A stretch of DNA of 64,000 bases from Hysterangium stoloniferum (Eukaryota > Basidiomycota > Agaricomycetes > Hysterangiales > Hysterangiaceae): contig WHVD01000053.1 of NCBI GenBank assembly GCA_015178975.1, positions 1 to 64,000 on the forward strand. Reading direction: 5' to 3'. This document shows, in pieces, positions 1 to 64,000 of this stretch (its first letter is position 1; each line of letters begins with the position of its first letter). Under the pieces are notes generated by a model. The model had not been told where the DNA came from. It made no database searches and saw nothing but the letters and a program-made list of their open reading frames with translations. The position numbers and the translations under genes were made by a program.

Positions 1-50
1 GATTGGTCCCCATCAGCCTACTGACATTAGTCAGTTTTCTGTTCTTAACA
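1..50 (+). mobile_element. 3' end of an LTR of family X
   Basis: The first 50 bases match the right end of LTR family X, which also ends at 20500 and 31074. All three share the CATCAGCCTACTGACATTAG-type block and end in TTCTTAACA. The rest lies outside the window, so I cannot say whether it is a solo LTR or part of a longer element. No primer site pairing with the LTR was found just downstream. Confidence 0.7.
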
Positions 51-165
51 GTGAGTTTACAAATGTATATAATGTATATAATTCTGAATAATGTAAAATT
101 TAATCACTTTAAAATAAGTCTCTGAATGAGAATAAATAGGAAGCTGGAATGTACAGAAGTCCTCA

Positions 166-234
166 ATATGACATGGTCACAGAAGGTAATATGACATGGT
201 CACAGAAGGTAATATGACATGGTCACAGAAGGTA
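166..234. repeat. Three tandem copies of a 23-base unit
   Basis: A unit beginning ATATGACATGGTCACAGA is repeated three times without visible differences, then breaks off. No gene is seen around it. Identical units suggest recent expansion. Confidence 0.85.
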
Positions 235-504
235 ATATGAAAGTTATGTGATCAAGTATGTAAAAATGCTATTCCAAGACAGATAAGACTGCTGCTGTAG
301 TATTTAAAGACATTATTATGAATCTACGAGGTCATGAAGCAACTGAATAAAGTTGTGGGGTGTAGCATGGTGGGGACTTGCCCCCCATGGGTCACAGCCT
401 TGTTATGTTTGTAAATCATAACTCAATGAGAGATTTACCTTATGTAAGTAATTGACACTTTACATGTCAAACAAGGCTGGGACCCATGGTGGTCAGACCC
501 CCAC

Positions 505-1065
505 TGTTACGACCCGTTCCCGGATGTTTCAATATCCGACTTCCGATCTCCCACTTTCGATATCCGATATCCGACTACGGAACATCATAGTTACCGTATC
601 ATCGCGTTCTTTGTTTGTTCCGCATTTGGTAATTTGTCGTTGACAAGTATTCACTCGTTTGTTGTTGTATTCCCGTCTCGGAATATTGTCTTCCTAATAT
701 GTCTTATTGTATTTCCGTTTTAAGAATACTTCCGTTTCCGTCTTATTATGGTCTCAGTTTGTAGTACAATAACGAGTAGACTTATATTAGTTTCCGCGAA
801 TTTGTACTTTACTTTAGATCTGATATCGACTTAGTTTCTTATTCCTCCTCCCGTCTTTCTGTACGCTCGATATTCGGAACTCTTCGGAACTCTGAATATC
901 CATATCTTCCGTCGTTAGTTCACTTCCGAAATTAAGGACATTGAGCGTTTGCGTAGAGGCGCAGCACATAAGCTGAAGCCGACGTCCTGACCCTATCCAC
1001 GAGTTTCCGACTTCCCGGTGACTTCCCGATAGTTCCGGAATAAGTTCCCGACACGGCACTTAACA
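505..1065 (+). repeat. 5' LTR of element A
   Basis: 561 bases, TG...CA ends, about 99% identical to 7414-7976. It contains a TATA-like TATATTA at 783-789 and the inferred transcript start at 816. The base after the LTR is followed by a GT spacer and the primer site. Confidence 0.95.
783..826 (+). promoter_or_regulatory. LTR promoter: TATA box and inferred RNA start
   Basis: TATATTA begins at 783. Thirty-three bases downstream, at 816-826, AGATCTGATAT is the exact reverse complement of the site just after the LTR (1068-1078). In Tf1-type elements the first 11 bases of the RNA pair with such a site, so the start of R is inferred to be 816. Confidence 0.7.
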
Positions 1066-1067
1066 GT

Positions 1068-1078
1068 ATATCAGATCT
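1068..1078 (+). other. Self-primer binding site of element A
   Basis: ATATCAGATCT lies two bases (GT) after the 5' LTR and is complementary over 11 of 11 bases to 816-826 inside the LTR. No TGG start typical of a tRNA 3' end is present, which favours self-priming over tRNA priming. Confidence 0.75.
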
Positions 1079-1099
1079 CAACTCTGCGACTCGCTCATC

Positions 1100-2326
1100 A
1101 TGGGTCCCAAACGCAAAGCTGCCGAAGGACCATCCCAACTTCAATCCCCGTTGCAACTTTACACCACCCAACCCGAAACCCCAATTCAGCCGACAACATC
1201 AGCTTCAATCGAAGAAGTTACCGAGGAGGTTACCGAGGTAACGAAGGATCCCAATGATCCCCATACTTCCGACAACGAAGCAGAAGATCAGCCGGAGACA
1301 TCGAAAAAGAAATCTCCCGACGAACCGACTGAAATGTTGTTTATCAACTCCATTGTGAAATTCGCTGACTATTTGAAATCCGCTGAGGATAGCAAAGAAT
1401 CATCCCGCACCGGAGTCAAAGAACCCGAACCATTTACCGGCAAGGATCCGAAAAAATTGAAGAATTTCCTTCTTCAATGCCGTTTCAGTTTCCGTGATCG
1501 ACCCAATGCTTTTAAATCCGACAGTCGAAAAGTCAATTTTGCGCTCTCATATCTCAAGGATACCGCTCAGGATTGGTTCGAACCCGGACTATCCGGAATA
1601 TCCGACGAGACACCCGTATGGCTCGACGACTGGGATGCTTTCGTGGAAGAACTGGAAACTAATTTCGGACCTTACGATCAATCCGGCGAAGCAGAAAACG
1701 AACTAATGACGCTCAAGATGAAGGACAATCAACGAGTTTCCGATTATCTCGTCAAGTTCAATACCCTCGCCGCACGATGTGGATGGGACGATTCCGCCCT
1801 CAGGCACCATTTCTATATGGGACTTCCGTCACGCCTTAAAGACGAAATCTGCAAAGATGGGAAGCCAAAAACTCTCCAACTCATGCGGATGAAAGCTCAA
1901 ACATCCGATGCCCGTTATTGGGAACGAAAAGCCGAGGTCTCTCGAGAGAACCCGACGGAACGTTCTCAGAACAACAAGGCATCAACTAGCAAGTCTTCCG
2001 GCAACAACTCAGGCAATAATACCGGCTCTGGCACTAATACTGGCAAATCAAATTCCGACCGGAAGAAAGACAAGAAATCCAACAAGGAAAAACAGTCAAC
2101 TTCCGACAAACCCGACATTTCCCATTTGTTGGGTACCGACGGTAAACTCACCCCGAAGGAGAAACAACGACGTATGGACAACGACCTCTGCCTTTTCTGC
2201 GGGAAAGGCGGACACAAGGTTTCCGACTGTACCGTTAAATCCAGCTCTTCCAAGGCTCGCGCGGCAACTTCCACTACGACTACGACGTCTAAGGAAAAAC
2301 CCGCCACGGAGTCAAAAAAAGAGTAA
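1100..2326 (+). CDS. Gag-like protein of element A
   Basis: An open frame of 408 codons starts 34 bases after the LTR end. An acidic, low-complexity N-terminus is followed by the retrotransposon Gag region (about residues 120-270, with LKNFLLQCRFSFRDR and W..W..F..EL motifs). A Ser/Asn/Thr-rich linker follows, then a zinc knuckle CLFCGKGGHKVSDC near residues 364-377 in the form C-x2-C-x4-H-x4-C. Gag forms the intracellular particle and the knuckle binds the element RNA. It stands upstream of protease in the usual order; separate gag and pol frames are common in this clade. Confidence 0.9.
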   Translation: MGPKRKAAEGPSQLQSPLQLYTTQPETPIQPTTSASIEEVTEEVTEVTKDPNDPHTSDNEAEDQPETSKKKSPDEPTEMLFINSIVKFADYLKSAEDSKESSRTGVKEPEPFTGKDPKKLKNFLLQCRFSFRDRPNAFKSDSRKVNFALSYLKDTAQDWFEPGLSGISDETPVWLDDWDAFVEELETNFGPYDQSGEAENELMTLKMKDNQRVSDYLVKFNTLAARCGWDDSALRHHFYMGLPSRLKDEICKDGKPKTLQLMRMKAQTSDARYWERKAEVSRENPTERSQNNKASTSKSSGNNSGNNTGSGTNTGKSNSDRKKDKKSNKEKQSTSDKPDISHLLGTDGKLTPKEKQRRMDNDLCLFCGKGGHKVSDCTVKSSSSKARAATSTTTTTSKEKPATESKKE

Positions 2327-2467
2327 GCAACCCTCCGGAATCTGCACGGACAGAGGGTTGCGTTGACTCTCCTCCCGTGTTTCCGAGGTTGTCCGTCTCA
2401 ATGCGTCCGCTCTCTCTAATCCCAATTCATTATTGTAAAACTCGTCTCTGACTTTCTTGGAAATTTA

Positions 2468-5400
2468 GTGTTCCGAGCTCTAATAGATTCCGGCTCCACA
2501 CACTGTTTTGTAGATACCACCTTTGCCACGAAACATAATCTGAAACTCCATTCTGTTCCCGCAATTTCCTTGCATTTGTTTGACGGCACTAGCAATACGG
2601 CAATTACTCAAGCCTGCGACATGTCTATCCAGTTCCCTTGTGGAACATCCCAGATGGTTACATTTTTCGTAACACAGTTGGACTCTAGCTGTTCGGCAGT
2701 TCTTGGATACAACTGGCTCACCCGATATAATCCGTTGATTGACTGGGTATTGGGCAGTATTACTTTCCGGACTCCCGACACTTCCGTTCCTCCTGCAGCG
2801 TCTTTTCCAGCCCACGCCTTTTCGGCATCAATGGCATCTCCGGCTTCTATCGAAACTTCTGAGCCCCCCAAAAATCTCTCTCATCAACGCTTCGGCATTT
2901 GTTAGGGCGAGTAAACTGGATGGCTCGCAATGTTTTTCGATCAGCTTAAAAGTTGATGAAGCATCTGGACGTTTTGCAACTCCAGAATTATCCGAGCTAA
3001 AAGCCGATCTGGAAGGAGTTCCCGAAAAATACCATGATTTCGCGGACATTTTCAGTAAGCAAAAAGCTGACAGGCTTGCACCACATAGGCCCTACGACTT
3101 AAAAATCGATATTGAGCCCGGTTCAAACCCTCCATTAGGACCTATTTACCCATTATCCCAATCGGAACTTTCGTCTATTCGGGAGTTCCTGGATGAACAT
3201 CTGTCGATAGGTTTTATCCGTCCCTCAAAGTCTCCGTATGGAGCACCCGTCCTTTTTGTCCGAAAGAAGGACGGCTCTCTTCGACTCTGTGTCGATTTCA
3301 GAGGGTTAAATTCCATCACACAGAAAGATAAGTATCCACTCCCACTCGTTACCGACTTACTCGACGCCCCACGGAAAGCTCAAATTTACACCAAAATAGA
3401 CCTCAAACACGCCTATCATTTGGTCCAAATTGCCGAGGGTGACGAATGGAAAACTGCTTTTCGGACTCGCTATGGATCCTTTGAATGGTTGGTTATGCCG
3501 TTCGGCCTTACCAACGCCCCTTCTGCTTTTCAACGTTTTGTTAATGATATATTTTCCGACATGCTTGACGTATGTGTTATAGTCTATTTGGACGACATTT
3601 TGGTATTTTCCGAGGATCCCGCTTTTCACGATGAACAAGTCCGTGAAGTCTTCCGAAGACTCCGTAAAAACGGTCTTTTCGCCAACGGTAAAAAATGTTA
3701 TTTCGACATGGATTCTATTGAATACTTAGGTTTCATCATCGGCCCTGATGGTCTCCGTATGGATGAAACCAAGGTTCAAGTTGTCCGTGACTGGCCCGAA
3801 CCACGGAAGGTCAAGGACATTCAATCATTTTTAGGTTTTGCCAACTTTTACCGTCGTTTTATTCGGAACTACTCGGATATTACAGTACCGCTCACTCGTC
3901 TTACCGGTAAAACTCAACCATGGGTTTTTGACGACAAATGCCGCTCCGCCTTCCAGACTTTAAAAAATGCTTTCACTTCTGCCCTGATTCTTTCCCATTG
4001 GAAACCTGATTTTCCGATTATTGTGGAAACCGATGCTTCCGATTATGCAATTGCCGCGATTCTTTCCATTCAAGAGTCCGACGGTGAAATTCATCCGGTC
4101 GCATTTCTTTCTCGGACACTTTCAGTATCCGAACTCAATTACGACGTTCATGATAAGGAACTTTTGGCAATTTTTGAAGCTTTCAAACATTGGCGCCATT
4201 ATCTCGAAGGTTCCGCAACTCCCGTTGACGTCATTACCGATCACAAAAATCTCGAATATTTTTCTACCACTAAACTTTTAACCCGCCGGCAGGCCCGTTG
4301 GTCTGAATTTCTTTCCGCTTTCAACATGATTATCCGTTTCCGACCCGGACGTCTTGGTGGAAAACCAGATGCCATGACTCAACGATGGGACGTCTATCCT
4401 AAAGAGGGGGAAAGTAACTATGCTGTTGTTAATCCACATAACCTGAAACCGGTTTTTACAACGCAACAACTTTCCGCATCTATCCGAGCAACTTCCTTTA
4501 CTATCCAACTATGCATAGCGTCATGATTATGGACATTGAGCAATTACATCAAGATATCCTTTCCGCACTCACTTCCGACCCGGCCCTCAAGCCACATTTA
4601 GAAGTTCCCGACAATCCCGACCAACCCCGATGGTCACAAGACTCTCAAGGTTTTATCCGTCTCGATGGACGTATCTACATTCCAGATTCCAACAATCTCC
4701 GACTCCGCGTACTTCAGTATAAACATGATCATCCAATCTCCGGACATTACGGCATCAACAATACTCTTGTTTTAATCCGTAGAGAATACACTTGGCCCAA
4801 CCTCAGAGATTTCGTAACTCAGTTCTGTAAGTCATGCACCACCTGCTTACGCTCTAAAACCCAGAGGCATAAGCCGTACGTCCTTCTCAAGCAACTCCCG
4901 ATACCAGAAAAACCCTGGAATTCAATTTCCATGGATTTCATCGAACAACTCCCGACTTCCGAAGGCTTTACATCCATTCTAGTCGTTGTGGACCGATTCT
5001 CGAAACAAGGCATTTTCATACCCACTCATGATACAATCACGTCCTTACAATTAGCGGAACTTTTCATTATTCACGTATTTTCCAAACACGGAGTTCCATC
5101 TCACGTAACTTCCGATTGAGGCTCCAAGTTCATCTCCCATTTCTTCCAGGCCCTCGGAAAAGCCCTCGACATGAAACTACACTTCACCTCGGGATATCAC
5201 CTGGAAGGTGATGGACAAATGGAACGTGTTAATCAAACATTGGAACAATATCTCCGCATCTATTGTAATTATCAACAGGACAACTGGAAATCCCTTCTTC
5301 CGATCGCGGAATTCGCCTACAATAACTCTCTGAATGCAACCACCGGCATATCTCCCTTCTTCGCCAATAAAGGCTATAATCCGAATCTCACAGTACATTC

Positions 5401-6010
5401 CGAACGAGATTTGGCTTCTGTCCGTGCTCAAGAATTTATTACCGACCTCGACGAATTACATCAAGAACTTCGGAAAGCTATTTCTTCCGCACAGGAACAT
5501 TATCAACGTTCCGCGGACAAAAATAGGATCCCGCCTCCTAATTTTAAAGTTGGTGATCAGGTTTTTGTAAAAGCTCAATTCTTCCGTACTACCCGACCTT
5601 CTAAAAAACTCGCTGAGAAATTCTTAGGACCTTTCGAAATTATAGCACAAGCCGGCTCACTTTCATGGACTCTCCGTCTTCCCGACAGTATGCGAGCAGT
5701 CCACCCCGTTTTCCACGTTTCCATGTTAGAACCTTGTGTTCCTAACTCATTCCCGGAACGTATTCAGCCTCCGTCCCCTCCGGTCATCATTGATGAACCC
5801 GAATTCGAAGTCTCCGAAATTTTGGATTCTAAAATCGACAATCGCCGACGTACTTGTAAATTGCTCTATTTAGTCAAATGGGCAGGTTATGAAGGTACCG
5901 ACGAGGAAACTTCATGGATATTGGCCACGGAACTTGGACATGCTATGGAAATTGTTACTGACTTCCACACGGCTTATCCAGGCAAACCCGGACCTTTATC
6001 ATCACTCTAA
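2468..6010 (+). pseudogene. pol region of element A (PR-RT-RH-IN-chromodomain)
   Basis: Domains occur in Ty3/gypsy order. An aspartic protease with [11 protein letters not shown] lies near 2480. Reverse transcriptase spans about 3090-3900, with YLDD encoded at 3584-3595. RNase H (VETDASDYA, then DKELLAIFEAFKHWRHY) spans about 4015-4300. The integrase zinc-binding and catalytic regions run about 4700-5500. A chromodomain (CKLLYLVKWAGYEG and a Trp further on) ends the protein near 6010. The chromodomain is known to steer integration to heterochromatin marks in related elements. The region holds about three breaks and is treated as a fossil. Confidence 0.92.
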
Positions 6011-6095
6011 TCTTTCTGTTCCTTTTCTGATCAACTTCCGACACTTCCGTTTTCACACTCGTTTTAGGTTTTGCAAGTCAAAAATATTATTAAAT

Positions 6096-7229
6096 CTATC
6101 TCAAAGTCTCTGACACCCCAAATCCGCCTTCCACTTCATCTCCTGCAACCTCCGCACTTTCCACCATATCCTGTACCTCCTCATCTTCACTCTCCTCTTT
6201 TCCCGACCCCCATCTCCGCTCCACACACTCCGCCAATGGATCATTCAGCTGGTTTTTCGCCTTATCGGCAAATCGTTCAGATACCGCGATTACACCGATA
6301 CTAACCATCATCTTCTCCAGGAAATCGTTTTGCCTCCAGAAATTCCGGACCAACGAACGGAAACCCTTCTCCTGGATCTCATTATGGCGATCCAGTGTTT
6401 CCCGCATTTCCCGCATCTCAACCCCGATGAAGACCATTGTATCGACCAATTCCTTAAGGAGCTCAACGCCCATACCATCCGTACTCGGCACCTTAGTTTC
6501 CGCAGTTTTGGTCGCTCCTGAACCTTCCGCGATGGTAGGTTTTTGAGCCTTTTCGCTTTTCGGAACCCTTTTTGCAGCAAGAGTGCACGGAAGTTTGAGG
6601 ACCGCGCAAGGATAACAAGTTCCACCCCATTTTACCTTCTGTTTCCAACAAGTTATATCCCGTACGGAACATCGAACACATGGAGTGTCATGGGCAATTT
6701 CCATCTGTTCCGGAGCCTTGACCTTTTGTTTCTGTTTCGGAAGATTAGTCAATTACCGACCTTTTGTAGATGCACTTACTTTAGGACTCGAAGGCCCAGC
6801 TTCTCCCTCTACTTCCACCTCCACGGCTTTTCGCTGTACGCAACAGTTATCAGTTGTAACCACGGAAATCTATGGAATCGGACTCACCTTTCCTTCCCTT
6901 ACCTCCTTACGTTTTTCCGCCGCCTCAGCTTCTTGTTGTTTCTTCACTTCTTCTTCCTTCAACCTCCGATCCTCCATCACTTTCCGCAACCTTGCCAACT
7001 CTTTTTCTTTTTCTGCCTTCGCCCGCTCCAATTCCCGTTTTTCCGCCTCTTCCGCATCCCTCAACTCTTTTATCAATGCTTTTTCCTCCTCCTCCTGTCG
7101 TCGCTTCAACTCCTCCATTTTCTGGCGTTTTTGTTGAAGTTCTGCGACCTTCGACATTCTTTGCAGGATGGATATTTCAGTATCTGAGTCTTCCGGGGTA
7201 GTGATGAATAACGGCCGACGAATCGACAT
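6096..7229 (-). CDS. Antisense accessory gene of element A: coiled coil plus Zn2Cys6 cluster
   Basis: On the strand opposite to pol, three exons are read: 7229-6888, 6833-6780 and 6731-6096. Introns of 54 and 48 bases have GTGAGT and GTAAGT donors, CAG acceptors and a CTAAT branch-like motif; both are phase 0. Exon 1 is a Glu/Lys/Arg-rich coiled coil. Exon 2 gives 18 mostly acidic residues. Exon 3 carries six cysteines spaced C-x2-C-x6-C-x10-C-x2-C-x6-C, which is the fungal GAL4-type Zn2Cys6 spacing, followed by a helical region and an acidic tail. A TATAAAAA box lies at about 7279-7285 on this strand, 50 bases before the ATG. The gene ends tail-to-tail 86 bases from the pol stop. DNA binding or regulation is inferred from the cysteine spacing only. 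No match to known Gag, Env or Pol proteins is recognised. Confidence 0.7.
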
Positions 7230-7278
7230 ACAAGTCGTGGATAAAGAAACAAAAACGTTAATTCGAATATTTGGAGGT

Positions 7279-7285
7279 TTTTATA
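7279..7285 (-). promoter_or_regulatory. TATA box for the antisense accessory gene
   Basis: On the minus strand the sequence reads GAGTATAAAAACC, about 50 bases upstream of the ATG at 7229. It lies inside the element between the antisense gene and the 3' LTR. An equivalent TATA box lies in element D at about 50521-50531. Confidence 0.5.
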
Positions 7286-7402
7286 CTCAGAATAATAACC
7301 GAAACTCTCACCTCCATAATTGCGTAAATTTCACGACACATAACAGTCAGCCGTCGCTTCAAACACTCAGTACCTAATCGCCTCTATGGGATTTCGGCCT
7401 AA

Positions 7403-7413
7403 CAGGGGGGTAC
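7403..7413 (+). other. Polypurine tract of element A
   Basis: The purine-rich AGGGGGG run ending just before the 3' LTR at 7414 sits where the plus-strand primer is formed in LTR elements. Confidence 0.7.
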
Positions 7414-7976
7414 TGTTACGACCTGTTCCCGGATGTTTCAATATCCGACTTCCGATCTCCCACTTTCGATATCCGATATCCGACTACGGAACATCATAGT
7501 TACCGTATCATCCGCGTTCTTCGTTTGTTCCGCATTTGGTAATTTGTCCGTTGACAAGTATTCACTCGTTTGTTGTTGTATTCCCATCTCGGAATATTGT
7601 CTTCCTAATATGTCTTATTGTATTTCCGTTTTAAGAATACTTCCGTTTCCGTCTTATTATGGTCTCAGTTTGTAGTACAATAACGAGTAGACTTATATTA
7701 GTTTCCGCGAATTTGTACTTTACTTTAGATCTGATATCGACTTAGTTTCTTATTCCTCCTCCCGTCTTTCTGTACGCTCGATATTTGGAACTCTTCGGAA
7801 CTCTGAATATCCATATCTTCCGTCGTTAGTTCACTTCCAAAATTAAGGACATTGAGCGTTTGCGTAGAGGTGCAGCACATAAGCTGAAGCCGACGTCCTG
7901 ACCCTATCCACGAGTTTCCGACTTCCCGGTGACTTCCCGATAGTTCCGGAATAAGTTCCCGACACGGCACTTAACA
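7414..7976 (+). repeat. 3' LTR of element A
   Basis: 563 bases, near-identical to 505-1065. The six substitutions between the two copies are all C/T or G/A changes within CpG. Confidence 0.95.
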
Positions 7977-7990
7977 CCCACATACCCACA

Positions 7991-9186
7991 GCTTTGCTGT
8001 GTTGACAATTTTAAATATTTATCAGGGCAAGTGATCCAGCTCAGTGAAACTTATTTAAAGATCATTAAGTTTTATACAATTATTCAGTAGGATTTAATAT
8101 TATTCACAAATATTTGAGATTCAATGCAATTAACTACAATTTGTAATTGTTTGGCAAGATTCAGTACAGATTCCCAAGATTTACAATACAGTATAAACCA
8201 GTAAATACACTGCAGTGCAAACAAACTGCCACTTCTATCATGCTTATATTCCACTAGCCACCCACCAGGGAAATGTGGAATGAGAAGTGACACATATGAG
8301 AACAATGGGAAATAACAAAAGGAAAATGGAAAAGTAGTTTTGTCTAATGGATGTGTCAGTCACATGCTTCCATCAGAGAAATAAATTTGCCAAACTGTAA
8401 AATCACTGGCCATTGTCAAGTACAAAACTATGAATCATCTTCCTGGGATAATTGTGAACTGTAGTGAATCAATTATTTGGGACTTTCTGCAACTCTCTAA
8501 GTCAGGGGGCCAATAATAGAGATCATACTAGCCAGGAGACTCTAGAAATGTAGTGGAGCCTGGCCTCAACTTATGTATTGCACTCTCACACAAACTGTTA
8601 GGGTGCTCTGGTATTTCAAACAGAGCAGATATTATGATAAAAATGAAGATCAACACTTAGCTCAATTGACCAGTGGGCCAAAATACTAAGAGTCATAAGG
8701 TAAGAGTTAATGGCTTGCTGAAGAACATCTTCAAGAGTATTGAGAAGGGAGGAAAGAGACTGAGAACTAGTAGAGGGTAATCTAAGTCAATTTTCAAACT
8801 AAAGAATTGTAGCATACATGAAGAATATTTTATACTACAAGAGATGGATGACCAGAGGGCCAATCAAGAAAGTGAAGGATGAGACAGATCATAGGAAATT
8901 GATGACAAGGTGGGGAGACTAAATATAAAGTACTAAACAATACTAAAAAGGTCTGAGGTGGCAAGTGAGACATATACAGGGAGATGGTGATGGGGGAGTG
9001 AATGGGATGGAGATGGAATGGAAGGCAAAAACAAGTGTTGGGGGCACAGTGGGTGGTGATACCATGGGTGGGGGTTCTGACAGTGAGATGATGAAGGGTA
9101 TTGAGTCATTTTATATACATCAGAATATACTACTGAGCTCCAAACATGTGGTCCTATGATGCATAATGGATTACTGATGGCTCAAT
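7991..9186. other. No gene recognised
   Basis: About 1.2 kb of AT-rich, CpG-poor sequence with only short chance frames. It lies between the fold-back host of element A and the decayed element B. It is probably old repeat DNA, but I see no diagnostic structure. Confidence 0.5.
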
Positions 9187-9831
9187 ACTTAGTACCTAAT
9201 AACCTCTATGGGACTTTGGCCTTAATAGGTGGGTACTGTTACAATCCATTGCTGGATATTTACAACTTAAAAATCAATATTGAGCCCATTCAAACACTCC
9301 CCTAGGACCTACATATCTACCTGTTGTCCCAATCAGAACTTTCTGCTATCTGAGAGTTCCTGGACAAACAATTGTCAATAGGTTTTATCCAGCCCTCCAA
9401 GTCTCCATTTGGAGCACCTATCCTTTTTGTCAAAAAGAAGGATGGATCCCTTCACCTCTGTGTTGATTTCTGAGGCTTCAGCTCCATATGTAACATGGAA
9501 AGACAAATATCCACCCCCCCTCATTACATATTTACTGGATGCCCCAAGAAAAGCCTGAGTTTACACCAAAATAGACCTTAAACATGCCTATCCCTTGGTC
9601 TGAATCACCAAAGGCAATGTGTGGAAGACTGCTTTCATACCTGCTATGGATCTTTCAAATGCTTGGTTATGCCCTTTGGCCTTACCAACGCTGCCTTTCA
9701 ACATTTTATTAACAACATATTTTCTGATATGCTTGAAGTATGTGTTATTACATGTATCTACCTGGACAACATTTGGTATTTTCTGAAGATCCCACATTTC
9801 ATGATGGACAAGTCCACAAAGTTTTCTGAAG

Positions 9832-10293
9832 TGACACAGATTGGATCTTTCTCAATAAAGTTGAATACCAATTGAACAATATTCTATTAAATTGAGTTCA
9901 GAAGCCTTATTCAACAAATTATAAATTCATCCTGTCAAAGAAGTGAGAGGTAAATACCAGATGCAAAGGCTCACAGATAAGATATTGAAGTATTATGATT
10001 ATACAAGATATGGATTATTGATACAATTACTAATATACAGATGAGGTTGAGATTTTCTGACTGACTTCCCTTACTCCTATCATTGTCCTTTTATGCCTTT
10101 CATCGTGTACCTATGACTATGTTATGACTTAAGAATGAAATCATTCATGACATTGAATTGAGACAAGTTGAAGGGTAGTCACCATTGTCAAATAAAGTTG
10201 AATGTTTGTTGAGTTGAAGGTTTGTCAAAGTTGAGTTGAAGAGTTGTCAAAGTTGATCTTGTATGTTTTTGATGTTTTGTGACAGTTGTGACA
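9832..10293 (-). mobile_element. Solo LTR, family Y, minus orientation, decayed
   Basis: Read on the minus strand it matches 20573-21100 along its length: TGTCACAACTGTCAC-type start, the CTTTTATGCC block (a TATA box on the other strand), and TCAGTCAGAAAATCTC. It interrupts element B. Flanks do not show a clean duplication, so the borders are approximate. Confidence 0.65.
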
Positions 10294-11716
10294 TAAAAAC
10301 TCTGATCATTATAGAAACTGATGCCCCTGACTATGTGATTGCCACTAACCTCTCTATTCATGATTCCAATGGTGAAATTCACCCAGTTGCATTTCTTTCC
10401 TGGACCTTTCAGTTTCTGAGCTCAATGACAACTTTCACAACAAGGAACTTCTGGCAATTTTCGAGGCTTTCAAACATTGGCAGCATTACCTCAAAGGTTC
10501 CAGAATTCCAATCAACATTGTTACTGACCACAAGGATTTGGAATATTTTTTGACAACTAAACTTCTGACCCACTGGCAAGCCTGCTGGTCTAAATTTCTC
10601 TCCACTTTCAATATTATTATCTGATTCTGACCCAGACATCTTGGTGTAAAACCAGATGCCATGACTTAATGATGGGACATCTATCCTAAAGAAGGGGAAA
10701 GCAACTATACTGTCATAAATCCACACAATTTAAAACCAGTTTTTTTTGACTTAGTAACTCTCCATCTATCTGAGCTACCCACCTCATTCATCCTATCTTG
10801 CTCAGTGCCATGGTTATGGACATTGAAACTATATCAAGATATTATATCCGCACTCCCTTCTGATCCTGTTCTAAAACTACACCTGGATATTCCTGAAGAC
10901 CCTGATCAACCCTGGTGGTCTCAAGACTCTCAAGGGTTTATCTGACTCGATGGATGTATCTACATTCCAGATTCTGACAATCTCTGACTCCATGTACTTC
11001 AATGCAAACATACTCATCCAGTCTCCAGACATTTTGGCATTAACAAGACTCTTGAATTACTCTGATGAGAATACACTTTACCCAATCTCCTCTGAGATTT
11101 CATCACTCAGTACTGTAAATCATTTGACACTTGCCTACACTCTAAATCACAGTGACATAAGCTGTATGGCCTTCTCAAGCAACTTCTGATACCAGAAAAA
11201 CCCCAGAATTCTATTTCCATGGATCTTATTGAACAACTCCCATCTTTGAAAGGTTATACATACATCCATCCTTGTTGGACCAATTTTTGAAACAAGGAAT
11301 GTTCATACCCACTGATACATACAATCACATTGTTCACTACATCAGGAACTTCAGAAAGCCATTTCTTCTGCTCCGGAACTTTATCGACTTTCCATGGATA
11401 ACACAGAATCCTGCCTCCTAACTTCAAGATTGAAGACTGCACTTTTGCGAGAGCCCAATTCTTCCAAACTACCCAACCTTCTAAAAAACTTGCTGAAAAG
11501 TTCTTAGGCCCTTTTGAGATTATAGCACAAGTTGGCTCACTTTCTTGAACTCTCCAACTTCCCAATAACATGTAAGCAGTCCATCCCATTTTCCACATTT
11601 CCATGTTAGAATTTTGTGTTCCTAATACTATTCTGGAACATATTCAATCTCTGCCTCCTCCAGTCATTATTGACAGGGAACCTGAATTTGAAGTTTCCAA
11701 AAATTTGGACTCCAAG

Positions 11717-11996
11717 TGTGAGAGGTACCTTGAAATATAGTCTTTTATTATGTTTTATTTCTTTTTTTTTCACTATTTTTTTACTACTATATTTCATGTT
11801 TATTCTTGTTTGTGTTAGTTCAAAGATCTATGTACACCTGTGGGTACATAGACTCTTGTGGGCACACACACAGTAGTCTTGTATACACTACTAACATGTT
11901 ATATTGTACTTTGATAGTCAATATATCACCATATCATACCTAGACAGTCAATATTCTTCATATACTGAGCAGTCAGAACTTCTACAACTCTTCACA
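11717..11996 (+). mobile_element. Solo LTR, family Z, inside element B
   Basis: A 280-base insertion starts TGTGAGAGG and ends CTTCACA. It is flanked by the five-base direct repeat CCAAG at 11712-11716 and 11997-12001. Aligning the flanks with element A shows that it interrupts the region just before the chromodomain. A related sequence lies at 37562-37983. Confidence 0.8.
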
Positions 11997-14133
11997 CCAA
12001 GATTTATAATCACCATTGTACTTGTAAACTGCTTTATTTAGTCAAATGGGTGGTCTATGAAGGTACCAATGAGGAAACAACCTGGATATTGGCTTTGGAA
12101 CTTGGACACACTACAGAAATTGTACTTGACTTCCACAACACCTACCCTAGCAAACCCAGACCTTTATCATCACTCTAGCTTCCATCTTTCTGACATTCCA
12201 TTTCCCATCTTTCTAACATTTCCAATATTTCTGACCATACCCTCCCTTTTCCTGATCTGTTTACTCCTCACTCTCTTCCACCTCTCTGCCCCAACTCTGA
12301 CCCCCCATTGCAATCTTGTACCCTCATCACTCCATATGCTTTCCACCATTTCCTCCCCACTAAATTTGCAAGCATGGGACTTCCATCTTAGGGACTACCC
12401 TGACTGTACATTTGCCAAATCTTTACTTCACATAATAAAACATGGTGCTCTTATTGGTTTCAATGGTGATGATCATGAGCAATGTTGCAAAAACTTAGCA
12501 TCAGCCTTTGAGCATCTGCAGGAAGTCTCCTCCTTTATTAATAAGCTTTTATTAAATTCACATGCCATGGGCCCATTCCCCACTCATCCCCTGCCCCACT
12601 TCTGCTGCTCTCCTCTAGGAATCACTATGTGTAAATGCAGCTCCAAACTCCAGCTCATCAACCACCTTTCATGGCCTACATCATCATTGGTCAACCATGG
12701 GATTCCCGATTCCAAAGCCTCTATCACTTACAAATCCTTTGAAGTGGCACTTCAGGGTTATTTGCCAATTTGGTCCTGGGACCCTTTTAGCTAAACTCGA
12801 CTTAAAGAAGCATTCCATCATATTCCAGTTGCTCAATCACAATGACATCTCCTCAGTTTCCACTAGGAAAATAATTTCTATCATGCAATAGTTCTTATTT
12901 TTGGCCTGCATTCTGCCCCTTATATATTCAACCTGTTTGCTGAAGCTTTATACTAGATCATTGTGTGCCACATTCCAGCTGCTCTTCACCACTACAATCT
13001 TGACGATTTCCTGCCCATCTTTCATCCTGGCACATCACTACCAATCGCTAATGCTGCCATCAATTGTGCCAAGCTCTTGGCCACCAACTCAGCCTCTCAT
13101 TTTAACATGAAAAGATTATCTGGCCATGTACAAAGATAGAGTATATTGGGTTGGAAATTGATACTATTGCCATGGAAGCACACTTGCCAGCTAAACAACT
13201 GACCTATCTCCATGAGATTCCCAGTGCTGCCATTATTGCCCCCACCTTTACATTGAAGCAAATTCAGGAACTCATTGGGTTCCTCCAGTTCTCCATGCAG
13301 GTTATCCCTCATGCTCGAGCATTCAGATGCCTTATTGACTTCTCTATGTCATTCATTTCTCCATTCTCATGCTGCCACATACCAGCTTACACTCAGGCTG
13401 ATATTTGGTGGTGGCACACCTTCTCTCATGCCTGGAATGGCATTGCCATCATCCAGCCATCCCTTCCCATACTGCATGTGTATACTGATGCCAGTAGTTG
13501 TAAAGGCATTGGTGGTATATTTGGCAACCAATGGTATTCTGCATGCATACCTCATTACTTTCATGAGCATGATATCCAATTCAAAGAGATACACGCAGTT
13601 CTCCAGGCCATTACGTGCTGGGGTTCTCTTTGGTCCAGCCACCATATTGTGTTCCATGTTGATAATTCTGCCATTGTCACTGTGCTGACACAGAGGACCA
13701 CCTGAGCATGCTTTGCAATGTCCATTGTCCACAATATTGCCATGCTAGCATCATTTCTGAGATTCTCCTTCTCTTCCTCTTGGCTTTCTTCTGAGATGAA
13801 TGCCCTTGCTGACTTTGCCTCTTGCTTTAAATATGCACACTTATTTACTCTTGACCCTTCTTTGTATAAACAGAACTGCTCGAACAACCCCCAGCTTATT
13901 GGTATCAGATGAATGCTCATCTCTCCCTGCCAGTCACCTTTTTCCTTTGGTATGGCCTCACCAGCAGCACTAGATGAACATATACCATGGGGCAACATTC
14001 ATTCATTGACTTCATCACCTTCTGCCCTCATCTCCTCAACCAGGATTGATCCTTCTTCCCATCCAACAAGAATGCCATTGTTGAATGGGTTTCCCATCTC
14101 AGGCTCACCAGGCAACTCAAAGCATCTACGATC

Positions 14134-14301
14134 AAGTCATACCTCAGTCACCTCAAGTCATACCTCAGTCACCTCAAGTCATACCTCAGTCACCTCAAGT
14201 CATACCTCAGTCACCTCAAGTCATACCTCAGTCACCTCAAGTCATACCTCAGTCACCTCAAGTCATACCTCAGTTACCTCAAGTCATACCTCAGTCACCT
14301 C
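14134..14301 (+). repeat. 21-base minisatellite inside the recombinase region, 8 copies
   Basis: The unit AAGTCATACCTCAGTCACCT plus C is repeated eight times with almost no variation. Because 21 is a multiple of three, every forward frame stays open through it. In the recombinase frame it repeats the heptapeptide SYLSHLK, a motif expected once in the N-terminal core-binding domain. Confidence 0.9.
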
Positions 14302-15233
14302 AAGTCTCTCCACATCGATGCTGATCTTTCCCTCACAGCTGTCAAGGCTCCCCTCATCCAGCATGTCATCAGGGGCATCAAGCATTATTTTGGTGAGTGT
14401 GCCCATCATCCCATTGCACCTATAACCCTTCCTATTTTCCAATGCCTCATTAGGTTCTCCTTCCCACACTCATCAATCCATGCCGCAATGATTGACCCAG
14501 CCATTAAACTGGCTTTTGCAGGTTTCTTACACTATGGAGAATTCACTGTGAAGGGGAGTAAATTTCAGACCTTCAATCCTTCTGCTTGCTCACTTGACCA
14601 GAAGCACCATTTCTTTCTTGCCTAATTGTTACGACTGTGTCACAACCCAAGGTTATTGCCACCTATCAACATTTCAAGTTATCATTCAAGTCATCACATC
14701 AGAAACTGTCGGTCTCCTGAGGCTGATGTATGCTTTCACGGTGATCAAACTCCATTTATTCCCCTGTCAAATTATACTCGTACTATCTGGTTATACTCTA
14801 ATATGTCCCCTTTTTATTATGAGGATCTGTTCTACTCTATGTTTCACATATGTCTATATATACTTGTAACCCTTGGACTATTTCCTTTTCTTGTAATCCC
14901 GCTCTCAGTTATTTCACAGCCTCCGAACTAATTGTAACCTTCCCATTCCTAGTCAAGCTTATTTGTCAATAATGTTTTCTGCTCTTCTCCTAGTTAGTAT
15001 TTTCTAGATGCCGAATACTTGTATATGAATACTTGTATATGAACCTGTTGTAGTTGTAGTTACTAGGCAATCAGAATATCAACTCAGAATACCCTCATAC
15101 ATCTCTAGAAGTCTCATACTAAGTATTCCGCCCTCCACCTTTGCATGTGCTCGCCCACTCTCAGTCCCTGACCCCTTGGCCCGACACTCGACTTATCCTT
15201 CGGTCCTGATCAGTAACTTGCTGAGAGGTACTC

Positions 15234-15557
15234 TGTTAAAACTGCCTCCACTGTCTCCAAAACCTTCTGGAACCTTCTAGAAGCTTCCAGCATGTTCCAG
15301 GGTATTCCCAGTTCATTTCCCATGACAGCTGTCAATCAGCTGTCACTTTGTATTCCAGCTGTCAATCAGCTGTCAGTTTCCATTCAAGCTGTCAATCAGC
15401 TGTCAACCAGCTGTCAACCAGCTGTCACTTATGACAGCTGACAAGCCTACTGATGTATAACATATATAAGCTTGTAGTTAGTGACCTGAATAGCAACAAC
15501 TTTCCTCAGACTTGTGTGTGTCACGTGTCACAGTAAGGTCACAGGTCACTTTTAACA
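15234..15557 (+). repeat. 5' LTR of the copia element
   Basis: 324 bases with ends TGTTAAAA and TTTTAACA. It contains a cluster of AGCTGTCA repeats upstream of a TATA box in ACATATATAAGC. It differs from the 3' LTR mostly in repeat number. Confidence 0.93.
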
Positions 15558-15580
15558 GGTTATGGGCCCTGCGCTCTAAG
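15558..15580 (+). other. Copia primer site matching the anticodon arm of initiator tRNA-Met
   Basis: GGTTATGGGCCCTGCGCTCT starts on the first base after the LTR. It is close to the complement of the anticodon stem-loop of eukaryotic initiator tRNA-Met, whose loop CUCAUAA gives TTATGAG. Half-tRNA priming of this kind is known for Drosophila copia. Homology to the tRNA is from memory, not from a search. Confidence 0.7.
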
Positions 15581-15804
15581 CGCTCTAGTACAGTATAACG
15601 TTTTGCAAACTCGCTTCTTTTGAGTAAGTTTCAGCCTATACTTTTATATTCCCCTGCCAGGCCCAGCCTTATTGCTGTTGCTAGTAGGGAGGAACTTGTA
15701 CGCCACTAAGGCTGAGTTTCCCTCGAGACTACCGTCTGGACCTCGAGTTAAATACCTTTTTTCCCAACTTCTTTGCGAGTTTGCTCTCTCTATACTTGTA
15801 TACA

Positions 15805-18800
15805 ATGTCATCTTCCATCCCCCAATTCCCTAAACTCAACTCTCATAACTACAACACCTGGTCTGGTGAGATGCAGGCTTGGCTTCGTGCCCAGGGTGTC
15901 TGGCGCATTGTTGAGGCCACCTCCATTGCACCTGCACTATCCTCATCTCCTACAGAGGCCCAGCAAACTGCATTTGATGCTTGGGCTCTCAAATCAGACA
16001 AAGCAGCAGGTTGGATGTACTTGAGTGTTGAGGATGATCAAAAGATTCATCTTAAAGGGATTGAGGGTGATCCGGTCAAGATGTGGACCAGTCTGTGTGA
16101 TGTACACTTGCAGAAGCGCCCTGGCATGCGTTTCAATGCATATGATGATCTCTTCTCCATCAGAAAGGAAGAGAATGAGAATTTGCAAACTCTGATGAAT
16201 CGGGTGGATATAGCCATCCGTGCCATCCAGGATCTGCGCCCATTGAATTTTGATCTTGCCAAACTTGATGAGGAGCTTGCATCAATGGCAATGATCAGGG
16301 CACTTCCTGAGCAGGTTGACAACTTTGCCTCTTCTCTTCTTATGATGGACAAGCTGGACAAGGCTACTATCCAACAAGCCTTTGTCACAGAAGAGTCACA
16401 ACGCCGTCATCGTGCTTCACAAGCTCCTACAGTTGCATCTGCACTGGCTGTAAAGGACAATGCATCCACTGCATTTCTCAAATGTACTTTCTGTTGCATG
16501 ACCAACCATACTATGGAAAAGTGTCATAGATTCATTAAGATGCAGCAGGAAGCACAGGAGAGTGTCCGTACCAATCGTACTAAAGGAAAGAAGGCAAACA
16601 GGACTCAGGAGATAATGTCTCAGGACAATGTTGAATCTGCTGGAAATGCACGTGCTTTCTCCTCATCCAATTCCCCCACCCTGCAGAATGATTCTGACTT
16701 TGATTGGCTCGCAGACACAGGGGCCAGTAGTCATATGACTCCCCATTGTCACTGGCTGCGTAACTACACAGCATTATGCATACCAATCAAGTTAGCAGAT
16801 CATAGTATTATTTACTCTGCAGGAGTTGGAACACTGGTTTTTAATCCAGTTGTAAATGGAAAGGAATTGCGATCTGTTGAGTTTACAAGAGTCTTGCATG
16901 TACCACAATTGCGTAGTAATCTACTATCTTGTCTTTACCTTACAAAGTGTAAAGGTCTACATTGAGATTGACCAAACAACCATATGTTTCAAACGCTCTG
17001 GACAGACTCTGTTCACAGCCAGAGTTACTGCACAGAATGCAGGCATCCTAAATGGTGTTACTGCACCTATTATTGAGCAAGCTGGTGCTGCCTCCACTCT
17101 TCCCTTTGATATCAATCTCTGGCATCACCGTCTTGGACATCACAGCTATGCTGATGTCCAGAAGATGATCAGAGAAGGATTGGTGGTTGGCTTAAACCTT
17201 GACTCAAAGGAACAACCTGATCCTATCTGTGAACCTTGCCTTGCTGGCAAAATGACTGCCAATCCATTTCCTACCTCACCAAGTCAATCTCAGACACCAC
17301 TTGAGCTTATTCATAGTGATCTACATGGACCACTCCCTGTGCAAACAACTGAGGGTTATCACTACTGGATAACCTTTATTGATGATTGCACCAAGTTGTG
17401 AGCTGTTCTGTTCTTAAAACGGAAGAGTGATGCATTTGAAGCATTCAGGAGATACAAAGCTTATGCTGAGAATCTTCTGGGTTGCAAGGTGAAAGCTCTG
17501 CAGGATGACAAAGGGGGTGAATACATGTCAAATGCTTTCATCAAGTTTACAGATGAATGTGGAATAGCACGCCGTCATACTACTCGCAATCGCCCTCAAC
17601 AGAATGGAGTTGCAGAACGAGCCAATCGTACCTTGGCTGATCATGTCACTGCCATGATGCATGAAGCGCGTATGCCTGCCTCATTCTGGAATCATGCTGT
17701 GGCATCTTATGTCTATGTATGGAATCGTCTGCCTACTGCACCATTGCCTAAAACTACACCCTATGAGCAATGGTACAAGCAGAAACCAGATGTGAGCAAC
17801 TTGCGAGTGTGGGGGTGTACTGCCTATGTTTACATTCAAAAGGACAAAAGGAAGTCACTTCAGTCACACATGGAGAAATGCCTCTTTCTAGGCTATCCTG
17901 TGGGATACAAAGGTTGGCAATTCTACAACCCTGTTACAAAGAAGTTTATCATCTCTGAACGGGCTGTATTTGATGAACGCCACTTTCCTGGTCTATCTAC
18001 TACTGGACCAATGCCTAATATTAGGCTTTTCCCAAATATACCAAACTCTGACATTCCCTTATTTGTGCCAGAAGTAGAGGGGGATAATGATATTTCTGTC
18101 CCTCCTACTCATATTCCTGCACCTCCTGCTTATATTCCTGCACCTCCTGCTCAGATTCCTGCACTTCCTGAACCCATTCAACTACCTCCTCCACCTGCAC
18201 CAGAACCACAGCTTCGTCGCTCTCAGCGTGTTCCAAAGCAACCTGGTGAATGGTGGAAGGTACAACCAGCTCCAGCTCTAGCTGAAGATGATGATGAGGA
18301 CATTGATTATGAGGAAGTACAGTTTGTTGGAACAGCTTCAACTGCTGATCCACAAAACTACAAGCAGGCTATGAAAGGTGATGATGCAGATAAATGGCAA
18401 GAGGCTATAAATGCAGAGTACAATACACTGGTAGAAAACAAGACATGGGAACTTGTTGACCTTCCAGTTGGTGCAAAGGCAATTGGTTCGGGTTGGGTGT
18501 TTAAAGTCAAACACAATGCAGATGGCACAATTGAGCGTTATAAAGCTCGTCTTGTTGCCAAAGGATACTCACAACGTCCTGGCATTGACTACAATGAAGT
18601 GTTTGCACCTACTTTTAGACCTGCAACTCTGCGTTTGATTCTGGCCCTAGCTGCCATTGAAGACATGGACTTGCGCTCTGTTGACATTTCTGCTGCTTTC
18701 ACCCATGGTGACCTTGATGAGACAATTTATATGAGACAACCTGAAGGCTTCCATCAAGGAGGTCCTAATAAGGTTCTCAGACTCTTGAAATCACTTTATG

Positions 18801-19906
18801 GTCTCAAGCAGGGATCTCGTCAATGGAACATCAAGTTACATGGTGCACTTACTGAAATGGAGTTCAAACGAATTGAATCTGATACCTCTGTTTACATTTA
18901 TTCAAATGGAGAGGTCAAGATCTTTGTACCCATTTACATTGATGATATTACATTTGCATCCAAGTCCACTCTTGCCATTGACAAAGCTGTCAAGCAATTG
19001 TCCCTGCATTTCAAATGCCGTGATCTTGGACCCACTGTTTATTTACTTGGTGTGGGAGTTGGCAGAGATCGCTCTAAGCGTCTCCTTACTCTTGATCAGC
19101 GACAATTTATTCTCAACATGCTTGAGCGTTATAACATGTCTGACTGTCATCCAGTTCTCACACCTATGACACCTGGTACATCTCTTTCCAAAGAAATGGG
19201 TCCTGAGAATGCTGCAGAGGTGGATTTCATGCGTAGTGTTCCTTATCTCAGTGCTGTTGGGTCTTTACAATACCTGGCTACTATGACCCGTCCAGATATT
19301 GCTTATACTGTGTCCTACTTGGCACGTTTTAATTGCAATCCTGGACCAAAGCATTGGACAGCAGTGAAGCACTTGTTCAGATACCTAAAAGGTACACTGG
19401 ATTGCAAGTTGCATTACTCTGGTAAATGTGGCTCTGAATTATTCACCACATACACTGATGCTGCTCATGGTGATTGCATTGATTCTGGAAGATCCACTGG
19501 TGGTTATGTAACTATGATGGCTGGAGGTGCTATTGGCTGGAGTAGTAAACTGCAAAGTATTGTCACACTTTCTACAACTGAAGCAGAATTTGTCTCTGCT
19601 GTAGAAGCTGGCAAGGAGATTGCCTGGATGCGGCAAATCCTAGGTGAATTTGGCTACCAAGTTGATCAACCCTCCACTCTACACATTGACAATCAGTCTG
19701 CCATCAGTGTTGCTAAGAACCCTGAGCATCATGGAAGGATGAAACATCTTGACCTGCGCTACTATTGGCTTAGGGATGCTGTAAATGCCAAGTGTATTAC
19801 TCCTTCCTATATTCCTACTGCAGAACAAATTGCAGATATTCTAACCAAGCCTCTATCTACTCCCAAGGTTCAATTTTGCCGTGATGGAATGGGTATAAGG
19901 ACTTAG
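15805..19906 (+). pseudogene. gag-pol region of the copia element
   Basis: The frame opens with a copia Gag domain (YNTWSGEMQAWLRAQ). The zinc knuckle is CTFCCMTNHTMEKC (C-x2-C-x4-H-x4-C). The protease has DTGASSHM near 16715. A GAG-pre-integrase motif (LWHHRLGHHSY) lies near 17120 and the integrase core follows to about 17800. A Pro-rich linker leads to reverse transcriptase (WVFKVKHNADGTIERYKARL near 18500, YIDD near 18940). RNase H ends the protein (YTDAAHGDCIDSGRSTGGY; STTEAEFVSAVEA). About two breaks are present; most of pol is one 805-codon frame. Confidence 0.93.
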
Positions 19907-19942
19907 TTTCTTGTTTTCTTTCTTACTCTCTGTAGTTTAGCA

Positions 19943-19978
<36 letters not shown>

Positions 19979-20013
19979 CTTTTTCTTTGGAGACATGTGA
20001 GATCAGGGGGGTC

Positions 20014-20355
20014 TGTTAAAACTGCCTCCACTGTCTCCAAAACCTTCTGGAACCTTCTAGAACCTTCTAGAAGCTTCCAGCATGTTCCAGGGTATTCCCA
20101 GTTCATTTCCCATGACAGCTGTCAATCAGCTGTCACTTTGTATTCCAGCTGTCAATCAGCTGTCAGTTTCCATTCAAGCTGTCAATCAGCTGTCACTTAT
20201 GACAGCTGTCAACCAGCTGTCAACCAGCTGTCACTTATGACAGGCCTACTGATGTATAACATATATAAGCTTGTAGTTAGTGACCTGAATAGCAACAACT
20301 TTCCTCAGACTTGTGTGTGTCACATGTCACAGTAAGTCACAGGTCACTTTTAACA
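20014..20355 (+). repeat. 3' LTR of the copia element
   Basis: 342 bases; 18 longer than the 5' copy because of an extra CCTTCTAGAA unit and different numbers of AGCTGTCA repeats. Confidence 0.93.
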
Positions 20356-20572
20356 TACTCATCAGGACTAGTCTTCGTCCATCTGAAATTTAAGGACACC
20401 CGACGGATATTTGCAAGGGCACAGCACAAAAGCTGAAGCCAAGTCCTTCTGATTGGTCCCCATCGGCCTACCGACATTAGTCAGTTTTCAGTTCTTAACA
20501 CTAATTTCGAGAACCCCTCCCACATTACTATCACTTTCTCTGCCTCCAAAACTGACCCCTTTCGGAAGGGCA

Positions 20573-21100
20573 TGTCACAGCTGTCACAGTCACAACATTG
20601 TCACAAAATATTCAAGGTAACTTTCAACAACTCTTTGACTCATCTTTGACACATTAATTCATCTTTGACAAAAACTCCAACTTGACATTCTATTCAACAT
20701 CTTCAACACCCTCAAATTTATTCGATGAACATTCAACTTACATTTGACTTGTCTCATTTCAATGTCATATGTGATTTCATTCATAGGTCATAGTTTAATC
20801 ATAGTTTAATGAAGAAAGGCATAAAAGGGCAATGAGAAGATTGAAGGACCTCAGTCAGAAAATCTCTCCATTGTATATTAGTTATCTGTATTATTAATCT
20901 ACCTCTCAATCTTGTCTTACGTGATCATCGAAACTCTTTGACATTAACATCTGTGAGCCTTCACGACTGGTATTAGCCTCTCATTTCACTGACAGGGGGA
21001 ATCTAGACTTCATCAAATGAGGCTTCTGTATTCGGTTTTGTAGAATATATGTATTTATGATTATTATTCAACTTAATCGAAAGAAATTTGATTCATGTCA
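20573..21100 (+). mobile_element. Solo LTR, family Y, inside the recombinase region
   Basis: 528 bases beginning TGTCACAGCTG and ending ATTCATGTCA. Its flanks are GGGCA (20568-20572) and GGGTA (21101-21105), a five-base duplication with one difference. A TATA box (CATAAAAGG, about 20820) is followed about 30 bases later by AGTCAGAAAATCTC, the same start-like motif as in the LTR of element D. Its relative at 9832-10293 lies in the opposite orientation. Confidence 0.8.
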
Positions 21101-21530
21101 GGGTATTACCACTTATGTTGCCAATGTGGCTACCACCACTTGCACTGTGCATGCCCTCAGATACCTCTTTATTGTAGACCCATGTCCTCCTAATTCACCC
21201 CTATTTTGCAATGATGATGGATCCCCCCTCCAGTATTCTCTCTTCATGTCTTCTCTCTGATCCCTCCTCTACACCACTGGTTTTGATCCTACCTCCTTCA
21301 TGGGTCACTCCTTTTGGAGGGGTGCAGCTTCTTCCACTGCTGAAGCAGGGTTTACTGACTATGAAATTCAATTGATGGGGTGCTGGTGCAGTGACATCTA
21401 CAAACTTTACATTGAGTCCTCCTGCACACACATTCTTAACCTCTCTGCTAGGCTTCATTGGGCTGTTCCCACCACTCAATCTCCAGGTCCACTGGACCTT
21501 CATCTCACTTAACCTTTTGGGTTGAGCACA

Positions 21531-21950
21531 GCCTGATTTATTTCTGGTGGCACAAAAGAGTGGTGGTGATGCAATAGACTCTATTTGCTTGCCCAAACTA
21601 ATGAACAAATACCAGATATAATTTGGACAAAAATAATTTGTCCACATTCTCTGAAGGAGGCATGTGATATAGACAACAATGCTCAATCACTCTTTATGCC
21701 ATTCATTGTTCTCTTGTTCCCTTTTTTCTTTGTTCTCTCTCATTGTTCTTTATCTATACATATATCCTGCATTCCTAGTTCCACAATCCCCATCTTGTCC
21801 CATCTCAATTCCACACTCAATACCCTTTCTCACATCTCATCTCATCTCAATTCTGCACTCAATAGTCTTCAAAGACTTCGAGTTCTGCTTATATTTTCAC
21901 ACCCACCCTTCCTCTTACCCTATCGGACTAAATAATACAGTACTTGGAAT
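21531..21950. other. No gene recognised; probable right flank of the DIRS-like element
   Basis: Pyrimidine-rich sequence with short direct repeats (TCTCATCTCAATTC) and no supported frame. It may include the 3' end of the DIRS-like element, whose border I cannot fix. Confidence 0.4.
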
Positions 21951-22000
21951 TAGTGTCAACCAAATCCTTGGTCAAAAGGAGGTTCTCTCTGTCCTGAGGA

Positions 22001-22159
22001 TCAATGCGGGCGAGCATATCTTTGATTTTTTTCGTTTCTAGATGACAAGCATTCATCCGCCCTCTCTCGGTTCTTTGAAGGAGATATAGAGTTGACGATA
22101 CGCCGGCCACCATGGATAAGCATCTGAGCAATAGGTTCTACGAGGGGGGTGGGGTCCAT
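22001..22159 (-). pseudogene. Possible 5' remnant of a host gene
   Basis: A 52-codon frame begins MDPTPLVEPIAQM at 22159, about 60 bases downstream of a TATATAA box (about 22218-22226). Another frame continues with KKIKDMLARIDPQDRENLLL to about 21930, where retroelement DNA takes over. The change of frame falls in an A-run, so either an intron or a one-base change could explain it. This looks like a host promoter and start cut off by the retroelement cluster. No function is recognised. Confidence 0.3.
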
Positions 22160-22510
22160 AGTTAGCAGAAAAACGGAGTATGGAGATGAAATGGAAATCG
22201 TTGAAGGATTGTGGTGTTATATAAAAAGATGGGGATAAAGTAGCGAAAAGAGGGCGCTAGATATTGTAATTATGGAGATCAAATTAGGGTACGGGAACCT
22301 GAACGTATTATACTAATTGTCTTTGAGCTTCAATTGTCTGGCTCGCTTCGAATGAGAAGCCTTGGAGAATTGCCTCAGGCGGTTAGTTGGCGTGTTCATA
22401 TTTCAAATATGTCAAGATGGTAACTAAAGGCTTCTATATAACCAAGGAAATGAATAACATCATAAGCTATCGCCATTGTTGTTAGGAATATCGTGGGAAT
22501 GCTTACGGCC

Positions 22511-22857
22511 GTTTGCACTACGCAAGGCGCGCGCTAGGATACCAGGAAATGTTGCGTGGAAATTGTGAACCTTCAAATGTTGACCAATCACCCTGTATAA
22601 AGGTGGTTTGTATGTATTTACCTGGCAGGTTTATGGCAGGTATTTGGACTGAAATAGTTGGGAGAGGTCATTCTTTACTACCCAATAACATATTATGAGC
22701 TCATTCAGTTTGCATGGACTCCAATTTTAGGAAATATGCTATAGGTGGATTTTGGAGTTGTGATAATTCACTAGATAGAATTAAAATATATCAAAGTTAC
22801 AAGGTGATCACTCAACATTTGAAGCAGCCATTCTAGCGCGCCTTACGTAATACAAAC
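22511..22857. mobile_element. MITE-like element with about 26-base terminal inverted repeats
   Basis: The left end reads GTTTGCACTACGCAAGGCGC. The right end, reverse complemented, reads GTTTGTATTACGTAAGGCGC; both then continue into GCTAG. The differences are C/T changes. The interior of about 300 bases has no coding frame of note. No target duplication is obvious. It lies in the space upstream of the kinase-like gene. Confidence 0.55.
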
Positions 22858-23010
22858 TGTAAATTAACTTTTTGACACACGGCCATTATGTAAACCCAAC
22901 CAGTCCGAACATAATGGAAGCCAGTATTTCCCACGATTTCACCTTGTTAAAGATTTACACTGCTATCTACGTCCGCTGTGTAACGACCGACCCCCCAACC
23001 CCGTCTAACT

Positions 23011-24596
23011 ATGATAACTTTCGACGAATTTGCAACCGAAGTTGATCTCTATCGCACTACCTGGGATCCTGGAGATCATACCAAACTGATGCCCTTGGAG
23101 ACGTTGTGGGCTAAACACCAGATATGGTTGGAGTCTTGCGGGTACAAACTCCGTTCGAGATACCAACACGATTGGGTTCCTTCGTGGAAGGGCACTAAGA
23201 AGGATCCGGAAGATTGTGAAGATTCGGCTTTCCTCGTATGTACACATCCTTTTCTGCGTATCGCACTCAATGCACTGTAATTCATTGGTCATTGCTGTAT
23301 TGCATCTTATAACACCGTCAGACCTATCGCCAAATTATAGATGCTACACGCATACGTGATGGTATCCCTGTCGCACTTAAAGTCATCTGGACCCACAAGC
23401 GTTCCGATGAGATGCGAATTGGCCAATTATTCTCTAGTCCAGGATTGGCAACGGATCCGAGAAACCACTGTGTTCCGATTTATGAAGTCATCGACAGCCC
23501 GAATATCGAAGGCATGCGACTTCTTGTCATGCGACTTCTCCGGCCGTGGCTAAATCCTTCCTTTGTTACTGTTGGAGAGGCATTAGAGTTCTTCAGGCAA
23601 ATATTTGAAGTGACTATAGCTCATTCAAACTCATTGTTGTCCATGAAATCCGATGTTGTATTACTTCCAGGGGCTGGGTTACATGCATGAGCTTAACATT
23701 GCACATCGGTAAACAGGGAATTTTCACCATATGATCATGATCATCAATAGCCTCTAGGGATCTTCACCGAGGTAACATAATGATGGATGCCAGGGAGATG
23801 TATCCAAAAGGGTACCATCCCGTACGTATATCCAAATCTAAAGATCTCCGCCGCTATGCTACTCATTATACTCGCACCGAACGGCCGCCCAAGTATTATC
23901 TGTTGGATTTTGGCTTGTCTCGGCATTATCCTGAAATAAGGCTTGACGCTCCCGTCCGCGGAGGTGATAAGTCTGTTCCAGAATTCCAAGGGGAAGGACA
24001 CAAAACATCATACGATCCGTTCCCGGTTGATGTGTACTATCTTGGGAACATCATTTTTGAAAAATTTCTCTCAGTCAGTTCCTTTCTGAACGACAAGTTC
24101 TCATTTTACAAAGCTGAAAAAACGTCAGACGTATTCGAATTTAGAGTTCGTACGGCTGTTGGTGTCAGAGATGATACAACACGACCCAAAAAAGCGTCCT
24201 ACCATTTTCCAAGTGATATCTCGTATGGACAAAATTATATCCACACTTAATGAATTCCAATTACGGCGTCGCTTGATCAGGAGAACAGAGCATATGCCCT
24301 TTCGTCTGATGCGTGACGTTATACATGTCATGCGACAGGTCCGATTCGTCGTTGGGCGTGTGCCGCCCATGCCTCCGAAACGCGTCCCGGCCCCACATAG
24401 TGAAGATGCCCATGCATCAATACATGCATTTAATGCCACGACTCGCCCCCACATACGTGTGACCAATGGACTGATGATACTTGGTGAGCGGCCCCGCCGA
24501 CAGCCACGCCTACCCCACGATCAAATACACATATCCGATGAAGAGTCCCCTGATGAAGAGGTCCCCGGTGAGGAGGTCCCCAGTGAAGAGGACTGA
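23011..24596 (+). CDS. Kinase-like protein, five exons
   Basis: Exons 23011-23235, 23322-23609, 23671-23708, 23758-24073 and 24129-24596 splice with GT-AG introns of 86, 61, 49 and 55 bases and give 444 residues in one frame. Protein-kinase signatures are the Lys of VALKVIW (about residue 95), the catalytic loop HRDLHRGN (183-190), LLDFGLSRHY with DFG (234-236), and HDPKKRP of the C-lobe. No glycine-rich GxGxxG loop is seen before the Lys, and the N-lobe is short. This resembles the expanded kinase-like families of mushroom genomes. The C-terminus is acidic with EEVP repeats. Substrate and activity are unknown; catalytic residues are present, so activity is possible. The gene looks intact. 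Confidence 0.85.
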
Positions 24597-26894
24597 TGAA
24601 GAGCACCCACATATGCCCACTGACAACGCCCTCCAATGCTCATCCGTTACAGGCCTCTCGTCGGCTTAGCCTCTAAAAAGCTATGAACCGTCGTTTCTCG
24701 CTGCATCTTAGCATTGCATTCTTGTTGCTTTCCCGTTGCTTTTACTCATACTATATCATCCATCTTTCAAACCGTATAAATAATTTGAAATATATGTCGA
24801 CTCATTAACAGCGAGATTCATGTCTCACAGCCTTACTTAAGGTATTATCCGCGCAGCAGTTCCCCAAAAATTTGGTTGTCGTTGTATCCTCAATATCAGT
24901 GCACATTGAGCTTCCTGCTTAGGACTCGATACCCGTCACACAATTAATTAGTCCTGTTTTGGACGCTGCAGTATAATCATATTTCTCTAAGCCTCTTCAA
25001 TACAAAACATTAATACCGTGCTTGCTACTACCACCCTAAAGACGTGTGTATTGTCTTACGTGGGCTCACCGTCGTATGAAGAGAAAATAACAATGACAAG
25101 TTGATTTATTATTTATTATATTTCGCTTTTCTGCGCAATTCAAGGGCAGCATCACTTTTCAATGTTCAGCTGTCTAACCCCCACAATATCAAGGCTGAAA
25201 ACCATGTTCGCGTGCCGACACAACAAGGCTTCCTCTTCCTCTAAGTTCTTGAAGGGTGTGAGCCCCAAGAAGTTCGGTTAATGCGTTGTTTAAATACGTA
25301 TGGAAGAGCTGAGCAAGTTACTTATGCTGGTATGAAGACAGCTCACGCCAGACAGTCAAAAAAGAGACACCGTCGCTGACGGAACATTCAAGTTGGGCGG
25401 GAATCATAGAAGGTTCCCCCAAACTCCGTCACGCTCAATCAGCTTTGGCTTCCACAATAGGGATTTATTGGATGAGCGTTGGATGAGCGGAGCCGATAAA
25501 TTGTATGTAAGAGTTACGTTACCATATTAGGAACTGCTGGAGTTTGTGTTTACAATGCTGCCCAGCATGGATTTCGGCTATCAGCAGTGTCCAGTTTCGG
25601 ACTTTTTATAGTTAAAATTTGTTTTTTTGTCTTTGTTATGTACACCTGGCTAGTTCTGTCTTCCTTACCCGAATGGAAAGATGATTAATGTGTCAGCGAT
25701 TGGTTTATTCAACTAGCGGTTCAATACTCTGGTTCACGAAGGTTCGATTCTTTTGATGTTGAACAAAGACAAAAAGTGGCCTTTGTTCTTTCAGTCTATC
25801 TCACGTTACTATGAAGCGCATCATTCGCAACTACTCCATGATAATTCGCAAATTATCCCATCTAGATGAACGTCGCATGGGCTGCACGACTAGGGTTTCA
25901 GCGAGTGAGCATGTGCTTATATATCAGTAGAAATTTGGACGGGTGGGATCTGAAGCAGCAGTGGATTATGGCTCGCAAAGTGAAAGAAGCGTTACCCTCT
26001 GAATCCACATTCAAGTCAGGGACGGCTTGCTCAAATTGTTTCCTCGTTATTCGCTTTGTGGCCCTAAGTAGACAGGGAGGACCAAAGCGCAGGGCTTTGG
26101 TGCGAACAAAAAGACTAATGAAGAAGATTTGATGACGAGGGTTTGATAAAGGTGTTTGGTGTTTTCAAGTTAGCTTGATCAAGGTGGAGAAGGTTCCATG
26201 ATGAAGCGGGGGACCATTTGTGGCATTTCCCAGAAAGCCGCGTTTTTTCCATTGGTACTTAAAGCTGCAAGTATAATTGAGGTATCGGGGTGTAATTATT
26301 TCAAATAGCTATTCAGCAGAAAGGCTTGAAGGATAATATGAGTACATAGCAAATTCTCCTAAATTGCACACAGTCACAAATTCGCCGCAAGTCACCGGCG
26401 GAAGGGGGTGCCGAAGTCAACGGAAAAAATAACAAAAAGAAAAGATGGGATAACGGCACGTAATGCCGTGGTCTGCTCACTAGACTCTTGTCGTGAATAA
26501 GCAAAGCCTATGCTTAGTGCCATGCACAAATTCCCACAATCAAAATGGTCACTCCATAAATATATGTTATTAGACCACCAGTCCAAGTGATCCTCATCCT
26601 TATCAACCCACATACAACATGACGAAATGGAAACACACAACACCCTCCAAAGAAATCAAAACCCAGCAGCACAGCATCGCAGTATCGCAACGCACACTAC
26701 GCCCACTCTCCCGAACTTCCTCCATGGCCCTAAGGCTTCTCATCTCCCCAACACTGATCCGATGTATGCAAATACTCCCCGACGACACAACCGCGTCGTT
26801 TACACCTCATCCAGGATAATCATGCAAGCCCAAATGGTCGAGTACTGTCGTGTTTATTGAATAAGGAAGGTAGGGTGTCGGTTAGGAGGAGAAT
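24597..26894. other. Intergenic region, no supported gene
   Basis: About 2.3 kb with host-like base composition. Short frames (for example 25866-26132 and 26619-26860) overlap others on the opposite strand and show no recognised domain. I cannot rule out small exons here. Confidence 0.45.
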
Positions 26895-27079
26895 TGTTGA
26901 AATAGACTCGTGCGCCCAAGCTTAAGTTAAACTTACACAATGACACCAAACAACACCGTCCCATCCCGTATCAAGCTTATATGACAGTACCCAGCCATAC
27001 CGTACCTTAGAACACACATATTACTATCTCAGCCGCATGTTAACCAAAGAGTATTTAACTATGACAGTTACACACCCAT

Positions 27080-27115
27080 ACCTCAGTCGAATCACCCTTA
27101 CATGTCGACTGAGGT
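27080..27115. repeat. Perfect 11-base hairpin ACCTCAGTCGA / TCGACTGAGGT
   Basis: Two perfect 11-base arms flank a 14-base loop. The same arms recur at 33122-33157 and, nearly, at 60506-60540; the outer nine bases recur at 56255-56290 with a different loop. Confidence 0.85.
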
Positions 27116-27169
27116 ATGTTATTATCTTCTTGATTATAGTCACAATCCCTTAACAAGAACATGTCATAG

Positions 27170-27344
27170 TATATTTGTTATAGGTAACAAATATAGTCAA
27201 ATCACCCTTATGTGTCGACTGAGTATATTTGTTATAGGTAACAAATATAGTCAAATCACCCTTATGTGTCGACTGAGTATATTTGTTATAGGTAACAAAT
27301 ATAGTCAAATCACCCTTATGTGTCAACTGAGTATATTTGTTATA
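27170..27344. repeat. 54-base tandem array, just over three copies
   Basis: Units start at 27170, 27224 and 27278 with a partial copy from 27332. Each unit contains a palindrome TATATTTGTT-ATAGGT-AACAAATATA and one half of the CCTCAGTCGA hairpin. The array keeps a frame open by its length, but I do not consider it coding. Confidence 0.9.
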
Positions 27345-27352
27345 AGAATGTA

Positions 27353-29408
27353 AGGGATTCTGGGATGAGGGAGGGAGAAGAGGTGGCTATTGGTATGATG
27401 GGTGGAGAGGAAGAACTGGTGAAGGCAGACTGGTGTGAATGAGGGGAGAAGTGAGGCGACTGATTGGACATCAGCAATCCAGGTGCCGACCATTATGTCA
27501 TTGGAGGGATAGTTATCTTGTTATCCCTGTATGGTAGATAAAGTTCCATGCATGCTCTTTGGAAAATGGGTTTTGAAAGGTGGGAAGATGGGGGAAGAGG
27601 TAAGGCAGAAAAAATGTAAATTGCAGGGCTGTCAGAAGCTGCTGGGACACTGGAACCTCAACTACATCGGCCATGATGTTCAGGGATGATCTGTTGTGGA
27701 GGGATTGTGGGAGAGGTGTGGGGCGAGTGGGGGAGTCAGCGTCGCAATGGAGCCAGGTGGCTCTAAGGAGGTTCATAAGGTCATGTGACCTATTAAGTAC
27801 CCAAATCCCCACAATGACAATGGGGGCCTGTTAGGATCAGGAAACCCACCAGGCCTTACAGTGAGTGACAAAACCCTTCCAATGATATTTATGTTGGGAT
27901 ATATTAGGATATGTTGCAAGCCATTGAGCTTTATGGTCTCATACTGTACAGTAGCTTAGTCATTGGTTGTATTCTAGTTTAAGGGCTTTGTCACCCCTTC
28001 ACCCACATGAAAACCCATCATATATTCTTACAATTTAGGTGTGCAAAGATTCTTGAATAACTCAAGAACCACTGTAGCTGTTAAATTTTGGAAATTTGAA
28101 TAAGTGAGCAGCAAGGACTCAAACCATATGGGGCTATTAGTAAGCAGTTACTGAGTCATGTATTGTAGTACTCATCTGTTTTCAACAAGTTAACCATCAC
28201 CTACTCAGACAAACTGAAAGTTATGCAGTCCAGGAACAGCACCACCAAAAACTTAACATAAATGGCTCACAGTTAGCTACCATTCACCAAAGTTAGGTGC
28301 TGTTGTGGACCACCTATAATTCCATCACTACAAATTGCTGTTCTGTGCACTATTGTTCATTGTGTGGACTTCACTTGTCACATACCACCACTCATTTGAA
28401 ATCTATTGTCATTCTCACACACCATACAAGACCTTTTGCTTACTACTACAATATCCTGCATCTTGTATACACTTCCAATTTACACTGTGGTGATCTGGCT
28501 GACCAAGGTGCTGAAGATCCTAGAGCTGCTGAGCCTGAGGATGGCAACCTGACAGGTCAATAATGAGCTGGAAAGACAAGGTGTCTTTGCCAGAGGGAAC
28601 ACTATGACTGCTATGTCTTTGAGAGCGGTTGTGTGTCAGGATAGATTGCTGTAAGGAAGATCAGACTGTGGGGAGGGTTGGATAGTATATATTCTTCATT
28701 TGAGGGAGTGGGAATGGTCACTGTGAGCCCCTCATTCTTGAGGGAGTGCATTAGATTCGGGATAATGAGGGATAGTGAGCATTAGGACTCATGGCACAAC
28801 ATGCAGGGCTGCCATGTATACAACAGCCAGGAATCACTGTCTATATCACATGTGTCATGGGTGGCTCCTGTTAACCACAGCTGAACTGTGAACATGTGAG
28901 ACCTCAAATTGAGATGACTCAATGTACAAAGACCCATAGGCAGTTCCAGGCATTGAACAAAGTCCTCACCTTTTTGAGGCACCACCAATCACAACTACTG
29001 CCAATATTTAATAAACAACAGCTGTGATAGAGATGGATGTGAAAGTATGGTGCACAGGAAAACCCAGCAGATGACTGAGGTAGCAGCCAATTGCAGTCTC
29101 ATTGTGAGGCAGAGAGATGGAAGAGCTCTACTGGAGGGAACACTGAACAGGGTGATTAGCTGGATGGGTGAGGGAATGTTGGTGATGGGGTGATGAATTG
29201 GAAGAAAAAAAATCAAGAATTTTACTTTGAGGCACATCACACAGGATGTTGACAACTGGTGACCAACTTTTTCACCAGCACACAAACTCACACACATTTC
29301 AGATCATTTGCACCTCAATGCTGCATGATATATTTTCAAGCCTCTATGCTCAAGGAGGTGTGTTGGAGTATTGTAAGCACTAGGGCTCAAGTTGCAATGG
29401 TCAGGTGT
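27353..29408. other. No gene recognised
   Basis: About 2 kb of CpG-poor DNA with only short chance frames. A short LTR-like start (TGTTAGGATCAGGAAACCCA, about 27829) resembles the D-family LTR but fades within 40 bases. Probably decayed repeat DNA. Confidence 0.45.
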
Positions 29409-29413
29409 TAGGG

Positions 29414-30213
29414 TGTTAGGATACATACAGGGCGGGTCTCCAGAGAAACCCATGGAATATCCGGTAGGACTTGGCTTCAGCTTATAGGCTGCACCCTCAC
29501 TAGATTGTGTCGTCCAATTTCAGATGGGCAGATGGGAATCCCAGGGAGTCCAGGTGGGGGTCGTGGTCGAGAGGTCATAGGTTGGAGGTTGTGGGTCGTG
29601 AGTCGAGATGGCATGAGAGAGATAGATGCGCTGGAGCCTGTGGGCTCTGACTAGTGTGAGCAGTGTAATTCAAGTAGGGATTAGAGCAGAAAATGTATTA
29701 GATTACTGGGGGGTATCTAAGCCGATTTTATGACTGGATTGTATGTACAACATCTGCCAGTTTAAATAGACCATGGAGTAAATGTCATACCAAATCCAGT
29801 AATAATGAAACGAAGCGAGCAAAACATAAAACGGGAATAGTAAACACCAAATTGGTGTTAGGAACGGGACAGAACGGAGCAGAGTCCGAATAGTGACAAA
29901 TCATAAACCATAACAGGAAATGGAGCGAGTGGAGTCTGAATCGTGACAGGTCATTTGACTAAAATGGGAACAGGGCTCTGTTAGAGAGGTGACAGGTTTT
30001 ACTGAGTGGGGTCCAGTGACTGACACGCGGGACGAGGTCAGATATAGACAGAATGGAGTTTGGTGGGTTTTCCAGTGACTGAAACACAATGTAACAAAGA
30101 TGAACATAGACAAGTCTGACGTACGGAGTCTGGTAAACTGATAATGGGTGTGTATAGGGCATGGGTGCATATAAGTTAGTGCCCGGAGTCTGGTGGGAAT
30201 TCCAGTCGTAACA
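29414..30213 (-). mobile_element. Solo LTR of the element-D family, minus orientation
   Basis: 800 bases matching the reverse complement of 44230-45035 end to end. It begins TGTTAGGATAC and ends CGTAACA on the plus strand. The perfect five-base duplication TAGGG lies at 29409-29413 and 30214-30218. Confidence 0.92.
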
Positions 30214-30391
30214 TAGGGCAACACTAACAAGGCTACCAAAACACAAAAAGAAACAAGAGAGAGGGCAAGATAAGGAGTAGGAGAATAGAAGTTTTAATGA
30301 CTTAAGAATATCACACTTGTGTTTAGTGGAAATCCTAAGAGATTGAAACTGGGGTCTAACTATGTACATATTAGGGTATTTATATTAAAGG

Positions 30392-30416
30392 TAAAATAAA
30401 ATAAAATAAAATAAAA
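30392..30416. repeat. AAAAT microsatellite
   Basis: Five copies of a five-base AAAAT unit. No other structure nearby. Confidence 0.85.
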
Positions 30417-30504
30417 CATATGAACCCTGACATCAGGGACTGTCCACATCCATGATGGTCCAAGGCTGCCATGTATCAAGAAACTGACTGTCAACATTGC
30501 ACAT

Positions 30505-31074
30505 CGTACTATCTGGTTAAACTCTGATATGTCCCTTTTTATTATGATGATCCGTTCTGCTCTATGTTTCACATATGTCTAAATATACTTGTAACCCTCG
30601 GACTATTTCCTTTTCTCATAATCCCGCTCTCAGTTATTTCATGGCCTCTGAACTAATCATAACCTTCCCATTCCTAGTCAAGCTTATTTGTCAATACCGT
30701 TTTCTGCTCTTCTCCTAGTTAGTATTTTCTAGATGCCAGATACTTGTATATGAACCCATTGTAGTTGAAGTTACTAGGCAATCAGAATATCGACTCAGAA
30801 TACCCTCTTACACCTCATACTAAGTATCCCACTATCCACCTTTGCATGCACTCGCCCACTCTCAGTTCCCGACCCCTTGGCCCAACACTCGACTTATCCT
30901 TCAGTTCCGATTGGTAACTCACTGAGAGGTACTCGTTAGGACTAGTCTTCGCCTGTCTGAAATTTAAGGACACCAGACAGATATTTGCAAGGGTGCAGCA
31001 CATAAGCTGAAGCCAAGTCCTTCCAATCGGTCCCCATCAGCCTACTGACATTAGTCAGTTTTCAGTTCTTAACA
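30505..31074 (+). mobile_element. LTR family X, left-truncated
   Basis: Matches 14773-15233 joined to 20361-20500 and ends TTCTTAACA. It carries the uninterrupted form of the sequence where the copia element inserted in the other copy (around 30930). Confidence 0.85.
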
Positions 31075-31597
31075 CAGAGGCAGAGAGCGGGATATTTAGA
31101 GCAAGACTATGAGAGTTGTTTAGGAGTGTTCTGAGTCAATATTCTGATTGCCTTGTAGCTACATTACAGTTGGACTTAAATACTTATTATTGGCATCTCA
31201 AAATACTAACTAAGGTAAGAACGGGAACATCCAATTAGTGACAAATAAACTTAACTAGAAACTGGAAGGTTATGATAAGACTGGAAGCCATGATTATTTG
31301 AGACCAGAGTTACAAGAAAAGGGAATAGTCCAAGAGCTACAAGTATACACAGGCATATATGAAACATAGAGTAGAATGGATCATCATAATAAAAGGGGAT
31401 GTATCAAAGCATAACCAGATGGTATGAGTATAACTTGACAGGGGCGTAAACAGGGTTTGATCACTGTGAAGGTATATGTCAGTGTCAGTTTACTGACAGT
31501 TACCAATACGATGACTGCCAATAACTTGAAATGCAGACAGATGATAGTATCATTGGGGACCATCGGGTTGCAACAGGGTTGCGACACAGTCATAACA
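31075..31597 (-). mobile_element. LTR family X, minus orientation, abutting the previous copy
   Basis: On the minus strand it starts TGTTATGACTGTGTCGCAAC at 31597 and resembles the first part of 14627-15100. With 30505-31074 it forms an inverted pair of LTRs meeting near 31074. Confidence 0.7.
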
Positions 31598-32135
31598 CCA
31601 ACAAAGAAACTTCCTGGATATTGGCTTCAGAACATGGACATGCTATGGAAATTGTACTCAACTTCCACAATAACTACCCTAGTAAACCTGGACCTTTATC
31701 ATCACTCTAGTTTTCAATATTTCTGATATTTCTGACATCTGTCTGTCTTTTTCTTTTTCACAAACCTTATAAGTTCACACTGACAAATTTTGCAAGTCAA
31801 AAAAATTATTGAAAATCATGCTATATTTTCCTTTTAAGGTTCTCCAAATTTTAGCTCCTCCATCATGTCAACCCCCACTTGAGTTCCATGACTATGCCAT
31901 TTTCTGACCCAGAACCTTCTCCTCCTAGCTCCTCCCATATTTCTCAGTTACCACTATGACACCAATGCTGACCATAACCTTCTGCAAGATTTTGTTCTGT
32001 CTCTGGAAGTTTTGATTCATTGCCTAAAAACCCTTAACCTGCATCTGGTTATTCAGTTCTATGACTTCCCACATTTTCAACAGTTCTATGGCAATTTGAA
32101 TCATGGCATTTACATTGTCCCACAGAACATCCTAT
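31598..32135 (+). pseudogene. Ty3/gypsy fragment: chromodomain end and downstream tail
   Basis: 31600-31710 encodes the end of a gypsy chromodomain (SWILASEHGHAMEIV-like, ending in the SSL stop seen in elements A and D). The rest resembles 6001-6450 of element A, including the end of the antisense-gene region. Decayed and CpG-poor. Confidence 0.75.
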
Positions 32136-32933
32136 TAGAATAAACTGCAAGCCTGGGGAGCAAGTTGAATGACTCTCTATGTAGGGCAGAGAATGCAACT
32201 TAGATAGAGCGGTGTAGAAATAAACCGATGCTATAACTAGGCTTCCAGTTGAGGTTTCTACTGGGGCTAACTATATACTATATTACATGGTTAGTGCATG
32301 GGTCTGTGCTCCCAAGGAACTCGGAACTCCATCACTAAACTAATAATACTATCACAGAAGTCCATGAACCGGCGATAACCTAAGCAGTCACAATACAAGG
32401 TATGAGGTCATACTAATAGATGATACCTCATATTCCAACAGATCCTCATGGTGGAGATTGATCAACTCCCTGGTGCTGACATATCCCTCTCTTGGTCTTC
32501 TTTTTCTTTTTCTCCTTCTAGCTACATCCGACTCCGTATGCTGACTTTCACCATCCCCACCCTGACTCAAGCCCTCTAAAATCCATCATAGACATGAAGC
32601 TCACTTGGAACTTCTTACCACTGTAGCATAGTTTCTCTGGGGGCCTTTCCACCCCCTAGCCACAGTTAGCCATTGTTGCTTGAAGCGGGATACAAATATA
32701 ACAAAAAAAAAAATATAATAGGTCACATGACCTGTCAAATCATCTCCCCAAAAGATGGAAAATGCTCACATTTGCAACAGAACACCAAAAAAACATGAGA
32801 AATTTTTTTTTGTTTTGAAGAATGCCTTGTCAACTACAATATTTTGCAGAAAAGTAGTTCCAATAATTCTTTCTATGTGCCCTAAACATTTCTTTGCAGC
32901 CACTAAAAGAAACAGAAGTTTGAATGGATGTTG
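32136..32933. other. No gene recognised
   Basis: AT-rich sequence with no frame above 70 codons that looks coding and no clear repeat borders. Confidence 0.45.
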
Positions 32934-33292
32934 TGTTGAAATAGACTCGTGTGCCCAAGCTTAAGTTTATTTAAACTAACACAATGACACTAAATAACAC
33001 TGTCCCATCCCGTATCAAGCTTATATGACAATACCCAGCCATACTGTACCTTAGAACACGTATTACCATCTCAGCCGTATGCTAACCGAAGAGTATTTAA
33101 CTACGACAGTTACATATCCATACCTCAGTCGAATCACCCTTACGTGTCGACTGAGGTATGTTATTATCTTCTTGATTATAGTCACAATAGCTTAACAAAA
33201 GCATGTCATAGTATATTTATCATATGTAACAAATATAGTCGAATCACCCTTACGTGTCGACTGAGTATATGTTGCTTATGTAAGGGGGTGCT
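32934..33292 (+). repeat. Dispersed repeat M, copy 2
   Basis: Same orientation and borders as 26895-27352 but without the tandem array. It holds the hairpin at 33122-33157 with a loop containing ATCACCCTTACGTG. It ends about 160 bases before the start codon of the gene at 33451. Confidence 0.75.
33122..33157. repeat. Hairpin ACCTCAGTCGA / TCGACTGAGGT, second copy
   Basis: Arms are identical to those at 27080-27115; the loop differs by one base. Confidence 0.85.
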
Positions 33293-33450
33293 GGATTTGT
33301 GACGCCCCTACCTTAGAAACAAGGGGTCATTGATATACGGCAGAGAGCGCAGTATAAGCCATTGTAAATCAATGATGGGCTGGCGTGGGACGTTCTCAAC
33401 AGCGCTTGGAGGGGATGGACGTGGACTAACTTACTGCGATATCACAGATC

Positions 33451-35369
33451 ATGTCTTTAGAATCCACTACACTTAGCATTGGATCTAGGAGTGAGAATAT
33501 GGTGGAAAAGCAAACTGGAATGGGCCCAATGACGGTGTGTAATAATGTGGATTTTTGACTATGCTGAGGCCAATCCCCTGTTGGTAGTTTGAATCGAGAC
33601 AGCGGGAATACTTCCAAGCTGTCCTTCTACGGAAATGGCACTGCTCTCGTCGAGGGCATGTGGCTTGTGTCATAACAGAGTATGGAAAGCATTACCAGGT
33701 CTCACAAAACCATCTGGAAGAATGGGTAGATGCTTTAGTGAGGAGGCTACGGTGCTCCATTATCAATCCTCTGACTCTCAATTATCAGTGTTTAGGAGAG
33801 CTCAATACATCACAGCCTCCCTGTGGAATTTTCATAGTAGATGACGGTGAATCGCATAAAGCAATGAGTCGAGTCTCTATCTCTCGATCGCATAGACGAA
33901 CAGTAAGAACGGTTGCCTCAACGGGCTTAAACGCCTCCCACGATCGCCGCCTAGAACACTCTAGTCTATCATCTGGTGTTCCCGGACCTGGATACCTTGC
34001 CGGAAAGGGTCTTAAAAACCTAGGGCTTGCATGCATTGATCTCATTGAGCGTATAATTATTTGGTGTCGCCTACGGAAGTATAGACGGTATAGAGAACGT
34101 CAGGAAATCAACGATGATGAAGAGCAGCAGTTACTTAGGATTTTAGATTATGTGTTGGAGATTGCTCGGTTGGTTCACTGATTCAGCACACTCGTTACCC
34201 ATCCATTTGCAACTCACACCCTCTCCGTAGAGATTGCAGTTCATCTCGCATTCTTTTCCATGTTGCTCTAACTGCCTCGGGCGCAGCTGACCTGATATCG
34301 CGACGTCCAGAGTCGCAATACAAGCTCCTAGCCAGGTTATGCGAGTTCTATGTCAACGCCCTGCACGCCTCAATCCTTCCCGACCACATTCTCGATCATA
34401 TATATATCGGACTTAAAAAAGCGCCATTAGCAGTTCAAAGCTCTGATGCCGCCTCACCATTTATTTTTGCGCTTTGTGATGAACTCACTTATGGAAATAA
34501 CCGAAACTTCAAGGCATACACGATTATGGCGGCTTTAGAATCTATCATTACCTTGACTTTGTCGTCTCGGCCGTTATCGTCTGATGAAATACTATCACTA
34601 CGTCGATTTGCCGAACAGTCCCTTGAAGAGTACGAATTTCATGTCACCATTTCGATATTATATACAAATTGATACATCATCTCTATAGCACAACACGCAA
34701 GTACGTCTCCGTCATGTCGGTCAGCCAGATGGAAGCTCGAATCTTCACCCAGTGCGCAATTCAAGATCCGTGGTTCAGAAACATTGTCCACGGAATTGCA
34801 AAAATCATGCTAACCCCAACACACTCTTGGTTCTCCCCACTCGAAGGAAACGATGGTAGTGCCTATATGTATACACACTCAGAGTGCAAGCTTTGGTTTG
34901 AGCATAAAGAAGTTGTGAACAATGATGACACTTGCTCTACGCTAATCCTTCACTTACTGGACCATTTGAGGTGCGTCGCTAGCACAACCTTCGCGCACTG
35001 CATCTAAATGTGATTATTTATTGCTTTTCTAGAACAAGAGGCATTGGGTTAAGCTTGATCCATCACAAAGCCCTTTATCTGACCAACCGCATCATCACAA
35101 TCCGATCTGATCCGAGCTTCATCCTCGAAATTCTTGTCCACGAAAATGCACACATTCTAATCGAAGACGTCTTCAATCCTTCGCCTGATTCTCTTCAAGG
35201 GAACAGAGCCGATGTGTTTGATCAACTCAGACCTGTTGCACCCAATTGTTGTTCGGCTGAGAGCATACTGAGGAAGATGTTGGAATATTGTCGTACTGAG
35301 GACAGGCATTTCGAGGCATCTATGCTACTGGAGTTCATATGCGGAAGATCCAGCCCCTGTCTCCATTAA
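33451..35369 (+). CDS. Unrecognised host protein, five exons
   Basis: Exons 33451-33534, 33588-34168, 34231-34642, about 34702-34970 and 35033-35369 join in one frame and give about 560 residues. Introns are 53, 62, about 59 and 62 bases. The third intron has a weak acceptor (AAG) and is the least certain. Visible segments are a conserved-looking start (QREYFQAVLLRKWH), a Ser/Arg-rich stretch near residue 110, a helical segment KGLKNLGLACIDLIERI, a charged linker, and a C-terminal half rich in helices (ALCDELTYGNNRNFKAYTI; HENAHILIEDVF). I recognise no catalytic motif, signal peptide or membrane span. Long open exons with phase-consistent introns argue for a real, intact host gene. Confidence 0.7.
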
Positions 35370-36116
35370 AGTGAACAGAGGTCTTCAAAAATCAGGCCCA
35401 TGTGAGTATTGAATTGCCACTTTTCTCATCTTTAATTGATTCGTACCTAGGGGGGGCTCTTCAAGGTCTGTCAATGCGTCTTACACAATGTTTCATACAA
35501 GAAGAGCAGCCATAATTATATACATTTCGGCACACCTTTTACCAGAGGAATATACAGTAGGCCAATATTTGGTATGGGTCGGGCGACGATGAAACTTGCC
35601 CACAGTGGGATGTAGCCATCTTCTCTGGTGCCCCATGCATGAGTACTGTACATTCCAAAACTACATTTTCTTCCAGGCGGACTGCCTAGATATATTATGA
35701 TGCAGACTTTCTATTACGATGGATTTAATGTCGTCGAGGCACATACTCCAACATTACTACCAAAATCACACCTGGTTTCGAACTTCCGGAAGTAGGATTT
35801 AGACTTCATTCAAAACTACCTCCAAGCAGCTCCATGATGCAAGTGATCTTAAAATCAGAATGCCCAAACAGTTTAGCAAACAGGTCGAACAAGAACAAGC
35901 TCTTAACACACTGAATGATCGACATGAGGTTACCCCCACCCCTACATCCTATGTCCTTTCCTGCCCAAATAGCCACGGCGCTTTCGCAGAAAAACGAATA
36001 AACGGCATGTATCTGATTTGGAGGTATGCGACCTAACTACCCGAAGTCAATAATGCGTCAGACTCATGCCTCGAGGAGTATACCTTTCTGAGAGGACTTT
36101 TATCAACCATCACTAT
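35370..36116. other. Intergenic, no gene recognised
   Basis: About 750 bases with no supported frame or clear repeat. Confidence 0.45.
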
Positions 36117-36440
36117 TTAAATGAAAAACCAAACCGCACTGTATTGTCAAATGAAAACACGAGGAGGGGGCAAGCCCAAAGTTTACTGAAACAGATTGTT
36201 GCAAGGGTAGTTGTGAGGTCTCTTAAAGTATGTTATCCGCAGTCATGATAATAACCTTTTGTACGAAGTGTCCTATTGCTCAATATCTATTTACGTTGTT
36301 TTTAACATACATCTATCACGGCCTCGAATTCACAGTAATATGTTGGGTTGGATGGGTAGATACTTATCCCAAAAACGCATGACTTACATATATCCTATGA
36401 TGCAACCTGCTTTATCTGATTGACATATATACCCATCCTT
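36117..36440 (+). repeat. Dispersed repeat N, copy 1
   Basis: From AAATGAAAAACC to ATATACCCATCCTTC it is about 94% identical to 60850-61157 in the same orientation. No inverted ends or duplications are visible, and no coding frame is shared. Confidence 0.85.
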
Positions 36441-36736
36441 CTGTAAGTCAAATTTATTAAAAATCATTCTACATTTTCCTTCAAATTTCAGCTTCTCCAA
36501 ATTTTGGCTCCTCTACATCACACCCTGTTTCCCTCCCAAATTCCATGGTTTTCTTGACTTCCACACACCACTTTCCCCTCCTGACATCTCCACCTGATAT
36601 TTTTAGTCACTGAAATGATACCAACAGCAATTATGACTTTCTCCGAGAATCCATTTTGTTACTGAAAAGTCTCGTCCAGTGCTGTGAAGGATAGGCTGTG
36701 AACAGCACAATACTCCAGAAGGGAATTGAGTATTTC
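36441..36736 (+). pseudogene. Ty3/gypsy tail fragment
   Basis: AAGTCAAATTTATTAAAAAT and the following 250 bases resemble 31795-32060 and 6071-6330 of element A (the region downstream of pol, end of the antisense gene). Decayed. Confidence 0.6.
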
Positions 36737-37561
36737 TGTTAAGAGACATGTGGAGCTTAGAAGAGGGTCTCTGGAGAAACCTGCAGGTAATCCAGTAGGA
36801 CTTGGCTTCAGCTTATAGGCTGTACCCTCATGAGATCATGATGTCCAATTTCAAACAGGTGGATGGGAAACCTGGGGAGTCCAGGGGATAGTTGAGAGGT
36901 TGAGAGGTTGAGAGGTTGAGAGGTCGGGTTATTGGTGGCCAGAGCCAGCAGGCAGGCTCCAACGAGGTCGATAGCAAATTTTTACAGGGATGAGAAGTGG
37001 GGAAATAGAGTGGGATATATGCTTAAGTTACTGGGGGGAGTACTTAGTTGATTTTCTGACCAGATTGTATCTACAAACATCAGCTAGACTATATAGACTG
37101 TGGAATGTATGCAATACTAAATCTGGTAATAATAAAACCAAAACAAGTAATCATGAAACAAGATGAGTAAACACCAAACTAGGTGTTAGGGACAGAGCAG
37201 AATGGAGGTGGAGTCTAAAACATGACAGGTCATTAGACCATAACGAGAACAGAGTGGGAGTGGGGTCTGAACATGACAGGTCATTTGACCATAACAGGAA
37301 CAGGGCTCAGTTAGAGAGTTGACAGGTTGTCCAGGTGGATTCTGGTGACTGGTGTGTGAAACAGAGTCAGACATAGATAGGTTAGATGTGCACGGGTCCT
37401 GGTGGGTTGTCTGATGACTGGTACACAAGACACAGAGGGTCAGGTGCCTACAAGGCAGGGTCTGGAGCCCAGTAGGTTTTCTGAGTAATGACAACCTGGT
37501 ATAGAGAGTTGGGTGCATGTAGGATGGGGTCTGGAACCTGGCAGGTTTTCCGGTCCTAACA
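36737..37561 (-). mobile_element. LTR of the element-D family, minus orientation, older copy
   Basis: About 825 bases, beginning TGTTAAGAGAC and ending GGTCCTAACA on the plus strand. Flanks ATTTC (36732-36736) and ATTAC (37562-37566) may be a duplication with one difference. A short GAGAGGTT tandem repeat lies near 36893-36922. Confidence 0.8.
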
Positions 37562-37983
37562 ATTACTTTGAGTCTTTATTTTTTCCATATTTTATATTAT
37601 TTTTCCTTCACTTTAAATATGAGATATATCTCACATTTAGTAGTGCAAAGGTCCATGTATGCTTGTGGGTGCACAGGTGCCCACAAGCCCACAACAGTGA
37701 CACTTGTAACCATGATAGTCACAATAGACAAGACACTTTTAACCCTGACAATCACCACCTGCACAATGCAAGTATTGGTTTGGGTTCTGTCTCAAGAACA
37801 TCAGCATCACTGCACTTATATTTTGACTGTGAGCAAAGCTTCACACTGAAACAGTCAAAGCTTGCTCGCTACTACTCAACTGGTCTTTGAGGATAAGACT
37901 TAGTATAATAGAATGCATCTCTCAAATCTATTCCATTCCTTTCTTATATTAGTGACACTACTTCTACTCTCTCTCATTCAATT
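37562..37983 (+). mobile_element. Sequence related to LTR family Z
   Basis: Shares blocks with 11717-11996 (GTGCAAAGGTCCATGTATGC and TGTGGGTGCACAGG-like parts), then continues with unrelated sequence. It lies between a D-family LTR and a gypsy integrase fragment. Confidence 0.5.
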
Positions 37984-38520
37984 GCATCTATGTGCTGGAC
38001 TCTCACAGCCTCCACCTAAGAATAGTTCAGTACAAACATGATCATCCACTCTCCAGACATTTTGGGTTCAACAAGACTCTACCCCTGATAAGAAGAGAAT
38101 ATACTTGGCCCAGAATCCATGGATTCGTTAAGGACTGTTGTAAATCTTGCTTTACTTGTTCACACTCCAAATCACAGTGACACAAGGCATATGGCTTTCT
38201 GAAACAACTACCAGTACCAGAACACCCATGGGATTCAATCTCTATAGATTTCATTGAGCACCTCCTGGACTCTGAAGGCTTTTCCACCATTTCATTCATT
38301 GTTGACAGATTATCAAAACAGGGTATTTTCATCCCAACACATGACACCATTACATCTGTGCAGTTAGCAGAACTTTTATCATTCATGTATTTTCCAAGCA
38401 TGGAGTCCCATCCCATGTAACTTCTGACTGTGGATCAGAGTTTGTATCTCATTTGTTTAGATCCCTCTGGAAATCCTTGGAAATGCAGCTACACTTCATG
38501 TCCAGACATCACCTGGAAGG
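37984..38520 (+). pseudogene. Ty3/gypsy integrase fragment (element E)
   Basis: Matches 47975-48510 of element [17 protein letters not shown], then the zinc-finger Cys pair (CKSCFTC) and the start of the catalytic core. Decayed and cut at both sides by LTR sequence. Confidence 0.8.
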
Positions 38521-39325
38521 TGTTAAGGTGATGTCGGGCTTATCAAATGGTTTCCAGAGAAACCCACAGATGCCAGTAGGATGTGGCTTCAGCTTATAGG
38601 CTGTGCCCTTGCAAGATTGTCATGTCCAATTTCAAACTAGTGGCCAGGAGTCCCAGGGAGTCTGGGGTGGTCAATGTGTTGAGTAGTTGATGAGTTGGGT
38701 TGTAGAGTCAAGTCAGGAAACCCATGGGGGTTGATGAGTCAGATGGTGAGTTGGGATGGCCCATGGGCCCTGAGATGACGATGATGTTGTTGTTTTGCAG
38801 GGATGAGAGATAGGATATAGAGTGGATATAATGTTTAAGTAGCTGGGGAGAATCTTAGTTGATTTTCTGACTGGATTGTATGTACAAAACATTCTAGACT
38901 ATATAGACTTGGAATGTATGTTATACCAAATATGGTAATAATCAGATCCTAATCTAGCAAACACAAATTGGGAAAGTCAACACCAAGCCTGGTGTTAGGG
39001 ACAGACTGGAATGGGAGCAGAGAAAGAAACATGACAGGTAATAAAACCATAAATGGGAACAGGGCTCAGTTAGAGCACTGATGGATAGTCCAGGTAAAGT
39101 CCAGTAACTTGTACTTGAGACAGAGTTGGGTTTAGACAGGTTGACATGTGTGCAGGTCCTGGCAGGTATTCTGATGACTGATACATGAGACACAAAGAGT
39201 CAGGTATAGACAAATGTGAGGTCCAGGTTCTGGTGGGTTTTCCGGCAACTGTAACTTAATGTGTATAGAGAGTTGGGTGCATATTGGATGGGCTCTGGGG
39301 TCCAGTGGGTTTTCCAGACCTGAGT
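38521..39325 (-). mobile_element. LTR of the element-D family, minus orientation, diverged
   Basis: Begins TGTTAAGGTGATG and follows the D-family LTR in reverse to about TTTCCAGACCTGA. It has the orientation expected for the 3' LTR of element C and directly adjoins the accessory-gene remnant of C. Confidence 0.7.
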
Positions 39326-39329
39326 GTTG

Positions 39330-39732
39330 GCAGAAGTCCAGGAGGGGTCCAGGGTGCTACCCCTGCACCCATCTTAAGGCCAGGTGCTCCCTAGTCCCTG
39401 TGTCCCCATGGTCCATGGCAAAGGAGGTGGGAGGTCTGGTGGAAAGGCTGGGGACCTTGGAGGCCATGTTGGGGTGGATCACCATGGGCATAGAGGCCCA
39501 GAACAAACTGTTGGAGAAAAACCAACAGTCAGTATTGGAGAGCCTCCATGGGCTCTGCAGGGACTTTGGGAAGTTCCTGACGGACTATGGGGGGTACCAA
39601 TATGAGGAGTCTGAAGGTGGGAGCTCTGAAAACCCCAGAGAATATGAGACCACAGTGGCCAGGGAGGTAGTAGGCCTCAGAGAGGAGTTTAATGAGGTGT
39701 GGAAGAAGAATAGCCCCATTAATGTAGACTGA
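39330..39732 (+). pseudogene. Accessory-gene remnant of element C (Zn2Cys6 exon)
   Basis: On the strand opposite to the pol of C, this frame contains the second half of the cysteine cluster (GPGCYPCTHLKARCSL). A helical region (GIEAQNKLLEKNQQS) and the same end as in element D, SPINVD plus stop, follow. Only the third-exon part is present. It is tail-to-tail with the chromodomain end of C at 39912. Confidence 0.7.
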
Positions 39733-39911
39733 AAAAAATAATAACTTGTTTTAATTTCTTTTGTCAAGGTGTTAAAATGTGAAAAAGTCCACAGGAAATC
39801 CACTAAAGACTCAAAAACTTTTCAGAAACCTGTGAAAGCAAAGAGAGACATAGGGTGACAGGGAAAAAATGAAGTGAATCCAAATGTATACATAGGGTCT
39901 GCAGAATGTGG

Positions 39912-42900
39912 CTAGAGAGAGGAAAGTGGTCCCAGTTTGAGTGGGTAAGCTATATGCAAATCAGTCATGATCTCCATGGCACTCCCAAGTTCTGTGGCCA
40001 AAATCCATGAAGTCTCTTCACCCACCCACTTGACCAAGTAGAGCAGTTTACAAGTGTGTTGACACTTGTCTATTTTTGAGTCTAAAATTTGTGATATTTC
40101 AAACTTGGGTACTCTGTCAATAATGACCAGAGGAGGCAGAGATTGCATGTGGTCCAGGATAGTGTTAGCAGTACAGGGTTCTAGCATAGAGACATGAAAT
40201 ACCAGGTGTACCATCCACATGCTATCCAGAAGCCATAGGGTTCATCAGACTGAACCTACTTGTATGATAATTTCAAAAGGACCTAAATATTTTTCAGTGA
40301 GCCTTTTTGGATGGATGGGTAGTCCAGAAAAATTGAGCTTTGACAAAAACATGATCACCAATTTTGAAGTTGGGTGGTGGAAGCCAGTTTTTGTCCACTG
40401 AGCACTGGTATTGCTCTTGAGCAGATTATGTCAAGGACTGGAGTTTCTTGTGGAGTTCATGGAGGTCTGTGACAAACTCTTGAGCATGGGCAGAGGCAAG
40501 GTTCTGTTCTGGGTATACCATAATATTTGGATTGTACCCTTTATTGGCAAAGAATGGGGAAACACCAGTTGTGGCCAAGGGTGCATTGTTGTGAGCAAAT
40601 TCTGCAAGTGGTAACAAATATTTCCAATTGTCATGTTGATAGTTGCAATACATGTGGAGATATTGTTCCAATGTCTGGTTGATGCGCTCAGTCGGTCTGT
40701 CACCTTCCAGGTGATGTCCAGACATGAAGTGTAGCTTTATGTCCAAGGATTTCCTGCGGGATCTAAAGAAGTGAGATACAAATTCTGATCCTTGGTCAGA
40801 AGTTATGTGGGATGGGACTCCATGCTTGGAAAACACATGAATGATAAAAAGTTCTGCTAACTGCACAGACATAATGGTGTCATGTGTTGGGATGAAAATA
40901 CCTTGTTTTGAAGTGGAATTGCCAATAGAATATATTGATGTAATTTCTCAATATCCATTGTGATAATTCCATGGACGATGAGGTAAGTCACACGGACTGA
41001 TGTGGTAAGCTGCTTATCTGTGAAAATGGGTTTCAAGTTATGCAGGTTTACCATGGCATAGTCACTGCTCCCCTCTTTTGGATAGACATCCCATCATCTA
41101 ATCAAAGTGTTGGGTTTGCTGCCTAGGCAGCTGGGTTGAAAATGGATGATCATATTGAAGGCAGACAAGTATTCAGACCAGTGGGCTTGCCAGCAGGTCA
41201 AAAGTTTAGTGGTTGAAAAGTATTCCAGGCTCTTGTGATCTGTTACAACGTCAATTGGAATTCCCATGCCTTCCAAATAGTGTCACCAAGATTTGAAGGC
41301 TTCAAAAATTGCAAGAAGTTCTTTATCATGGACATCATAATTGAGTTTGGGTCTGCTAAAAGTCTGGGACAGAAAAGCTATAGGGAGGATATCTGAAAAC
41401 TATTAGGTATACCAAATTCTAATACACTCTAAAGGTCATTTAAACATCTGGGATGTGATTCAAACATAAGTTGGTCTTTAAAACTTTCAAAAAATTTTAA
41501 ACTCTCTCATACAGTACAAACTAAAGAATCTTTCCAGACACAAGTAGACAATAAAAAAATTAGTAGTTTGAAACACTAATACTTTTAAAAAATAGATACC
41601 TTTAGATAGTCCATTCCATGCATATGTATATCATTAGCACCTCTAAATACATATGTATTACTTTGGAATGGATCTGTCAATCTGAACAGATTTCTACTTG
41701 ATTCAAACATACCCAGAATATATAGGGGATTTTACTTAATAAAGACAGCTGTGGTATGAAAAATTTCCAATAATATTTTACATATTTTACATGGAAATAA
41801 CTACATTACAACTTTTAAAAAACAAAGTACTAATGAAAGTATTAGTAGGCATCTGTAAAAGGAAGGTAGAATGGAATTTATTAAATAACTATGGGTTGTA
41901 TAAGATGTAATATGGAGAACTATTTCTGATGATTGTTTTTTGACAATATAATTGTTTCAGAATAGATATCACTATTTAAAGATGGAGTTTGTAAAAATAA
42001 GACTTTTATTAGTAAATATTTGAGATTATAGTAATTATAAATACCCTCCTAGGGTGGACCTCTCCATCAGAATCCTGGATAGAGAGAATGGCTCCAAGCA
42101 CATAGTCTGAGGCATCTGTTTCAACAATGAGTGGGATGCCTGGTTTCCAATGCAAAAGAATTGAAGCTGAAGAAAAAGAATCTTTTAAAGATTGAAAGCT
42201 TTTCGATACTTATCATCAAAATTCCATGGAATTCCCATCGGAATCCTGGATAGAGAGAATGGCTCCAAGTGCATAGTCCAAGGCATCCATTTCAACAAAG
42301 AGTGGGATGCCCGGTTTCCAATGTGAAAAAATTGAAGCTGAAGAAAAAGAATCTTTTAAAGATTGAAAGCTTTTTGATACTTTTCATCAAAATTCCATGG
42401 AATTCTCTTGCATGTAAGTTGAGTAAGGGGGACTGTGATTTTGGAATATTCACAGATAAACTGTTGGTAAAAGTTGGCAAATCTGAGGAAAGATTGTATG
42501 TCTTTCACTTTTCTGGGTTTGGGCCAATCTTCAATGACTTGTACTTTGGCTTCATCCATGTGGAGTCTGTCAGGTCCCATGATAAAACCTAGATACTCCA
42601 CAGAATCCATGTCAAAAGAACATTTTTTACCATTTACGAATAAACCATTTTTTCTAAGTCTCTGGAAAACTTCACAGATGTGTTTGTCATGAGCTGTGGG
42701 GTCCTTGGAGTAGATAAGGATGTCATCCAGATAAACAATGACATACATCAAGCATGTCAGAGAAAATATCATCAATAAAATGTTGAAAAACAGACAAAGC
42801 ATTGGTGAGCCCAAAAGGGATCACCAACCACTCAAAAGCCCCATAGCAGGTCCTGAAAGTGGATTTCCACTTGTCATCTGTGGTGATCCGGACCAAGTGG

Positions 42901-44229
42901 TATGTGTGTTTAAGGTCTATCTTGGTGTAAATCTGGGCATTCCACAGAGCATCAAGCAGGTCAGATATCAGTGGGAGTGGATACTTATCCTTTTTAGTGA
43001 CATCATTGAGTCCACAGAAATCAACACATAGTTGAAGGGATCCATTCTTTTTTCTGACAAATAAAACAGGTGCTCTGAAAGGAGACTTGGAAGGTCTGAT
43101 AAAACCAATGGACAAATGTTCATCCATGAAATCCTGGATGGTAGAAAGCTCAGTGGAGGAGAGTGGGTAGATATGTCCAAGGGGTGGCTGTGCACCCTCC
43201 TTGAGGTTGATTTTCAAGTCATACTCTCTGTGGGGCAGAAGGTGGTCAGCCTTTCACTTACTAAAAACATCAGTGAAGTCATGGTATTTCTCTGGGACAC
43301 CTTCTAGTTCAGTGGATTGCTTGGATTCTGGGGTTGAAAAATGTCTGGTTGCTTCATCAATTTTTAAATTGCTAGTGAATGCCTGGGACCCCTCCAATTT
43401 TGTAGCCCTAATAAATGGTGCAGCATTAATAAGAGAAATGGAAGGAGGTGCCATGGATTCCAGGGAAGCCATGGGTGCCATAGGGATCACAGGCCACTGA
43501 GGCCACAGGTGCCAGGAAAGCCAGGGGTGCCGTAGAGGCTGTGGGGTGCCGTAAAGGCTATGGAAGTTGTGAGGATCACAGGAGCCATCAAGGCTGCAGA
43601 TGCCATGGAGACTGTGTCAGGTGCAGTTATCTTGGGCACCACAGGTGTCTGGAAAGTTATACTGTTTGAAACCCAGTTAATCAACAAATTGTATCAGGTA
43701 AGCCAGTTGTGTCTGAGGACAACCAAGCAGCTTGAGGCTGACTGTGTCACATAGAAAGTGACCAAATGTGGAGTTCTACATGGGAACTGGATAGGAAGGT
43801 TGCAAGCTTGAGTGATTACTGAATTGCTTGAACCATCAAAAAGTCGGGGTCTGACTGGGTCAATCAGACAGGTTGACAACAAATATGTTTGAGTGAATTT
43901 TGTATCTACAAAGCAGTGAGTCGAACCAGAATCTATGAGAGCTGAAAAAATAAAGTTCAGGATCATATTGGATGTAATTTTAATAAAAAATGAGTCAGAG
44001 TTCAAAAGAGCAGATGTGTTAAGATGAGAGAACTCTTGTATGCACAGAGGGGTAATGCAACCCCCAACCCACATGGAATCTGTAGGTTGCTTACTCTTTT
44101 TTTGAGTCAGGAGCCAGTTTGTCCTTTGACAGGGTTTCCGTGGAGGGTGTCTTGGGTGCACAACCTTTCGCAGAGTTAGCTTTTGCCAATGGACATTCTT
44201 GAACCCAATGACTGGGTTGCCTGCACAAG
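39912..44229 (-). pseudogene. pol region of element C
   Basis: Read on the minus strand: protease ([15 protein letters not shown]), RT (FVRKKNGSLQLCVDF; YLDDILIYS), RNase H, integrase (HVFSKHGVPSHITSDQGSEF) and chromodomain. Strongly decayed. A TIR-flanked AT-rich insertion lies at 41381-42051. Confidence 0.85.
41381..42051. mobile_element. AT-rich insertion with short inverted ends inside element C
   Basis: About 670 very AT-rich bases break the RNase H region when compared with element D. The ends read TAGGGAGGATAT and, reverse complemented, TAGGAGGGTATT, with TA on both sides. This fits a Tc1/mariner-type MITE, but the inverted ends are only about 11 bases and imperfect. Confidence 0.45.
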
Positions 44230-45035
44230 TGTTACAACCGGAAATCCTGCCAGACTCTGGGCACTAACTTATACACACCCACGCCCTATATGCACCCATT
44301 ATCAGTTTACTGGATTTCCCGCTGGACTCCATACATCAGACTTCTCTGCATTCGACTTCATTACATTGTGTTTCAGTCACCGGAAAACCCACCAGACTCC
44401 ATATCTGACCTCGTCCCACATGTCAGTCACCGGACCCCGCTCAGAAAACCCATCATCCCTCTAACAGAGCCCCATTCCTGTTTTAGTCAAATGACCTGTC
44501 ACGATTCGGACTCCGCTTCTGCTTTGTTTCCCATTATGGTTTATGATTTGTCACTATTCAGACTCTGCTCCATTCTGTCCTGTTCCTAACACCAAATTTG
44601 GTGTTTACTATTCCCATTTTATGTTCTGCTCATTTCGTTTCATCATTACTGGATTTGGTATGTCATTCACTTCATGGTCTATTTAAACTGGCAGATGTTG
44701 TACATACAATCCAGTCAGAAAATCAGCTTAGATTCCCCCCAGTAATCTAATACATTTTCCACTCTAAACTCCTACTTGAATCACACCGCTCACACTAGTC
44801 AGAGCCCACAGGCTCCAGCACATCTATCTCTCTCACCTATCTCGACTCACAACTCACAACCTCTGACCTACGACCCCTTGACCCACGACCCCTGCCCAGA
44901 CTCCTTGGGATTCCCGTCCGCCTGCCTGAAATTGGACAACACGATTTAGCGAGGGTGCAGCCTATAAGGTGAAGCCAAGTCCTACTGGATATTCCGCAGG
45001 TTTCTCCAGAGACCTGCAGTGTACGTACCCTAACA
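44230..45035 (+). repeat. 5' LTR of element D
   Basis: 806 bases, ends TGTTACAACC and CCCTAACA. It contains TATTTAAA at 44680-44687 and the inferred RNA start AGTCAGAAAAT at 44713. Confidence 0.95.
44680..44723 (+). promoter_or_regulatory. LTR promoter of element D: TATA box and inferred RNA start
   Basis: TATTTAAA begins at 44680. AGTCAGAAAAT begins 33 bases later, at 44713, and is exactly complementary to the site after the LTR. The spacing equals that of element A. Confidence 0.7.
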
Positions 45036-45037
45036 GT

Positions 45038-45048
45038 ATTTTCTGACT
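45038..45048 (+). other. Self-primer binding site of element D
   Basis: ATTTTCTGACT, two bases (GT) after the LTR, pairs 11 of 11 with 44713-44723. The 11-mer is unrelated to that of element A, yet the arrangement is identical. Confidence 0.75.
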
Positions 45049-45143
45049 AAGACACAAAGATTGTTTTCAATATGCCACCAAGAAAAAAAGTGAATGCACA
45101 GGCATCATTACCTGGACCATCGACTCTTCATTCCCCGTAAACT

Positions 45144-46252
45144 TTGTATACCAGCCAGATGCTTGTGAACCAGTCAGAACCCATGGAAGAAGCCCATATC
45201 AAAGAAGTCCCGGAAAACCAGAACGAATCCGAGCACGAGGACGAATCCGTGGCCCCCAACAAGGGCAAAGGTGTCGAAAATCCTCCATCTATTGAACAAC
45301 TGCACTTGGGAGACCCTACTTCTGAATTTCTAGCAGGTACTATACATAGATAAATTTATGATGCACCTGCTCGAAGAATGAAAGAAAAAGGAACAAGAAC
45401 CTCCATGGTCAAAAGTCAATGCTCCGGAACCCTTCACTGGTTCCAACCCAAACAAACTCTCTACTTTCCTCATGCAATGTCACTTTAATTTCCACGATCA
45501 ATCCGCCACATTCTCCACGGACTCCCGAAAAGTCAACTACGCACTCTCATACTTGTTGGGATCCGCATTGAAATGGTTCAAACCAGCTTTTAGCGGAATC
45601 TCTGAGGAAAAGCCACTTTGGCTTGAAGATTGGGATGCTTTTGTTGAGGAGCTTAAAACCAACTTTGGCCCATATGACCTGACAGGAGAAGCCAAGAACA
45701 GTCTCACAAATCTTCGTATGAAGGACACACAGTGCATCACGGACCTCGTTGTCAGTGGGGCAATCCCGCTCTCCACCACCAATTCTATGCCGGCCCACCA
45801 TCCTGCCTTAAAGACAAAGTCTCGAAAGGAGAAGATGGCAAGCCAAAAACCCTGTCCCATTTGCACCTCAAAGCTCAAATGTGGATGCACATTATTGGGA
45901 ATGTTGTGTGGAAGTTGCCTGCGAGACCTCGACAGACAAAGTAAACAAGTCCACGGCCAATGAAACCAACAACAACAACTTGTCAACCAGCAACCAAAAC
46001 TTCACGCAATCTGACAAGAAGAACGATAAAAAGTCTTCTAACAACAACAACAACAAGGACAATAACAAGGGTCAACAGTCCGGCAAGGAAGCCAGAAAAC
46101 CTGACCTCTCAGGCAAACTTGGACCTGATGGCAAATTGACCCCACAGGAAAGACAATGTTGTATGGACAATAACCTCTGTCTCTTGTGCGGGAAACGCGG
46201 TCATCGAGTCCCGGAATGTCCACTGGCAAAAGCAAACTCTTCAAAGGGTTGA
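45144..46252 (+). pseudogene. gag region of element D
   Basis: Acidic N-terminus (MEEAHIKEVPENQNE), the Gag core (LMQCHFNFHDQS, W..FVEEL) and a zinc knuckle CLLCGKRGHRVPEC (C-x2-C-x4-H-x4-C) near 46180-46220. Homologous to gag of element C on the minus strand at 52631-51501. Broken. Confidence 0.85.
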
Positions 46253-46359
46253 ACAGCCAAGGCCTCCACAGATACCCCATCGAAGGACAAACCGGCTTCA
46301 GACTCGAAAAAAGAGTAAGCAACCCTGCGGACTCCACATGGGTTGGGGGTTGCATTGCC

Positions 46360-49311
46360 TCTCCACACATTCAAGAGTTTACTCATCTCAACGCATCTGC
46401 TCTTTCACACTCTGATTCATTTTTCATTAAACTCATGTCTAATATGATCCCGAAATTCATTTTTTCAGCTCTTATAGATTCTGGCTTGACTCATTGTTTT
46501 TTAGATACAAAATTCACGCAAAAACATTTGTTGTCAACTTACCTGATAAATCCCGTCGGTCTCCACCTCTTCGATGGCACAAGTAATTCGGTTGTTACCC
46601 AAGCTTGTGATTTACCCATCTGTTTCCTGTGTGGAACATCTCAATTGGTCACTTTCTATGTGACCCAGTTAGACTCAAGTTGCTCGGTGGTCCTTGGACA
46701 CAACTGGCTTACCCACTACAATCCATTGATTGACTGGATAGCTAACAGTATAACATTCCGGACCCCCGCGGCAGCTGAGGAACCTGTGCCTGCTATGGGG
46801 CCTTCGAGTGGTGGGTGATGCCCTTTGGACTCACCAATGCTCCGTCTGTTTTTCAGCATTTTATCAACAACATTTTCTCTGACATGCTCGATGTATGCAT
46901 TATTGTTTACTTGGACGACATTCTTATCTACTCCGAGAATCCCCTGGAACATGACAAACAAGTCCGTGGAGACTCAGACAACGTGGTTTATTCACGAATG
47001 GTAAAAAATGTACTTTTGACACAGACTCTGTGGAATACCTAGGTTTCATCATGGGACCCAACGGACTCCGCATGGATGAAACTAAAGTGCAAGTCATCAA
47101 AGATTGGCCTGAACCCCAAAAAGTTAAAGATATACAATCCTTCCTCGGCTTTGCCAATTTTTACCGACGGTTTATCTGTGGATATTCCAACATCACGGTA
47201 CCCCTTACCCATCTTACATGTATGGATACTCTGTGGAATTTTAATGATAAGTGTCAAAAAGCTTTCAATCTTTTAAAAAATTCTTTTTCCTCAGCTCCTA
47301 TTCTGTCACATTGGAAACCAGACTTCCCGCTCATTGTCGAAATGGACACCTCGGATTATGCGCTTGGAGCCATTCTGTCTATCCAGGACTCCGATGGAGA
47401 AGTTCATCCCGTGGCTTTTCTGTCCCGGACTTTACCAGAGCAGAGCTCAACTACGACATGAACTCCTGGCAATTTTTTCAGCTTTCAAAGCATGGCGACA
47501 CTATTTGGAAGGCTCAGGAACTCCGATTGACATTGTAACAGATCACAAAAACCTGGAATACTTTTATACCACAAAACTTTTGACCCACCAGCAGGCCTGC
47601 AGGTCTGAATATCTATCTGCCTTCAACATGATTATCCACTTTCGACTCAGCCATCTCGGTGGCAAACCCGACACTTTAACTAGACGATGGGACGTCTATC
47701 CTAAAGAGGGGAGCAACAACTATGCCACAGTAAACCCACACAACCTGAAACCTATTTTCATGAATCAACAACTTACCGCATCAGTCCGTGCAACTTTCCT
47801 CATCAATCCCATTGTCCATGGAATTATCATTATGGATATTGAGAAGTTACATCAAGATATTCTATCAGCAATTCCACTAGACCCGATAACTAAAGCTCAC
47901 CTTGACAATCCCGTGGACCCCGATCAACCTCGGTGGTCTCTTGATCAGCATGGTTTCATTAGACTTGACGATCGCATCTATGCACTGGACTCCAATGGCC
48001 TCCGCCTCAGGATCCTTCAATACAAACATGATCATCCACTCTCAGGACATTTTGGGTACAACAAAACTCTATCATTAATAAGAAGAGAATACACTTGGCC
48101 CGGACTCCGTGGATTCATTAAGCACTATTGTAAATCTTGCACTACTTGTCCCCGCTCGAAATCTCAGTGACACAAGCCATACGGCCTTTAGAAACAACTC
48201 CCGGTACTGGAACATCCATGGAATTCTATCTCTATGGATTTCATTGAACACCTACCAGACTCCGAAGGCTTTTCCACCATTCTAGTCATCGTTGACAGAT
48301 TCTCAAAACAAGGTATATTCATCCCTACATATGACACAATTACATCTGTGCAGTTAGCGGAACCTTTTATTATCCATGTATTTTCCAAACACGGAGTTCC
48401 ATCCCACATGACTTCCGATCGAGGATCAGAGTTTGTATCTCACTTCTTTAGATCCCTCGGGAAATCCTTGGACATGACATTACATTTTACATCCAGACAT
48501 CACCCAGAAGGTGATGGACAAACCGAATGCGTCAACTAGACATTGGAACAATATCTCCATGTATATTGCAACTACCAACAGGACAATTGGAAATCCTTGT
48601 TACCACTTGCAGAATTTGCTTACAACAATGCACCCTCGGCCACTACTGGCATTTCCCCATTCTTTGCAAATAAAGGATATAATCAAAATATTACAGTACA
48701 TCCAGAACCTCCCCTCTGCTCGCACTCAAGAGTTCACCACAGACCTCCACAAGCTCCACAAGGAACTCCGGACTGCAATAATGTCCACCCAAGAGCAATA
48801 TCAACATTTAATGGACAAACACTGGATCCTGCCACCCAACTTCAAGATTGGCAATCATGTTTTTGTCAAAGCTCAATTCTTCCGGACTACCTGTCCAACA
48901 AAAAAGCTTGCTGAAAAATATTTAGGTCCATTTGAAATTATCACACAAGTAGGTTCAGTCTCTTGGACTCTATGGCTTCCAGATAGCATGCACGTGGTAC
49001 ACCCGGTATTTCATGTTTCTATGCTAGAACCTTGTACTGCTAACACTATCCCGGATTGTGTGCAATCTCCGCCTCCTCCAGTCATTATTGACGGAGAACC
49101 TGAGTTTGAAATCTCGCAAATTTTAGATTTGAAAATTGACAAGCATCGACGCACTTGTAAACTGCTTTACTTGGTCAAGTGGGTAGGTTACGAGGGCACC
49201 GATGAAGAAACCTCATGGATTTTGGCCATGGAACTCAGTAATGCCATGGAAATCGTTACTGACTTTCATACAGCTTACCCACTCAAACCTGGACCACTAT
49301 CTTCTCTCTAA
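46360..49311 (+). pseudogene. pol region of element D
   Basis: Protease (ALIDSGLTHCF), RT (PFGLTNAPSVFQ, YLDDILIYS), RNase H, integrase (HH-CC zinc site, then catalytic core near 48230-48540) and chromodomain (CKLLYLVKWVGYEG, ending in PGPLSSL). Several breaks. Confidence 0.9.
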
Positions 49312-49505
49312 CTGCACTCTGTGGACCCCATGTTACATTTGGACTCATTTACATTATTCCCTGTCGCCCTATGTCTCTCTTTGCTTTTACAGGTTCTGAC
49401 ATGTTTTTCAAGTCCTTAAGTGGATTTTCCACGGACTTTGATTCTTATGTTTTCACACTTTACTTTTATGTTCAAAATTATTATCAAGTTTTCTATTTTA
49501 CTTTT

Positions 49506-50367
49506 TCAGTCTACATTTATGGGACTGTGTTTTTTCCCCGCCTCCTCAGCCACCTCTTGAGGAAGCTCCGCTACCTCCGTGGGCACCTCATCCTCATCCA
49601 ACCCGGCATCCTCAGAACTCCCAGCTTGCAGCTCCTCATATATATATCTGCCAAACTCCGCTAGGAACTTCCAAAATTCCGAGTGGAGCCCATGGAGCTC
49701 ATTTGCCACTACAATTTGGACCTTGATGCTTCTTTGGAGCAACTCGTTCTGGGCCTCTATGCCCTCGGCAATCCACCCCAATATGTCATCCAATCCGGAT
49801 GACCCATCTGTCCCACTAACATCCCACACCCCGGATCCTGTGGGTTGCTCATGGATGAGTGAGCACCTCGCCTTGAGTTGCACGCATTGGTAGCACCCCG
49901 GTCCCCGCCCGGACTTTCGATTGCATTCTGTGTTCTGGTCATTGCAACCAGAACACTGCAGATCGTTCCACATTGGAAGACAGACTGGTGCTGCCTTCTT
50001 TGCCTTCTGTTGATATGGTTAGTTCTCCAGTTATCCCACAGACCCGATGCTTACCTTTTGGGGGCTCTCCGGCTCCCCCTCAGACTCTGATTCTACCTCT
50101 GTCGCCTTGTGCTGAAAATGACAAGTCAGTGAAAAAAAAAATGACAAGTTGGAGTTTGGGACTTACCTTTCCCATGACTACCACGGCCCTGTCTGCAGCC
50201 ACCCGTGCTTTCTCCATGGCCACCCACACAGCCTCCTCCTCTTCTCGTTTCTTCTGCCTTGTGGCCTCTTCCTCTGCGGCCAATGCCGCCTCGTACTCCC
50301 TGTCCAAAGCCTCCTCAGCCTCCATGGCTTCCCTCTCTGCTTCTTCATGAAGATGGCACTGCTCTTC
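49506..50367 (-). CDS. Antisense accessory gene of element D: coiled coil plus Zn2Cys6 cluster
   Basis: On the strand opposite to pol, exons are read at about 50367-50167, 50111-50055 and 50006-49506. Introns of 55 and 48 bases have GTAAGT and GTAAGC donors, CAG acceptors and an ACTAAC branch-like site; both are phase 0. Exon 1 is Ala/Glu/Arg-rich coiled coil, exon 2 gives 19 acidic residues, and exon 3 carries C-x2-C-x6-C-x9-C-x2-C-x6-C, then helices and the end SPINVD. Exon count, phases and intron sizes match element A although the sequences differ widely, which argues for selection on a real protein. A TATATATAA box lies at about 50521-50531 on this strand. The 5' start is uncertain. Confidence 0.65.
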
Positions 50368-50520
50368 TCACCACGCCAAAAGTTGGGCCACACTCCAAGG
50401 CACCCAATACGGAGTGCCCGTGGAGGGCCCGGTGGTCAGCATGGGTCATCTTGGCGTTGGTTTTGGTCCCATTATGTCGAAGATGGGTAATAAAGAAGAA
50501 GAAATTTCTATTTTTTCAAA

Positions 50521-50531
50521 TTTATATATAG
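50521..50531 (-). promoter_or_regulatory. TATA box for the antisense gene of element D
   Basis: On the minus strand CCTATATATAAATT stands upstream of the antisense gene and inside the element, as in element A at 7279-7285. Confidence 0.45.
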
Positions 50532-50680
50532 GCTCATTGCGGTTGAACCTTACCTTCCAGATCACATGACTCCTTGACACATACGTGTAACTGACATGAC
50601 TTTTGACACATGCACGTAGCTGACAAGAACCTTATCAAAGTCTAGAGCCTCTTTGGGACTTCAGCATAAAGGGAGGGTAC

Positions 50681-51495
50681 TGTTACGACCGGAAATCCCA
50701 CCAGACTCTGGGCACTAACTTATACACACCCGCACCCTATACGCACCCATTATCAGTTTACCGGATTTCCCACCGGACTCCATATGTCAAACTTGTCTAC
50801 ATTCGACTTCGTTATGTTGTGTTTCAGTCACCGGAAAACCCACTGGACTCCATCTCTGTCTATATCCGACCTTGTCCTGCATGTCAGTCACCGGACCCCA
50901 CTCAGAAAACCCGTCATCCCTCTAACAGAGCCCCATTCCCATTTTAGTCAAATGACCTGTCACGATTCAGACTCCACTTTCGCTCTGTTTCCCATTATGG
51001 TTTATGATTTGTCACTATTCAGACTCCGCTCCATTCTGTCCCATTCCTAACACCAAATTTGGTGTTTACTATTCCCGTTTTATGTTCTGCTCATTTCATT
51101 TCATCATTACTGGATTTGGTATGTCATTCACTCCATGGTCTATTTAAACTGGCAGATGTTGTACATACAATCCAGTCAGAAAATCAGCTTAGATTCCCCC
51201 CAGTAATCTAATACATTTTCCACTCTAAACTCCTACTTGAATCACACCGCTCACACTAGTCAGAGCCCACAGGCTCCAGCACATCTATCTCTCTCACCTA
51301 TCTCGACTCACAACTCACAACCTCTGACCTACGACCCCTTGACCCACGACCCCCGCCCAGACTCCTCGGGATTCCCGTCCACCTGCCTGAAATTGGACAA
51401 CACGATCTAGCAAGGGTGCAGCCTATAAGCTGAAGCCAAGTCCTACCAGATATTCCACAGGTTTCTCCAGAGACCGCTGTGTACGTACCCTAACA
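50681..51495 (+). repeat. 3' LTR of element D
   Basis: 815 bases, begins TGTTACGACCGG right after the purine-rich GGGAGGGTAC, ends CCCTAACA. Confidence 0.95.
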
Positions 51496-51500
51496 ACAAG

Positions 51501-52631
51501 AGACAAAGGTTGTTGTCCATCTGATGTTGCCTTTCTTTTAGGGTAAATTTGCCATTGGCTCCAAACTTGCCTGTGAGGTTGGGCTTTCCAGCAGATTTTC
51601 CAGATTGCTGACCTTTGTTATTGTTGTGTTGTTGAAAGACTTTTCATTGTTCTTCCCAGATTGCATGGAGGTTTGGTTGCTGGTGCATGAGTTGTTGTTG
51701 TTGGGTTTATTGGCTGTGGACTTGTTTGCTTTGTCCACAGAGGTCTTGTGGGCAACTTCTGTGTGATGTTCCCAATAGTGTGCATCTGCATTTTGAGCCT
51801 TGAGGCACATATGGGACAATGTTTTGGACTTGCCATCTTCACCTTTAGAGACTTCGTCCTTGAGGTGGGAAGGCAGGCCAGCATAGAATTGATGGTGGAG
51901 AGCAAAATTGCCCCATTGACAACACACAGTGAGATTATTGAACTGAACAATATATTCCATGATGTGCTGATTGTCCTTCATGCAAAGATTGGTGAGGCTG
52001 TTCTCAGCTTCTCCAGTAGGGTCATACAGGCCAAAGTTGGTTTCGAGTTCTTCACAAAAGCATCCCAATTTTCAAGCCAGTGTGGCTCTTCCTCAGAAAG
52101 TCCACTAAAAGACAGTTTGAACCATTTCAACATGGATCCCAAGAGGTAAGAGTGTGTGTAGTTGACTTTTCAGGAGTCCATGGAGAATGCAGTGGATCGA
52201 TTGTGGAAATTGAAGTGACATTGCATGAGGAATGTGGAAAGTTTGTTGGGGTTGGAGCCCATGAAGGGTTCTGGAGCATTGACCTTTGACCATGGAGATT
52301 CCGAATCCTTCTTCTTTTTGTCCTTTAGCAAATTATCTATTAACTTATCCAAATAATTTGCTAGAAATTCAGAAGCAGGATCTGGCCATTGCTTCAGGTA
52401 TTAGATGGGGGATTTTCAACACCTTTGCCCTTTGTCAGGGGCTGCAGGCTCATCCTCATTCTCAGAGTCATCCTCATCTACTGGGACTTCTTCAATATGG
52501 GCTTCATCTGTGGTGTCTGGCTGGTGTGTGAATGTCTGACTAGTGTACAAAGTGAGTGGGAAACATGGGAAATGAACAGTTGAGGGTCCAGGTGTATTTT
52601 CCTGTCTGCATGCTCTTGTTATTGGTGGCAT
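51501..52631 (-). pseudogene. gag region of element C
   Basis: Starts MPPITRACRQENTPG at 52631. The acidic segment EAHIEEVPVDEDDSE parallels that of element D, and the Gag core follows. It stops at the insertion of element D within the zinc-knuckle region. Broken. Confidence 0.8.
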
Positions 52632-52672
52632 GTTGAATATTGAACAGTCTGCAAGTCCTGGTCAGAAAATAC

Positions 52673-53010
52673 AGGGTCCGTGGTGAGGGAGGTGGGAGGT
52701 CTAGTAGAAAGGCCAGGGGCATTGAAGAAACCCTGGGACGGATCACTGTGGGGATAGAGGCACAAAACAAGCTTCTAGAGGCCCTCAACTTGTCGCTCGA
52801 AAAGAGCCACAGGGTGCAGGAGGCCATGGGGAAAAGCATCGAGGGACTCTGCAGAGGCTTCCGTGAGTTCCTGTGGGACTATGAGTGTTACAAGCCTGAA
52901 AAGGCCAAGGGCAGAAGCTCTGAGGAGCCCGTGGTAGACACCCCTAATTTCAAATTGACCCAAGAGGCAGCTCCTCTGGCCATCACCACCTTCATGGGCA
53001 TTTATTGAAC
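52673..53010 (+). pseudogene. Second accessory-gene remnant (third-exon part)
   Basis: Frame pieces EVGGLVERPG, GRITVGIEAQNKLLE and EGLCRGFREFLWDYE align with 39404-39640. It abuts the right edge of element C, so it belongs to another copy of the same family that lay next to C. Confidence 0.6.
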
Positions 53011-53879
53011 CGACAGCTATCTTTGAAGACAATCAAGGCACGATAACGTTTACTTTTCTAATCAATGTGCATTGCACCGAATGAAACACATCAAAGGCAT
53101 TTTATTCATCATTTAATTGAAAATGGCACCATACATCTCCATTACTGCTCGACAAAAGACATGATCACTATCGACATCAGATGTCAATAATAATTTGTCT
53201 ATCCAGTTTTCATTTCCCGGTTATTCAATTGTCACTGTCACTGAGTGTCCGGTCAATTTCCATCATCTGAAGCTTGTGTCCACTGGAACACTGCACAGCC
53301 ACTGGCACCCAAAGAAATTGTATCTGGGAATTGTTCAGGACTACATCGATGAGGGATATATGGGGTCCATGGCTTTGTGGGACATGAGCTATCATCTGAA
53401 ATCCTTGGTGGAATACCCGAAGTCAGCATTTGTGTTCCCCTCAAGCCAGTTTTTAAAGATCTGATGAGCTTGAGAGTGTAACAATACAAGGTGGAAAACC
53501 AATGAGAAGGTATTTTTTGAGCTAGGACACTGATCCAATAGTTGCTCAATTTTCTTCCGCTAGATATACCTGTAATATTAGCCAAGGCAACATCGAAGAT
53601 TTCTGCTGGCCCTCTGTCTGTATCTAGACTTCGACACCCCCCACGTCTCCGGTCATCCTCTGCAACAATGAATCAAGTCCTAGGTGTTATATTGAAAATA
53701 CACAGTACATGACGGCTCATGGGAAAATAAAACGTGAAAAGTATACTGGTTTATTGGGCAGGGAAACCTTGAGCGATGGCGATGGCGTTGAATGGTAGTG
53801 GGTATATGCCTCATCCTGGTGGGTATCACCCTCTTGAGTGGCATTTGATACGTTCCATATGAATTTTTGGAGGCTCCAT
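53011..53879. other. No gene recognised
   Basis: Base composition returns to host-like. A 90-codon frame at 53195-53464 has a plain start and no recognised domain; I do not call it. Confidence 0.4.
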
Positions 53880-54064
53880 GCGATGGGGGCACACCATGCG
53901 AATGTGGAGGGTGCACCATGAAAATATGGGGGCGCACCATGCGAATGAGGGGGCATGCCATATGAATGTGGAGGCATGCCATTCAAATGTGGGGACACAC
54001 CATGCAAATGCGGGGGCGCGCCATGCAAATGTGGGGGCACACCATGCAAATGTGGGGGCACGCA
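53880..54064. repeat. 24-base minisatellite, about 7-8 copies
   Basis: Diverged units of the type CATGCAAATGTGGGGGCACA-x4. Because 24 is a multiple of three, several frames stay open on both strands. On the minus strand one frame reads PPHLHG-type octapeptides and another CPHICM-type. I cannot tell which, if any, is translated. Confidence 0.85.
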
Positions 54065-54254
54065 TGAGAATTTGAGGGCACTACATACACCAATGGAAGA
54101 GCGATGCCATGTGGTGGTGGGAGGGGTGTGGTTGTATCACATAGGGGAAATTTGGTTCTCCTAGACCAATTACAGGGGTTCCCCATGGTGCTGCCTGCCC
54201 TGTTGTGCTAAATGGTTCGCCATAGCATTACCCTACATTCTCCCGTTCTCACCC

Positions 54255-55487
54255 TCACCTTCCATTCCCCCGTTTTCGCTCACCCCCTCCATTCCCCCGT
54301 TTTCGCTCACCCCCTCCAATCCCTCTTTCTCCCTCTGGCTTTGGCTTTGGCTCTCGCCCTGGCTTTGGCTCTCGCCCTGGCTTTGGCCTTGGCTCTCGCT
54401 CTGACTTTGCCTTTGCCTTTGGCTCTCGTTTTGGATTTGCCTTTGGCTCTGCCTCTGACTTTGGCTTCGGCTCTGGCTTTGGCTTTGGCACTCGCTCCGG
54501 CTTTGGCTTTGGCTCTCGCCCTGCCTTTGGCCTTGGCTCTTGCTCTGACTTTGGCTTTGGCTCTCGCTCTGGCTTTGGCTCTCGCTCTGGCTTTGGCTCT
54601 CGCTCTGGCTTTGGCTCTCGCTCTGGCTTTGGCTCTCGCTCTGGCTTTGGCCTTGGCTCTCGCTCTGACTTTGGCTTTGCCTTTGGCTCTCGTTTTGGCT
54701 TTGCCTTTGGCTCTGCCTCTGGCTTTGGCTTCGGCTCTCGCTTTGGCTTCGGCTCTCGCTCCGGCTTTGGCTTTGGCTCTCGCTCTGGCTTTGGCTTTGG
54801 CTCTCGCTCTGGCTTTGGCTTTGGCTCTCGCCCTACGTTGCTCCCTTCCCGCCCTATTCCCTGTAATTGGCGTATGATATAGTCCATTTTGGTAGCATCG
54901 CGATGGTGAGCTAATGCGTTAAGTACCAAAAGGCGTCTCTAGGGGCGAATATGTATAATAAATGACCTGATTGTTATTATCAGCACCCACCGTTAGGTCA
55001 TTCCACGCTTGTTCTAATCGCCTTTCCAGTTCTGCGATCAATTTATCTCGTCCCGTCCAAAGAAACATGTACGCTTTAAAGCAATTTGTTGAATTGTATA
55101 ACCTTGCAAGCACAAGGACTTCCTTAAGTACACTGAGACAGTCTGGTTAATTGTTAAATTCAGGTACTCAGTATTTTAAGTTCCTACTTCTGATAATTGT
55201 CTAATACACGTTTCAAATCATCCGGGATATTCTCCTTGTTCTTCCTGAACAAATTGCGGAAAAATACGCGGTCAGATTCAGCGGCCTGAATAAGGGTATT
55301 CAATTTCCTCTTGTGCTCCCTGGTTGTCTGGTGATCGTCAATGAGGTCCACATTGACTCTAAAACTGGTATTGATGCAGACAACTCACCTTGATCACGTT
55401 GATAATTTCCAAAATCAGGGTCGCTAGACTCCTTAAGCCAGGTAGGGCCTCGGCAGTAACTTTGACGAAAATAGTTGCCAAGTCCAT
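54255..55487 (-). CDS. NLR-like N-terminal domain gene with a Lys-Pro-Glu repeat tail
   Basis: Exons on the minus strand: 55487-55389 (TIFVKVTAEALPGLRSL), 55357-55188 (DDHQTTREHKRKLNTL, FFRNLFRKNKENIPDDLKR), 55132-54987 (KAYMFLWTGRDKLIAELERR) and 54910-54255. The last two introns (55 and 76 bases) are GT-AG and phase-consistent. The helical segments resemble the N-terminal domain that precedes NACHT/NB-ARC or repeat domains in mushroom NLR-like proteins; this comes from memory and needs a search. No nucleotide-binding domain follows. Instead about 170 residues of EPKPKPER-type repeats end the protein. The first junction leaves only 31 bases and does not keep frame, so the gene may be a pseudogene or its start differently spliced. 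Confidence 0.5.
54330..54832. repeat. 18- and 24-base minisatellite coding the repeat tail
   Basis: Interleaved units of GGCTTTGGCTCTCGCTCT and a longer variant, about 500 bases in all. On the minus strand they encode REPKPE and REPKPKPE units; on the plus strand they read as Leu-Ala. Confidence 0.9.
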
Positions 55488-55489
55488 GA

Positions 55490-56500
55490 CAATTGTCAAT
55501 GATCCTCCTGGATGTCGAGGGATAGGCCCAACTTATGCTCCCTATCATCTCGAGGGATAGGTTCGACTGCTCTTTAGCATATCGAGGCGCTGTGCATGTT
55601 CGAGGCTGTGCCCGTGAGATGGAGTGCCAGATTAGTGTTCGCTTCGGTGGGCGGTATGCACATCGAGATGTAAACATTGTCCATGGTGGAAAAATTTGCC
55701 TATTGTTGCAATGCAATTGGTTGTCATTGGTTTCTTTTGCCTCTAACTTTGGCGATAATAAATAGATCGTCGACAAACACCGGAATATATCGTATCACAC
55801 TCCCGGTGAGCATTCGGGGAATCGACCCTGCGGATGCTTTCAGAACAGCTTCAGTCACCGATGATTGTTAGGAGTGGTGGTACTGGCGTGAAAGCTTCAC
55901 AGCTTACACAGAACAACTGAACGGATGCTATGGTCGATGACGGATGCTATGTCGATGACGGATGCTATGGTCGATGACAGATGTTATGGTCGATGACGGA
56001 TGCTATGGTTGATGACGGATGCTATGGTCGATGGCGGATGGAACACAATGCTAAGTTGAATGCAACAAAGCTCATGCGACGTTCGACCCGCTCGTGCCAA
56101 CTCAGCATCGCCAAGGAGAGCGATAACGAATTCTGTTAGAAAGTGAGACTTAATAATAAACTCATATATGTGTATAACGAACTGTATAAAGTACCTAATC
56201 CTAAACTATAATACATGAGTATTTGTAAGGAACATAGTAAAAAAAGAACGGCTCACCTCAGTCTCGTATATGTGTATAACGGACTGAGGTATGAGGTTAC
56301 TCGAGCTACAGTATGTATATACTAGAGATAACAATGGGAATGTGAACAAAGAGAATATGGAACAAAAGGAGGTCTTTTACATAGGAACACATAACTGCAT
56401 GGCCACATTTCGGTTCTTTGTGTTGCCAAGCAGTTCTTTTGTTATTTCGGCCCTGCATGTCTTTTTTTCCATCCAAATATAGCCATGAAGTTTTGCGGTG
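55490..56500. other. Intergenic with a 19-base tandem repeat and a hairpin
   Basis: A GATGCTATGGTCGATGACG unit is repeated about six times at 55922-56040. A hairpin ACCTCAGTC / GACTGAGGT lies at 56255-56290. No supported gene. Confidence 0.5.
56255..56290. repeat. Hairpin ACCTCAGTC / GACTGAGGT, variant loop
   Basis: Same nine-base arms as at 27080 and 33122, with loop TCGTATATGTGTATAACG. A similar loop sequence occurs alone at about 56161-56184. Confidence 0.7.
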
Positions 56501-56790
56501 TTATCCAACAAATTCTTCATCATTGAACCGCACACCTAGGATGGTGTGCCCATTTGGGGCAGAGAATTCGCACAGCCTGTTTAAGTACCAGCCTACCTGC
56601 ATGTATCCTGATTGGTATATATTGGTAATGCCACAGTCTTCGACATCGTATGCACACTTTCTCGAACATTACCTCCTCGCTCTCCTCCAGCCCGCTCTCA
56701 CCTTAAACGCCTCTTCCCCATATTTTTCCCAAACACAGAACTGGAAGTATGGAAACGAAGAACCTTCAAGATCAGCAATTTTAGAAATGA
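56501..56790 (-). pseudogene. Possible exons of an unrecognised host gene
   Basis: Two exon-like segments on the minus strand look protein-coding: GSSFPYFQFCVWEKYGEEAF (ending at a GTGAGA donor near 56714) and, after a CAG acceptor, VGWYLNRLCEF (56595) to a stop at 56501. No upstream partner exon could be tied to them with confidence. Confidence 0.25.
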
Positions 56791-56963
56791 CAAGTCCTCA
56801 TTCTATTATTTCACTACTCCTAGTTTGTGGACCCGATGAGATTATCAATGCGAAAGAGTCCTGCATTAAGTCCTTGCGAATTATTGCAACGCCAATGCAG
56901 AATGTTAGGGCTGCAAAAATAAACACGACTCCTAACGGTTACGCATTTGTCGTAAAATGTTAG

Positions 56964-57900
56964 CAGCATTGGGAAAATTGAAACCATCATCTCCTTAGAT
57001 CGCGACATTCGACAACCCATTTTCGAGTAGCTATGTATGATTACAACGGCATACATCCTTTAGGACTGATTTGGGGTTGTGGCCCAATCTCTATCTCTAT
57101 CTATCTCCCATATTTTGGAAATCTCCCAAATTGTTTTCTGTTTTGTGAAAATCTCGAGGCATTGGTCATCTCATCCACCACCGCGACCTTCTGTACACGT
57201 ACCACCATATATGAGGCAGTTACTGGACACTCAAAAGTCTCCACAGTCGTCAGAAAGTACGATTGAAGGTTATCTTTCCCATAGTCAGGATTTAGTCGCT
57301 TGTACGTATTCTTACGATCCAATTTATATGATATGAGATATGAGGGTCAAGGAAATATGAGGGGACCGATAGCAAATCGATTGATCGAACAAAGAGAGTG
57401 GAGACGTGCGATTGCATGGCATAAAACGAAAATGGTCGAATAAATATTTTAGTGGCTAGGGAAATATGTCTTCAAAGGTGTTGATATAATAATATTGAAC
57501 ATGTGTCGATGGCGTAATACTTTATGGCGCAATAAACCAGGCTCTTTGGAAGGCATATATATCGGCTATTACTACTGTCGAGACCAATGGAAATGGCTGA
57601 TGGCCCAGCCGCGGCTCAAAAGCTATTCGTTGAAAGAAGTTATCGGCCCTAATAATTTTCAAAATCAGTAAAGTTGATATTCCGTTGTAACGCAGGAAGG
57701 GAAAGGCGAACAAGACGGTGTGTCGTCGCGTCTTAGTGACTTACAACGGCGTAAAAGCATCGAAAGTAACTAATTTTCTATTTCAACCTCTTCCTCATCC
57801 AATTCGAAGGATGTGGCTTGTCTGCTTTTTGGTACAGGGATGGTTGCGATACAAACAAGGAATCAAATGGTAGTATGCTCTTTTCTCACTGCTTAGTCGC
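56964..57900. other. No gene recognised
   Basis: Host-like composition. Frames on both strands overlap and none shows a known motif. Confidence 0.4.
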
Positions 57901-58010
57901 TTAAAGAAAAGCGCCCTCGTTCAGTGCAAAGTTCACACCAGCTTTGATACCAGCGACGGACCTACTGACCTCGCAGACGTTCTCCAGCCAATTCTTCACC
58001 CATCTTTCCG
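57901..58010 (-). CDS. Possible last exon of a host gene
   Basis: After a TTTATAG acceptor at 58011 the frame reads ERWVKNWLENVCEVSRSV and on to a stop (36 residues). Its amphipathic character and splice acceptor look genuine, but no upstream exon was found in the next 250 bases. Function unknown. Confidence 0.3.
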
Positions 58011-60505
58011 CTATAAAGCAAACATGTCCATATAGCTACATGTTAGAGTATGATGATTACGATTAGTATTATATCATACCTCGTATTGTGAATGTATGTT
58101 TCCGGTCTGGTTCACACATGTGATTAGCTATATTTAGTTTAGTGTTCCTTTAGTTCCGTCAAACCAAGTGCACAGACCATATATCTTAGTATATAGTTAC
58201 ATCCAGATGAGAGTAGGACCTCATCTGGAAACCTAGCTATATCACCGGTTAACTTCTACCCGCTCAACTCTTAGTGGCATTCGCTCCAAGTGTTGAGAGT
58301 CATCGCACTGTGGTCCCCCAGGCTTGCAGATCCGAACACTACATGCATCCTTGGTATGTCCTGGCGTGCTTCGCGGAACCATCGGGATATCACCGAATTC
58401 TGACCTGTCAAACATCGATGTGTACCTTTATTATCCCAATCATGAATTATAGCTATGAATTGGGATGTCCGTCACGAATTGAGACTTCAGCAGTACGTCC
58501 ATGCTGGACTGCTTTTCATTCAGTTGCTCATTTTTTCATCTCACAGCCTATACCGAGCGATTCGAAAAGTGAATATGATTATCTCCTATCTTCGTAAATG
58601 CCATGGAAGGACAACTCGAGCTATCTCGTCATGCGTTATCATCGGTGACTTCCTCAGGACTCCTGGTCTATTTCCACTCATATTCCATATTCCTAATACC
58701 GTTTTCTCCCTGCCTCCTACTCGGATGTCAAATCCGAGAACCTAAATGAGAGCTATGTTATGGCCTGTCCATTGACACTGTCCAATTTTGACCTGCAACG
58801 ATATACTACTTCGTTCACGCTCAATATCATTATACCATGATGTCCCACATGGCTGCTTCTTATATTCTCGACATGATCCTCTACGCGTTGCGCTGTCACG
58901 AATTCCAGTGACGGAAAGGAACATTGGCGACACAGAATCACAAGTTGGATTTGCACCTCACGATTGTCTGGATGTGCATTATTACCCACCCAACACACGA
59001 TCCAGGCCTTCCCTTCATGACGCATCACAAATAGCACTCGGATTGACCGGTGTCGAGAGTAATTCGCCTAAATACGACTTCTGGGAAATGCCAATCAGCT
59101 GAGGGTAACCCGCTAGCAGATTTGAATTCGGGGTCGCGTGCGGCACCCTCCAAATTGCACTCCTCCACTCGCGAAGACCCCACCCACGAAGATAAAATAC
59201 CCGGCCTCTTCATCATCAACATACTGGCACATCGCAGTAGCTCCACGATTCCCTGCCCCATATGCACCCGCTTCGACCGCCCAGGGAATCACCCAGGGCA
59301 GAACATATCAACACTAATAAGCACGCGGCCTTCTACAGTGTGATTATCACCGGCGGATAATGAGTTCGGCGTGACTTTGGGCGTGGCCATCCCGTACCTC
59401 CGGCATAATGTCTTGGGGGAATACGGCTGTGGTAGCTTTTCGTGTTCTAGCGCTCCAACAATGAGAAAACGCTGGGGATGGGGCCAGGACTGGCGAGGAA
59501 CCAATATATATGCATAGCAGGCCTGTCGAGTGCACCAAGCTGAAACAGGGCGGGGAACGGCAGAACCCTTTGCATTGATGACTCGTCCACAAAATTTCAT
59601 CCCCGACAAGCCAAAGCAACTAATAGACAGAGAAATGAAGTGCAGGACGAATCTATTCTGGTAGCATGCTACTAAATATAAATTTTCAGCATGGCTAGTG
59701 GTACACTGAATGATCCTGTCCGAGCTTACTTTGTAAGAAGTACAAATTCACGTTCTGCCATGCCGAAATGCGACACAACAAGATGACACTCGACGTCTTT
59801 TCTTTCATTCTTAAATTGACTGTCGATGGTCTGTCTCTTCTCCATAAGTGTAAGTGATATCTACGTCAACTGCCTAAGGCCCAAACCGGATACCATGTAG
59901 TTGATGTAGATCTCTTGTATAAACGGACCAATAGGTTACTTTCCAGACCCAATATCTCCTGAATTAGTTATGTTTGACATTGGTGCTAACCACTCACTTC
60001 GTATCTCTGGTAACCTAGAATTTTGTTGGTTTCCCACCATCGCTGGGATCAATATTCTAAGTTACCCTAACTGTTCCTGCTACTAGCGAGCTTGAAAATA
60101 TTGTTGTAGACCTTTCGCGTGATTCTCTTGTGTTGCGTTATTATCGGCTCTGTCATACACTCTTCATTGAGCCGATACTCTGCCGTTGAAAGACTATTGT
60201 CGTGCTGGAAAAGAAAAGAAAAAAAAAACTCAGCCTTATTTATGACTTGAGTCACGACGTTTTGGGGCTTCATAACTAGTTATAGAGCAGCCACGAATAG
60301 AGCACCCAGGCTCAAGTGGTCGACACCCTACAAACGAACGAACGAACGAACTAGAGGCTAGCATGTGCTCCAGATCACGATTCGTTGGGAATACCCTAGG
60401 GAACAATAGTTTGTCCCTCGCTTCCCTATTCAACCCCACACTAATTTTCCCCCTCGTTCCTATTATTCCCTTTACATATAAATTACACACCGACCGACAT
60501 TCTAT
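58011..60505. other. No gene firmly recognised
   Basis: About 2.5 kb. A frame on the minus strand near 59290-59105 (GAYGAGNRGATAMCQYVDDE, then VGGVFASGGVQFGG) is the best coding candidate, preceded by a possible TTATTAG acceptor, but I cannot place neighbouring exons. A nine-base hairpin CCAGATGAG / CTCATCTGG lies near 58203-58230. Confidence 0.35.
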
Positions 60506-60540
60506 ACCTCAGTCGATATCCCACTTCGTGTCGACTGAGA
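60506..60540. repeat. Hairpin ACCTCAGTCGA / TCGACTGAGA, repeat-M related
   Basis: The arms match those of repeat M and are followed by TATATTTGTTATAG, also found in repeat M. The loop is different (TATCCCACTTCGTG). Confidence 0.7.
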
Positions 60541-60629
60541 CGTTATATTTGTTATAGTGGTACTAACAACATCTTATACCACAAACAGCACCCACGAGTC
60601 TCATAGGTAATCAAATCAACGCCAGCATA

Positions 60630-60854
60630 ATGTCAATCGACGTTGACTACCCCATTCAGTCATCCCATCTGTCCACTACGAACGCCACACCACTGACAAA
60701 TCCACCTATTACACCTGGATTTATAAATCTGGTTCGCAGCCCTTTAGGACGGTACAAAATGCATGTCCTATTATTGAGTCTCTTGTTTCTTACACGAGGG
60801 GTGATGAGCCACAGGTTCAAGGAAACGGTAATCCATTCCTCGAAGTCTAAATGA
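60630..60854 (+). CDS. Small open frame with a hydrophobic segment
   Basis: 74 codons starting MSIDVDYPIQSSH, with a hydrophobic stretch MHVLLLSLLFL near the C-terminus. It runs into repeat N, which starts at 60850, so the end may be repeat-derived. No homology recognised; could be a chance frame or a first exon. Confidence 0.2.
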   Translation: MSIDVDYPIQSSHLSTTNATPLTNPPITPGFINLVRSPLGRYKMHVLLLSLLFLTRGVMSHRFKETVIHSSKSK

Positions 60855-61157
60855 AAAACCGCACTATATTGTCAAATGAAAACACGAGGAGGGGCAAGCC
60901 CAAAGTTTACTGAAACAGATTGCTGCAAGGAGGTCTCTTAAAATATGTTATCCGCAGTCATGATAATAACCTTTTGTACGAAGTGTCCTATTGCTCAATA
61001 TCTATTTACGTTGTTTTTAACATACATCTATCACAGCCTCGAATTCACAGTAATATGTTGGGTTGGATGGGTAGATACTTATCCCAAAAACGCATGACTT
61101 GCATATATCCTATGATGCAACCTGCTTTATCTGATTGACATATATACCCGTCCTTCG
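60850..61157 (+). repeat. Dispersed repeat N, copy 2
   Basis: About 94% identical to 36117-36440, same orientation, with two short internal length differences. Confidence 0.85.
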
Positions 61158-61839
61158 GAAATGACTTGACTGAGTAACGTCGAACGTTTACATTTTACTA
61201 TGGAGGGGTCCCATTGTTCTTGCGGTACGGCCTGTCGCAAGACATGGAATGACTGCGGCACGCTCACATATACCACATAAACAATAAAATACTCATGTGG
61301 GACCCACAGTGCTTAGGCTCAACTTCTCAATCTCGGAATATGCTTTAAAATTTGTGGCGATTATAATTTTCTTCTAAAAGTGTTCAAGTTTTTAAAAATG
61401 CATAAAAATTTTATGTATCTAAAGAATTCTCCGGTACTCCGGATTGAACTATATAATAGTTTTTGGGGCATTCTTGAACCGGAATATAGTGTGGAGGCTT
61501 GTCCACGATAATTCCCTTGTCCTTTACCAGCTGTGGGATTAAAAATATTACATGTTTGGGACATACTGTACTATTACGATTTCAAGTTCGTCACTCTAAA
61601 TGGGGGTTCCTAATATTGACCTTCATTCTGGGATAAAAGAACTCTTTTTGAGCTGTTCTTATCTTCTGAAAAAACTATTTTTCTTAAAAATTTTGGGAAA
61701 AGCTCATGTCACGCATTGAGCCTGTAAGCTGTTTAAAAGAAATCAAAAATTTGAGATTGCTGGGTTATGGGTGTATGTGTACTCCTCACGAGAATAAATA
61801 GCCGCCAAAGCGTTCGAGTCACCATTTCTTTTGCAAAGC
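61158..61839. other. Upstream region of the DAHP synthase gene
   Basis: No frame or repeat recognised. The gene's promoter should lie here; I see no motif strong enough to call. Confidence 0.4.
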
Positions 61840-63676
<1,837 letters not shown>

Positions 63677-64000
63677 TGACTTGAAAGGAGTAGGAAGTTA
63701 TATGTAAGAGATGCTGAAGGAAGTTGTGAAGTGATTGGTTCTCTCTATTGCGTATGATGGATATGTTTGATGCCTTCACCTTGACTGGTATTGTTGCACA
63801 AGTGGTAGTGCCCCTTGACTCTTTTAGAGAATAATAGTAATAACGGTTGACTATGATTGGGAACGTCCGAATGATATAGAAACCCAACACCAATATTGTG
63901 AGTAAAATCATACCGATTGTCATGAGTGCTGGAATTAAATGTGCCATAGCTCACCCGATGAATTTCACTGGCAGGGGGCAAGATAAAATAACGTAGCTCG

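Follow-up and report, generated by a model that had tools for sequence, protein, structure and literature searches.

An intron-containing antisense gene with a Zn2Cys6-like cysteine cluster, kept under selection beside the 3' LTR of a fungal chromovirus

Whether LTR retrotransposons encode transcription regulators of their own is a question accessible to DNA-binding and RNA work, and it is raised here by a locus in Hysterangium stoloniferum. In a stretch of 64,000 nucleotides (contig WHVD01000053.1, positions 1 to 64,000; hereafter the window), a sequence-only reading had proposed that a gypsy retrotransposon, element A, carries a regulator-like gene transcribed against pol from beside the 3' LTR. 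Element A is complete, with forward-strand LTRs of the TG..CA type at 505-1065 (5') and 7414-7976 (3') and a 5-bp target-site duplication, CCCAC, at 500-504 and 7977-7981. The LTR stretches 503-1065 and 7412-7976 agree at 557 of 565 aligned positions. On the same strand lie gag (1100-2326; Retrotrans_gag 53.9 bits and Ty3_capsid 33.1 bits, both above cut-off, with a CCHC motif seen by eye while zf-CCHC stayed below cut-off), the protease (2468-2905; RVP_2 33.9 bits, above cut-off), reverse transcriptase and RNase H (2739-4526; RVT_1, RT_RNaseH), the N part of the integrase (4511-5119; Integrase_H2C2 above cut-off, rve at 18.1 bits below its own) and the integrase C part with a chromodomain, with which pol ends (5171-6010; SH3_Tf2-1 and Chromo above cut-off). 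A TGA at 5117-5119 ends the integrase frame in the window copy; elsewhere, open frames of more than 1200 codons run across the same part. The order PR-RT-RH-INT followed by a C-terminal chromodomain identifies element A as a chromovirus of the Ty3/gypsy group. A pol query gave 7887 matches from 8000 scored candidates. Among the best 120 of these, the named records at 63-73% identity came from Trametes, Leucocoprinus, Pleurotus, Moniliophthora, Pisolithus, Armillaria, and Coprinellus, which we take by genus to be agaricomycetes, and frog, alga, and Ustilago records reached 46-49%. The same query against viral contigs returned 8 pattern matches and no relatives. The CpG observed/expected ratio was 1.1-1.6 within element A (505-7976) versus 0.47 at 13000-26000 of the window, which suggests a young insertion amid CpG-depleted surroundings, with methylation-linked decay.

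Opposite pol, between its end at 6010 and the 3' LTR, the reverse strand holds an antisense gene of three exons and 343 codons. Exon 1 (6888-7229, 342 nt) encodes a charged, helical, coiled-coil-like segment ending in the codons GK. It is followed by intron 1 (6834-6887, 54 nt, GTGAGT..CAG), exon 2 (6780-6833, 54 nt), intron 2 (6732-6779, 48 nt, GTAAGT..CAG), and exon 3 (6096-6731, 636 nt with stop), which encodes a cysteine cluster, a long helix, and an acidic tail. Both introns are in phase 0. Exon 2 encodes RKAVEVEVEGEAGPSSPK, the middle of an NLS-like block that is completed, as judged by eye, by intron removal (GK/RKA...SPK/KQK, slashes marking the junctions). From N- to C-terminus, the order is thus charged helical exon 1, NLS-like block, six-cysteine cluster, long helix, and acidic tail. 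The cluster, CVRCSVRDITCWKQKVKWGGTCYPCAVLKLPC, lies at 6585-6680 within exon 3 and comprises Cys 150, 153, 160, 171, 174, and 181 of the protein, with the spacing C-x2-C-x6-C-x10-C-x2-C-x6-C. A TATA box, TATAAAA, is found on the antisense strand at 7285-7279, outside the LTR and 56 nt before the ATG. Exon borders, canonical splice sites, intron lengths and phases, TATA box, and cysteine spacing were all reproduced as first read. As for the coiled coil claimed for exon 1, the segment is rich in E, K, and R and the call is fair by eye, but a single charged helix would look alike.

The conservation of this gene was analyzed in 40 copies from the same genome, window copy included, which were scored out of 361 first-look candidates. 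Each aligned along all 1134 bases, with 83-100% identity, and none had lost the ATG, the TATAAAA, or the GT/AG ends of either intron; 25/40 were intact from ATG to stop. Exon lengths were in frame in every copy except L023, L027, L038, and L050. Cysteines 1 to 5 were kept in 40/40 copies and cysteine 6 in 38/40. Pooled over the 40 copies (only columns with a base in the window copy were counted, codons interrupted by gaps or stops were left out, and pairs are not independent), dN/dS was 0.273 for the antisense gene, versus 1.11 in each of the two shifted frames. By exon it was 0.242, 0.329, and 0.280 for exons 1, 2, and 3, and differences at codon positions 1, 2, and 3 were 0.073, 0.059, and 0.141. 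The idea that the antisense frame is a product of chance, or is imposed by coding on the sense strand, has one point in its favor, namely a low ratio of 0.34 in one sense frame, which we attribute to its third positions lying opposite antisense third positions. The remaining sense frames gave 0.93 and 1.42, none of the three has fewer than three stops in any of the 40 copies, and pol ends at 6010, before the gene begins. Set against the antisense dN/dS of 0.273, these stops and ratios rule out this explanation, to which we give next to no credence.

The introns show a pattern of their own. The interior of intron 2 was the most variable of the parts measured, with a mean pairwise difference of 0.225 (versus 0.079 in intron 1, 0.065 in exon 1, and 0.110 in exon 3), and its ends were nevertheless invariant across the 40 copies. 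If intron 1 were retained, the frame would stop after 118-122 residues in 31/40 copies and earlier in the other nine. In the 38 copies with both parts (two were omitted for an integrase match that was too short), dN/dS was 0.276 for the antisense gene versus 0.185 for the integrase C part. The gene is thus kept intact in most copies (25/40) and conserved about as pol is, as is asked of an aORF-3R. Homologous frames, sought in other copies as a check on the sequence-only reading, were found, leaving that reading unrefuted, and Ka/Ks between copies was 0.27, not near 1. Together these results support the view that the element keeps, beside its 3' LTR, an antisense gene that is under selection and has both intron signals and a TATA box, in agreement with that reading.

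The association of the gene with pol extends beyond the aligned set. A query with the exon 3 protein gave 844 first-look candidates, and all 150 that were scored matched, down to 68% identity. Counting these 150 matches and 139/140 integrase matches, 93 of the 150 had an integrase match within 3 kb, and all 93 were convergent with it at a median gap of 97 bp, while 57/150 exon 3 matches had no integrase match within 3 kb and 46/139 integrase matches had no A-type exon 3, all among the matches listed. This convergence at close range is what would be expected if the antisense RNA acts instead of the protein, with double-stranded RNA feeding silencing or interfering with the sense RNA, a role that has been offered for plant elements in the available text of PMC7264820. 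Against it stands the dN/dS of 0.27, compared with 1.1 in the frame controls, which shows selection on the protein; an RNA role alone would keep neither the frame nor the splice sites nor the cysteines. We therefore consider an RNA acting in place of the protein quite unlikely, although the two roles are compatible and both can hold.

More diverged and damaged copies were also inspected. Ten further copies (nine of the lowest-scoring matches, at 68-71% identity, and one at 77%) had GT/AG at both introns, except for one GC donor. The ATG was present in 9/10 and only 1/10 was stop-free; as judged by eye, there were many changes of Arg to Trp or Gln and many stops, as CpG decay would give. At seven places, an integrase match was found with no A-type exon 3 listed. 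Three of these carry deletions inside the gene (L070, L072, and L075), and the remaining four comprise one A-type gene with a frame break, one D-type gene, and two cut by other sequence. Among the 40 or 41 matches listed for a 101-base probe across each deletion junction, the locus of origin was the one full-length match. This is what copies without descendants would show, but deletions that arose late would look alike.

Similar genes occur in two further families, B and D. Family B is represented in the window by element B, with LTRs at about 44230-45035 and 50681-51495 and an exon 3 frame with the same cluster, antisense beyond pol, at 49509-50018 (minus strand), between the pol end at about 49308 and the LTR from 50681. 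A second B-like antisense exon 3 belongs to a minus-strand element and lies on the plus strand at 39220-39729, lacking the first two cysteines. The window also contains a fragment of an A-like antisense exon 3 at 31934-32131 (minus strand; tblastn 42% over 66 aa, E 1.4e-12), beyond a pol remnant at 31543-31707. A query with the family B exon 3 gave 1276 first-look candidates, and all of the 150 scored matched. Family D was found through integrase matches 84-85% identical to A and was read in L066 and L067 and then in a third copy, L076. Gene models for both families, taken as the longest products over candidate splice sites and thus with predicted borders, have phase-0 introns of 49 and 49 bases in B (L068) and 50 and 47 bases in D (L066), with exon 1 ending in GK and exon 2 beginning with RKA and ending with SP(K/Q)K. 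In one copy each, the TATA box lies 56 (A), 60 (B), and 57 nt (D) upstream of the ATG. The cluster loop is x10 in A and D and x9 in B. The three families are about 25% identical in exon 3 and have in common the exon borders, NLS-like block, cluster, and place of the TATA box; shuffle z-scores among them ranged from 9.6 to 11.9 for whole spliced proteins and from 3.7 to 6.2 from about the cluster on. For family B, exon 3 of the window copy compared with L068 gave pS 0.48 and pN 0.12, and B/C comparisons with the decayed copy at 39220 gave a higher pN/pS of 0.48-0.57. About 40 nt inside the LTR edge (window about 7380-7425; L066, L068) are conserved in A, B, and D, and the rest of the leader is not. 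In B and D (L068, L066), inspection by eye showed TGTGTCAAA..TCATGTG-like motifs upstream of the TATA box, with two occurrences in B.

These families bear on the possibility that a host gene, or a piece of one, was captured and rides along unused. Host Zn2Cys6 genes do exist (42 PF00172 matches from 83 scored candidates in this genome), and gene capture by LTR elements is described in the available text of PMC7264820. Selection on the exons and recurrence in three families, at the same place in each and at only about 25% identity in exon 3, speak against an unused passenger and all but rule it out; we regard it as very improbable and rejected it.

Is the cluster then a Zn2Cys6 domain? The sequence-only reading had called its spacing that of fungal Zn2Cys6 domains, and as far as spacing goes, this holds, since the clusters of A, B, and D fall within what we take to be the Zn2Cys6 range, C-x2-C-x6-C-x5-12-C-x2-C-x6-8-C, the B-like copy at 39220 being without its first two cysteines. 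Searching with the PF00172 profile did not bear it out. The cut-off of 21 bits was unreached in all three families, with no match for A at E<=5 or E<=10, scores of 9.7 and 10.1 bits for B, and 9.4 bits in one copy of D and no match in the other, and membership in PF00172 by cut-off was therefore rejected. Compared with the fungal Zn2Cys6 proteins of the GAL4/PPR1 type, the cluster thus has the same spacing and a weak profile match below the Pfam cut-off. With hhalign, a cluster profile aligned to five host Zn2Cys6 segments at P 4e-5 and a probability of 70, versus P 0.13 for a reversed control (the comparison drew on five of six host segments, and four of eight host loci yielded none). Among 177,635 PDB sequences, the best for the cluster was the Zn2Cys6 protein PPR1, at E 2.1. 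With the whole protein as query, a PDB match to a phage head protein was obtained (E 2.5e-4), but it fell mostly on the charged helix; we took it as compositional and rejected this candidate relative.

In the Zn2Cys6 fold, a short helix follows each CxxC around two zinc ions. A zinc-free structure model of exon 3, of low confidence (mean pLDDT 63, pTM 0.26), placed helices at 19-23 and 40-44 in a block of pLDDT 62-77 and, again with low confidence, a long helix at exon 3 residues 84-160. Its alignment comprised 33 of 43 A-type loci, the window, and six B, C, and D sequences, 6 of the 49 A-type loci retrieved having been excluded because their exon 3 carried stops or a broken frame. Across nine aligned clusters, the invariant residues were mainly in the second half, C-x2-C-x3-K-x2-C, and the SVRDIT between Cys2 and Cys3 of family A is without the basic run found in most host segments. 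Taken together, the profile comparison and the low-confidence model are what make kinship, and thereby a Zn2Cys6 identity, plausible. Homologues outside this genome were sought for the window protein (374 word-sharing candidates, none at E<=1) and for the D-type exon 3 (79 word-sharing candidates, none). The same database does contain pol relatives from agaricomycetes. Either the antisense protein evolves fast, then, or gene callers have missed it, and absence elsewhere is not implied.

Exon 3 differs between copies in a manner distinct from the rest of the element. In seven copies, L041-L047, identity to the window was 97-98% for both the integrase C part and the second LTR half, 96-98% for the promoter, and about 94% for exon 1, versus 80-84% for exon 3; for the first LTR half it was 89-91% in six of them and 98% in L046. 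Between ten close copies and these seven, the silent difference was 0.056 in the integrase, 0.116 in exon 1, and 0.301 in exon 3. The raised silent difference in exon 3 points to the exchange of old alleles, not to faster protein change alone. Exon 3 (about 6096-6779) appears to act as an exchangeable block between subfamilies. Within it, the comparison of the ten with the seven gave the lowest dN/dS for the cluster and the tail (0.19 each) and the highest for the linker at 6581-6432 (0.56). Over three group comparisons, the cluster gave 0.19, 0.23, and 0.09 and the linker 0.56, 0.55, and 0.33.

These values bear on whether the protein is selected for a function other than transcription regulation. 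It might be a nucleic-acid chaperone, an integration tether, or a silencing antagonist, with the charged helix as its interaction part. Small cysteine clusters can bind RNA or protein too, PF00172 is not reached, and exon 3 is strongly different between subfamilies, as an arms race would give, with a weakly constrained linker. On the other hand, the cluster is among the best-kept parts of exon 3, all three families have the NLS-like block in common, and the element already has a chromodomain in pol and, by eye, a CCHC motif in gag (zf-CCHC below cut-off). On balance, we hold such a function to be possible but doubtful. Our preferred reading of this additional element-encoded gene is a nuclear DNA-binding regulator, to which the sequence evidence leads us to give roughly an even chance.

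A candidate target for such a regulator is found in the LTR. Zinc clusters bind CGG triplets, and the start of U3 (7414-7490) is occupied by an array of CCG-containing 6-8-mers whose length differs between copies (L051, L055, and L049). In the first 140 nt, placed by alignment (L049 and L051 start inside the array), CCGA occurs 2-11 times, with a mean of 4.7 in 40 copies, versus 4 times in the remaining 423 nt of the window copy's LTR, and the commonest CCG spacing is 7. Relative to mononucleotide shuffles, CGG/CCG was in excess within the first 150 nt of A and B, whereas D showed no excess (p 0.39). Element A is CCG-rich throughout, with 34-50 CGG/CCG per kb, and the repeats may be mere composition. 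Co-inheritance of U3 type and exon 3 type was sought among the copies and not seen: L045, L046, and L047 have exon 3 alike (80-81% to the window) with U3 at 89, 98, and 90%. The full proposal, namely that in a lineage of fungal chromoviruses the spliced antisense gene supplies a sequence-specific transcription factor of Zn2Cys6 type, which reads the CCG array of the element's U3 and has in exon 3 an exchangeable specificity cassette, is one that we advance as speculative and unlikely to hold in all its parts. Under this proposal, the divergent exon 3 of L041-L047, set beside their closely similar integrase C part and exon 1, would mean that copies sort into regulatory compatibility groups, which may be likened to the superinfection-immunity groups of phages.

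If the gene does encode a nuclear regulator, antisense transcription would start from the TATA box, which lies between exon 1 and the polypurine tract, and proceed towards pol. Removal of the two short introns would join the parts of the NLS-like block and set the cysteine cluster behind the charged helix. The protein would enter the nucleus and bind DNA through its Zn2Cys6-like cluster, most likely at the CCG/CGG repeats of its own U3, and would in this way set the output of two promoters, the sense one in the 5' LTR and its own next to the 3' LTR. In this scheme, gene structure, selection, recurrence in three families, TATA box, and orientation are read directly from the sequence, and we infer that the gene is transcribed and spliced, that its product is imported into the nucleus and binds zinc and DNA, what its target is, and in which direction it regulates. 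The introns would persist because the element replicates through its sense RNA, in which they cannot be spliced. Their retention in the 40 and the ten further copies is in line with this explanation, already given in the sequence-only reading, the cause itself being presumed. A retroelement can thus keep introns by coding on the strand opposite its RNA genome.

Parallels to this layout are found in viruses, fungi, and plants. The hbz protein of HTLV-1 is of the leucine-zipper type, and no sequence relation to it is claimed; its antisense promoter is TATA-less and lies in the 3' LTR, whereas the TATA box of element A lies outside the LTR at 7285-7279 and is kept in 40/40 copies. According to the available text of PMC10309998, hbz is spliced, as the gene of element A is predicted to be, and it likewise runs antisense at the 3' end of its retroelement; its product competes with Tax for cellular factors. 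In plants, an antisense gene occupies the same place in Retand, a non-chromovirus lineage, where the TRP28 ORFs encode another domain (PF04195) and the available text (PMC11963269) does not use the word intron. The antisense ORFs of Grande (gene23), RIRE2, and PvRetro13 share place and orientation, with other proteins in another host kingdom, and gene23 has its own upstream promoter and a nuclear product (PMC7264820, available text). The function of the plant ORFs is called unknown in the accessible parts of the papers cited. Like them, the gene of element A lies between pol and the 3' LTR and is coded antisense to gag-pol, which is how an aORF-3R is defined. The sequence-only reading knew of no described fungal element with this plan, but the layout has in fact been described: Boty-like elements of Botrytis cinerea, which have a chromodomain (PMC4227169), carry an additional antisense gene, brtn, between pol and the 3' LTR (Zhao et al. 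2011, as cited in PMC7264820, PMC8365987, PMC4227169, and PMC5987419). The resemblance to brtn, compared by description, thus covers a fungal LTR element with chromodomain and the place of the gene, and the available citing literature mentions neither splicing nor a Zn2Cys6 cluster. The word antisense is absent from the main text of a fungal LTR element survey (PMC3248453) and a Tcn1-like chromovirus survey (PMC2864245), and within the open-access literature no spliced or Zn2Cys6-like antisense gene was found in this place. On the one hand, then, the layout is known from plants, HTLV-1, and Botrytis. On the other hand, the spliced, Zn2Cys6-like make-up appears new among the open-access literature available, and the present case offers many copies, clear selection and exon borders, a TATA box belonging to the gene itself, and candidates for both a DNA-binding cluster and its target array.
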